Shown here piece by piece: positions 1 through 64,000 of a stretch of DNA of 64,000 nt. The DNA is taken from assembly GCA_949752745.1 (NCBI GenBank), contig OX457032.1, forward strand, positions 16,718,720 to 16,782,719. Direction: 5' to 3'. A program made the position numbers and the translations under genes. The notes under the pieces are model-generated. The model was given only the letters and a program-made list of their open reading frames with translations. It did not search any database and was not told the origin of the DNA. The DNA is from Protula sp. h YS-2021. Its lineage: Eukaryota; Annelida; Polychaeta; Sabellida; Serpulidae. Position 1 is the first letter of the stretch; the number at the start of each line of letters is the position of its first letter.

Positions 1-300
1 TACATGCAACAAGTCATTGGAGCAATAGTCAAAGTTGTAATTTGATTTATCGGATTGGAACCAGATCATCACAGCACTTTCAAATTGAGTCGAAACCCAC
101 CGTAAGGGTATCCAAAGGGAATGCTTACGATTGAGAAATTAAATCTATTGGGAAGTGGGTAAGTTATGCTTGCAAATATGTATGTCTCAAAGGCTAAGCG
201 GACAGGTCCCTGGCAAGAATGGTGTCAAAATATTAAAATGTTCTGTAATTAATTCTGTTTTCTGAAAAAATCGTAATTAAAAAGAGGACATTGCATTTTC

Positions 301-872
301 ATGGCTCTGTTATCTACCCGTTCTTAGTCCTGCAGTTTCATAACATATTATGGGATTAATGCTGGTTGTAATTGCTTGGACAGTGTTAAACATTCCCGTT
401 TTAAAAATTATTTACTTACTGAGCTAAAGAGGGCATTTCTGTGAAAATAAACAATTGGAATGTACATAAGCAGCAGCTTTTCTGGCTGGAACTTTACTCT
501 TTTAATAGTTGTTATTCTTTAGCCAAATATCTTAAAATCAACTACAAAAAACATATTAAAATTGCATTGATTTGATCTTCTGCCATTCATGGCTCTATTA
601 TCTACCCGTTCTTAGTTCTGCAGTTTAATAACATATTGTGGCATTAATGCTGATTGTCATTGCTTGGACATATTTAAACATTCCCGTTTTAAAAATTATT
701 TACTTACTGAGCTGAAGAGAGCATTTTTGTGAAAATAAACAATTGGAATGTACATAAGCAGCAGCTTTTCTGGCTGGAACTTTACTCTTTTAATAGTCGT
801 TCTTCTTTAGCCAAATATCTTAAAATCAACTACAAAACATGTTAAAAATGTATTGATTTGATCTTCTGCCAA
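301..872. repeat. 288-bp tandem duplication (two copies)
   Basis: Two head-to-tail copies, roughly 301-588 and 589-872. Each starts with atggctctgttatctacccg or a one-base variant and ends near gatcttctgcc. The copies differ by scattered substitutions and small indels, so the duplication is not brand new. It lies immediately 5' of the secreted PLA2-like gene, so it may be part of its upstream region. No coding sequence was seen in it. Confidence 0.9.
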
Positions 873-983
873 TTCAAACCTGTTTTGTTCTGATAAAAAT
901 GACTGTGATTGTAAATGATATGTGAACTGTAGGATGTGCCGCAGGTATGGTCTTTCATATATTGTCAATAGAAGGAACATTTT

Positions 984-2257
984 ATGCAGAGATATTTTGA
1001 TACTGCAGCTCTTAATGGAAACATGAAAATGTTGAATAGATGTGTAGTCGTGATATTACTCTTTATTATTAGAAGGAGTAGTGCTTGTGGAGATGTCACC
1101 TTGCGATGTCCTACGGGCCAACCGTTTTCAGTAACGACATGCAGCAGAAACTTTTTATTTATTACTTTTTGTCCAACTTGTGGAAACACCGCTGATCAGG
1201 TACATATAATCATGCATTTTGATTAAGGTCAATGATTTGTTTATTTAAATACAAGATTAAATACAATTTAAATTTAATTTTTAATAAATTAAAAACACAA
1301 GAAATGCAAAAGATGTGAACAATCTAACACTTTGGAAAACAATTTGTGCTTGTTCAAGTGAAACATTATAGATATTATCTAAGCAAAATGTCAAGCTACA
1401 AAAACTGTTTCTTGCGTTTTCACTCTTTTCAGTTAATAAATATTCCAAAGTGTGGCAAACTATAAATTTACCACATAAAATAGTAACCTTTTTTTATATA
1501 TAAACATTATATATAAACATTTATATAAACGTTTTATTTACACATGCTTATTTGTTCTAAGAAATATAGTATTTACAAAAAATGAAAAAAACAATGCTTG
1601 TAATGTATGTGTACAAGGTACGATCACAATGCCCCCTTTATTCCTGTAATGGCGCCATAGATAACTGGTTTGGCATTGATAACGGCTGCACTGCTGTCAT
1701 TGCTGGAGTGACTGAAGCTTATAACGAAATATTGGGGTAACTATATTTGTTATTTAGGTCACTTTTCCAATATTCCAATGCATTAGCACAGTCTGAGGGA
1801 CGTATTTCTTCTTGTCGTACAGGTTGCAGACACCACTTGAAGTGTATATTGTTACAAAGGCTGTGTTCACCGCATAATATGTGTATGTTTTTGTTTTACA
1901 AGCTCTAGCGATCCTACGTATTGTCTGCTTTTTTATTAGTACAAGGGTTGCTGCAAAATATCTTTTTTATGTATTTTTATTTTTGGAATGATTGTTTGTA
2001 CAATTTCTGTGTTTTATTGTTTAAGGACTGCTTGTACTTTGCATGACTTGTGTCTTGAAGTACCAGAACGTAGTCAAAAAACGTGTGATGACGATATGCT
2101 GCATAATATGCTGACCATTTGCGATCACGCTGGGTATGGGCCACCTTGTGATGCAGCTGCACATCTTGCATACGCAGCTGTCAGAGCCGCTGGGTGGTAT
2201 TTTGACAGCGACATTACTTGTGTTCGTGTGTGTAAAAAAAGAGAGTGGATTCTTTAA
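984..2257 (+). CDS. secreted phospholipase A2-like protein (conodipine type), three exons
   Basis: Spliced model: exons 984-1199, 1618-1736 and 2026-2257, with GT-AG introns and matching phases (0, then 2), giving 188 aa. A Met at residue 1, 14 or 16 could be the start; Met14/16 directly precede a hydrophobic stretch (CVVVILLFII) ending at an Ala-Cys, which looks like a signal peptide. The mature part is Cys-rich. At residues 115-121 it has CTLHDLC, the Cys-x-x-His-Asp-x-Cys core of phospholipase A2 with the catalytic His118/Asp119. A CDDDMLHNMLTIC segment and a CDAAAHLAYAAVR-type helix follow, as in conodipine-like PLA2s. In that family such proteins are secreted and hydrolyse the sn-2 ester of phospholipids with Ca2+; catalysis is inferred here. 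A possible polyA signal (aataaa) is near 2652. The family call rests on motif order recalled from memory. The exact start is unsure. Confidence 0.75.
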
Positions 2258-2659
2258 ATAACGTATGATTTTTTTATGACAACTAAGCAGAGTACATTAC
2301 GTATTTTTAAGATTAGAAAAAAAAACAAGTCATCCTATATTGTTCAATGTTTCAACAATATCATCATTTTCTCTTTGAAACGACTGCTAAAACGCATGTT
2401 TACTGTGTTCTGGTAAACCATTACATATTGAACCACCTTGGTCCTTATTTTATTCATAACGGCGCACAGCGTTGTAACGTCCAAGACGCAAATTCAGATT
2501 ATTCCCTCTTAATATGTATCATTTTAGAAGGCATTTGCTTAATATGGAAAGTTTTGCCTTTTCATATTATTGCTTAAAATTATTGCTGCCCCACATATTT
2601 GTTCTTGTAAACCATTACATACTGAAGTGAATAATTATAAGAGGGGCAGAATAAAACAA

Positions 2660-2785
2660 TGTGCATTTAAACGGTTGGTTAGAACGTTGGTCTGGAAAAT
2701 CCAAGGTTCCGAGTTCTATTCCAGCTCGAGTTTGTAAGTAGAGGATTGACATCCGCTCCAACTGCTTTGCTTACCCCTTAAAATT
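2660..2785 (+). repeat. tRNA-derived SINE-like element
   Basis: A tRNA-like head carries an A-box-like ggttggttagaacg and a B-box-like ggttccgagttctattcc, so it is a diverged RNA polymerase III promoter. A non-tRNA body follows (gtaagtagaggattgacatccg...cttacccctt). The same head-body arrangement, with related words (gtaagcaggagagtgac...ctctcc), occurs near 63055-63200. This suggests two members of one SINE family. No complete cloverleaf was seen. Confidence 0.55.
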
Positions 2786-5756
2786 GAACAAAATAGATTG
2801 AAATACTCTCTATTAGGGATAGCACTGACTGGCCTGTACCTAAAAGCGTGGTGCCGGTATTGAGCTTCATAACATTAAGAAACGTTAGGGTAGAGTGGGG
2901 TTGGACAACTTCGATTTAACTTTTTTGTCATCTATAGGATATGCAGGATACATATGACATTAAATAATGTTTCATTAATATCATTTTTGTTCAGAACTAG
3001 CATCCATTGTCATTAATCAATCTTTCCCAGGTGTGGAAAAATAGGGATTAGTCGTGATTTGTTGAGGATTGCTCTGTGTAATAGATCTGCAAATCAGCTG
3101 CGTACAGTACGTTCGTCAATTCAGGAATTTTCTTTGCACAAGAATACTGAATCCTTTGTTTAATAACACATTAATCTTCTGAAGTCCCCATAACAACGTA
3201 ATTAAATTCATACCTGTACCGCTGTTACTGTTATTATCATCAACAGCAGCTAGAGGTTTCCCTGAGATCGTATTTCAGCTACCAGCTTTTACTCGCAACC
3301 ATCCTCAGGCTCCTCTTTTGCAGATGTATTCGAGCCAATGTAAACGTATGTTTTATGACCTAACACTGTCATGTGTAATGCAAGATTATCATCAACACCA
3401 AGTGATGAAAATCCCTATATTGCGAAACACTTTGTAACGGTGTATGGAATAATTTCACGAATCGAACGACTAATCCAATAACAGACATCGACCACGTTAA
3501 CCTGTTTCAATGCACCCTCTCATTTTTTCCTGTATTTTTCCTGTGTTTCATTTTGTCCTCAGCGATTTCAGTGCAATATTTTCATATTCTGTATGACTAT
3601 CTGCAAATGCATGGAAAAGCGTTATTCAACTGAAGCTTTAAAGTCTTCCATTCCAAGCTGCTTTGCTAAGTCAAGTGAATTTTCTTGCAACCCAGGGCCC
3701 GCCACTGGAGGACTCTGGCTGCGCGTTCTCATGAACCCGAATTGATCATTGAATTTAGCTCCTGGATTTCTAACGGAAACACGGTTTCTTTGCATCTTCA
3801 TTTTTTACTCCAGTAAACTGAGTCAAAGAAACTTGTCTCTTGTTTAAAATGTTTGAAAAGTGTCTAACTTTCGAAGTCTTTTTCCATCGTTATCTTTGAT
3901 TATTTTAACCTTCGTTGCGTTTTCTTTTAATGCCACCTAGGTTTATTGTCTAAATCGACAAAGTGATACAAGATACTCAAGGTCCAGTACTTTGTTTTGT
4001 TTCAGTACCATGATGTGCTGTTGTCCGAGGACGCAGTGTTGAACAAGCCAACTACGTGTTTGCTTACAGTCTGTATAAATTCAAAACGTCACTGCTGGTG
4101 TTCCCATTTGCTTGTTAAGTTTCAATGCATTGGAGAAGTTATAGGTAAAACAAAGCGCCAACTGACAGACTGACTGACTGACAGAAACTCCTTTACCATG
4201 GATGTCCATCATAGCGGGTGTGTAAACAGGCATTTTTTATCTGATTTGTTTACAAATATAACCCTTAACTTGAATCTGAACAACTTGGTACTATAATACC
4301 AACCACTTTTATATGACATATTCGGTTCTTATACCAGACAAATACGATGTACGTGCAGCTATAGCAACATAAAATAGATGCAATGTGTGATAAAACTGAA
4401 ATACAACAGTCATATTCGTTTTAAAGCATAATATACCACGAGTTTAACTGACACAAAATTTCTGTATGAAACAATCCCAACTACAATTTAAAATCCAATT
4501 ACAATTCCAAGTTTAAAAGGTATTGCATCACGCAAAGTCTCCAATTCCCCAGAAATATATCAGTGATTTAAGATATCTTTCGAAAAGCCGCCATTGACAG
4601 AAAACATCGTTTTAACATTTTCTACCTTGCTCAGGATATTACATTGCGTATTAAACAAAAATAGACAAATTATGCAAGTTGTTAATTTTCAAAGAATCTG
4701 TTTTTTCATAAACAATCAGCAGGTATGAAAAATGCAGTGACATTTTCATTAAATATGTAAATTTTCTGGCCCCAAAACGAAACCAGCAAGTCGTGAAATT
4801 TTAACGTATCTATAGGATCACTGACTCACTAGATCCGCTGTACAATTTACTGTGAAGTCGCCACAATTCATTATCTGTGTAATATTTAAGTTGCTCTAGT
4901 GAAGTGTCAAGAATTCGGTCTCAAAAACAATTACACATTATATATATGAAAATTTCAGTATCGAATACTGATGTTTTTATGTAGTTTAGATTAAAATATC
5001 AATTACCATATTTCAGGCCACCAATAGATTATTGCCAGATAATTTACAAAATTGGTATAAAAATTTGAAGTTGAGAGAAAATAGTTCTCTGATCTGCTTA
5101 ACGACACGGCCGACCCTTCGCGGAATACGTTGTATCAAGAAAAAAAGTAAAAATTTCACTAGTCTATTAAACTAATTTAAAATACAGTATAAGCTTACAA
5201 CGCTTAGAGTGTATATCAATCACTGGACTGAAGTAATGTGATAGTCTTCATAAGTACTCACAGATGCAAAAATGTTAATTAGTTTAAGAGATGCAAAAAT
5301 GTATTTGTAGACAGATGCTGCAAATAGCGCATCAGGGATGGGCATTCTAGAATGTCTTCCTTTAGAATAATGTGCTAATTTGACACAATGCATGCTAATA
5401 TAAATAAAGTACTTATGGTGAAAAGGTAAGCAATTTAAAAGTTGTGTCTTTCTAGTTTCATACCTGCTTTATTATAATTAACGGTAAAAATAATTAAATA
5501 CAATGGAATGCTTTTGAAATTTGAACCGGTTCTAGGCATATCTGGTGTGGATCAAAAATTGCTCAAGTATTTTTCAACACAGGCCTTGTCGGACATCCAT
5601 AAGGCAATAGGCTAACTGCAGTTGAACAACAGTTAAAGTTTCTTTTTTTGTAGCCTGCAAGCTTTGTTGCATATCCTTACACATCATTCAGTTTTATGAG
5701 TGGACCTGGTCGTTTTCTCTAACACATCTTTTGACATCAGTACACTTCCGACGTTA
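2786..5756. other. intergenic, no gene seen
   Basis: AT-rich sequence with frequent stops in all frames. I found no exon with a recognisable protein, no tRNA and no clear repeat. Confidence 0.6.
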
Positions 5757-6017
5757 ATCCAACGTCGATTTCAGATTGCAACGTCGATCCAACAAAACCG
5801 AAAGATTGGATGTGATTGTAATTTGGTTGTTTTTGGTCGTGACCTCATACCAACGTCTAATTAACGTCTTTGACTAAACGTAAATATATTTTAGTTTAAC
5901 AACATTGTTTAGATGTTGCTTTTCTTTTGGTTGCAATCAAAAATCCGACGATTCTTCGATGTCCAATCCCCATCTTTGGTGCCACGTTGAATAGACGCCA
6001 GAAAATCGACGTTGGAT
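5757..6017. mobile_element. short MITE with 15-bp TIRs
   Basis: A 261-bp unit bounded by a perfect 15-bp inverted repeat: atccaacgtcgattt at 5757-5771 and its reverse complement at 6003-6017. The related words caacgtcgatcc, ccaacgtctaa and gccacgttgaat recur inside, as in non-autonomous DNA elements with subterminal repeats. It has no coding capacity. Confidence 0.6.
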
Positions 6018-9000
6018 AGGTGCTGAGTCGCAACCACAGAAGATCAAAGAACTCATCGTTAGGTATGAGGAGAAAATAGGTAAAAATTACCAGCCATCTG
6101 AGTGAGTGTTGTGGTTTACGTCGTATGCGCAACAAACCGATTATACACATTTTTGTACGCAATCCAGTATTTTATGCCACGTTGCATAAGTATATCACGC
6201 GAAAATTACCATTTAACGACATTTGCAATATCTAATTTCAGCTGTAATGAATGTCATGAAAACTTCGGTGTAATATTGATGTAGAAATCGTAAAAAGATA
6301 AAAGGCAGACAGCTGGTAAACTAAATATTCTTAACCTGCAGCCATTTATATTGAGAATACCATTCAACAGTATTATTTTACCATGATGCATTCATGCTTT
6401 GGTCACCGGCATTTTGTCAAATTGAAGCCAGATACTTTCATTGGCAGTACTTTAGCTGTTACTAATGGTCAGTTATCCAGCAATGATTTCGTATGTACGG
6501 CTGCAAAACTGGGACGGACGACATTTCTTTTTTGTCGCAGGATGCTAGGTCGCCTTGGAAGTCCTCCGTCTATAGTGCTGGAGGGGCGCGGTTAACAGAA
6601 CAGTCAAAAATGTCCCTCGCTTTCTGTCCGCTGGGGACGGGAGGTCTTTGCCAAGAAGGAGGTACCCGGCAAGCCTGATTGCAGGGCGTGGTCGATTGAT
6701 TCCCAATATCGGAATAGATTTGAATCGTTTCTGACATGGCTTAGTTAGCTGTAGTCTGTTTCACCGACTCAGGCTCCTAAGATACAAGATATGTTTTGCA
6801 AGATGGCTAGTTTTTCAGGATCCGCTTCTTCTTAGAGCACGGAGCTCAAGATATAAAATTAGTGCCAGATTACTCAAAACGAATAAAGATAGCAAAAAGG
6901 TAACCAGTTCTGTCCCAATTTCGTTGGTGTTTTTGTGTGTGTGCAAGAACACTTTTCTTGAATAAACGGTTCTTTTGGGTAATGGTCCTATAGAGAAAAC
7001 CATATTTCAGCCGAAGCTTTGACGAAACATAACAGTAAATTCACTGTGGTTTGAGGTCAACTGCCTGGGACCACTAATCCCAAAACAGTATTCAACGAAT
7101 GCATATTCCTTTGACTCAACAGTAGCCGAAGCATGAGACAACGTTAACGAGAGAGAAAGCGTAGATACTTCTGTCTGTGACGAATGCCCACGTAAATGCG
7201 AGCGACGAATGTTCAAGCCATTCTCTATTGAAGATGATCAGAAAGTAATAGGAAAATTACCTGTAAAATTTTGTGCTATCGAGCTCATTCCCACATCACT
7301 GCAGAAATGGCCAGTCCCCCTCATCACTCAAATTATTAAAAAAAAAAACACACACACACATAAATACTGCCCCACTCTCGTTACTCAAAGCAAGCATTAG
7401 TCAGCCTAATTCTCAATAATCTTTTATAAATCTAATTCTCAAAAAGCATTTATAAAAGCGTTGGTCAGTATCTAACCTACCCTACAGACCGTGGCCAGTG
7501 CTGTGGGTCTTAACTCCGAGTCTGGGTACCACATTCCGACCCAATAAAAATGACATGCGGTCTCCCTCAAGGGAGCGGCGCAAGAGTAAAACAGTTCTCA
7601 ATCCATGAATGTATTATTATAAATCTTTGTACTTTTTTCTCCATATTCATCTGATTTTGCTCCATTGTCGGGTGCAGGCGAAACTCCCCGCACAAACGAA
7701 CTTGACGTTTGTCTGCACGCTACTTGGATATGACGGAAATTCCTGTATGAATAAACGCCCTCCACAACTACTGTTACTTGTTTCACTGCCATCAACCTTG
7801 TTTATATTAGTCAGTCTATTTGTCTATAAATAACCGCTATAAATGTAACAGCGATTACAAACTTAATTTTGCATCTTTTTTTCAAAATCTAATGGATACT
7901 AATTTCTCTTTTTGGAGGGGGCATAGTTGACCATCGCATCTTTTTCATGTCTGAAGAACAAGATTACCTGTAATTTGTAGACTTTTTTTCAATTGTACTT
8001 TTTCACTTGATTTATATTTAAGTTTTCTTGTATATTTTCTACGACTCTACGGACATTTCACATGACGCAGGAATATAAACTTCAATAGCCGAAAATATTG
8101 ATAAAAAAGCATGAAAGTTGTACATCTGTCTGTACGAATTTTGTGTCGTATTTGCTCTTGTAATTCAGCTCTTTTGTTTATATCAATGAATGGAGTTAGC
8201 ACCCTTTTTTTGTCGAAGTTTGCAGTCTAGGGTAAAAATTTTGGAGTTTCTCTTCTTTTTTTTTCAAAATTCGTTTTGAAAGTATGAACGCTCACCAGGT
8301 AGTCCTCTGTAGAAAAAGATAACCTTTAGCCATCCGTGAAAAATTAAGCTTTTTCAAAATGCAATTAAAAAAAAAAACTTTTTCTACTGCTTTGACCTAA
8401 TGTTTTATGTAGGGTTTTTATGACGATCGGCCAAAATTGGTTGCACTATTGAATAAAAATGTTCTTAAAAGAAGTTTCTCCTTGTTTTGATCGGATAGTT
8501 TTAAAATTTAGCAAGAATGTACAGTGAGAGTCCCCACTTCATCTATGCGCCTAAATTGGCAAAGCGACGGCATTTTACAAAAATGCTTTTAAAATTTTTT
8601 CACAATCATTCCAATGTTGATCTATTTGTCTCAAATACTCACTGTATATTTTTTAACCATCTCTCAAATATTTTTTTGCAAAAAATGTTTACTTTGTAAT
8701 GTATGACGTACAGATTCCCTTATTTTGAGGGCATTTCGCAAAATAGTTGAAATGGTGCTATTTTTTTTTTGCTAATTTGTTTTTAAGAAGAAAAAAAACT
8801 GGTTCGTTTGGTTTTGACCTTCTAAGATTTCTTTGAAGTTTTGTACGAATGCCTAGAGGCGGTGTTAAAAATTCAATACACTTCCCAAAAATAAAACCTT
8901 TGGGTTTTTTTTTTAGGTTAAGTTTTCTAATAAAACTCATCTACTGTAGCATACTTCCTTGCGTAACGCAAAATAAGTCTCTCGAGCATACGTAACTACG

Positions 9001-11134
9001 GCCGTGGTTGCGTGTCCATAACAACGGAATAAAACAAGAAGCCTTGTTCATATTTTATTACTTTACATAAACAACTCTCTTTTTTTTTTCTTTACCAACA
9101 CGAAATATACAAACATAGCAACCCCTCTTTTTGTGTAAGCTGTATGTTTTAATCCTACAAAAATTGGATCCAGCTGCATCAAAATAATTACTCCAAAGAG
9201 CTGAAGAATATTCTGCCCAGTATAGAGCTCGTATTTCGGCGTTAACTGCACTATACAAGAGCAGCTGAATCTCGTTAATTAGAAGGCATTGAACTGAAGA
9301 CAAGGAAGTCCCAATTTACACTCCCAAACATTCATTCACAAAAAGCCAACCCTCTTCCGGACAAGGGATATTCCCTGCATCTCCACATAAACTACACCCC
9401 TAAAAATCACACACGGCCTTGGGGCTTTGGAATAAAAGCGTAGTATCTGTTCTTTTTTATAATCCGCACTCGCGTCATGCAATTTTTTATCAACGCTATC
9501 GAAATGCGGACATCAGCTTTTATTCACTTACCCTTTCTTCACATAACGGCACACACATATCCGTGACGTTTACACAAATGTACGAGTCAAAACGACTCCA
9601 AAACTATCTCACAGCCGTGTAACGCGTTGGGCATGGCTTACGGAGACGGACTACATCCCACAGATGCTGAACATGCGATAAATTTGTCAGAGTGTAACAG
9701 CGCTAACTTTCCACCCGGGGTTATTTCTGATATTCCTGTATCCAATCACAGTCCAAAAAAGGGTAAATAATCTGGTCAATAGCCACTTACGAACTGTTTT
9801 ATACCTGTGATTAATTCGAACCACAAACTTAGGGCTGCAGGAGGAGTGGTCTATATGTAACAAACCATGAAGTCTGGTCATTTACGACTATGGTTTGCGG
9901 ACGCCCGTTTTTTTTTTTTACCGTTCCTTTTACAGAAGTGTGAAACCAGAGACGCACTGCTGCTGTCCCCCATACGTCGTTGCCATGGCTACTGAAAAAC
10001 TGAAAATATTCCAGCTCCGTGCAATGCTGGAGTGCGACAAGTTTCTAATTTACGTCAAGATATACCAAATAACACTCATTTACCAAGCTATCTGGTAAAG
10101 AGCTAGGAAGCGATGGAGGGGTGGGGGGGGGGGGGGAGGGGGAGTGGATGTTACCATTTTACGGGTGTTGTAACCCATGGATCCCACCTCAAAACGCCAC
10201 GTACATAGTGTCCGATACTATGCCAACGTTTATCGCAAATAACCCTCGCCTCATCCTGGGGCGTTTGTGTGTATTGGAAGGGGGAGGGGAGGGGGGCGGG
10301 GTTAGGAGATTTTACGTGTCCTTCTTGAGGTTTAGGCCAACGGGGGACGGGTGAGACAGAGAGTTAAAGTTCCCCCATGGATCCAACAAGCCGTCAGACC
10401 ACTCCAAGCTGCCATCACTGACAACATTTCAGAAAGAATGTCCACCGCAAACAAAAAAGAGCAAAATTAAGCATGCTGGTTTGGCAGCTAGGCATTGTTG
10501 GTAACTTGGCACTGTGCCAATATTTGGACAACCGGCGGTTTGTACCGCTTGCTAAAACTCAAGTTTTAATGATTCCAACTAGTAACGAATCAAATCGGCC
10601 GTTTAAACCGTCAAAATTAAATTTTATACACCATGTGAGCCATGAAAAATTTCAACTCCATTTCAATTTTTTAAGATTTTCTGTTTCCACTGACCCATAA
10701 TTGCCGCTGGAGTGGCTAAAATACACGCAGAACTCACACACACACAGTATTTCGTTTTACCCTTTAAGCATACATACATATACGGTGAGTTTACATTAGC
10801 TCCTCACAACGTCATCACGTATGGCTTAGCCCCTGACCTTGGTGAAAGCTGAAAAGACCAGCAAGGTGCAATGCCGGATTTGACAAATATTAATCAGACG
10901 AACCACTCCCAATATCCAACAGCTAGTTTCTATTTATTGACTTTATCAAAGCAGTTCAAATGTCCAACAATTAAGCACATAATGTTTTATTTTACTGTGC
11001 GTATTTCCTTCATGAGGCGATTCAAAAAACTTTCCTAAAATGCAACACTAAAATCCACCGCGCTTTAGAAAAATGACCATGACACATGCAAGTGACTGAT
11101 GTTAGGTAATATGAAAATCAAAACATGTCTAACT
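6018..11134. other. intergenic, no gene seen
   Basis: Small ORFs only, without recognisable domains. It contains a short CA run near 7350 and a 14-base G run at 10123-10136 inside a G-rich patch. A second purine-rich patch is at 10275-10300. Nothing else supports a feature. Confidence 0.5.
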
Positions 11135-11142
11135 TTATTTCT
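11135..11142 (-). terminator. polyA signal overlapping the stop codon
   Basis: On the minus strand the last codons read aag aaa taa ag. The hexamer AATAAA therefore overlaps the stop codon of the snRNP gene. If it is used, the 3' UTR would be only a few tens of bases. Other signals further down cannot be excluded. Confidence 0.45.
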
Positions 11143-12922
11143 TAGCAAACGAGATTTTCATGGCTATGGAAGGAGTGATTTTGAAGCCCTGTAACGCGTC
11201 CTTGGCTGCTCCAGCCTGAACCTCGTTTTCAAACTCCACAAATGCAATATCGTGACGCCCAGGCACCAAACGCACTTCCTTGAATCCAGGAAACCTGAAA
11301 GAACACCACAGCATCATTTTCTGTTTTTTTTTTTTGTTTTTTTGTTTTTTTTGTTTTTTTTTTTTTTTTTTTACAGTTTGGGGAGATTTTGAATTCTCAT
11401 CTGTTTACTTGCCTTCCATTTATTAATTTTTATTATTTAAAATTCTCGTTTTTGATATTTCAATTTAATCCGTTTCTTCATTGAGGATATACAAGCCAAA
11501 CTAAATTGCTTTCTAAGAAATTTACATAGTGCCATGCGAAACTCACTCAGCACCCCCCGGCTCCCCCCCCCCCCCCCCCCCCCCGCGCGACTGAAAAAAG
11601 TCGGCCCCTTTGATAAAATACTCACTGGTTAAACAACATGGACAGCATCATTTCATTTGTTTCCTCGGGCAGGTTTGTCAAGAACAAAATATGATGAGGC
11701 TGCTGTTCTTGTATCTGAGTGGCCACGGGGGCTTGTGTGGGTGCCGCCTGCGCCGGCGCCATGTTTACTGCCGTAGCAGGTGCGCCAGCCATAGCAACGG
11801 CTTGCCTGGAATCGAAGTGTATAGTTCATCTAGTCTTGTTCAAAGCTATGCGAGTACGTGATTTATTCAGTTAAACGGTATGCAATTATCTGGTTGGAAT
11901 TACGTCAGCTAGTACAGGAAATAGTTTGAGATTAGAAAAGTTTATGCAATTAAGAAAATCTAGGTGCGGGCCAAGGACGGGCATACACAACGATAATAAA
12001 GTCATTTCCTTTTTTTTCCAATAAACATAGTCCAGAAAAGCATTCTCAAAATAGGGTTAAACCTGTTGTAATAAGAATACTGCTTTTATAAGAGTAATTA
12101 AAATGATAAGTCAAACAAGAAGCCATACCTCTGTTGTTTGACTTTCCTTTTCTTTGAATGCACATCTTCTTCGTCCTGTTTGACCTTTTTCTTTTTTGGT
12201 CTCTCCACGAAAGTACCCTTCATTTTGGCAATTGCATCCGAGTCCCTTTTGGCATAGCTGATTCGCTGAGGAAAAAAATATCAATTAAATACACATACCT
12301 CCTTGCAGTGGAAACAGGGTCAAACAACGAGCTTTTTCAAAGATGTTTCATGTTGAAACAATCCTGGTTTGAGTATAGGCTATGTAGCAATGTGGTAAAA
12401 ATTGTTTTTAATCGAACACTTACCATCGGTTTGTCGTAAAATGGAAATCCTTGCATCGACCTCATAGCATTTGTAGAGCTGTTGATGTCCTTGAAGATAA
12501 CAAAAGCCTGCCCTCGCATTTTAAGTGTCTTCATTGCAACAATATCAAGAATAGGCCCAAACTGCGAGAAAATGGCGTACAATGACTTCTTCAATTCTGC
12601 AACGGAACAAGTTTTGTTAAATCACTGAATCACCGTGTACTTCTACAAGGATAATCCTTCTGTCATGGACATTTTTTGTATCCTGGTCCTATAAATTTAG
12701 ACCAACGACCCGGCCATTAAAAAAAAAAAAAAACTAACGTTTTATATGATGACTATATAGCACACTCAATTCGATCACTGTTTATTGATTATTATTCAAT
12801 CACTTTACAACAGCAATGCAATCTCTGATATTACACAATAACGAAACATAATACTTGCCATCCTTTTTAATCTTTTCATTAAGATTGCTTATGTAGATGG
12901 TGTGGTTTGGTCTTATATCCAT
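11135..12922 (-). CDS. SNRPB2: U1A/U2B''-type spliceosomal RNA-binding protein (SNF family), five coding exons
   Basis: Coding exons on the minus strand: 12922-12859, 12596-12424, 12265-12129, 11805-11626 and 11294-11135. All phases agree. The protein starts [11 protein letters not shown], the U2B'' N-terminus. RRM1 shows the RNP2 strand (TIYISNL), RNP1 (RGQAFVIF) and KPMRISYAK. A basic Lys-rich linker (RPKKKKVKQ) and an Ala/Pro/Gln-rich linker follow. RRM2 spans [17 protein letters not shown] to the end, with [15 protein letters not shown] and [12 protein letters not shown]. Family members bind stem-loops of U1 and/or U2 snRNA; many invertebrates have one protein doing both jobs, so U1A versus U2B'' is not separable here. 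Intron 1 has a GC donor (gcaagt). A further acceptor (cttttacag) upstream of the start suggests an intron in the 5' UTR. Confidence 0.95.
11319..11372. repeat. T-rich run in snRNP intron 4
   Basis: A T-tract broken by single Gs, inside the last intron of the snRNP gene. On the sense strand it is an A-rich tract. It is low-complexity sequence. Confidence 0.8.
11563..11584. repeat. 22-base C run in snRNP intron 4
   Basis: An uninterrupted C homopolymer on the plus strand, hence a G run in the sense intron 42 bases downstream of exon 4. It can form G-quadruplex-like structures and is a likely place for length error. Confidence 0.85.
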
Positions 12923-13324
12923 CTTGTGGATAAACGCTTTCTTGCCCGTATATTACTTTCTGGTTCACTCAGCCTGTAAAAGAACAAAGAATTAGAAGCA
13001 AACAATAACTATGACTGCAAGACTGATGAAGTGCTTTATGTATTTGGTTCGTCTGCATTGTATTTTGATGACACTAAATGACCCTTTCCAATAATGCACT
13101 TCAGGAGAATTTTTACCGGGTATCGAAAGAGCGCATGGGGACCGCGAATGTACCTGACTGATGCATTGTTTGTGAAACCTTTTGAGCATTTGGGCTAATT
13201 TGCTTCGCATTTTGATGACCCTATAGCCCATTACAATAACGCACCTTTTCTCATGAAGATTTTAATTTTCGGGCCGCGAATGAGGGCTTCAAGTGAAGGG
13301 CTTCAAGTGAATCTAACTAGTACT
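12923..13324. other. 5' flank of the snRNP gene
   Basis: It contains the putative acceptor of a 5'-UTR intron at about 12974-12980. Two related segments follow with the words cattttgatgac and ccctt...ataa-gcac (about 13060-13095 and 13205-13245). No coding sequence was seen. Confidence 0.4.
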
Positions 13325-13830
13325 TTTAAGTGACTTTGGGGTTTTCTCCATTGATCACTATGCAGCTCCTAGAAACCTCGCGCTACAGGGTTTCGACTTA
13401 TAGCTTCAATTTCCCGCTATATAACGATATGCAAGTCAACTGCGCTCGCACTGAGGCAACTCTGTGGCGACTTTGCAAATGTATCACATTTTCTTCAAAA
13501 GAAAGAATGCGGAAATAACACAAATCTCTCGCAATAACTGACCTTTGTCTGCATACAAGGGGCATAGCATATTACGTGAAAAGTGACATATTCTGCAATT
13601 ATCCATCAAAAACTTTTAAACTGACATTTCAAAAAGCATGATATTAAGTATTATTAAATATTGTGGGTGTACAGAACAAATTTACATGCAATCCTGAATC
13701 TATCAATTATTTGAGTATACATTTTATAGATAATCTATAACCCCTTCATTTAAATTTCTTGTCATTTGACTCTGGTCACATGACATTTAAAGGCCGGAAC
13801 ATTTGACAGGCGAGTCCGGAAGATACCTTT
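13325..13830 (-). repeat. dispersed repeat family A, inverted copy
   Basis: Its reverse complement matches 16510-17040 over about 500 bp. Shared landmarks are a ctgtcaaatg...ggcctttaaat block, a tacacccacaat block, the words tttttgaaat and cacgtaat, and a terminal gcgagcgcagttgacttgc-atatcgttatatagcg. It is non-coding. Together with 16247-17045 it gives an inverted pair about 2.4 kb apart, which could be the arms of one larger element or two independent insertions. Confidence 0.8.
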
Positions 13831-16246
13831 TATGCTTTTTAACTAAGAAATAAAACATACGTAGCCCATCAAAATTTTGCCTGGTTTACAAAAGCGTATA
13901 TTGGATTAGAGCTTTCAGCAACTGTTTGAATAACTGGGTCTGGTACGCGTATGCAGTACTTAGTACATTAAGGAAGAGCCGACTCCGAGCTAAGCATATA
14001 AGCCAGTTTACGCTTTCAAATGCGCATGGTCAGCAGAGGAAATTCGCAGTATTATAGTAGGAAAAACAAAAAGAAAAAATAAGGAAAATGTATTAAAAGT
14101 TGATTTTCTGTATCTGCTACAATATGGGAAATTTATTTATGACATGGTATCATAACAATAGTTTTCTAACACAGAAATAGCTCCATATCTATTTCAAAGT
14201 GAATTTTGATATATTTCTCCATGACTTCTGCGTTTCTAAGTTTTTCTGCTTCTACCAGTATGTTTATCCAACAAAAACTGGAGACCTGTTTTTGGCATAA
14301 ATCTCGAAAAAAAACTGCGAGTCCGCTTATCTACCCCCAAAAACTGCGGTATACATTGTTACCAACATGGAATTTTGCTCAGTGTGGCAAGCTTGTTAGT
14401 GTTGTTTCTTTATATCTTTATCCCAACTTTAACCAGTCGAAACGCCAAAATTCTTCGGTAAAAAATGAATCCGCTTATTTTTAGTGGACGATAACGAAAC
14501 ATTGCGGTCTGTGTTAGGGTGCTTTCACTCTAGAAAGACAAATAAGGTAACCTTTACTACAGAAATACATACGAATTACCTGTTGCACTGAATTACTCCC
14601 ACGGATGAGCTCCTGTTAGCTTAAAAATCAGAGATTACAAAGCGACAAACAAACGCTTTGGTTGTATTCAGGGGAACGGCTATGCACGCAGTATGTTTAA
14701 CAAAATGTGTAGAGTGCACAAGCATCGTTAATAAATTATACATAGATGTGGGCACCAATTCAACCAATGTCAACCTTACACAGACTGATGAAACCTATAA
14801 ACTACACTGGAATATTTTGACAAGTATTACGTAACATTGTGTGAAAGGCCAAAAAATCGAATCTATCAAAGTTATCCTAAAAGAATTTAGGTGATTATGT
14901 ACATCAATTTTTTGCTATACGGCAAGCAAATCTGAAGACCACATCACATAACATCTGATAACACTTGTATTCGGAAGAAAAAACAGCAAACGACCCAAAA
15001 TTTTGAAGCCTTCTTCGTTTATCTGAAAATAATCATAAACGCATACAAAACAATCTTTTAATGAATGTAAGATTTAGTCGCTATGGCATTCACTCGATGC
15101 AGGCACCTTCCAATTGACTGTCGGCACGACTACACAGCTCCAGTCTTGAAAAATGCGAACAAATACAAAAGCTATTATATACGGGCTACGGTAGTGCCCT
15201 TGCAACATGCGGTACCAAAATATTAGAATCGATATGGTGCTCAGTGTAAGGAAAGGCTAATTGCCTTAATATTCAAAGATAATTTGGCTTCCGCAATTTC
15301 ATGTCATTTAAAAAGAAGTTTCTTTACTTAAGACATAATCTCTTTTTAAAATATTAGTAGTGGCGATGTCGATGCCCTATTTCTCGACTTAACAATGTGG
15401 CCTGCAAATGTCTCATACCTCAATAAACTCACTCCTTAAATCTCGTTTTCAAAAACTTTCATTAAAATAAAGGATGTAAATTTAAGCCGTTCTTCAGCTA
15501 GCCAACTTTGGCCCTACACCACTCTCCATTTTTCTATAAACGACATACACAAATTTGTTGATTAACCTTTTTGTCTTTCTTGCATGATGTTCCGTGTTGC
15601 AAGCGATTTGTGTGAAAGTAGCTAACGCAATTGAAGCATGGGAGTATAGGCTAAGATGGATGAGTTTAACTGCATAACATGTATGCTACGCAGTAAACAG
15701 TAACAGATGCAGTTATTGAAGCAGTGCGTTTTAAAAGAAATCCTCATCCCCCTACCCTAGTCCTGAAAATGGTGTAAATGAAGAGTGGTGCTTGTAGCAA
15801 ACTGACTTATGATAACAAAATTACTCATGTTTGTTTACTAGCCACACAAGCAATAAAATCTCGTGACCTACTTGTAAATGTAAACAATAATTTTACGAAT
15901 GACCGTGGAACGATACAAATTGATGTATTGTCGCGAATTATAGTCTTTTATTTGATCTGCATTTTTCTCGAACTTATTTCAAATATAGTGAAAACATATA
16001 GCATTTTTTACATAGCTTTTTGTAGATCTCGTTTGTGACCCTTAACGAGAAAGGGGAGGTCACGGGCACTTGTTTTTCCGCCATTGCTCCTGTCAAGATC
16101 TGTGCAGAAATGGTAAATGTTAAAAGTCATTTAACCACATGGTAAAATAAACCAATTTCCTTGTGCCCATTATATTTTTTCAATAAGATTGATGGCTGTC
16201 GGTGTTATAAGTAATCTCCCCTATCCATTTAGCTCCTTTATGATAA
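13831..16246. other. spacer between inverted family A copies, no gene seen
   Basis: AT-rich with short ORFs lacking any recognisable domain. No transposase was detected between the inverted copies. Confidence 0.5.
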
Positions 16247-16968
16247 AAATTGTCACATGACCAGGAAATGGTCTGCTGTTTCTGTAGCTCCGAGTAGCTC
16301 TGACTTGAATAACATCGTACACCTCTCTGTCAGAGCTACAAAGCCTTCAATTGCTCCATTAATAGGGGTCAATTTCATATTTTCTGAGGCACGACACCTT
16401 CATACCAGCCCCTATTATTCAAACATCTACAGAAAGTTCATGACCAACATGCCCCTTTTGTAAAACAGGCGCAGTTTTTAGTGAGCTGTACATCTTTTAT
16501 TTGTTCATAAAAGTGCAGAAAAGTTAGCTTCCGCACCCACCTGTCAAATGATTGTTTGCATTCTGGCCTTTAAATTTCCCGTGACCAAAGTCAAGGGACC
16601 GAAAATTTAAATAAAGGGGTCATAGTTTATTTCTAAAATACATACTAGAATAGTTGATAGATGCAGAGTTAGGTATAAATTTATTTTGTTTACCCACAGT
16701 TTTTGACTTTTTATTTTTACGTTCTTTTTGAAATATCAGTTTGAAAGTTGTTTGGTGGATAATTGCAAAAATTATTGTTACTATTTCACGTAATACAGTA
16801 TGCTCCCTGTAGACAAAAAAATGTCAATTATTGCGGGAGATTGCGGTTATTTCCGTATTATTTTCTTTTAAAGAAAGCGTAACACAGAAGCTGTATATGA
16901 TTACCGTTGTACTTTGAGGGCCTTTAGCAAATGCCGATAAAAATCTATGGGTCGTTGAATCTCGCACA
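16247..16968 (+). repeat. dispersed repeat family A, forward copy
   Basis: It is homologous to 47690-48350 and to the reverse complement of 13325-13830. Landmarks are tcagagctacaaagccttc, cctattattcaaacatctacagaaag, cttccgcacccacctgtc and ggtcgttgaatctcgcaca. It runs without a break into the 1,733-bp duplicated block that starts at 16969. It is non-coding. Confidence 0.8.
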
Positions 16969-18701
16969 AAGTAGCCACAGGGGCGCCTCAAAGCGAGCGC
17001 AGTTGACTTGCTTATCGTTATATAGCGAGGCTTTGAAGCGGTGCCTGGAAACTTTTTAGCACACCGCTTCTTGGAGCTACTGTTTCTCTAGCTCCAAGTC
17101 AGCTATGTCTCTCTGTCAGAGCTATGAAGCCTTTGTTCCGCTAATAAGGTCAACTCCATGTGTTCAGAGGCACGAATCCATCATACCAGTCCCTATTATT
17201 CATGCACGGAATATCCTTTTTGCAAAACGGGCACGAGTTTTAATGGGATGCAGATCTTTTATTTCTTCGTCAAATTATAGAAAAGTCAGATTCCTTGATC
17301 ACCTGTCAAATCTTTGTTTACATTCTGGGCTTTAAATGTCCTGTGACGTCAAGTGACAAAAAATTACTGGTATATAAAAGGATTAATAACTTTCTGTAAA
17401 ATATATACGTTTATATACTGTATATATATTGAATACTGTGTATATGTTAAATATATATACTGTTTAATCGCCCGTACTCAAAACACTGGTAAATTCAGAA
17501 TTAGGGATTGTTTGTTCTGTACACCCACAATATTTCACTTTTATTTCTTCCATACTTTTAGAAATACGAGTACCATTTCAAAAGTTTTTGGCGAATAGTT
17601 ACAAAATTGAAATACTCACTTTTTCACGTAATGAACCATGTTTCCTGGATATAAACAAATGCCGTTTATTCTGAGTTATTCTCGCTTATCTCCATATTTT
17701 TCTATTAAAGAAAGCCTAATATAGCGTTGTTCTTGGAGGGCATTTCGCATGCTTCTTCTTAAAATGCTCATCGAGAAGTATGCCTGGGCAGTATTTTCGA
17801 CATCGACGAAACTCCCAAACTTGAATAAAGAGTGGTTTTGCAATTTTGTATTCATTTTTTGGGCGATAATGGTGATTTCTATGTCATGATCTGAAATAAA
17901 GTCTATTTTTCTCAGTGCAAGATTGATATTTGACCGTAAAAATTGTGCGCCATAATTTAAAATTGGGCCATTTATGTATGCAGTGTTTCTAGAATAAAGC
18001 AATTGACCCGTGCTTTTCATATTTTGGTGACAGTGAGTGGACTTCCACATCCCGCAAATTTTTTTAGCTGATCTGGTGCTAGTATTCACGTGGATAACCT
18101 CTCGGGCTGATTGGAATTCTTGTCTAGGGTCGTCGAGGCCCGTGAACGGATTTGATGAATTTGGTGGTAGTATTTATGTGGATGACCTCTGGGGCTGATC
18201 AGATTTTGGTGACCTTGTGTGGTCATTGAAGGTCACGACTGGACTTTTGCTTTGTAATACTGTTGTGTGTGAGAGACGTATGGATCATGGAAACAGGATT
18301 CAAGCAAATTCTTGTGGAAATCGAAAGAAGTTCGATGTTAGTGTTGAATTTCCTATCTTGTGAGCACGATTCAGCTAAGTCCATGAGCGACTGTTTCTGA
18401 AACATAGTGTCTGTGTGGTTCACATCTCAAGTGGGCTAAATTTTGAGAGGCCATTCAGGGTCATTATTGGACTTTCCTGTTTTCACTTTTAAGACTGGTA
18501 TACATTTTGTGAACACAATTTTGCTAAAGCCAGGAAACGATTTTTTTTTTTGGGGGGGGGGGGGGGCTTGGTATGAGTGCATTGTATGAGTGACCTCTCA
18601 GGATCACATTGAGAAGTCACTGAAGGCCAATATTAGACTTTGAACATTTAATTCTGACAAATGTCGTTTACCGATGTTGTTATAACTACCAATATCTTCC
18701 A
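16969..18701 (+). repeat. 1,733-bp direct repeat, copy 1
   Basis: It appears essentially identical, base for base, to 22576-24308, with a constant offset of 5,607. The one difference I found is a homopolymer junction, T11G15 here against T10G16 in copy 2. It contains the end of one family A unit, a second diverged A unit (about 17040-17690) and a family B unit (about 17740-18000). The ends (aagtagcc and atcttcca) are not LTR-like. Short ORFs inside, including a 137-codon one on the minus strand, match no known protein and are probably chance. Confidence 0.9.
18552..18566. repeat. 15-base G run
   Basis: A T11 run followed by a G15 run inside copy 1. The equivalent in copy 2 is at 24158-24173 (G16). 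It is one of at least ten long G or C runs in the window. Confidence 0.9.
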
Positions 18702-18838
18702 TCTTCGCTTATCGTTATATAGCGAGGCTTTGAAGTGGTGCCTGGAAACTTTTGAGCGCACCGCTTCTTGGAGCTAATCTTGCAAGTGTATCGATTTAGT
18801 CACTAGCCGGAACAAAAATACTGTAAGCATCTATTATG
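18702..18838 (+). repeat. junction segment with a partial family A copy
   Basis: Bases 18706-18775 repeat, with a few substitutions, the segment at 17014-17085 (cttatcgttatatagcgaggctttgaag...cttggagcta). The next bases lead into the left end of the hAT element. It is the only sequence between direct-repeat copy 1 and the transposon. Confidence 0.7.
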
Positions 18839-19178
18839 TAGCGATCCTGGAAAGTCATGGAAAGTCCTGGAAATTTGTAAAACCATTTTCCAGTCCTGGA
18901 AAGTCCTGGAATTTTGTTGAAGGTCCTGGAAAGTCATGGAAAAATGGAAAATGGAAAAAAAATGATAAAAAAATGACATCCCTGAATTCCCGCAATGAGG
19001 CATAACTGAGGGGGAAACAAGCGCAAGATTAAAAAATGTTTATATTTCGGACATCACTTGTGCTTCCTGGTGCTCCTTTTTAACTAGAAAAATTAATTTT
19101 CTATGAAAGTTGACGCACCATTAGCTTCTATTTGTGCATGCATTAACCAAATAATTTTGAAGATAATCACGTCTAAAC

Positions 19179-21713
19179 ATGCCTGGAAAGTGTAAATTTC
19201 AAGACGCTTGGTTAAAAGCCACAAATTACACATCTTGGCTAGTAAAGGACAGTGATACTACAAGAGCAAAATGTGGACTGTGCGACCGTGCATTTGACAT
19301 TTCAAACATGGGTGAAGCTGCGCTAAAAAGTCACATGAAAGGGGCAAAGCATGTATCAAAAATAACAGGAAAGCAACAAGGAGCAAGCATTGAAGGATTT
19401 CTCAAGCCTTCATCTCGCGCTACAGCCTCTGCTTCTAGTAAAAACATTGAAACTGGTTATGATCATGACAAAAGGTCATCAATGGAGGAATTTGTCACCC
19501 GTGAAGATGTTTTGAAATCTGAAATTGTGTGGCTCCTACATAGTGTTGAGAAACATAATTCATATACCTCTAATATTGGTATAGAGAAAGTTTTTCAGAA
19601 AATGTTTCCGGACAGTTACATCGCCAAAGATTTCCATTGTGGCGAGAAGAAATCTGCTTATACGTGTTGCTTTGGAATGGCGCCTTACTTTTCGGACCTT
19701 TTACGTAAGCGTGTTGGTGACAATGAACACGTTTTACTGTTTGATGAAAGTCTGAACAAAGTGACTAAATCAAAGCAGATGGATATACATGTCAGACTGT
19801 GGAACGGTGAGCAGGTTGAAACAAGATACATGACGTCTGAGTTCCTGGGCCACGCTACCGCTGACGACATGCTACAGCACTTCACGTTAGCCACATCTAA
19901 TCTGAATCAAAACAATCTTCTACAGGTCAGAAATCAGTTCTCGTGTTGTTCCTGTGGTTCAAAATTTCGTCAGACATATAGGGTGCAACACAAAGTCAGA
20001 AGGTCAAGCATTCATGCTCGATTGATTTTTTTATAGAATTTGTGCCCCTATCAGTCTATGAAAAAATACGAGAAAACAAAATTTTAGGATATTTAGGTGT
20101 TTGTTTTAAAAAAAAACATGACTAAAAATTTTCACCGATTGTTTTATCGCTATTTTCTAAACCTGTCTTATTTCGTTACTTAAGATTTCAATGGACGGTC
20201 CCTCTGTCAACTGGAAGTTTTTCGAGTCCTATAAGGAGCAACGGTCTTCAGAGTGTGAAACGAAGCTCTTAAACCTTGGAAGTTGTGGACTTCACGTTGT
20301 CCATGGGGCGTTCCGTGACTGTTTTGTCGCCACTGGCTGGGAAATTGATCAGCTTCTCCTGCACACGTTCTACCTGTTCAATGATCTACCTGCTAGACAA
20401 GAGGACTACGAGACTGTTACAGGGTCGAGTGTGTTCCCACTAAAGTTCTGTAAACACCGATGGGTGGAAAACCTCAAAGTCGCTGAACGTATGTTAGCGG
20501 TTTTTTCTTCCATAAAAAGGTACGTTAAGGCCGCTGAAGAGAAGAAAATCACAAAGCCAAAATGCACATCGTACAAAACTGTTGCGAACTGGGTGAATGA
20601 TCCACTTGCCATTGCAAAGATTGAAGTATTCTTGTCCGTTGCGCGTCAGGTTGAGCCATTTCTGAAATCTTATCAAACAGACAAGCCGATGATTCCATTC
20701 TTGGAGGCGGACCTTCGTAACATGCTGACCAATGTCATGGGACGCGTTCTAAAACCTGAGAAAATGCCCAAAGTTGACGACTCGGCTGCCAATTTTATTC
20801 GCATTAATTTGGATGGTGAACATCTTACACAGGCTCACAAAGTAGACATTGGATTTGCCGCAGAAAAGAGCATAGACCAACTCATTAAGAAAAATAAAAT
20901 CAGTGAGCGAGCACAGCTGCAGTTTCGATCTGAGATTAAATTTGGTCTGTGCAAATTGATCACATAGTTGCAGGATAAGTCAAAGTTAAAGTGTTTGGAA
21001 GAGTCCAAGCGCATTTCAGCAGCAGAATGTGATGAAGCAAAGCAACAGCATCAACTGTTTGTTAGAGAAATCGTGGCTGCAAGAAAAGACGAGTTTTTAT
21101 CGTGTGACAATACAAATGAAAACACCCGTATAGACAGTTTCTACCAAAGTATGATCGGGATGAACAAGCGGTTCAACGTACTTTATAAAATCATACGTCT
21201 GACGCTGATTTTGTCCCACGGCCAAGCGACTGTTGAACGAGGCTTCTCGGTTAACAAAGAGCTGTCATTTCCAAATCTCACCGAAAAGTCATTTGTTGCG
21301 CAAAGAGTCATTTACGATCATATTCAGTCTGTTGGCGGTTCTCTGGATGTAATGTATCCCATAAGTTGGTAGCTTCATGTGGCTCCGCTCATGCCAAGTA
21401 CAAAATCTTTTTGCAAGATAAGAAAGATGCTGAGACGAAAAACGCCAAAGCTGCTAAGCGAGCAACCATCCAAGAAGAAATAAACACTCTCAAAAACAAA
21501 AAGGCTCGGCTGGAAAGCGATGTCCTGACACTCACTAAATCATCGACAGAATTCAGTGAAAAGGCTGAAAACGCCAAAGGATTGCAAAATATTAGACAAT
21601 TCATTGTGAAAGCCAACAGTATTCGTCGATCCGCATTGGAGAAATCTGCGGAATCAACAAAAATGGATGCTCAAATTGATCTCAAAATGAAGGAATTGAA
21701 AGAGGAGCTGTGA
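19179..21713 (+). pseudogene. hAT transposase, broken by one stop and one frameshift
   Basis: Exon 1 is 19179-19925; a GT-AG intron of 259 bp follows, and exon 2 starts at 20185. The N-terminus has a zinc-finger-like Cys-x2-Cys (KCGLCDRAF) and His-x4-His (SHMKGAKH). Candidate acidic catalytic residues are in LLFDESLN and, across the splice, ISMDGPSVNW. The C-terminal hAT dimerisation region shows GQATVERGFS and HIQS. An in-frame TAG at 20965-20967 interrupts the frame. Near 21360 the frame shifts, so the tail (KLVASCGSAHAKYK onward, to 21713) is in another frame. The product would mobilise the element; these breaks predict a dead copy. The tail is Lys/Glu-rich and probably coiled-coil. Confidence 0.85.
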
Positions 21714-22490
21714 CTTGTTTCGTAGCATGCTGGTTTACTTTGTATTAATGACTCAAGTATTAGTTTTTGTCAGTATTTGTTGTAGCATGTTTTGTTAAAC
21801 AGTGCTCGAATTGATCTCAGAATGAAGGAATTGAGACAGAAACTGTCACTTGTTTTGTAACGTGCTGGTTTTCGTTGTATTAATTACTGAAGTATTCGCT
21901 TTTTTGAGTATTTGTTTTAGCATGTTTTGTTTAAAAAGTGCTCAAATTGGTCTCAAAATGAAGGAATTGAGAGAGGAACTATGACTTGTTTTGTAACGTG
22001 TGGGTTTACTGTGCATTAATGAATGAATTATTCGATTTTGTAAGTATTTGTTTTAGCATCTTTTGTTAATGCATTACAGTTGAGTGTACAGTCATCGTAA
22101 AACTATTATTCGTGATGTTGATTTTGTAGAGTAATCATTTTAAGTACACGAAGAAAAAAAATAAAACGTTCACCTGTTATGATGATCAAATGAATCTACG
22201 CGGTTTTGGTTGAGAAGTGGCTAAAGCGATTAGGTGCATTTTTCAGTTTTTCGTGATACTGTACAAGACGTTTGTATAGCTTTGTTAAGTCGGTTTTTAA
22301 AGTACGGGTAAGAATAAGGCGTTAAAATAATAATTAAGATGTTCCTATAGTTATAGTCAGGATGTAGTAAGTTGATAATAATACCTGTATTCAAGGTTTT
22401 GTTCAGTTTTACGGGATATTCATTTTGAAGACAAAAGTCACTTTTTCCGCCAAATGCGATTGTATTTTCAAGCTATTCTGAGCAGGTTAA
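21714..22490 (+). repeat. 3' part of the hAT element with internal repeats
   Basis: About 21670-22080 holds three diverged copies of a roughly 125-bp unit (gctcaaattg-tctca-aatgaaggaattgag... followed by acttgttt-gtaacgtgctggtt). The first copy is the end of the transposase reading frame. The rest is AT-rich and non-coding. Confidence 0.65.
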
Positions 22491-22575
22491 AAAGTCATGG
22501 AAAAATCAGTTTCGGTCATGAAAAAGTCATGAAAAAGTCATGGAATTTTTTTGCAGGATAGCGCTACGGACCCTG

Positions 22576-24308
22576 AAGTAGCCACAGGGGCGCCTCAAAG
22601 CGAGCGCAGTTGACTTGCTTATCGTTATATAGCGAGGCTTTGAAGCGGTGCCTGGAAACTTTTTAGCACACCGCTTCTTGGAGCTACTGTTTCTCTAGCT
22701 CCAAGTCAGCTATGTCTCTCTGTCAGAGCTATGAAGCCTTTGTTCCGCTAATAAGGTCAACTCCATGTGTTCAGAGGCACGAATCCATCATACCAGTCCC
22801 TATTATTCATGCACGGAATATCCTTTTTGCAAAACGGGCACGAGTTTTAATGGGATGCAGATCTTTTATTTCTTCGTCAAATTATAGAAAAGTCAGATTC
22901 CTTGATCACCTGTCAAATCTTTGTTTACATTCTGGGCTTTAAATGTCCTGTGACGTCAAGTGACAAAAAATTACTGGTATATAAAAGGATTAATAACTTT
23001 CTGTAAAATATATACGTTTATATACTGTATATATATTGAATACTGTGTATATGTTAAATATATATACTGTTTAATCGCCCGTACTCAAAACACTGGTAAA
23101 TTCAGAATTAGGGATTGTTTGTTCTGTACACCCACAATATTTCACTTTTATTTCTTCCATACTTTTAGAAATACGAGTACCATTTCAAAAGTTTTTGGCG
23201 AATAGTTACAAAATTGAAATACTCACTTTTTCACGTAATGAACCATGTTTCCTGGATATAAACAAATGCCGTTTATTCTGAGTTATTCTCGCTTATCTCC
23301 ATATTTTTCTATTAAAGAAAGCCTAATATAGCGTTGTTCTTGGAGGGCATTTCGCATGCTTCTTCTTAAAATGCTCATCGAGAAGTATGCCTGGGCAGTA
23401 TTTTCGACATCGACGAAACTCCCAAACTTGAATAAAGAGTGGTTTTGCAATTTTGTATTCATTTTTTGGGCGATAATGGTGATTTCTATGTCATGATCTG
23501 AAATAAAGTCTATTTTTCTCAGTGCAAGATTGATATTTGACCGTAAAAATTGTGCGCCATAATTTAAAATTGGGCCATTTATGTATGCAGTGTTTCTAGA
23601 ATAAAGCAATTGACCCGTGCTTTTCATATTTTGGTGACAGTGAGTGGACTTCCACATCCCGCAAATTTTTTTAGCTGATCTGGTGCTAGTATTCACGTGG
23701 ATAACCTCTCGGGCTGATTGGAATTCTTGTCTAGGGTCGTCGAGGCCCGTGAACGGATTTGATGAATTTGGTGGTAGTATTTATGTGGATGACCTCTGGG
23801 GCTGATCAGATTTTGGTGACCTTGTGTGGTCATTGAAGGTCACGACTGGACTTTTGCTTTGTAATACTGTTGTGTGTGAGAGACGTATGGATCATGGAAA
23901 CAGGATTCAAGCAAATTCTTGTGGAAATCGAAAGAAGTTCGATGTTAGTGTTGAATTTCCTATCTTGTGAGCACGATTCAGCTAAGTCCATGAGCGACTG
24001 TTTCTGAAACATAGTGTCTGTGTGGTTCACATCTCAAGTGGGCTAAATTTTGAGAGGCCATTCAGGGTCATTATTGGACTTTCCTGTTTTCACTTTTAAG
24101 ACTGGTATACATTTTGTGAACACAATTTTGCTAAAGCCAGGAAACGATTTTTTTTTTGGGGGGGGGGGGGGGGCTTGGTATGAGTGCATTGTATGAGTGA
24201 CCTCTCAGGATCACATTGAGAAGTCACTGAAGGCCAATATTAGACTTTGAACATTTAATTCTGACAAATGTCGTTTACCGATGTTGTTATAACTACCAAT
24301 ATCTTCCA
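22576..24308 (+). repeat. 1,733-bp direct repeat, copy 2
   Basis: Apparently near-identical to 16969-18701. The left boundary is exactly the right terminus of the hAT element. After the right boundary (ctaccaatatcttcca) the two copies diverge at once. See copy 1 for content. Confidence 0.9.
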
Positions 24309-27300
24309 GAGTTGATTTGGTAGTTCACTGATTTATCTGTGACCTGATGAATTTTTAGAACATATTTAAAATTTTGGAATGTCTCAAATTTCTACACCTG
24401 TAATTTTAAGGTAGTTTGAAAAAAAAGTGATATGTGGGTTACACCGATGTCGATGCTGTATTACAGAGTAGCAGCTCTTAAGGAGCGCCTTTGGGATCTA
24501 GAAATTTGTTTCTTCTGCCGAATTTTGAGCAAGAGGTTGAACCTTTCTAGAATTATAGTAGCTGAATAAAACTCATTTCGCTGTTCAAGACTTTCTCAAA
24601 GGTGTATGTACTGTATGTGTTAAGGCAAACTGTCAAATTAATGTTTACAAACTTCCTGAAAATTTCAGGAAGTCTTGTAAAGTTGCTGAAATATTTCAGG
24701 AACTTCATGAAGTTTCTGATTTGGTGCTTGAAAATTTGACAATTTGCCTGAAATTACAAATCATTCATTGTGATAGCTAAAAGCAAGATCTCTTCTCATT
24801 TCTCACCACAGCGTTGCCCGCAACAAATAGCTATTTATGCCTTTTCATTTTATGTCCTGGCTGTGTCTCAGTTCATGGCTGCAATGTCGCGTCACTGCCT
24901 ATATTCTTACATAATTTGCTAAATTATTTTCAGTTCGACTTTGTTGTATCTTGATGTTGCGTGAAACTTCACATTCAAAAGAAACATCGTATACAGAAGG
25001 AGAGGAAGACTGTAGAAAACTGCAACGTCAACATTACATGTAGATGGCGCTTGTATGTATTTATTATTACTGTTTATTTCATTTTTTCCTTTTTCGTTAC
25101 ATGCATCGGTGTTCTTCGTTACTTTGTCTTTTATCCCCTCTACATGCTTTGCAGTGTAATGTAGACCCTTTGTTTAAAAACAATGGGTGTTTATAAAAAA
25201 TTACGAATTGCTACGTTTTCCAAGTTTTTCTTTGTGCTAATGGCTAATGAAAACCACGTTATGAAGATGACGTAAGGCCTTAGTCCGCATGTACTTACTA
25301 GGGTGTATTACAACTGTATATAATGCTTACAGCAATTGAGAAATTCCATGGTTAATCCGGTATATGATTGTGCTAGAACGCTTGTATTCTCCATTAAGCA
25401 TTGTTTGAAACTGCTTGGGTTGGGAGGGAGTTGGGTGAAATGCATGACAAATGATCCAATCCTGTCAGTTTCGTCGCTTGTCATACAGCAGGCGAAGCGG
25501 AACGTAAAAAAGTCTTGTTGTATTCTAAACGCCAAGCTCATTTCAGGACTGAACCGGCGATTTCGGCATTATCTTGAATGAACAGCTATGTTGGTAAGCC
25601 CATAGTTGTAGGGTTCATGCGTGTTTTGGCAATATCGTGTTACAACTCACCGGCATGTTATCGAGCGGGGTTTCCAGTGATTCAGATCGCGAATATATTG
25701 TGCACGTGAACTGTAAGTTAATGTGCGTAAGTGAAAAAAAAAAAACACGAAGGAATCGGCTTTTTAAACATGATATTGCCAGCGTTTGTTGCTTTCTAAA
25801 CCTTTTAATTTATGGTAACATGTTAGTTTTTGAACTTATACTTTAACTGTTAAAGTGGTAAACGCCCGTTTAGTTTTCTTTTTCTTTCCAGGTTTTCTAA
25901 ACGCCGCCTACATATGGTTAAGTTAGTTTTAGTCCCCACATGCTTTTCTTTTCTTAACTACTGTTCTTTGAATTGTATATGAACTTACTTGATAGCATGC
26001 TAGACCGGTTCGAGAACTGGAACAGCATAACTGGGACAGGGCCGCTAACGGCTTTGTCCACTTTAAACTTCGCTTTTTTCGATTTTTGACGGTTTTACGA
26101 GAGATTTTAGTATTTACCTGTAAAGAAAGTGTGTGAGTATTGGTAAGTGCATACACACATTTATTGCTTTGTCCAGGTAACGAGTTTTAGGTAACTTGCC
26201 GAGCGTGTGGGTATATGCTGTGGTTTGCGTACATTTGACCAGTTCGCTGAAGCCACGGGTGTATGTGTACAAGACTATGCGTTCACATCAAGTCACAAAG
26301 AATTACGGCAAATGACAAATTGTGGTATTTTCCAAACTGGTATGAAATAGTCAGTTGAAGTATAAAATAGAGAGAAAAAGCTTCGAAAGCTGGAGATTTG
26401 TGGAACTTTCGTTTTGTCAACTGTGGATGAGTGCTGTACGAGTGCTGTGTGACGCTGCATGCTTCATTACAACGCAAACATTTATGTGAATTTCGTAATT
26501 TCATTGGAGCTCAAATGAGGTCTACGGCACTCTAGTTGTGGACGTGATTTCTGAAATTTACCATTACTCTTTTCGAGGTTTGTACCAGTGAAAACTAGTT
26601 GCCGATAAGTGTCTGAGCGATCGGCCACAAATGATTTAATTAGGTTGTCTGCAAGTCTCATAGGAAAGGCATCTCACTCTCATTTCTCTGTATGGATTCC
26701 GGCCAACCTGGCATAGGAGTGGGCCCGGACAATGCCAGCGAAAAAGTCCGGACTCGGACTAAAGCGGCGCGCACTAGATTAAAGACAGCTGATCTTTTCC
26801 GATCGTTGGTATGGCACGCAAACGGACCAGCATAGCAGTTAAATGAAGTTAAAAAGCCACAAAAACAATTATAAATAAGGAACAAAAATAATTTACGCAT
26901 TACGGCGTTATATATCAATGTAATTTACGCGGTGGCTTTACTGTGGTACGTTTGATAAATCCATTGAAAATTCAACCAGTTGTCTAAGCTGTATTATATC
27001 TGATTTGGAAGCTGAAAAAGAAAGTGAACCCCATTTTAAAAACTGAAATTAAGATTTCAGGTGTTTGATAAATTATTACATGCGACATCGGTTCATCTTC
27101 AGCAGATATGAATGAGCGATTGATTCCCTTTCATGTGCTTTGACAAGCAGTCTTTGATCTGTTGCCGGTGTTCAGCTGTTTGCTTTCAAACTATTATAGA
27201 AATTTCAATGATTCTGCCATCAGTAGATGCGCAGAAATCGACCAGATTTTTTTGGTCATATAATTATATGAAACATCGATTTCAGCCCTGTTAGGTTATG

Positions 27301-28191
27301 GATAAAGAACCAAATTTATGTCCAGTATAGGTGTCGTTATTTACTTTGTTGCGAAAATTGGATTATGTATGGTAAACATGGTGGGAGTGGTGTTTTTTTT
27401 TTTTAAATGCTTCACTTGTGATTTTGTGACTGTTTCTTCTGTATGTGACTGCATACGATTCAGCTCTGTGTCCACAAAATAAATACGGGTTGACGCACAG
27501 TTCGCCGTCTGGACAAGGTCTTTGATGTAGCCCTGAATACTTTGGAAACTGAAAGATTACTTAACTTCCTTTGAGATTAAAAAACAAAAACAAAATTGCA
27601 CAACTTTAATGGATTAGTTTTCGTGCGAAAACTCCATATTTGTCAACGGCGTGGCAACCACACATTCATTCACTGGGAGAGGTAAAAGAAACTGGAAATG
27701 GTGCGGTCGGTTGTTTAGCAGGCTATTGGCGGATTGAGAGGGGAAAAAATGCTGATGAGGTGACAGCGTGCTTCTTTGTTGTGGAGAGTATCGTGTTGGC
27801 TTGCAGTAAATAAGAGCCAAACGCTCGTCAGGAGATAGGGCTTTGGTTCTTAAATTTGTTGCAGCTTTGAACCAGAAAAAGATAATTGCGAATAAAAAAA
27901 AGCAGGGGTTAGGGAAATTGCTGTAGACATTTTGACATTACAAAAAAATATTGTGATAAGTGCTAAGATACTTCGAGGGATATTTTCATCAAAGACATTA
28001 TTTCCGAGTGCTCCTTGATTGATTACCAGCCATTAAGAGACGACCGCGCTGCTTTGTATCAGAGCAGTAGAGGATCGCTGGATGAGATTCCCTGAAACCG
28101 ATGTCATGAGGAATTTATGTGTGCTTTATTCGAGGCAAACACCACACTCACGCGCGATAAAGGATACAGACTAGTGGTATGGCGACGGGTT

Positions 28192-28279
28192 GTCACAGTT
28201 ACGTTTGGATGCCGTCACAGTTGCGTTTGGATGCCGTCACAATAACGTTTGGATGCCGTCACAATTACGTTTGGATGCC
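28192..28279 (+). repeat. 22-bp minisatellite, four copies
   Basis: Four copies of gtcacagttacgtttggatgcc, with one to three substitutions in copies 2-4. The short ORF that spans it appears incidental. Confidence 0.9.
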
Positions 28280-31200
28280 CTCTCCCCTTTCCTGTCAATC
28301 CTGATCAATCTAAACAAATACACCGAAACGGAATATCGCGTCTTGGAAAATGACCTCGTGATTTCAATACATAAATCTCTAGGTGTTGAATTGTTACCAA
28401 AAGAGCAGAAGCGGCTAGATTATTAATGTGAAAATTGTATTCTACATTTTCACTGCCTGGAAAACTTGTACTCATGGAGTGTTGCTGTATTATTTTGAAG
28501 AAGATTCCGTGGTGTACCTGACGGCTTTATCCGGAGAGACAACTTGTAGACCGTGTTAAGAGGTCATAACGGCAAAGCCATAAACAGTAGGACTTCACAG
28601 CAAATGAATATTAGAATTTTTTTTCATTATTATTGTAATTAAGATTGAACATTAAAATGAGCGATATCATTATTTGGTTATTGCTGTGGGACTGAACATT
28701 AAAATGAGCCGTATAATTATTTTCTTAGCTGATTTTGTACCGTGTAAAAAACTTCACGGTAACGGATAGCTGGGTGAACGAACATAAAAAAAAACAAAAA
28801 AACAAAAAAAAAAACACAACTCATTCTGGACATCACGGATAAAAGACAGTTGGATTGGATAGAAATGTTTCAAAGATATTTTATGCATGTAAATGCTGGC
28901 TATAGTTTTTCAGTCTACTCTTAACTGAAAAAAAAATGCCTGAAGAGCACGATAGTGGCTAGACGCTGTAACCATGCCAACCGTGAAAATCTGCTCATGT
29001 CTGAGCTGCATCAGCGACAATGACAATCTGGTATGGCAGACTGTTACTTTTCCCTATCATTAAGACGGCTCTATACAGCGTTTTTTTGATAATGATGTTT
29101 TTAGGTAACTAAATTTTGACAAGCGTCTTTAACAACTTTTTGTGTTGGTCGTGACGTCATTGAGACTGATCGATGCCGTAAGAGGACCTTGACCACCACC
29201 CCCTATATATTCCAGGTGTAGTAAAAATAAATAGGTCGCGTGCAACCATTCATACAACATGTTTCATTCAGAGCGTTTTAAATGCCTTACCTGAATTGTA
29301 TTTTCACACCTATTCATGTATGAAACAATGTGGTTGTTAAACTGGGACCGTGCAGCAAGTGCTTTTAGTGGGCCTTGACGCGTGAGCCGAAAGGCCAGCA
29401 AATGACTTATTGCGTTGTTCTCAAGTTACAACCCAACCACGGCTTCCATTTTGATTTTTTTTAATTAATTTATCGAGACAAGTAAAGCTGATTGTTAGGG
29501 TTTTGCATTCATTTTGGACTCTTACTTAAGTTCCCAATTGGGCATGCGTTTACAGTATTTGATTTTTTTTTTTTTCAAATCATTAGTTTGCTATGGAGAT
29601 ACTTCCCCATCTTTGAGAAATTCTGTTTGAAGCACCAACCAGCAATTAGAAACCCTAGTAATGACGTCAATATTGGAGCAAAAATATCCCGATGAGAAAA
29701 TAATTGGAATCAGGTGGAAGCAACATCAGTATTATTAATCCGATCTTACCCATTGTGCAACACGCATCACGGTAAAAAGTGCGTCTGATATCTGCAATTC
29801 TGCCTGCGTGACAAAAAATAAAACAATATAGAAAATATATTTAAAAAAAAAAAACACATTAGCCAGAAAAGCGGTGACGTGTGTTGAGCTGCTCGTAACT
29901 TCACAGGCTCTTCAATTTGTATTGGGCGCTTGGGCTCTAAATTAGGCGCTTTATGTGCCGATGCGAGACACATTGTCTTGAAATTCCCAGTGGCAAATGG
30001 ATGTGTCGCGTTTCTAGGGTACTACAAGGCACCATTTGAATATTTCCTGAATGGCATGTTTCAAGTAAGAAGTTTCTTTTATAATTTTTTTTTTTATTTT
30101 TGGTAATGTTTTTGAACGGAGATCAAATGCTTGATTTGCCTTTCTAGTGGGAAGCCAGCGCCGTGCCACAAACAGCAAAATCCGGAATCCAGTTTGTCAT
30201 ACTACACACAACCTTCAAGAAATGACAGCTAAAATTTGGCCGTACACCACCGACTTTATTACGTAGAGTCCGGATAGGGCTCCCCCACTATTGGATTGAG
30301 TCAAGAAAATAAGTTTGGGCATGGTTTTATGACCCGATGGAAGTGGGGGTGGGGGGGGGGGGGGGGAGCGAAGGGGGTAAAAAGACCTTGTTTCCCCAAT
30401 CAAAGATATGGCTGAAGGGTTTGAGTCATCTGGACCAGTTTTGGCGTCTGTCTGTTTGGGGTCTTGGGAAGATTGGAGAAAACAGGGCAGCAGTTTTCGG
30501 ACTTATTGCATGCATTAAATACTCCCCCCTTTAAAAACGTGGAATTGATTCGTGATGATAAACTAAAGCGACTGGCAACAAGAGTTATCTCTTTTAGCGT
30601 GAAAAGTCCACTGCGTAAAAATGTCAGTGTGGATTATGGATGAGGGTTCGTGTTGAAAATCACGGAAGTCGTACAAGGTCATTGCGGAGTGGGGAAAATG
30701 ACGTCAGGACGGATCTAATAAGTGTTTCTGGGGGATCAAGCGATTGATATTGTCGTTATCTACGGCAGCAACAATGGAGTTGTATTCAGCGGGTGCTATA
30801 CCCTCGCAAGTAGCCTTTTTCTTGTCCATAAACCAAGGACCGTATCGTTCTGTTAGCATTGAAGATATTTTTTTGCCAAGAATGTTAATATTTTTATTTA
30901 TGTTTGAGATGTATTATTTAATTTTTTATTATATATTTTTTTGTTGTGGGCGGGGGGGGGGGGAGGTTGAGGTGGGGGCTGGGGTAGGACCTCTGAGAAC
31001 TCACTGCGCACCGATTAAAACATGTGGAGTAGTGGCCACGTCGCGTGCCGGTTTCTCCTTTGGTTTCCGCAGCTGTGACCATGGGTGCAAAGCAATTGGC
31101 TGTATACGAGCATATGCTCTTTCCCTCCTAATGAATTGAATAATGTTACAGCTTTTGCATCATGAGAAACGGGAATCCGTTACATTTATCACCCCATCAG

Positions 31201-31983
31201 CCACTTCCTTCGGTAAAAAAAAAAAAAAGACACACAGTACCGTAATGCATGCAATTTATTATCCGGTTTGCGAAATCTATCACAGCGCTTGTTGGCGTGT
31301 CAGTATGTTTTTTTTCTCTCTCTCAATCGCTTACGTGCAGACTTGTGGCAAGGGAAGGGGCTCGGAAGGACGCCACGTCTGTTCCACTGTGTAGCAGGCT
31401 ATTATGTTATTGTGTAGGCTGCTGTTTGATATGGGAATCAGAAAGACATCCAGAACAGTGCCAGTTCCTGAAGAGATAGGGTACATTTATTCCCCTCAAA
31501 CTTTCCTCCCGAATAAAATTATTCATTAGAAAGGTGGTCTCAGGATTGTTGAAAAGAAACTGTGCTTATGTGTGTTCAAAAAAGATCTGCCGAGGACAAA
31601 AATTCCGTCTTAGTAGTATTATAATAAATAAAGAAAACGAGAATTTAAAAAAAAAGATTTGACCTGGAAGTAAAATCTCATCTGAGCAACATGTTGATAA
31701 GAGGTCGAGAATTTCAGACGGCTCAGAGCATCAACCTACTCTGTCGGCGATAGTGTGTTTGTAATCGGTTTGGTTTAATGTTGGTCTAGTGAGATTAAAG
31801 TAAACACTTCTTACGGTTTTAGTGGGAAGAATTGAATAAAGATCTTGTAAAATTAGTGGAGCATGGCACAGGAGGGTGAATTGGTCAGGAGAGTCAACTG
31901 TTGACGGGTTTTTGTGAATTCCTGAATCGACGTCGGGATTCCTAAAACTAGTGAGCACCCCCCTCCCCCACCCACAAAAAAAT

Positions 31984-31984
31984 A

Positions 31985-32046
<62 letters not shown>
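31984..32046. repeat. AAT trinucleotide microsatellite
   Basis: About 20 near-perfect aat units followed by aaat units. It is simple sequence. Confidence 0.95.
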
Positions 32047-32049
<3 letters not shown>

Positions 32050-33372
32050 TGATAAAATAAATAAATAAAAATTTACGGAAACATTACGAAAATCGCTATG
32101 TGCTTTTTGCAGTGCTGTAAGTTTTACAAACACAGGATTTGATTTTGACTTTTGGCAGAACTGATACTTCGAACCTGCAATTAAATTTTACACAAGTCCA
32201 ATATTAAAAGTCAATACCAGTCATTGAGACCTCTGCACTGGCTTCAGCACTGTGCCTGGTGATCTCCTGCAAAGTACCAAATTGAAGCCCTGGAAATGTA
32301 ATTTTTTGGTGCTTGATCTTTATTGAAAAGCGTTGTTTTATTGTTTTGTGAGGGCTGTAGTCTTAACACAACATTGATTTAATGCCTCTTTGCCCCTTCA
32401 TTAATCTCCTAAGGTTTGACTTGCAAGTGTTTAGAATAGCATACTTCGGATCAACGGGAAGAATTCTGTGAGGGCAGAAATCGTCCTTGCATTGGAACTT
32501 CTCTAATTGTGCGCTTTAAGGAAACAACATTTTCACTTGATAGTAGATATTGTTTTACGTAAAAATAATCATTTTATTAATAAGAAGAATAACATTCTAA
32601 GTTGATTTTTGCAAAGTTTTTTCTTCCGATATTTTAATAGCCCAGTTTTACACCTTTTTATTCCACTGGCAAAGAAACCTTTGCAATGAAAGAGCTGTAG
32701 TTGTTTACACCCAGTCAGCAACGCTGTATGTGGGCGCAATTACCGCACCCGGAAACGGATGAGTGCCACTTTTATGTGGGGGGGGGGGGGGAGGGGGGGA
32801 AGTTACTTGGAAAGTTCTGTCCGGATGTAACTGAACAAAGCATGGCGTTGAGTCTTTCCGTCTTGCCACTTGTGACTTTGTGACGTCACGGTTTTCTGCA
32901 TGAGAGCACTGGAATATGGTGGCGGCAAATAATTTTTCCAATTAACACAACTTGTTGAAGTGCCTTTTACGAAAGTTTAAATTCTAAAGTTGCATCTGTA
33001 GTTGATAAATATTTGTTTCGGTGGGAGGGGGGGAGGGGGTATGGCTCATTTAAATGTGATGTTGTGGTTGCTATGAGAATTTCAAGGATACATCCGTTGG
33101 GATAACAGCTGAAAGAGAAACTGCGTTAGCAACCCGTTTTTCTCATGGCAGGAAAGGCTTTGATAAACACCATGGGAAATGTTTGATTTTCTTCCAGAAA
33201 AACGTTCTTCTCTTCTGTTGGAACGCCATGAAGACCTATTCCGTGTTGATATATTCAGATTTGGAGAACAGTCCAACTATATGATCTCATGTGCCAGACA
33301 GTGTCCTTAACTTTTACACGCCGAGGTGTCGTAGAATCTGTTCTTGAAACCACACCTTTTTTTTTGCTGCAG

Positions 33373-36300
33373 AGTTTCTTTGGGCTGGGCCAAAGTGCCG
33401 ACGTTGACATTGTATTGGACGGTCAAGATTCGCGGAAAACTGCTGAAATCAAAACAGAAGATGGTCGTAAAGAACGACACTATCTGTACTTCGATGGAGA
33501 GACAGTATCAGGGAAGGTAAGTATTGTTGACTAACAGCGCCTTTTGCTCTCTGTGTGTTATTTAACGGGTCAAGTGCGCCCTCAGTAGAAACAAAGACTG
33601 TGCCATTTTCAGCAGAGGTTCCCCTTGATATCCAAACAGTATGATATTAAATCACTAAAATATACACTTACAGTTGTCTCACTCTTTGTTGTTAATATGA
33701 ATGGAAAGTTGCAAGCGATAGTGAGTACTTTTTATTCGGATAAATGCACAAAATAGAAATCAGTTTTGAACATGTTTAAAACGATTAGCATTAAAATGGG
33801 TGAAAACAAAAGGGGGGCGATTACCGCAGACGCATTGGTAGGCTGTCGATTTTTTTTTCTTGAGATAATAGGTTATTTTCTCGTTAAGATTTTCCCTGAT
33901 GTACTGTGCTTCACCACACAGCCCTTAGTGGGGCACTTGAGTGGCGTGTGAAATAAAATTCGAGTAAAAATTCCATGAACATTGCCATTTGCTAATTAGA
34001 AAATGTAGTTAACTGCAGTGTACTGCAAGAAAAAAAAGACAAATACAAAGACAGGCAATAAATAAAGGACCTAAACTGCCAAAGGTGGAGCAAGAATCCT
34101 ACGGTTTTCAGGTAGACACAGTAAGATTATTGCATGCACTTGTGGATTCCAGGTGAATATAACATTAAAAAAGACTGGCTCGCGACTGGAGCACCAGGGA
34201 ATAAAATAGAATTTATAGGCCAAATAGGTAAGTTTTAAGGAATTCATTGGGCAGATAGATAAGTCTATAAGATTTAAATTTGTTAAATTGTTACTACATT
34301 TAAAATCAGATTCTTCCAAAAGTACAATACACAGAAAAAGACTAGTAACTTTAAATCAAATCTTAAAAAAAAACAAAAAACAAAAAAACAATTATAGGAA
34401 TCGGCGTGTGACCAGCAATAATTTCACATGTCAGGGTTTATAATTTTTACGGGAATTTCACAATAAACCATTCATCATCACTTTCAGAAGACATTCTGCC
34501 CACTGAATTTTTGTATGAAGTACCACCATTTAACATAAAAGACAGTATCTTTAATAAGAACTTTTAAGTTTTAGGCGGAAAGAAACATTTATTGTTGTTG
34601 TTGACAGAGTTATACTATGATCGCGGGAATCATCATGAATTCACGTCACTAGTGAAAGAGCTGGCGCGGCCAGGCGAGTTAGGGCAAAACACAAGCTACG
34701 ATTTCGAGTTTATGAACGTAGAAAAACCGTACGAGTCTTACACAGGTGCAAATGTTAGGTTACGGTAAGTGCCCGGAGCCTTTTTTTCTGCCGTATTTTA
34801 TTTCCGCGCCATCATGAGGCGTGAAATATTCTGAGCATCAGAAGTAATTAGTTTATTAAGAAATCCGCTTATATTCAGCAGAGGCCAACTGAAAAAAAAA
34901 AAAATAATAATAATTAGCATAAAAATAGAAAAAATCTACCCGAAAATAAACGGCAATAATTTAAAGTTTTAAAGTGTTAATCTGTACATCATATTTTCCA
35001 ATTAACTGCAGTTTTGATGCAAAGCAAAGATGAGAGCTGAAGGCCGAGTAACAACTGTTCATGAACGTTCTGTTTGCAGCTACTTCCTGCGAGTGACAGT
35101 CGTGAAACGAATAAGTGACTTAGTCAAGGAACAAGACATTATTGTACATACGTTATCGCAATACCCTGAGCTCAATAATAGCATCAAAATGGAAGTGGGC
35201 ATAGAAGATTGTTTACATATAGAATTTGAATATAACAAATCCAAGTAAGTTTTATCTGATGTCCGTGTACCTGAAAATGACTATAATGAGGGAGAGGGTG
35301 AATCAATATTTCTGATGCGAAGAATGTACTGACGGTATCAGAGTAATAAAATTAATTCTGTTTTCCAACAGAATAGAGATGATGTATTTTCTTGTGCAAC
35401 ATAGCCAAAAAATGCTATATAAATATAATTTAAATATATTAAATTAATTACAAAAAAAAAAAAAAAAAACAACAGACGCTGACAAGAACGGTCTTTTTTT
35501 GTAAATAAATAATTATTTTCAGCGGCTTTGGCACTGCGCTGTCTTCACGTCGAGCCACAAGTGCCATAAAAAACTAGTATTATAGAAGTTGATCAACAGC
35601 TGCCAAAGACATTTGGTTCGGTTTGATCTAATGCCGATCTTTTTTTTCTTTTTTTTCTTGTGTAATTTCCATTTCGCAGGTACCACTTAAAGGACGTGAT
35701 CGTTGGTAAAATTTATTTTCTACTCGTGAGAATAAAAATTAAATTCATGGAGTTAGCGATCGTTAAGAAGGAGATTACAGGCTCAGGTAAAGCAGCAGAG
35801 GAGCAGTCTCACAGCTGTCAACGTTGTCTTGTTTGCGCTGTGGAATTTGTATGATTACCAGGCTTGACAGCTGATAAACCCCTCCCCCCCCCACACCCTC
35901 CCCAACCCGACCCCTCATTTATTCCCCACAGGGAATATATGCGATCGACCGCGTGTCTGTCGGTCGGTCTGTCATCAAGAGCTTGTTAACGCCATAACTT
36001 TAAAAATCCTGCAAGTATTTTAATGAAACTTGGTATGTAGCTTCTATGGGAACAAACACGGATCGGTATTATAAATGGGCCAGGTTCGTCCAAGGAAAAT
36101 GGACCAGATGGACTTGGAAAATTTCAGCTGTTGATTGACTATTGATGTCCGTGTTTAACTGATGGTTGGCCTGTGGGAAATATGTGGGCTTGCACACTGC
36201 TGTAATTATTTTAATATCACTGACAAATCATTTTCCTATCTTCTGTTTTACAAGAGCAAAACAAAGGGTTGATATTTCTCTAAAATAAAGAGAGAGGGTT

Positions 36301-39068
36301 CGGGGAGGGATATCAAGAAGTTATTTCTAAGCTGCCATTCCCTATACATCTTTTGTGTGTATAAACTGTTGTCAGAAAGCAACGCTTGTTATGTATGAAG
36401 AAAAGGTTGTGTAGTAGGAGATGTCAAATTCACTCCTGTCTTGTCACATCGGTTTTCAAGCCTAGTGTATTTTGTTTTAAATATATTATTATTTTTCTTT
36501 AAAAATGTAAGTCTCATCTTTATTTACTCCTGATTTTAGATTATTTTATATCGGTTTGATTTCATAGCAATACTATTTTGGTGGAAAGCGTTGTGGTCTC
36601 TGTTCAATGAAACCATGACGCAATCAGTTAGTACGCATCCGTTACTCGATAATGTACTTTTTTCACACAGGGTTACGGCATGCCATGTTTCTGTTTCTTA
36701 CCTGTGTCTTCTATTTTCAGATTTTTTGCCTAAGTTCTTTATGGATGTTGTTTCAGTCAAGAAACATTTTCCGATTAGGTTGATTTAGCTGAATGAACAG
36801 TAGTGTCTCGTTGTATTAGGCATGCATCATCTGTGTTAGTCAAGATTTAAAGTCTTGTCACTGAATGAATGCCGTTTCCATTTTAGTTATCGTGACTGCC
36901 AATGATTCTTGTCATCATCGGATATTAGTCTCTAAAAACATATTAAAAAAAATGAAAGAAAAATAGGGCAATTTTATTCTTAGGAATTTTCTTACTCTCT
37001 CAAAAAAATGTCACTTTCGGCAGCATTAGGGGTCGTTTCCACAAGGATGCCGCCTAAACATTTTGCTTTGTATTTTAAAGCACGAAAAGGGGATATTATA
37101 AATAGTCACGGCATTTATGATCATTAAAATGTAGCTTTATTCTTTGTTATTTTGTTTGAATTGAAATTAAGTTCGACTTCAATTTATGTTGGAATTTTGC
37201 ATGTATGTTGTAGATATCATTTAAAAGATGTGATAATCGGCAAGATATATTTCTTGTTAGTACGAATAAAGATTAAGCATATGGAAATACAAATAATCAA
37301 GCGAGAAACCACCGGCACAGGTTCGTAGCAGACAGCTCGTGAAAACTCGTTGTTGCAAAACAGCTGACCTCTGCGGAGAGCTTTCTGTAATGTATAATCA
37401 CAGAGTGGATAGATTTTTAAAAACTACCATTTTCGCGGTATCCCTCTTGAGTAAGCAGAGTGAAAAGAGTTGTTATTACCGGACCTAACCGCTGTAGAGG
37501 TTGGCTGTTGAACAACAACGCTTGAAAACTCAACCAATGATATCATGTGGCTGTACGTAGTTTTTTGCCTGTTTATTTGCCTCAGGCTTCTTGAGAAAAA
37601 TTGATGGTAAGATAGGTTAAATTTGAAAACAAAATTCTTGTGTGGTATATGGAAAAAAAGGCATGCCTTCGACTTGGACATATAATTGTGATACATATAC
37701 ATCACCTCGATGAGACACTTGTGAAAATGTGTTTTTGTTTCAGGTCCAAATACATTTAATGAAAATGAAACAATAGCCAAATATGAAATTATGGACGGTG
37801 CTCCAGTTCGAGGTATGGCGTGCAAATGCTCACAGCTCCCTGTTAACTTTGTGTGCAAACAAAATATTATCTTCTGCCCCTTGTGCCTGTAATTGTATGG
37901 TGCTCAAAGAATGGGTAAAATTTGAGCAGTTCAAAGTGTTTTGACTTGTTCATTTAAGAGTGATGCAATGGGGGGTTGCTGAAGCTGAAAATGTTACTGA
38001 GGAGATAAGCTCGAAAATATAAGTTAGAGTTTAAATAGAGGTTTAAAAAGTGTGTGGTTATATTTGCACAGAATTACTTGTTTATATAAATAATATATGT
38101 CAAGGAGAAAAATTGACGACAGAAAGGCCACTTTTTATATTTGACAAAAAAACAAAGATGAAAAGAACTTTATTTTAAATATATGATTAAAGATTGATGA
38201 AGAAAAAAATGTAAAAGCGGAAGAGCTGCGAAAGCGTTTCTGTTGACTGTCTGTCTGTGTGTCGCCACCAGGTGAATCCATTCCAATCCGCCTGTTTCTG
38301 AGCGGCTACGAGCTAACACCGACCATGCGCGACATCAACAAGAAGTTCTCGGTACGCTATCACCTCAACCTCGTGCTGGTCGATGAGGAGGAACGGAGAT
38401 ACTTCAAGCAACAGGTGCGTGTCCGTCATGATGACGTCACAGTGTGCTGAAGCTCGCCGGGGGAGGGGGGGGGGGGGCGTGCGTCATCAAGAGCTGTGCT
38501 TGATCGATTCGGATTCAAAATATTTTACTTAATGATTTTTGATTTGATTGAGACTTGAATTGATCGAAGTGAGGCCTGAGAACTCGAGCAACATAGCCAC
38601 GCCTCTCGCACCTTCTCTTATCACTCCGCCCCTCCCTCCCTTCTTCCCTGTCACTCCCCCGCATCCCGCGCACCTCCGTCCCGCCCTCTTGGCCACCTCT
38701 GTCTTCCTGTTGCGCTCAGCCTTTGTCTCTCCACAATATCTCTGTATTTCTAACAGCTATTTTTTCATATCCGCAGTTGAGGTTGTGATCGACTCCAGTT
38801 GTGATTGATACTTGTTGCCTGTTTTTTTATTCAGCGCATTGTTGAGGTTCTTCACGGTTGATTTGCTGCTTGTTGTCTGTTGTAGGAAATCACAGTGTTC
38901 AGAAAGGCCGAGAAAGTGCGTCGTCCTATCCAGTCAGCAAAGCCCGTGAAACAGGCTCTCAGTCCCGACCAGCCCTCCATGGCAACGGCTCGCATGGAGG
39001 ACCGAGCCGCCGCCCCCAACCACTCAACGCAGGACAATGGCGACGGGCCCGAGGGCAAGGCCGAATAG
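33373..39068 (+). CDS. VPS26: retromer subunit VPS26 (VPS26B-like), with two alternative exon 6 versions
   Basis: Exons: 33373-33516, 34153-34227, 34608-34764, 35080-35244, then 6A 35680-35786 or 6B 37214-37320, then 37744-37812, 38272-38414 and 38886-39068 (stop). The ATG must be in an unplaced upstream exon, since the first exon here starts SFFGLGQSADVDIVL. Motifs from N to C: EIKTEDGRKERHYLYFDGE, RLEHQGIK, YYDRGNHHEF, VEKPYESYTGANVRLR, KMEVGIEDCLHIEFEYNKSK, AKYEIMDGAPVRGESIPIRL, TPTMRDINKKFSVRYHLNL and DEEERRYFKQQ. The C-terminal tail is divergent and hydrophilic. The length is about 348 aa; vertebrate forms are near 330. VPS26 is an arrestin-fold subunit of the VPS26-VPS29-VPS35 retromer that sorts cargo from endosomes. 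Exon 3 (34153-34227) is one base short of the expected phase and reads a stop. Confidence 0.95.
34153..34227 (+). other. VPS26: VPS26 exon 3 with a one-base frameshift
   Basis: The exon reads VNITLKKTGSRLEHQGIK and then TAG at 34207-34209. One frame over it continues IEFIGQI up to a consensus donor (gtaagt). The length is 75, but the neighbouring phases (0 before, 1 after) need 76. The missing base falls at an A4 run (34203-34206), where an A is the simplest loss. Sequencing error, a real null allele or editing are all possible. Confidence 0.85.
35680..35786 (+). other. VPS26: VPS26 alternative exon 6A
   Basis: 107 nt, entering in phase 2 and leaving in phase 1. It encodes YHLKDVIVGKIYFLLVR then IKFMELAIVKKEITGSG. 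The acceptor follows a long T-rich tract (ending ttcgcag) and the donor is gtaaag. It is homologous to exon 6B over its whole length. From memory its variable half is closer to the vertebrate VPS26A type. Confidence 0.9.
35885..36130. repeat. dispersed repeat fragment in the VPS26 6A-6B intron
   Basis: It starts with a C-rich tract, then ctgtcggtcggtctgtcatc, then acgccataactttaaaaa...atgaaacttggtatg. This word order is typical of abundant degenerate dispersed repeats in invertebrate genomes. It is non-coding. It separates the two alternative exons. Confidence 0.4.
37214..37320 (+). other. VPS26: VPS26 alternative exon 6B
   Basis: 107 nt with the same phases as 6A. It encodes YHLKDVIIGKIYFLLVR then IKHMEIQIIKRETTGTG. 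The acceptor is weak in pyrimidines (catgtatgttgtag) and the donor is a less usual gttcgt. From memory its variable half is closer to the vertebrate VPS26B type. It lies 1,427 bp downstream of 6A. Confidence 0.9.
38459..38477. repeat. G-rich run downstream of VPS26 exon 8
   Basis: A G-rich patch containing a 13-base G run (38465-38477), 50 bases into intron 8. Further runs flank the gene end at 39128-39140 and 39170-39215. Confidence 0.8.
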
Positions 39069-40006
39069 TACGCCGTGGGCGGAGTGTCTGTGTGTGTATC
39101 TGTGGGCGCTGGGTAATGCGGAGGGGTGGGGGGGGGGGGGAGTGGGAGTGGCTGTACTCCTGTAGAACTGAAACGGGGGGGGCGGTGTGGTGAGGAGGGG
39201 GTGGGGGGGGGATTTTGTCAGGTTTCGAATTACTCGTTCTGTGTCATGGGGCATGACGTGGAACGTTACGGCGAGACTGAGCCGCGCTTATCCGTGCTGT
39301 AGACCACGATGTGTATCCTCTCCATGCGCGGCAGAAATCACGCGGGAGACATGCAGCTTAACAGCCGGCGCGGAATACTTTGATAATTTTAAATTTAGTC
39401 CACTCACTGTTCCTTTATGTGTAACCTCACTTCAAAGTCAGCCAAGTATTGCCAAGCGTTATCCTGTTTAAAGAATGCCTAGACTTCGATTTTTAAAAAT
39501 TTCCCCCTCTTCTTTTTTTCGTGGGGGAGGGCATTGTTTTACATTCTTTTTTTTCCCGAAAAGCAAAGACTAAAAGGTTGAAATTACTATTATAATAATC
39601 ATTATTTTTTGTTGTTGCTAAGTTATCATAGTGCTAAAATTTAGGGAAAATTTTTATTTCAATTTTTATGTTCCGTGTCTGGGTTTTTTTCTGTTGTTTT
39701 TTTGCATACACTTGCAGACACTGGATGCTGCGATCCAAGCGAGCTAATCGAACACTTGCGGTTCATGTTTTCTAAAGCACTTCTGGCTGCGTTTTATTTA
39801 GAAAAAAGGTGGCACATCAAGGAAGGTTAAACACACTCAGTCCTTGTTTCTTTTCGATAAATCTGTCGTTTGACCGTCGGGCTCGTTCTATGGCATAATA
39901 TTAACAAAAGAGGTATTTGTTTTTTGTTTTTTTTTTTTAATTTGAAAAGTCCTGTTATAGCATACCAAAAATGTCGTTAAGAACGTTAACGTGTAGGGGA
40001 GGCAGG
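39069..40006. other. VPS26 downstream region
   Basis: G-rich just after the stop (several runs of eight or more Gs between 39120 and 39215), then T-rich. I saw no AATAAA close to the stop; the nearest candidates are far away (41392, 42909). The 3' UTR is therefore long or uses a variant signal. Confidence 0.4.
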
Positions 40007-40140
40007 GGCGCATTGGGACATGGAGCGCATTGGGACACGGGGTGCATACGGACATGGAGCGCATTGGGACACGGGGTGCATACGGACATGGAGCGCATTG
40101 GGACACGGGGTGCATACGGTCATGGAGCGCATTGCAACAC
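40007..40140 (+). repeat. 34-bp minisatellite
   Basis: About 3.5 to 4 near-perfect copies of a unit reading gggacacggggtgcatac ggacatggagcgcatt. Single gggacac words continue at about 40467 and 40504, and a reverse-sense tgtcccc is near 40790. The minus-strand reading frame through it encodes a repeated Pro-Met/Cys peptide that looks incidental. Confidence 0.85.
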
Positions 40141-43050
40141 TGGTTTTCTAGGAATCTACACGAGAATACAAAAACTAAATCACAGTTACACTGATGAGAA
40201 GCAGAAGCCTCCGTAAAAATCATATAAAACCAAACTGATAAGGAACAGATACATGGGCGAAGAAATCTTCAACTTCTGCGAGTAAGATAAACCAAATTCG
40301 GTTATTTACATATTTTTCATAACCAAAGCCGATGGCGGAGATTAGGAAAACATTTAAATGTGAAGTGCAACAGTAAAAGTGTGAAACACCATTGTTAATA
40401 CTGAGGTTAGGAAACGTGGTTGAAAATTGTTTGGATTTTAGGTGAAAAGTCGGGTTGGGTTGCATAGGGACACTGGTGTTTCCTGAGGGGAAATGTGCAT
40501 TGGGACACTGATTATGGCCAATTTCCCGTTTGCTTTGGCAAGAGAAGGACTTGAGGTTTCTTAGCTTGTTCTGCATCACTGTACACCGTCAAAAATATTG
40601 CGGGGTGGATTGGGGCAGCAACTTCGTAATGCAGATTTTTGTCTTCAAATGTCTAGAAATCGTTATGTTCCTTCACAAACATCAGTGGTACTCGAAAATT
40701 TATTGAGACATTTCATTTGTCAATCGGGTGTGCTAAACCGTTTCGTTTATTAGTAAACATAACTTTTTTCGTCCTAGTGCGCCATTGTGTCCCCTAGTAA
40801 TGGTGTGTGTTCACTGGACTGTCCAGTAACTAGCCACATGCAAGGGTTCCCGTGCCTTGGTTGTACTAAATTAACTGGCGTCATTGTGAGTGGACCTTAT
40901 ACTTAACCCGGGGGGGGGGGTTGGGGGGAGGCAGCGGTTAGGGCAGCGCCATAATGCAACTGAGTGTAATGTACAGTATTGTGGAGAACGGGGAAAACAT
41001 AGTTCGAGCATATGTATATGTGTATCTCAGCAGGTGAGATAAATTTAAAACTACTTGAAAAGAATATAGCGAGGATTTCAGTTGGTTTAAATTTCATGTT
41101 TTTTTTTTTTCGCATTGGTCTTTGCAAAAGGCACTGTGCGTCGTTTTTGCCAGTTTTGTGTTGCGTGAGGCCAGATGTTAACATTAACGAAGATGAGGCA
41201 AAGCATTTAATGTGTTACTATGTGATTGTAGCTGCATGGAACTTGAAAGAGTATAGAGTTACACAGTTTGCATATGCTTTTGAATGTCGTCACAAAATGG
41301 CAGCCAACACGTCCAATGCGGCCTGGTTCATTCAAGTAGTTTCTGTGTGTCGTTCTGAAAATAGACCTGCAAACTGCATTTGAAAGGCAATTAATAAACT
41401 TTAAAATAGAAACTAGTCTCACGCGTCAGTGCTTTGTTTATGTGTTGAAGCATTTCCATTGTGGTTTGTTGATTTGAGGATTTGCTTACGTCATGTTGAA
41501 AGCTAACAGGCCAGTAGCAGTGTGAAGCGCGAATCCATGGAAACGAGCTTTATAGTACACTGGTGTTTACGAAACAGTACGTCCTGTTTTCACAAAATAA
41601 ATCGTTGTACCAATGGCTTATAATTAAATGTGTCATATCGAAGGGCAGAGTATACACGTTAAAACGGGAATAAAACGCATGCTTATTTTGAGAATTGTTC
41701 CAATTTGGTTTAGCAGTAAGCTGAGGGTAGTGGTAAGCTTCTTTTACACGGCTTTGGGGATGTCTGGATCTGCCTGAGGGTCCTGTACACGTCAAGTGCT
41801 CTCAGGCTTCGTAGCATTCTTGAAAAGTCTTGAATTTGCCAAATCATGGCCGAAGTCTATATTGAAGCTGAGTATTAACCTTCAGTGATCGTTTTACTCT
41901 CTTAATTGTTCATTTCAAGGGTGGTTCGCATTTCCGGTATGTGCGTTCCATTTTCAAGTGTCTATGTTTTGGCTGTAGATTTGTTAGATCCGCCTGGACG
42001 CGCTGGGTTACGTGTGTAGGAGTGCATAAACAACTTGTGAATACGGCACAGATGTGTCATCCATGTTGCTGTCCCGTGCAGTTTAGATGCTTACCATTCC
42101 TGTTTTACTTTTGGGTACTTAGAGGGAAAAAGGTACAACTCGTCTACTGTGCAGTGACACTCAGAAAACAGTACCTTTATACTGTAGATTGTTCGGACTG
42201 CAATATTGCCGTCGTGTGTGTCTGTTGCTGACGTAGAAGGTTGAAGTGTTCTCTGTTATAAGAGCTGTTTCAAACAGTTCAACCATAGGTTTAACAATTG
42301 TCATCAAGTTTGTAGTTCTGTCAAGCCGTTTTCGCTGTGTAGGATGCGTAATTTAAACTGTGACAATTTCCCGACTTCTTTTCTGTGCTTCTGCCCTACA
42401 CAAAGTCTGCTCCAAACGTTTCAAAATGCGAGCGTCATTTTTGTCGCGTCAGTGAAGTGCGAAAAAAATAAGCCTCTGGCCTTTACTGTAAGTTTAAAGC
42501 AAAACCTACGCTATGAATAGTAGAGCCACACCGCTCGTCTGATTTAAAACCAGTACAGTTTCAATTTTGCTCTACGGCAAAAGATATCCTTTGAAGGATG
42601 AATGCGTCGGGCGGTAAAATGTAGACCGAATTTGAAAAAAAAGAGAAAACGCCGGGGTCAGAGTTGCAGTTATAAATACATGTTTTCGCTTCGCTAGATT
42701 TGCAGAAAAATTTCTTCGAAATCAAGTTATGCAATTTTAACGTCTGTTCTGACTGCTCGATTGTTTGTGCAATTTAATTGTAAATATTCAAGGCATGAAC
42801 GCCTTGAAAGGTAGAAGAAAATGCTTGTTAAATGCAACATTATTTAGATGTAAATATTGTGAGCAGATTCTATTGTGATCAATGAACTATGTTTTCAGTG
42901 TAAAACAATAAACAAGAATATGTATAACTCTGCAGTTTTAGTTCAGTGTATTAACACTCTTGTGCATTGCAGTAGGCAGAGCCTAATTGTTCCCGGCAAA
43001 TTAATGAGCGCAGCTAATTAGCGGAGTCACAGTTCCTTCTACGTGATTAA
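40141..43050. other. intergenic, no gene recognised
   Basis: ORFs of up to 123 codons occur without recognisable domains. There is a G run at 40910-40920. AATAAA words at 41392 and 42909 could end a long VPS26 3' UTR, but nothing proves it. Confidence 0.4.
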
Positions 43051-43101
43051 CCCCCCCCCCCCCCCAAAAAAAAAAAACAAAAAACAAAAACAAAAACAGG
43101 A
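43051..43101. repeat. C15 run followed by an A-rich tract
   Basis: C15 at 43051-43065, then A12, then a caaaaa-type repeat. It is low-complexity sequence. Confidence 0.9.
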
Positions 43102-44231
43102 CTCCAGTTTGATGGGATAAACATAGAAGCAGAGAAATTTAGAACTAAAGAAGAAAATGGAGAAATACATCAAAATCACTTTGAAATAGATATACAGCTA
43201 TTTCTGTATTAGAAAACCATTTTGATACTATCATAAAGAAATTGTCGTACATTTTAATTGTTTGACACATTAGCAATACATCATTACAGAAAAAGTCAAC
43301 TTTTAATACATTTTCTGTTTCTTTATATATTTTCCTTACTGTAATCCTGCGAAATTCTTCTACTGCGCATGCGCACTTCAACTCTTGAGCTGGATTATGC
43401 AAACTACCTATAAAAACCCTAAAAATGTTATGTGGGCATCGAAAAAATGGAAAAAATATCAATGCGAATATGGGGATGCAATTGCTCTAGTGTTGTATAA
43501 AAGTAATAAAGACGCGGTAGCCCGAGCCAAATACAGTTGGGAACGCAAAAATTATGACACCGTGAAGATTTAAAATTTTAGATTTCCGCAGACCTTTGTT
43601 AAAAGCCATGTCACAATGTAGATATTTGTACTTTTGAAATAAACTTATGAAAATTAGCATTTTCATATCCTGCGTTACCGCATGACAAAACTTTTTCCCG
43701 ACGCTGATAAAAATTCTCAAGAATAGATTCTTGTGACATAATAACCGCAGTACTTGATAAATGGCCTAAGACCACAATTAATTTACTTCTATGTTTCTTT
43801 ATAGAATTTCAAAATCTGACTTCTTTTACAGCATTGCTGGGGAATCAAGCTTTATTAAATCCTTCCAACTAATCCTTGAGAAGGCAAAAAACACCAAAAT
43901 ATTTGAGGGTTGAACAATTTGAAATTTTTGCTATCTCGCATCAAATAGGGGCACCCATGGATCTCGATGTCGCTCGATGACATGAATAAATTACTGAAAT
44001 TTGACGGCATATTTCTCCAAAAACAATACCCTTGATTGCAAGGAGTTTAAGCATGTCTCCAGCACAACCCTTGGGAACATAAACATGCCACAAGTTTATT
44101 ACTGATTGCCCAGAACAATCATAACATTATCGAAAAAGTACAGCTGCCATGCTAATAGTCTTCCTGTTATCGGGCAATGAAGGCGGAAGTAATTGTGGTC
44201 TTGTTCCAAATGCGATTCCGAAAACAGGAAG

Positions 44232-44366
44232 TGACGTCATAATGACGTATAGGCTGTTTTTGGACTCCCATGGGATTCCGAAAACAGTGACGTCATAATG
44301 ACGTCACAGGGATGACGGACAGATTTTTATTTTTGTTTTTTTAAACATCTCCCAGCAGTGACGTCA
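44232..44366. promoter_or_regulatory. cluster of four CRE-type palindromes
   Basis: TGACGTCA occurs at 44232, 44288, 44299 and 44359, with a near match at 44243. The two halves (gattccgaaaacag...gtgacgtcataatgacgt) are a direct duplication, so part of the clustering comes from a local repeat. The palindrome is the binding site of CREB/ATF bZIP factors. No adjacent gene was identified, so regulatory use is only a possibility. Confidence 0.4.
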
Positions 44367-44379
44367 CACAGGGTGACTT

Positions 44380-44510
44380 AGAACCACCATGTGAGTACCC
44401 ACGCTGGGTTCTCTATGTAAAGACCCCCCTGGGTCCTCATGTGAGGGCCCCCTGGGTCCTCCATGTGAGGACCCCCTTGGACATATACCGTGTGAGACCC
44501 CCTCCCCTGC
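44380..44510. repeat. diverged tandem repeat of a gggtcctc-type unit
   Basis: Four or five degenerate units of about 24-28 bp built on catgtgaggacccccctgg. The unit length varies, so it is an old minisatellite. Confidence 0.7.
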
Positions 44511-44534
44511 CCACACAGGTCATATAGTCAATTT

Positions 44535-44880
44535 TAAACCATAGCCACATTGTTGGTAGTTCGAGCCCACATATGGGTCCCCTCAAACTCAAAGGAGTGT
44601 AAAGCGATGACGGACAGACACCCCCAAACCTACAGGCTACATGGTTGGTGGTTCGAGTTCACCTAGGAGCCCCCATCAAATTCAAAAGGGGTATAAAGCG
44701 ATGACGGACAGACAGACACCCCAATTCTTTTTTTAAACAGAAGACTCGTATCCACATGGTTGGTAGTTCGAGCGTACCTATGAGCCCCCCTCAAATTCAA
44801 AGGGATATAAAGCGATGACGAACAGACGGACGGACACCCCCAAGCCTATAGGCCCCTTTTTTAAACATTTCTCACACTCC
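44535..44880 (+). repeat. tandem array of about 115-bp units with a B-box-like core
   Basis: Three main units. Each contains ccacatggttggtagttcgag, then ...gagccccc-tcaaa, then aaagcgatgacggacagac, then (in units 2 and 3) a ctttttttaaaca tail. A partial unit (gatgacggacagattttt) precedes them at about 44312. The tgg-ggttcgagttcacc core resembles a tRNA B box, so the unit may derive from a SINE. It is non-coding. Confidence 0.6.
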
Positions 44881-45027
44881 CATGCATACACACACACATA
44901 CCAACGCCATGGCACGATTAGCACTTATTTCGTATTAGTGGGTGGCCGCCCTGAAAGAGCAGCCGAGGAGATGTTGTTCACTTCCTGCCGCTGTATCTCT
45001 TGCAGCCGTACTTCCTTCTGTGTGCCG

Positions 45028-45288
45028 CTAAACCGCCCTAGTTGAGACGAAATCCTTGTCCAGAATGCTACACGTATGAGGCTCGGACTTAATAGGGTCC
45101 GAGCAATTCGCTTCGTGCGCTTGCCTTGTGATGTCCTGCGGTATAAGAAAGTCACAGAATTCACAGAAGCGTGCATTGTCTACCGAGTCCAGGAAACGCA
45201 CGACTTCCTGGAGTGACTCTTTGCTAGAGTCCTCCAGTTTCATCTCAACCAGGGTAGTGGTTTGGTCAGAGTCGGAAGGCGGCTGCAT
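45028..45288 (-). CDS. possible small zinc-binding protein exon, unidentified
   Basis: An 86-codon ORF with an acidic N-terminal half and a Cys-x2-Cys ... His-x4-Cys pattern (FCEFCDFLIPQ then AHEANC), which could be a zinc knuckle. No family is recognised. An overlapping minus-strand frame (44925-45176) also looks protein-like after about 45060, which hints at a frameshift or a missed splice. It may be a remnant. Confidence is low. Confidence 0.25.
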   Translation of the reverse strand: MQPPSDSDQTTTLVEMKLEDSSKESLQEVVRFLDSVDNARFCEFCDFLIPQDITRQAHEANCSDPIKSEPHTCSILDKDFVSTRAV

Positions 45289-45312
45289 GTATGTAGACTA
45301 CATGTTAAGTGA

Positions 45313-45803
45313 ACTGGCGCGCTTTGGATCTATTCAACAACACTGCAACACTTTGGCATCTATTGGGAACTTGCTCATTCCACGTTGAACTTGCCAAACT
45401 TACATGAGGATTTCATCAAAGAGTGTGTGCTTTCAAACATTGACGGAGCTGAGGAGTTTGATGTGGAAGCAGCATATCACTTTGCTCGATTTAATCCAAG
45501 ACTGTTTGATGAAGTGAGAGAGTGATTAATTGCAGTATAATGGCAGACATTACATTGGGACAATATATTGTGCAAAAGACATATTGTTAAGAAATGTTAA
45601 AAAAAAATTGCATGTTTAGTATGTCCTGCTTGTCAAAATGAAGAGTGTCAAGAACATACTTGTCATTCTGCATGTGTCTATATATATTGGAATGAAGCTA
45701 AATATTGCATTCATTTAGATAAAGTGTTAGATAATGGAAATCAACGTTGTGAAAAATATGGTGTAGATGCTATCACATTTGATGAATCAAGTAGTTGGTA
45801 AAT
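45313..45803 (+). pseudogene. protein-like remnants of an unidentified gene or element
   Basis: Two open segments. The first, about 45313-45525, reads through IYWELAHSTLNLPNLHEDF and then FDVEAAYHFARFNPRLFDEV to a stop. The second, about 45615-45803, is Cys/His-rich (CPACQNEECQEHTCHSAC) and ends in DAITFDESSSW plus stop. Their amino-acid composition looks coding and no start codon is obvious, so they look like eroded or partial exons. I do not recognise the family. Confidence 0.3.
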
Positions 45804-46759
45804 ATACATTGAAGATCAATGGACTTCAATTATTCACATCATTGTACCAATACTTGATTTGTAAGATATGTTGATTGAGTTATAAAACATGCTGATTGAG
45901 ATGTAAGACAAAATAAAATGCAGGATATGTTGACAAGTGTTGATCATTTAGTGTTTTTTCTGGCTTTGACATTTTACAGGAATATATAACAGAAGCCTCG
46001 ACACCCAGCTTCTACGTCCTTTTCCAGCAGACCAAACTTTGCCAGGACCTCTGCCTAAAACGATCAAATTCATTAAAAAAAACAACAACAACAAAATAGC
46101 AGTCACGTAACCCATTTTCAAGTTTAACACGGTTTATTCCAAGTAGACCACTGGGACTGTAGTATTTTTGATATCAGGTCGTCAAATGCTGACAAAATAT
46201 TGACAAAAAGGTTAAGTTTAACAAAAACACAAACAATGCATATCATCCGACACACCCGATATAGTTACTCTGAAAGGTATCAATGTTGCTCAGGCTTCTA
46301 CCAAATCTATATTTTGTCAAAATTGTTAGCTTTCTCCTTGCAATGTCTTTGCTTTCATGGCTTGACACAATGAGACGAATCTTTTATTTTTGAAGAAAAA
46401 ACACCTATCTTTGATAGTCTGTATTGACTCAAAACTGAATTATCTCCACATTTTGCAACAAATTAATATCATAAAACTAATTTTAAGCAATTGAGTAGAG
46501 TGATAGAAAATTCCAGCTCGAGACACACTGCAAAATGATAAGCATCTTTAATAAACTTGGTGAGTGGCTTTTTGCGTAATGATTTAATTGGTACTGATCG
46601 AGCAATAGCTACAATATTGTGTCACATGACCTCGTACAAATGATTTGTTTCACTAGCCTTCGAACAGTTTTTAAAAACTGTTATTAATGTGATAACTTTG
46701 AAATTTATAATATTGAGGTGATTGAAAAATGAAATCAAATTAATTTGGCATTGATAGTT

Positions 46760-47640
46760 TCATTATCTCTGACAGCTTTAACCATTGATGTAGCTCAAGG
46801 ACATCTGTTGGAAAGACTTAGCTCTGAGTTACGAGTTCCTGTAATAGAAATAACCATTGATCTTAACTTTCGAGGGTGTGGATCTTTTCGGCGCAGGTTC
46901 AAGGATACCGAGGCTCGAACTGTCAGGCCTTTTCTTTAAAAGCACACTGAGAATATCCTGGCGCATTTTGTTCGACCTCGGTCAAAATACCAAACTTGAC
47001 TAAAGAGTGGTTTTGCAACTGTAGATTCATTATTGCGGACACCTGCATGCAATGCATTGTGGGTAACTGAAGACATAATGAGCAATATTTGGAGTTTATC
47101 GCACTGCTTGTGTTTCACAAATACTTACTTGTTAAATAACGCCATTGGCCCCATGAGATTGGCAAAATTGAAATCAATAACATGTTCTGTTATAGGAACT
47201 ATGACTGTTGCTGGTCCTAAGTTAATCCCAGCGGACCGTTTGTATCTTAGGGAAGAAAGGGTCACGGTTCCTGTAATAGAAATGGCCAATGATCTCAATT
47301 TTCCTTCGGCGCACATTCCAGGATATCGAGGTTCGAACTAGCAAGCTTAAAAAGTACACTGAAAATTACGCTGGCGCATTATTTTGGACCCCGGTGGAAC
47401 TCGAGTAAAGGGTGGTTTTGCCATTGCAAATTCATGGTTGTGGGCGATAATGGGGATTCGATTTCCTGATCACAAGGAAACATATTTTTCTCAGTAGAAA
47501 ATTGTTATTTGACCATAAAATTCTGTGCCATTATTTATAATTGGGCGATTTATGCGATGTACACTTTCTAAAATAACGCCATTAATCCCAGTCCTGCGTC
47601 AAGATTGGCAAAACTGACATTAATGGCATGTTTTATTGCA
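46760..47640 (+). repeat. dispersed repeat family B, two adjacent copies
   Basis: Unit 1 (about 46790-47060) and unit 2 (about 47190-47640) share ttcctgtaatagaaat, a cgaggttcgaact-type word, cactgaga-aat--cctggcgcat and taaagagtggttttgca. The same landmarks occur at 17740-18000, 23347-23607 and, reversed, 60040-60470. They are non-coding. Confidence 0.75.
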
Positions 47641-47679
47641 GGAGCTATGGCTTTTCGTGTCATAGGAAGGCCACGAGAG

Positions 47680-48430
47680 TCATCTATGACTATTTCTGAG
47701 TCAGCTCTTCATTACATTTACTCGGTATATCTCTCTGTCACGTCCTTCCATTGTTCTGTTAATAGGGCTAAACTTTATTTGATCTGAGGCATTAATCCTG
47801 CATACCAGTCCCCATTGTTCAAACATTTACAGAAAGTTCATGTCAGATGTACCCATTTTGTTCAAAAGGCGCAATTTTTAATGGGCTACACGTGCATATC
47901 TTGTGTTTCTTCGGTAAAGTGCAGAAAACTGGGCTTCCGCACTCATCTGTCAAATGTTTGTTAACGTTCCGGCCTTTAAATACCATGTGACCAAAGTCAA
48001 GTTACCAGAAATTTATTCAGAGCAGTTATATATTATCTGTAAAATGTATCCTCACTATTAGTCATAAATTTATTCTGTACATCCACAATATGTAACTTTT
48101 GGTCTTTTCTGTGCTTTTTGAAATATCAGTTCAAAAGTGTTTTTATTATTGTCCCTTTTTTATGTTTCACATAAAAAACTGTGCTTCCTGTGGGCAAACA
48201 AATGCCAGTTATTGCTAGAGATTTGTGGTTATTTCCGTGTTCTTTTCTTTTGAAGAAAGTGTGACATAGAAGTTGTATATCATTACCGTTGTGCTTTGAG
48301 GGTCGTTAGCAAATGCCAGATAAAGAAAGGGTCGTTGAATCTCGCACAAAGTCGCTATAGATGTGCCTCAAAGCGAGCGCAACTGACTTGCATATCGTTA
48401 TCTAGCAAGGAATTGAAGGGGTACATCTTA
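47680..48430 (+). repeat. dispersed repeat family A, third forward copy
   Basis: Homologous to 16260-17045. Shared landmarks are cataccagtccccattgttcaaacatttacagaaag, cttccgcactcatctgtc, ggcctttaaat, tacatccacaat and ggtcgttgaatctcgcaca followed by aagtcgc. The join at ctcgcacaaagt is uninterrupted here. That makes 16969, not 22576, the unoccupied version of the hAT target. Confidence 0.8.
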
Positions 48431-48904
48431 AGGTTAACTTGTTTAACGACTAGCGGCCACCTTTCAGTGCCGGATAAAAAGAAGTATAGCAAAACATGTT
48501 TGCAGCGACCACATTCTAGACCCTGACAAAAAGACGTAGAGTAGGCACATTTTATGGTGACCACATTCCACTTTGTCAAACCTGCACGTGGAGTTTATAG
48601 GAATTGAGGATTAAGATACCCACAAGTCAGGTTAGGTACCCCCCTCCCTTTCCCAATAAAGGTGATTGAGGTGTTCGGTATACGGTTGTTGGTGTGCACT
48701 GGCCTGTCTTATTTTTCCCCAACTATCACTGCTACAAAAGTGTTCTTATAGCATTATTGTTGTTCTTACTATAGCATTTAGCTAATTTCTAGTTCGACGA
48801 CGAAACTGTCAGCAAAAATGATAAGATATTTGCTTTCTTTTGTATGAACTTGTTTAACTATATAAAAAACCATTATTTCTAGTCAGTTTGGGGAGGCAGT
48901 GTCG

Positions 48905-51900
48905 ATGCTGACTATAAGAACTAATGTCGCAAATGGTTGTGCGAGGTGCCGTTTCAGGTAAGTAATTTTTTTTCTTGAGTCATGCTCTGAAAATGTACAA
49001 AACCATATGCTTTATGTTTAGTGCAACACGCCTTTTAACCCAGCCGACTTCGTCGGACTGGGTTAGTCTTATCACTATAGGGGACTTGAATGTATCTGCG
49101 TATGTTCGTATGTTTAACTTTTTCTTTAAAATGCTACTCCTCCTATATTTTGCTCCAATCGTTTCGATATTACGCAGAAATGTTCCCTGGGTGGTCCCCC
49201 ACCTGGCTATTACTTTTTTTGACGATTAACGAAAAACTGACAAAATGGCGGCACTTTTTGTGCCCGTTATGACCCAGGTTTAAAATGCTACTCCTCCTAC
49301 AGTTTTATCCCAATCGTTCAGATGTTACGCAGGGATATTCCCCAGGGGTTCGCCCACTAGGCTATTATTTTTTTCGCGGTTCGCCAAAAACTACCGAAAT
49401 GGCGGAACTTTGAAGTCTTTGCAAAAACTGGAAAATGGTAGTAAATAACTGAATAATGGTCAAACCATTCATTTCTCTCAGTCTTTTTCAAATAGTTATA
49501 TAAAATTTTAATCGAAAGTTTCTCAGGTACTTCTGCATCTGGACTTTGCTTTTTTTTCGCAAATGACAAAAAAAAAAAAAAAAATGCCGAAATGGTGGAT
49601 TTTTTAAAATTTTGTAAAATTGTGTAAATGTCGGTAAATACGCGAATCGTCAAAACCCAACCTCTCCAACATCCCTTTTCGGGTAGCTTCCAAATTAGAA
49701 TTAAACGCATTTTACATACTTCATTTATTGGCCTAACAGTATTCGCTTCAGAGGTTTTCTCTCTTTCCTTGTTTCGTAACTCGGCTGAGGTCATGTCCAT
49801 GGACATGATTGTTCAGTTTTCTGTATGAGTGATGCAAATTTTTTTATTTATAAGTCAGAAATAGACAAGCTGTGAGAACAAAATATTTATTTATTTAATA
49901 CATGTGCGATTCTATGACCCAAACCACACGGCTAAACTCGTCAATCAATTTTAATATTGAGTGGAAAAAGGACTTCGACAGACTTTACCAATAAACTAAT
50001 CATCTTGTATATACGGTGTCTGTTGTATGTGTTGTGTATGTTGTATATGTTTTTTTTTTGGTGTATTAAGGCAACAGCTAAGTGCGGACTAAAACGTTAC
50101 GATTCTTAAATGGAGCACTTTCTTATATGCTGTTTTCAGACCAGCTGGATTAAGTATTGGGTGTATTTCTTCCTTCCGATTGCGTTGATTTTAATACTAA
50201 CTTTAGTAATTTGTGCAATTTCAAAGTTAATTTCCTGTGTTAACTAGGAAGAGCGTTGGACTGCCCATTGTTACGCGAAGATTTAAAAGCACTTGCCATT
50301 ATGATACCCTGGGAATCCCGAGAACAGCTTCGCAACAAGACATTAAAGAAGCATATATTAAGCAGTGCAAGTTGGTAAGGACATGTTTGCGGCTTATTGC
50401 TCAGATCTAACCTTGATACATCTGACGACTTGGCTCATTTAGTCAAAAAATAATTCAACAATACTTTCCAAACATTTGCCCGAAAACAATATTGAATATT
50501 CTTGTTTAAAAATATAATTTGAGTAACCTTTGTTCTTTATAAAAGGGGACTGGACAAGTCGTACCCAAGACAGGCCGCACCCAAAATGGACAGGTCGTAC
50601 CCAAAATTTTGTGGACAAGTCGCACCCACGCGTGAACAAGTCGTACCAACGAAAAAAAAATCTGACAGTACTTTGTACTTCTGCTTTGCAACAAATTGAT
50701 GAATGATTATATGTCTTATATAATTTTTTTATATGTTTATTAATTTAGCTACACATTTCCTTAGTTTATTTTCAGTTATATACACTGGGATAAATCCCAT
50801 AACTTGCTTGCAAATACAACGAGATTAATCCACCTGAAATTGCAGGTCTTCTGTCGATTAAAAAATGGTCTCTACATTTGCATTTCACACACCACAATTT
50901 GGTTATAATCATGCTGGCATCACCGCATGAACTCGGCCACCTCAGACCGCGGCAACTTAAATTTCTACTTGTTAGTGAAGCGACTGTGCCACGAAGCAAC
51001 TATAAAGCAGGATGAATAGATCAAAACATGTGAAAAAACTGAATGTATCAAAGACATGTGAAAAATACTGGATAAATTCAGGACATTGTTTGTTCACAGA
51101 CTTGCAGTTTCAGGTGTATTAATGTCATTGTCCTCTGTATGCAGGCTATAGGATTTATCCCAATGTATGTATCTGAAAATAAACTGAGAAAATATGTAAA
51201 TAAGTTAATGAACATATAAAATAAATTACATAAGACATATTATCATTCAGCAGTTTGTTACAAATTAGAAGTAGAAATTACTGTCAAAAAGTATTTTTTT
51301 GTGAGTACGACTTGTCCACAAAAGTTTGGGTGCGACCTGTCCAATTTGGGTACGACCTGTCTTGGGCACGACTTGTCTTGGGTACGACTTGTCTATAAAC
51401 CTTTATAAAAGTTATTAAAAGAAAAGAACTAGTTGACATTTGTGATAGCAGAACTGTTGTTTGCTCCCTAAAACACAAGTTCTATAGTTTAAACTCTGTT
51501 TTACTTTTCCGAATGTTGATGTACGAGTGCAATTTCTAGAGCATCATTGTTTAAACTTTTATGTTTTAGAAACACCCTGACAGAAATCCTCTTGATGAGC
51601 AAAGTCATAAAGATTTCATTGCTGTTAGTGAGGCGTATGAGGTGCTGCGTAACCCAGAACACCGGAGACTGTACGACCAAAAACTATCGGCAAATCGAGC
51701 AGCACGATCGAATTTTTATCACGATACCAACAGAAATGACTATCACCACAATGACTTTAAGATGCATCGAAAAACGCGAACAAGTGGGCGCACATCGCAC
51801 CGGTGGCATAGCGAAGGTGCGGGTTACGAAGCGTGGCGACATCGGCATCGCGATGAATATGAAGAAAAGTGGAGGCGAGATTACGAGACCTGGATCAAGC

Positions 51901-54013
51901 AACAACAGTGGGGTGGCTGGAGGACTAATGACAGAGATTACAGAAACGCGAAGAGGTGCACAAACTCTATACATTTTTGTACCATTTGTTTATTCCATAA
52001 CTTAACATGTTATCTGATTACACACCTATGTGCAGATGATATCTCGATAGAAAAATGCATTGATGCGTACCGTACTTAACGACATATAATACGCGGCTTA
52101 TACACCGTATTTTCGTTCAAAACATCTTTCTGCGCCTTATATGCTATGCCTCATTATATGCCGTTTTGCTTTGAAACAAGGTAATTTTGCCCTTTTTTAC
52201 CGCGGTTTCAGTAAATATTTCTTGATGTTGAAAGCACTAAAATCACGAACAAATGTTCGATGTATATACTCTGCCAAATATCGTACTACATTTGGTAAAA
52301 ACTGACTCCCCCAGATAAGAAACTGAAAGCAAGACGACATTTAGGCGCAGAATAAATTTATCGTAAAATTAGGTGCGCGTTATATGCTGTTGCACCTTAT
52401 ATGTCGTTTTCCTTCCAAAATTGGCGATTTGGATCTGTCTGCTTCTTGTATGCGGGGCGCTTTAATTACGGTATATTTTTTTCAGAACTGAAACATCAAC
52501 TGAGAGGGAGCAGTTCGACTTCGGTGCCTTTGATAACGATGAGATTATGTGGACGTTTTTCTCAGGCGTTGTTCTGTGCACCGTCTTTATAATCTTCTTC
52601 TCACACACTGCAGCGTAAGTATTTATTTAACCAAGTGAGACCTTGCTTAGATGCATTTACTTGTTTCTTCAGCGACTTGTCCGTCTTCTGTCTCAAGTAC
52701 CTCTGTAAATCAGTTTCACAATGGTGCTGCTCCAACAATTGTTGTCAAACTTCCTTTAATTGTTAAAGAAATATCACTTGGATGGTGCATTTTTGGCGAT
52801 CGGGCTAAGACTTTCTAATTTTCTAGCAATTATCTTCAACACCTGAGTGTTGTTTGTTGTTGAGCCAAAGCTGAAAAATTTTGGGCAAGATTATTTGAAT
52901 ATTTGCATAAAAATGTTGTTTCTCCAGTGCGATTGATTGACCACATATAGATGTGGCAAACATGCAAACATAGTTTATAAATTGAGCGAAATGGGCCAGC
53001 ATGTGTTTCCATTTTTTACTGGCCTGCGACTAGAAAAGTTACTCCAAAAATAGATGTTCCTGAGTATGATGAACAGGCATCAGGTTTTTAACGTAATAGA
53101 AAATTAGAGAGTGGGCGTTCAAGAAAACGCGAAATAGTTGATGTATATAATCAGCCAAAGAAAGTACAAGGAACATTGAAGAAAAACTGCCCAGAGCCAT
53201 AAATGTAAATGAAGGGGTGAGAGATGATGCGTTCCACTTCTAATTCAGGAAGCAAAAGCCGATATAGTAAGTGCATGGAAAAGAAATTAATTTCTTTAGG
53301 CAAAAAAAAAACACACACACACACAAAAGGAAGAAGCTAGAGATTCATAGCTTTCGTTCTTAGCTTTGCCATATTGTTCTATGAAAAGTTTCATTAATTT
53401 TTTTTGTATTTGCAGCCCGTTGTATATAGATTCTCAAAGAAGAGCTGTAGACAGGAAGAATATGACGTCACAGGCTACTGGGCATACGCAAGAAGGGGAG
53501 AGAAGTTCAAACAGCGATGCACATGTTTCTGCTGATACGCGTGCCACAAGTGATGCGCCTGCCCCGGTTGATGCTCATGTCACACGCACTACACGTGTTC
53601 CAGACAGTGAGCACGCCGGAACGTACCAGTCACAAGCCGTAAATACTGCAGAAGAACAAACCATTTTCGAAAATGAAGGCGACTGCAAAGTTCTAACAGA
53701 TATTCCTCGTTCTGAATATCTCGCAGAAAATTGCTTGCTGCATAGTGCAGTTCATGAACACGCAAGGATTGAAACAAAGAGCGTGCAAAGCAAAAGGCCC
53801 ATGGAAAGTCTTAAAAAACAAAATACCAGTGATCCTTTTCTTAAGTTTGCTTGTTTGTCTTCGTTTATTCTGTTGCAGTACAGCCTTTATGGTCGGTTAA
53901 AACAAAACAAAGTAGTGGCGGTTAGTAGGTTTACGACGAATTATTGCCAGCCGACACATACGTTGCTTATGATTGTTATCATTTTTTATTTCGCCTGGTT
54001 TCGTCATCTATGA
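48905..54013 (+). CDS. mitochondrial-type J-domain membrane protein (DNAJC4-like)
   Basis: Exons: 48905-48957, 50248-50374, 51570-51955, 52486-52614 and 53416-54013. All junctions are GT-AG and in phase; the product is about 430 aa. The N-terminus (MLTIRTNVANGCARCRFR, then IVTRRFK) is basic with no acidic residue, like a mitochondrial presequence. The J domain follows at about residues 35-100: YDTLGIPRTASQQDIKEAY, the catalytic HPD at residues 62-64, and FIAVSEAYEVLRNPEHRRLYD. A charged, Arg/His/Trp-rich middle part leads to a transmembrane segment (about 211-229, WTFFSGVVLCTVFIIFFSH). The C-terminal part is acidic and Ser/Thr-rich. J proteins stimulate the ATPase of an Hsp70 partner. Domain order suggests DNAJC4, but this tail is much longer; the final 60 or so residues, ending in a hydrophobic stretch, may be read-through of an unrecognised donor. 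Confidence 0.8.
49037..49812 (+). repeat. hairpin-ended dispersed repeat in DnaJ intron 1
   Basis: It starts with an imperfect palindrome, aacccagccgacttcgtcgg then actgggtt (12-bp stem, one bulge). It continues with ttagtc-tatcactatag, aatgctactcctcctata...ttttgctccaatcg and gacaaaatggcggcac. The end is ctcggctgaggtcatgtcc atggacatg. A second copy is at 54546-55300. It is non-coding; a 149-codon minus-strand ORF inside it has no recognisable domain. Confidence 0.85.
50546..51400. mobile_element. fold-back (long-TIR) element in DnaJ intron 2
   Basis: The arms 50546-50808 and 51139-51400 are inverted repeats of about 262 bp with moderate divergence. The outer 100 bp of each arm is itself made of repeated gacaagtcgtacccaa / gacaggtcgcacccaa words. 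An identical 11-bp ctttataaaag lies directly outside each end (50535-50545 and 51401-51411), as expected for a target-site duplication. The central loop of about 330 bp has no coding capacity. It is a non-autonomous element of unknown superfamily. Confidence 0.8.
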
Positions 54014-54214
54014 ATCGGTAACTACATAAAATATTCATCTAAAAATGTAACATTTTTCACTGTAGATAAACTGCATTTTGTGAGTTTTTAAGAAATAGAT
54101 TTCAACCTTTCTTTGTTTTCATTCTCTTTTAACCCGAACACGAATGAAGTCAAGATGCCCCCCCCCCCACCCCAACCCCAGCAACACCACTCTGCGTTGC
54201 TCTTCTCCCCTTTT

Positions 54215-54545
54215 TTTAGACCAAGCGACTTCGTCGGGCTGGTCTTGTCACATCAGTACGAGGGCATCCGTCGTCTGTATGCACGTATGTAAACTTGTAC
54301 TAAAACGCTTCTTCTCTTTCAGTTTTGATCGAATCCCTTTTAAATTTTATAAGAATATTCCCTAGGCAGGGCTCTTTTGATTTTTTTTTTTGGCAATAAG
54401 CCAAAACTTGGCCAAATGGGGCGCATTTAATTTTTTTTTTTTTTGGTTGCCAATTTTCAGTAGCTTCTCCCACAATTTTGATCAGATTTTCTTTTAATTT
54501 TGCACAAATGTTCACTAAAAACCCTCTCTAGAAAAATCACTTTTT
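54215..54545 (+). repeat. diverged hairpin-ended repeat
   Basis: It begins with the palindrome agaccaagcgacttcgtcgg then gctggtct, the same design as the aacccag repeat but with different outer bases. The body has ttttgatcgaatcccttttaaattttataagaatattcccta and aagccaaaacttggccaaatgggg. It abuts the next copy at 54546. Confidence 0.7.
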
Positions 54546-55300
54546 AACCCAGCCGACTTTGTCGGACTGGGTTAGTCGTATCACTATAGTGGGTTAGTCG
54601 TATCACTATAGTGGGCTTGAATGTATGTGCGTATGTTAAACTTTTTCTTTAAAATGCTACTGCTCCTACAGTTTTGCTCCAATCGTTTTGATATTATGCA
54701 TGAATGTTCCCTGGGTGGTCCCCCACCTAGCTATTACTTTTTTTGACGATTGACGAAAAACTGACAAAATGGCGGCACTTTTTGTGCCTGTTTTGACCCA
54801 TTTTTAAAATGCTACTTCTACAGTTTTAACCCAGGGGTTCGCCTACAAGGCTATTATTTTTTTTTCGCGGTTCGCCAAAAACTGCCGAAATAGCGGAACT
54901 TTGAAGTTTGGCAAAAAACTGGAATAAATCATTAAATGGTAGTAAATAACTGAATTGTCAAACCATTCATTTCTCTCAGTCTTTTTCAAAGAGTTATAAA
55001 ATTTTAATCGAAAGTTTCTTGAGTGCTTCTCCACCTGGACTTTGCTTTTTTTGCAAATGACGGAAAATGCCGAAATGGTGGAATTTTAAAAATTTTGTAA
55101 AATTGTGTAAGTGCCGGTAAATACGTGAATCGTCAAAACACAACCTCTCTAACGTCCCTTTTTGGGTAGCTTCCAAATTCAAATTAAATGCATTTTACAT
55201 ACTTGATTTTTTGTTGGCCTAACAGTATTCGTTTCAGAGTTTTTCTCTCCTTCCTTGTTTGGTAACTCGGCTGGGTCATGTCCTTGGACATGCTTGTTTG
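54546..55300 (+). repeat. hairpin-ended dispersed repeat, second copy
   Basis: Homologous along its length to 49037-49812. It carries a local 22-bp duplication of gggttagtcgtatcactata gt just after the terminal hairpin, and several small deletions. It is non-coding. Confidence 0.85.
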
Positions 55301-56510
55301 GTGATCCACCAAATAGGGAGAGGGGGGCGGGGGGCTCGCACTTTTTTCTAAATTTATTGGTAGCAAATTTTTAAAATGCGTTTCCTCCTATAATTTGGAT
55401 CGGATGCCTTTCCAACTGTGTGCGATTGTTCTCTAGCTGATTCTCCTTGAAAAATTGGTTCATTTTTTTTTTGGCAAGCCACATAAAATGAGCCAAATGG
55501 GGGAGGGAGCATTTATAAAATTTTATAGCCGATTTTCAAAATACTTCTTCTTTTCTTCTGAAATTTTGATTGGATTACCTTCAAATTTTGCATAAATGTT
55601 CACTAGGTTGCATATAATTTTTTAGAAACTACTTTTCATAATGCTTCTACTTCCACAATTCCAAAACTTTGCATAAATGTTCAGTAGGCTGTATTTATTT
55701 ATTTCCTTTCAGAATTTTTGTAGAATTTTGCATAAATATTCACTAACCTATAGTCTTTTGATAATTCTTTTTGGGCAATCCACCGAAAACTGACCAAATG
55801 GGGGTATATTTAAGTTTTCGGTAGCCAATTTTCAAAACGGTTTTACGTGGCAAATTTTTCAAAATGCTTCTGCGACCACTTCTACTTGGAACGGATTCCT
55901 TTCAAATTTTGCACGAAAATTTAAAGTGTGTTTCTTGAAATTTTTTGGCGATCCGCCAAATATTGGCCAAATGGGGGACATGTTAAAATTTTTTTCGCAG
56001 CCAATTTTCCAAAGGTTTCTTCTTGTACAATTGTGATAGGATTGCCTTCAGATTTTGCTTAAATCTTCACCAGGCTTTCGCTGGAGATGTGACTTTTTGG
56101 CGATCCACCAAAAATTAGCTGAATAGGTTGGGACGGCATTTTGCAGTAACCAAGTTTCGAAAGGCCTCTCACAAATTGAAGCACATTGTCCTTTTGAAAT
56201 CCAGTCCTTCTGCCAGGTTACCCACCACCAGGGGTAGGGGTGGAATCATATACCAACTGTTTACCATGACTTTTTCAGACGAATCCTTAATTCGGAGAGC
56301 TAATTTTGAATTAATACCCCCATTTTTACCCAAATGCTGAGTACATTTATTTAAAAAGCCTTTATATGGGAAACGAAAAGCACTGAATGAGAATTACCCC
56401 CTCAATACCTTTTAACGAAATTGGCACTTCTCATGAACCGTTTTTTTTCGGGGTTTTTTTTTTTTGGATACGCAAAGTAACACAGATGATACCAATAGGC
56501 CCCCTGGCGA
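55301..56510 (+). repeat. cluster of degenerate related repeat units
   Basis: Several diverged units of 100-200 bp share ttttgcataaatgttcacta-g, gat-cgccaaa--ttggccaaatggggg and attttcaaaatgcttcttc words. They look like remnants of the same family as 54215-55300. The last 240 bp (about 56270-56510) is also homologous to 58680-58920. Confidence 0.65.
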
Positions 56511-57239
56511 GAAGTCTAATTTAATTTATTTCAAGACGCAATGTACACAATGTACAAATGCTTCTTGCTTTTAAAGACGGAGTCCTTTTATCGTTTTTAC
56601 TTTTTGAAATGTTATTTACTTAATTTTATTATTGTGACCATGCGAAATGAAAACTTTAAAAACAAAATACATATTTCTATTTTTTTCATTTTGGAATGAA
56701 ATTATTTGCTTTTGATTTCTTTCGGATTCATTCCTCTCCTCTCTTAATTGCATTCAATAATAAGTTGCTAAAAATTACAAAGTTTATTTACAGAGTAGTG
56801 AAAGCGAATGGTAGGTTTTGAGCCGATGTTAAAGAGTAGTAAAAGCCTTGGTACGAATTGTGTTACTATGCTTGTGCAAAAACGCGGAGAAAGGAGACAA
56901 AACCATGATATAAGGCGTTGCCAAGAAAGGTTATAACATGGGTTTCGAAATATTGTAATACCATAATACTGTTTTATGCCATGGAAAATCCGAACAAACA
57001 AAAAACCTTTCAAGGCCTATCTAATAAAACACCAGAGAGGGGTCTACAGACCTTAACAAAGTCTACAGACTACAGTGTACAGACCTTCTTTCAAAATATT
57101 TCTTATGATCTCCCCTGCAACCGTCATCCAGCATGAATATCACAGTACCCAATAAATTTCAATAAATATTTTGTATCTGCAGAAAAAATCCTAAAATTTA
57201 TGCTGAATATTAAGGTGTATTTGCAACGCACATGCTGTT

Positions 57240-57990
57240 GAAATGATTGACGATTAATACAAAGCAGCAGATGAGGGCAATGATGTCAGAATTGTGCTAT
57301 TAGACCAGCATTCGAGAAAGTTAACTACAGCATGCTACTACAAAAGTTATGAACGCTCCATTGTATTAAGGTGGCTATCATCACCTCTCACAAACAACAC
57401 AAGAAATGAAAATAAGCAATTATAGATTGAGTTACACAAACATAATAGGTGCAGCACCTCAAGGACCGTTTTGGTATATGAAATGTTTTTATGCCATGAT
57501 AAAGCACCTGGTGTCGCCCTTTAACCCCTCCAAGTATGTAGATGACAGCACGCTCTCCCAAATTCCTCAGAAAAGTGACAGACACAAGCCGGCTTTACTA
57601 AAGACATAAATTGGAATAGCTCAATGAACAGCAAACAACAATATGAAAATAAACAACACAAAGACGAAGAGCAAATAGGAATATAGGAAGACCTGAAACC
57701 TGTAAAAATCGCAAACTGAGTCACAGAAAGAGTCAAATCCATAAAGCTACGGAATATCTGTACAAGATGACATAAAATGGGATAAACACATAGAGAGCAT
57801 CACAAAGAAATCCCGCACAAAATTGTGCTTCCTAACTCAGCTGAAGAGATCTGGTCCTCAAAAAGGAGACATTCTAAACTTCTACCAAGCACCTGTTAAG
57901 ATTCAAACTTGAATACGCAGCGCCAGCTTGGGGTGCAGATATTACATAGAAATAGTCAAACACCCTTAAACAGTTCTAAAAGACAGCCCG
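57240..57990 (+). pseudogene. LINE (non-LTR retrotransposon) reverse transcriptase remnant
   Basis: Conserved reverse-transcriptase motifs occur in order but in shifting frames. About 57281-57352 reads VRIVLLD then AFEKVNYSMLLQKL, a motif of the KAFDxV type. 57451 onward reads GAAPQGPF. 57531 onward reads KYVDDSTL, the YVDD catalytic centre. About 57745-57895 reads DDIKWDKHIESITKKSR and LCFLTQLKRSG. 57908 onward reads LEYAAPAWGAD. Multiple stops and frameshifts show it is long dead. The order fits the C-terminal half of a LINE ORF2. Confidence 0.75.
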
Positions 57991-59980
57991 AAAAATAGAC
58001 AACCCAGAAGTACCTACGGACAATCATTGCAGTCATTAATCATCAAAAATTAGACTAAAAACGCTAGTTTTTTATCTAAATTTAAAACGAAAACGATAAA
58101 ATAAAAAACTGCTCCCAGAAGCAAATCGATCGGCATTAAGAAATACACATCAAGAATTTCTAAAAAATACCCTATCCCCAACATTAATACGACCCAATGC
58201 AAAAATTCTTTTCAATCCTTACTCCCTGTGCAACTTTCACTGACCTTTATTCAAGACTGACTTTCATCTATTTACTTTTTAGAAGCTATTAAAGTACACT
58301 TATGTATTTTAGCAATAGAGCAAGTAGGACTTAATAATCCACGAAGGTACTGCGACATATAGATCATAGTACATTATTATTTGGTAGCATAAGATGAAAA
58401 AAATGTACTGTAAATGAATTCTACTAATTTTTAGGAAGAACTGGACTGCTTCGACCAGAAAAAGTAAACCTTTGCTCTCATCAAACAGCCGGGTCATTGA
58501 ACTCATAAATTTTAAGTTAAAATTTGAAAACTGACTCAACCCGGTGTACAAAATTTCTAGCAAAAGCAAAAAAATCAAAAGTAAAACTCGAGTGTTAAAA
58601 AAATGGAAGTGCAAAAATTTCCGGAGGGAGTACTCACATGCTAACTGCATACCATGCCTGTATATAGCTTTTTAAAACGACCTCTAAACGAGGAGCACTA
58701 ATTTTGAAATAAAACCCCTTTTTCAGCCAAAAAGCTTCGAAAGAATCCCTTACTTTTATAGGAAACGCAGAGTGCACATGACAAATACCCCATCCCCTTT
58801 TAACGAAATTAGCACTCAGAGCGGACTGTGTCTGGCATCAAAATTACGCCCAGTACCCCCTCTCTTTTTTGTGGGACACGCATGGTAACACATGATACCA
58901 AGTGTTCCCCAGGGGGGAAATTACCCAGTTGAGAAAAACTGGTAGTGAAAGTAGCACTTCAGAGCACATCATTGTTTCATTCAATCCTTCGGCGCTCTCG
59001 CTCCCATTACTAAACTTACTTTACGAAAAAAAATTCCCCTGGTGAACGATTTTTTTTTCAAAATAGCAAAAGGACCGGAGCAGACAAGATTATTTTGTTT
59101 AGGCAAAGTATGATCACATTTTATCGTCGGCAGAGTCAATGTTCTTTTTGAAAATTGTATTAGAATCAAGATTATTTAAATTCTGTTCCTTATACAACTT
59201 AAATGCGTCTCGCATATAGTTGTTTATTTCTTTGATTTGTTTTTTGCTTAATACATCTATCCCTATCTGCATTAAGTATTGATAAGGTTTTTAGGTTGAA
59301 ATTGTTTTTACTCCTCGAACATTGTCATGTTAAAAACGTGTGTGTTCCTGTCAAAATCCACCACGATAATGAACTCATAACACTGGCAGTATATTATCTT
59401 TTCACACGTAATTTTACAATGAATTGAACGTGAAATTTAAATTAGCTAGACTACTTATCTTAGACTTCGGACATCTTATAATGTACGCTATCGGATCACT
59501 TTGTGAGCTCATAATGGAGTACATACCTCAGATTTTGTAGTCTATCAAAAGAAAAGAGGTCTCATCAAAATGAATGTGAAAACCAGTAATGCATTGAAAT
59601 TAGTTAATATTCTTAGCCGTGTAGCATAATAACATAGTTTTGAGAGCAAATGAATCTCTATCTGCGGTTGCAAGTTTCGAAATAAAAATATATCTCATCT
59701 AATATTGCCGAATATTGTAAATATTACATATTTTCGGCCTTATAAATTTCGGTACCGTAACAATAATTCTTGAAACAACCTTGTTGTTAAACATGTCGGT
59801 GTAAACAAAAAGGGAAAATGTGAACATTTTTCCGCGAGAAATCCAAAACATGGCTATGATGCACCTTGATTTCCCCCGCAAGAAGGGGTGGTTACATTAT
59901 GATGAGCTAGGGTAAGAACTGCAAATTTCTAGTATCACAACTGGGGAGAACGGTGCAGGTGCCTAATCACTTGGGTGCTC
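57991..59980. other. intergenic; no gene recognised
   Basis: About 58680-58920 is homologous to 56270-56510 (agctaattttgaa, cccttttaacgaaatt-gcact, ggtaacacatgatacca words), so the LINE remnant lies between two related repeat pieces. I saw nothing else supportable. Confidence 0.5.
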
Positions 59981-59999
59981 AAAACTAGTCCCAGCGGAC

Positions 60000-60580
60000 C
60001 TAGTCCTAGATGACTCTTGCGGTCTTCCTATGACAGCAAGAGTCATAGTTTCTACAATAGGAAATGTCATTGATGTCAATTTTCAAATATCGGCGCACGA
60101 CTGGGTCAACGGCGTTATTTTAGAAAGGGTGCATCACATAAATGGCCCAATTATAAAATATGGCGCACAAGTTTTATGGTCAGATAACAATTTTTTACTG
60201 AGAAAAACATGTGTTTTCTTGATATCAGGATATCGAACCCGTCATTATCGCCCACCACAACAGTGAATCCACAGCTGCAAAACCACGCTTTACTCTAGTT
60301 TGGAAGTTTCGCTGAGGTCGAAAATAATGCGCCAGGGTACTTCTCAGTGTGCTTTTAAAGAAAAAGCCCGCCAGGTCGAGCCTTGGTGTCTTTGAACGTG
60401 CGCCGAAAGATCCAGAGCCTCGAAAATTGAGATCAGTGGCCATTTCTATTGCAGGAACTGAGACCCTTTCTGTCCTAGGAAGAGAGAAATGGTCCGCTGG
60501 GACTACAGCGGACCTTTTCTATCTTCCTAGGAGAGAAATCTTGCTGTAATAGGAAGACCGCAAGAGTCATCTAGGACTAG
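60000..60580. mobile_element. TIR element built around family B sequence
   Basis: A perfect 31-bp inverted repeat bounds it: 60000-60030 (ctagtcctagatgactcttg, then cggtcttccta) and its reverse complement at 60550-60580. The interior matches family B in reverse orientation (60040-60470). Further internal palindromic words occur (gtccgctgggactacagcggac near 60490). It has no coding capacity, so it is a non-autonomous DNA element. It is the only copy of family B here with clear ends. Confidence 0.75.
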
Positions 60581-61600
60581 CTCAAAACGTGTATGGATTT
60601 TTTTGTTTCCACTGCAGTCCAACCGGGTGCAAAGAAGTTTAACATAGTATTACGACTGTGAGACGCCCTGGAACTTTTATAACCTGATGTCAGTATTACG
60701 ATCGAATATATGCGGATTCGTACTGTGAATTCTGCGGAAAAGTTCTGTCGTTTCGATCGTAGTAGGTTGGGATAAACGTAAAAAGAAATTTTGTAGAAAT
60801 AATAAAAGCTCAGAGATTGCTTATTAAATCTTAGCGTTCGTATGTTGAAAGAAAATAAGCATTTTCATATTTTGTTCTTGTCATTTCTTTATTATAAAAT
60901 TTAGCCGAAATGACACCTCCCTAAGAAAGGTGTGAAAGTCGGAATTTGGTTATTCTGTTTTGTTAACCTTCCAAACTTTTTACTGGGTGCCTTTGCAATT
61001 CGGAAGCATTTGGCTGTTTTTATTATAGGATTCTTAGCTGCTTGTAAAAGGTAACCGGTGTCAATTTCTTTTAGTGCTCTTCGACACTTTCTTTTGTTGC
61101 TGCAGAAGCATAGACGTTTTTAGGCAAGTTTACTAAATATGATGTAAACACATGCCCCATCCCTGATAAAAGCAAATTCCATCACAAGCTACTCCTGATC
61201 ACTTTTCTAAGATAAAATATAATTAGAAGCCTTAGGTAATTAATATATCTTGAATTTTAATTCAGGTGTATTATGGTTTATTTTGCAGGTGCATGGCACG
61301 CGCGCTCGGGGTTCGTAGATTTAATTGATTTTTTAGTTACTTTTGCTGGCGCAATTATTAGATTTGTTGAATAATGAAAATTGTCAGAAATATATAAAAT
61401 ACACAGTACTGTTTGTTTTAAACTAGTATAAAATTTCTTTTAATCGGCACAGTCCCGGCTTTTTTAAAAAGGAAGAAGAAATCTAACTTCATTGACTTAA
61501 AATGGATTAAAACTGCAGTGTTAAATTTTTATAGGTTGTAAAACATTTTCAGCAATCTTTTAGTTGTTAGTAATTTTCTTTTTATGAATGTAAATTATAG

Positions 61601-64000
61601 TTTCCTAGCGAAATCTACTACAACAATATATCGGAGGAGTTTCTAGAAGAACACAGGGAGGATGATGGCTTGTCAATCAAGGTTAGTTTCTTTCTAATAA
61701 TCCCTTCCTATGTTTTGCAATTTGCCAAAGGAGACTACCCGTATATTAGTGTCTTCACCACTTGGTTTTTTGGCTTGAGTAGGGTTTGTGGGATACCCTG
61801 GTATGTAAAATATACCAGTCACTGGGAGTGAGAGGAATTAATTAGAGTCGTGTCGATAAGTAACCCGGCATATTTTTGGACTAGACGTGCTTTCATTTTT
61901 TGTTGTGGTAAACGACTTATGCTTTGTGTGTAGAATTTCCTGACAATGCTGAAGGTGCACAAAATGTTCAACAAAGCTGTAGACAAAACCTGCAACATTC
62001 ACACTGATGAGTGGAACATTTGCGCCATAGAGAAAGCTATACATCTGCTTGACAGCCATGTCGTCACGTTAGTTTTACCTTGGAAATGCGTGGGAAATTT
62101 GTTATTGTCAGAAGTTTATGCCATTTTTTTGCATATATTCAGTTGTGTGAGACTGCGGTTTTTGCTATCGCTGACTTTACCCCTCTCTTTTTCGGTAGCA
62201 CCCATAAAGCACGCTCTAATTGAAATAGTCATCGGGAGAACATGAGTAATAATCACTGGCTTATTATATTTTTGGTCTTCAGTGACCGAACAGTGTATAG
62301 AATTTGTATTGTGTAAAAGGAAATTGTTTATTAACATTTATATGTGACTGGTGTTATGTTGTAGATTTGAGGAGCTGTATCGCATTCGTATGGCATACCA
62401 AGTGTATGAAAATGCGGATACAAAGGGTTTGCTTCTAACAGAAAAATCTCTTCTCAGGACACTTAAGGTAAATATTCAGTTTCAAAATGCATCAAGAGCA
62501 TCTGTGCTTTCTGTTGACAAAATGTTTTTAGTCTTTAAGTTGCTGTCTATTCTATTAAGGCAGTGCGTCGAATATATATTTAATTTACATTAGAAAAACA
62601 AGAACAACAGTGAAGATGTTTTTATGTAGGGTTATTGCTAAACAACTAGATACTGTTCATGCGTAGAATGTCCGAGATTAGTTAGACATATTGTGGGGGT
62701 TTTTATTCTTTTTTTTTTTTTACGAAATGATAAAAAAGTAAGTACCCAAAATAGGCATCAAGTATTAAGTTGTAGAAGACCACTTTAATAAAAATAAAGA
62801 ACTGAAAACCTACTTTCTTATCTGTTCTTTGCAGATGTGTGACCGGATGATTTCACCGCTAAAAATGTTACAGCGTATAAAACATATGAAAGAGGATTTT
62901 GAAGAGGAAGGCAGAATACAGCTGCATGAATTCCTTGATCTCATTTTATGGTAGATATATCTAGCTTCTTAATTTAGACGTTTTAAAAAGTTGCACTGTA
63001 GAGTATATTAAAGAACCTGACATTGGTTTGTTGCAAGAGCAACGTGTTTGAAGGTGACGGTTAGCCGAGTTGGCGGTCTAATGGTCTCATGGTTCCGGGT
63101 TCGAATCCAACCAGGGGGTGGTAAGCAGGAGAGTGACCGACTCTCCGATTGCCTCATCCAGGCGTATGCAGTGGGTTAAATCACTAAAATGTCTTTCCGC
63201 CACCCCTTTAAACATAAGAAGGGAAGCTGTTCTTGTTTGAGTGATCAAATGTTCTTTTACATTGATGGGTTTTGTTGCTGTGAAAATTCAAACAAGAGCC
63301 AGTCCATGGTATTTGCTGTGCTCATGGAGAATGTTACGTTGATCGTGGCTCTTTTTTTCCTCATTTCTGGCTTGGTTGAGTTGAGGTATTATTTGTAAAA
63401 GCTGTGTATTTCAGGTGTGATGTAATGGAACAAGTTGAACTCGAGCCGCCGGATTTGGACTTTAGCAAAAATGAAGAAGATCTGTATAAAATCACCGACT
63501 TTGAGACGCTGTTACAACACTATGATGAGAAGCTTCACCATCGCTTAAACGAAGAATACCGTACGCAAGAACTGACGTTTGTGAAGGAGAAACACGGCAG
63601 CAAGAAGATGCCTAAAGATGTACCCCCAGTGGACCCAGATGTCAGAAAGAAACAGGTGAAAATTGTGCATTTATTTATGAATTTATTTATGAATTATTCC
63701 TTATTTTTGCTGGAAACTTGCATAAATGGAAGTACTTTTTGTTTGACAGGTCGCTTATCATAAAGAAAAATACAGCTTTCTGCAGAACGAACTTAACCTA
63801 TCGGCACGAAACTGTCACCAAGCGAAGGCGGGCAAAGTGCGCGAGCGACCAATTACCGCGCCGGATTTACTGATATACCACGGCACAGAGGCAAGCATGC
63901 GCTTGAGCACGCTCGACCCAAGGCCGGCCACTGTGTTTGAGACCATTGGCCATTTGATTCGGCCTCTGACAAGGCAGTCGTCGATCGCACTTTCCGGTGA
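61601..64000 (+). CDS. EF-hand protein of unknown identity, six exons, incomplete at both ends
   Basis: Exons 61601-61681, 61934-62067, 62365-62467, 62835-62950, 63415-63655 and 63750 to the window edge all join in phase with GT-AG borders. About 274 aa are seen. The best calcium loop is in exon 4 (DFEEEGRIQLHE: acidic at positions 1, 3, 5 and 12, Gly at 6, Ile at 8). Exon 3 has a weaker one (NADTKGLLLTEK), and exon 2 a degenerate loop (DKTCNIHTDEW). Exons 5 and 6 are charged, with DFETLLQHYDEKLHHRLNEE likely coiled-coil, then a basic Pro-containing part (ERPITAPDLLIYHG, LDPRPATVFETIGHLIRPL). I do not recognise the family. The start codon is not in the exons seen; upstream exons probably lie left of 61601. 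Confidence 0.8.
63055..63200 (+). repeat. tRNA-derived SINE in an intron of the EF-hand gene
   Basis: The tRNA-like head has an A-box-like ttagccgagttggcgg and a perfect B box, ggttcgaatcc (63108-63118), in gggttcgaatccaacc. The body is gtaagcaggagagtgaccg...ctctccgattgcctcatccagg, then cagtgggttaaatcactaaa. The sequence around the head does not close into a full acceptor stem. It is related in layout and words to 2660-2785. Confidence 0.65.

What the first reader, a model, noticed from the sequence alone, without database searches (positions are those of the whole stretch)
35680..37320. VPS26 has two mutually exclusive 107-nt exons resembling VPS26A-type and VPS26B-type sequence
Exons 6A (35680-35786) and 6B (37214-37320) are full-length homologues with identical length and identical phases (in 2, out 1), each with its own GT-AG borders. 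Including both puts 6B out of frame and gives a stop after three codons (g|at atc att taa). Skipping both also gives an early stop (aag tcc aaa tac att taa). Only one of the two can be used in a functional mRNA. The encoded segments agree in YHLKDVI-GKIYFLLVR and then diverge: IKFMELAIVKKEITGSG against IKHMEIQIIKRETTGTG. From memory these parallel the corresponding stretch of vertebrate VPS26A and VPS26B. One gene could therefore make by splicing a choice that vertebrates make with two genes. The segment lies in the C-terminal arrestin lobe, so it might tune VPS35 or cargo/SNX contacts. I know of no description of this, but could not search.
Basis: partly seen in the sequence, partly recalled or inferred. 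Interest (0 to 1): 0.88.

Follow-up and report, generated by a model that had tools for sequence, protein, structure and literature searches.

The report
Retromer gene with swappable exon pair
A gene for VPS26, a part of the coat that recycles cell-surface proteins, carries two homologous copies of one 107-base exon, of which a message can hold only one without an early stop, and since the same two exon types occur in molluscs, the gene likely makes two versions of the coat by an old splicing choice.

Summary
VPS26 exons 6A (35680-35786) and 6B (37214-37320) are 107 nt each, with equal phases and GT-AG borders; either alone keeps exons 4-9 open, both or neither gives an early stop. They keep 27 of 35 residues while synonymous change is saturated, so both copies look selected.

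The pair is not private to this genome. A 6A-type segment occurs in 10 of the 210 fetched proteins that hold the segment (9 mollusc records, 1 nemertean), and two mollusc gene models hold 6A then 6B in tandem. Window 6A groups with those segments (96/89); window 6B is one residue from the common lophotrochozoan form. The organism is likely a lophotrochozoan, not a cnidarian.

The VPS26A/VPS26B parallel is not supported: 6A is 6-7 residues from VPS26A and 7 from VPS26B, and PMC9038204 (passages) places the A/B duplication in vertebrates.

Function is inferred: isoforms differing at 204-217 of the C-terminal arrestin lobe. No RNA-seq was at hand; exon 3 as assembled has a one-base frameshift; the AU tests did not reject the rival groupings. 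No description was found.

The parts
33373..33516 (+). VPS26 exon 2 (exon 1 not found)
   Evidence: Pfam Vps26 match at C9:16752104-16752247
34153..34227 (+). VPS26 exon 3; one-base frameshift at the A-run 34203-34206
34608..34764 (+). VPS26 exon 4
   Evidence: Pfam match
35080..35244 (+). VPS26 exon 5, shared, ends two bases into a codon
   Evidence: Pfam match
35680..35786 (+). exon 6A, 107 nt: YHLKDVIVGKIYFLLVRIKIKFMELAIVKKEITGS
   Evidence: Pfam match
37214..37320 (+). exon 6B, 107 nt: YHLKDVIIGKIYFLLVRIKIKHMEIQIIKRETTGT
   Evidence: Pfam match
37744..37812 (+). VPS26 exon 7, shared
38272..38414 (+). VPS26 exon 8
   Evidence: Pfam match
38886..39068 (+). coding part of VPS26 exon 9, TAG at 39066-39068

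Best explanation
VPS26 here has a duplicated exon 6 whose two copies (6A, 6B) cannot both be in, or both be left out of, a message without an early stop, and it likely works as a mutually exclusive splicing switch that would give one retromer gene two protein versions. SHOWN: two full-length exons with equal phases; the frame logic; little amino-acid change against saturated synonymous change; the same two exon types in other species. INFERRED: splicing joins 5-6A-7 or 5-6B-7, and double or zero products would go to nonsense-mediated decay. INFERRED: the exon was duplicated in a lophotrochozoan ancestor, after which 6B took Gln208 and 6A took an aromatic residue at 204 and Val210. INFERRED: both versions bind VPS35, since the LLVR stretch that is changed in the solved VPS26B mutants is the same in both, and the differences at 204-217 would tune nearby contacts of the C-terminal lobe with sorting nexins, cargo or other coat units.
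For: Frame logic. 27 of 35 residues equal, 19 of these 27 by different codons, synonymous differences 26.5 over 23.4 sites, dN 0.16. Yardstick: a decayed copy of exon 8 on contig C6 of the same assembly has dN 0.15, dS 0.39 and two stop codons over its exon 8. 6A-type segments (MELAIV) in 10 of 210 proteins with the segment; Val210 in 10 of 10 of them and 0 of 202 other segments. Gln208 in 21 of 21 other segments from named lophotrochozoans. Tegillarca and Nucella models hold 6A then 6B. Two Patella species' records differ at 9 of 331 residues, 8 of them at 203-217. Six of the 10 6A-type records are named 'isoform X' by NCBI. Segment tree: window 6A with the five other distinct 6A-type sequences, 96/89. 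Differences between 6A and 6B cluster in the last 14 codons (7 of 14 against 1 of 21, Fisher p 0.003).
Against: No RNA evidence from this organism. Exon 3 is frameshifted as assembled. 'Window 6A with window 6B' is 12.1 log units worse but not rejected (p-AU 0.19), and by plain distance window 6A is as near (4 differences) to several unduplicated animal forms as to the nemertean 6A. The 6A-type list was drawn with 6A queries from lists capped at 120, so its taxon range is neither complete nor unbiased. No control element was shown; the intron-pairing test is inconclusive. Structure models were poor in the C-terminal half. Known SNX27-contact residues of VPS26A, D44 and L154, lie outside this exon (PMC9038204, passages), and SHIP164 tells VPS26B from VPS26A by residues 1-160 (PMC10987540, passages).
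Confidence: 0.75

Rival explanations
1. One gene does by splicing what vertebrates do with VPS26A and VPS26B: 6A is a VPS26A-type and 6B a VPS26B-type exon, by descent or by convergence.
For: 6B is 2 of 36 residues from VPS26B. 6A shares KKEITG with VPS26A chain 9q8m. Holding window 6A with VPS26A is not rejected (p-AU 0.17).
Against: 6A is 6-7 residues from VPS26A and 7 from VPS26B. The other 6A-type segments read [KR]RE[TSI]TG. The A/B duplication is placed in vertebrates (PMC9038204, passages). VPS26A has Gln at 208, which here is the 6B state.
Confidence: 0.05
2. The exon pair arose more than once: the window's lineage duplicated its own exon 6 apart from the molluscs, as reported for mrp-1 in other animals (told in PMC7434440, passages).
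For: AU test does not reject window 6A + 6B as sisters (p 0.19); 36 columns only; window 6A has Phe where the 10 others have Tyr at 204.
Against: Window 6A shares Val210, found in 10 of 10 6A-type and 0 of 202 other segments, and window 6B shares Gln208; same order 6A-6B in two molluscs; synonymous sites saturated; best tree groups 6A with 6A at 96/89.
Confidence: 0.12
3. 6A is only a poison exon: it is included next to 6B to shut off the protein, and its peptide is not used.
For: 6A+6B inclusion gives an immediate stop; 6B is the form nearest to other animals.
Against: 6A keeps its residues through saturated synonymous change and the 6A-type peptide is conserved in molluscs and a nemertean. 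A single-6A message is open over exons 4-9. 6A-type proteins without 6B are the records in 8 of the 10 cases.
Confidence: 0.04
4. The window's VPS26 is a dying gene: exon 3 is truly frameshifted and the exon pair is a relic here.
For: Frameshift in exon 3 as assembled.
Against: Exon 2 and exons 4-9 are open and conserved with either exon; the break is in a short A-run, where base-calling deletions are common (established knowledge); the family search of the own genome found no other undecayed VPS26A/B-type locus (six-frame, best candidates only).
Confidence: 0.04

Closest known systems
coq-2 mutually exclusive exons 6a/6e in nematodes, flatworms, annelids and molluscs (PMC7434440, passages)
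   Same: Two homologous exons of one gene, one used at a time; conserved across phyla; few residue changes; one exon near the general form and one clade-specific.
   Different: There RNA-seq and knock-outs show use and function; here neither was available. Other gene and pathway.
Alternative oxidase duplicated exon 10 of the oyster Crassostrea virginica (PMC5589949, abstract)
   Same: Tandem exon duplication in a mollusc; the first copy is the novel one and the second the conserved one, as with 6A and 6B.
   Different: Last exon with 3' alternative splicing; stress response measured there.
Vertebrate VPS26A and VPS26B gene pair (PMC8083963 and PMC9038204, passages)
   Same: Two VPS26 versions that could make two retromers.
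   Different: Two genes, differences along the whole protein, duplication placed in vertebrates; here one exon of one gene.
Human tandem duplicated exon substitutions and mutually exclusive exons (PMC9741552, PMC5740500; search listing and abstract starts only)
   Same: Isoforms identical save for one homologous region; many such events are described as ancient.
   Different: No VPS26 case seen in what I read.

Membership tests
Mutually exclusive tandem-duplicated exons | Adjacent homologous exons of equal length and phase, each with its own splice sites | tested here: met
Mutually exclusive tandem-duplicated exons | Both or neither exon breaks the reading frame (common, not universal) | tested here: met
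Mutually exclusive tandem-duplicated exons | Both exons under purifying selection | tested here: met
   decayed-copy yardstick
Mutually exclusive tandem-duplicated exons | Transcripts with one or the other exon and rarely both | not testable with these tools
   No RNA-seq. Protein records of each type exist in other species; two gene models hold both exons, which look like gene-finder joins but were not checked.
Mutually exclusive tandem-duplicated exons | Intron pairing (docking and selector sequences) in the cases that use RNA structure | tested here: inconclusive
   intron 6A-6B with intron 6B-7 0 of 25 shuffles as low, intron 5 with intron 6A-6B 1 of 25, intron 5 with intron 6B-7 14 of 25; whole-intron duplexes of uneven composition, no second species' DNA
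VPS26 (retromer subunit, VPS26A/B type) | Vps26 family domain, nearer to VPS26A/B than to VPS26C | tested here: met
   Six exon matches over the Pfam cut-off; 2r51 VPS26B E 3.4e-157 against VPS26C 8p0x E 3.7e-09
Vertebrate VPS26A / VPS26B pair | 6A specifically like VPS26A and 6B like VPS26B | tested here: not met
   6A 6-7 from VPS26A and 7 from VPS26B; 6B 7 from VPS26A and 2 from VPS26B

The most novel reading that the evidence does not exclude
A retromer isoform switch at least as old as the mollusc-nemertean split: stem lophotrochozoans duplicated one VPS26 exon and have since made two retromer coats from one gene by splicing, an invention separate from the vertebrate VPS26A/VPS26B gene pair.
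Probability: 0.6. Interest if true: 0.75.

Novelty: new member of a known kind. Interest (0 to 1): 0.58.

Why it matters
Retromer is a core sorting coat of eukaryotic cells. A conserved one-exon swap in its arrestin-like subunit would be a natural mutagenesis of that coat: two proteins about eight residues apart, both kept for a very long time. It would be a testable case of splicing doing in one animal branch something like what gene duplication did in vertebrates. Public RNA-seq of oysters, limpets, abalones and snails could test it at once.

Tried and rejected
Cnidarian origin: rejected in favour of a lophotrochozoan; the phylum stays open (nearest by path Capitella, an unnamed record P0004, Paralvinella). 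VPS26A-likeness of 6A: not borne out. Assembly duplicate of one exon: rejected (introns unlike; same two exon types in other species). Another VPS26A/B-type gene: the family search gave eight matches, six of them exons of this gene and two on contig C6. One C6 match is a decayed copy of exons 8-9 and the DNA after them, with no exon 6 in the 20 kb fetched. The other (C6:2053417, over the Pfam cut-off) shows no nucleotide similarity to this gene and 34% identity over 38 residues, E 0.016; it may be VPS26C but was not identified. AlphaFold2 models of a 6A-type and a 6B-type Patella protein had pLDDT under 50 in most of the C-terminal half, so no fold search was run. Intron pairing: inconclusive. 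Papers on L197S/R199E and on F287/V168: none in the library, so the effect of those mutations is recalled only. Exon 1: no ATG|GT[AG]AG site in window 24001-33372; first exon not given. An annelid marker family was meant to settle the phylum but its search did not complete.

Full report
WHAT IS THERE. The + strand gene at 33373-39068 is a VPS26 of the VPS26A/B type: exons 2, 4, 5, 6A, 6B and 8 match Pfam Vps26 over its cut-off, and the best solved match is VPS26B 2r51 (E 3.4e-157), VPS26A chains follow, VPS26C is far behind (E 3.7e-09). Exon 6 is present twice, 6A at 35680-35786 and 6B at 37214-37320, 107 nt each, 1427 nt apart, with equal phases and GT-AG borders. With either one, exons 4-9 are open to TAG at 39066-39068; with both the frame stops after GSDII, with neither after KSKYI. 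My first exon 8 start (38271) was one base off; searches use 38272. Exon 3 as assembled breaks the frame at a short A-run. As the other exons read are open and conserved, a base-calling deletion is the easier reading, but a real frameshift is not excluded.

NOT CHANCE, NOT RECENT, NOT DECAYED. The 6A peptide finds 6B at E 6e-17 in this window, and the next hit is at E 0.98. The exons share 68 of 107 bases. 27 of 35 residues are equal, 19 of these 27 by different codons; synonymous differences are saturated and dN is 0.16. Ungapped intron flanks agree at 37 of 100 and 20 of 100 bases. Differences cluster: 1 of the first 21 codons and 7 of the last 14 change the residue (Fisher p 0.003). A yardstick came by accident: contig C6 of the same assembly carries a decayed duplicate of exons 8 and 9 and the DNA after them (window 38059-43610 against C6 30584233-30590910, in 10 pieces). 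Its exon 8 has about the same dN (0.15) but dS 0.39 and two stop codons (44 codons compared). Thus an unused copy reaches this dN with far fewer synonymous changes and with stops, and 6A/6B do not look so.

WHO ELSE HAS IT. Three protein searches (the cap; 5108, 1360 and 2628 hits, best 120 of each listed) gave 211 distinct proteins. All three queries were 6A-type, two of them scored on the exon region only, so the sample leans to 6A. 210 of 211 hold the segment, as 212 segments. Ten have MELAIV: Tegillarca, Nucella, Haliotis, Patella caerulea, Babylonia (two records), Crassostrea virginica, Biomphalaria, Batillaria (Mollusca) and Lineus longissimus (Nemertea). Val210 is in 10 of 10 of these (part of the word that defined them) and in 0 of 202 other segments; window 6A has it. 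Tyr204 is in 10 of 10 and in 10 of 202 others; window 6A has Phe. Gln208 is in 34 of 202 other segments, 21 from named lophotrochozoans (21 of 21 on my list of these) and 13 from unnamed records; window 6B has it. The Tegillarca and Nucella models contain both segments, 6A first, with a short stray linker, as a gene finder might do to keep frame. Patella caerulea and Patella vulgata proteins differ at 9 of 331 residues, 8 of them at 203-217 (Fisher p 8e-8), which looks like the two isoforms of one gene in two species of a genus. The database is clustered at 90% identity, so sister isoforms of one species can hide behind one entry, and the lack of 6A in the annelid, brachiopod or cephalopod rows is no evidence of loss.

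TREES. Without the exon, the window protein lies in a group of 35 of 48 rows whose named members are all lophotrochozoans (SH-aLRT 93; no starred set holds it). On the 36-residue segment (62 rows), window 6A and the five other distinct 6A-type sequences are one side of a branch (96/89); window 6B lies among lophotrochozoan 6B forms without support. 'Window 6A with window 6B' and 'window 6A with VPS26A' are 12.1 and 12.2 log units worse but not rejected (p-AU 0.19 and 0.17). By plain distance window 6A is 4 from the nemertean 6A, 5-6 from the mollusc ones and also 4 from several unduplicated animal forms. The case for one origin rests on Val210, Gln208, the order and the age of the pair together, not on the tree alone.

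THE VPS26A/VPS26B PARALLEL. 6A differs from VPS26A by 7 (6md5) or 6 (9q8m) residues and from VPS26B (2r51) by 7; 6B differs from VPS26B by 2 and from VPS26A by 7. The KKEITG of window 6A is not the 6A-type form in other species. PMC9038204 (passages) says that VPS26B is ancestral across eukaryotes and that VPS26A came from a duplication in vertebrates. So the exon pair is a separate event. That two VPS26 versions can matter is said for the vertebrate pair: PMC8083963 (passages) on cargo sorting; PMC10987540 (passages) on SHIP164, which binds VPS26B and not VPS26A, there through the N-terminal part.

HOW IT LIKELY WORKS. Splicing would pick 6A or 6B; mistakes shift the frame and would go to nonsense-mediated decay (inferred). 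Both isoforms keep FLLVR, which reads FLSVE in the solved VPS26B mutants 3lh8, 3lh9 and 3lha. That this change blocks VPS35 binding is recalled, not read here (one search found no text). PMC9636581 (passages) places the contact of VPS26 with its own VPS35 in the C-terminal part of VPS26. VPS35 binding is therefore likely common to both isoforms, and the seven differences at 204-217 would tune neighbouring contacts (inferred). Against a role in SNX27 binding: the VPS26A residues named for it, D44 and L154, lie outside this exon (PMC9038204, passages). 6B has a less pyrimidine-rich acceptor than 6A (0.5 against 0.7); both donors match the U1 consensus at 7 of 9. Intron pairing against 25 shuffles each: 0, 1 and 14 as low for the three intron pairs; base composition is uneven and no second species' DNA was at hand, so this is a lead only.

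LITERATURE. Searches: VPS26 with mutually exclusive exons (0 papers); with alternative splicing, exon and retromer (31, 25 listed); with mutually exclusive, exon and retromer (7, 6 listed); mutually exclusive exons with mollusc (23, 15 listed); at least two of tandem exon duplication, mutually exclusive and VPS26 (79, 15 listed); at least three of VPS26, alternative splicing and four mollusc or annelid words (2,965, 15 listed, none of the 15 naming VPS26). I saw titles and abstract starts of those listed, and passages of a few; none of what I saw describes this pair. Six of the ten 6A-type records already bear NCBI isoform names, so the fact lies in databases. The kind is known: coq-2 (PMC7434440, passages) and oyster AOX (PMC5589949, abstract) are close models.

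VERDICT. A real, old and selected exon pair, new to the literature that I could search, of a known kind. Its use in RNA and its function are untested.

Noticed in passing
34203-34206 (exon 3): One-base frameshift at an A-run in VPS26 exon 3 as assembled, with an in-frame TAG at 34207-34209; an assembly error or a real lesion.
   Followed up: partly
G000 contig C6:30584233-30590910 (L008, L009); window 38059-43610: A decayed DNA-level duplicate of VPS26 exons 8-9 with introns and about 4.5 kb of downstream sequence, in 10 aligned pieces, with stop codons in exon 8.
   Followed up: partly
16969-18701 and 22576-24308: Direct repeats of 1733 bp, 99.94% identical, flanking about 3.9 kb with ORFs at 19167-21713 that I recall as hAT-like (Pfam gave only a sub-threshold zinc-finger match): an LTR-like layout round a DNA-transposase-like interior.
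   Followed up: partly
40005-40134: 34-bp tandem repeat, 3.8 copies, about 1 kb after the VPS26 stop codon.
   Followed up: no
51570-52079: ORF with part of a DnaJ domain (PF00226, E 3.6e-09).
   Followed up: no
P0009 and P0015 (Babylonia areolata): Two 6A-type VPS26 records on contigs of different length, so this whelk may have two VPS26 genes that both kept exon 6A.
   Followed up: no
L006 (G000 C6:2053417-2053554): Weak Vps26-family match over the Pfam cut-off, unlike this gene in DNA; perhaps VPS26C, not identified.
   Followed up: partly
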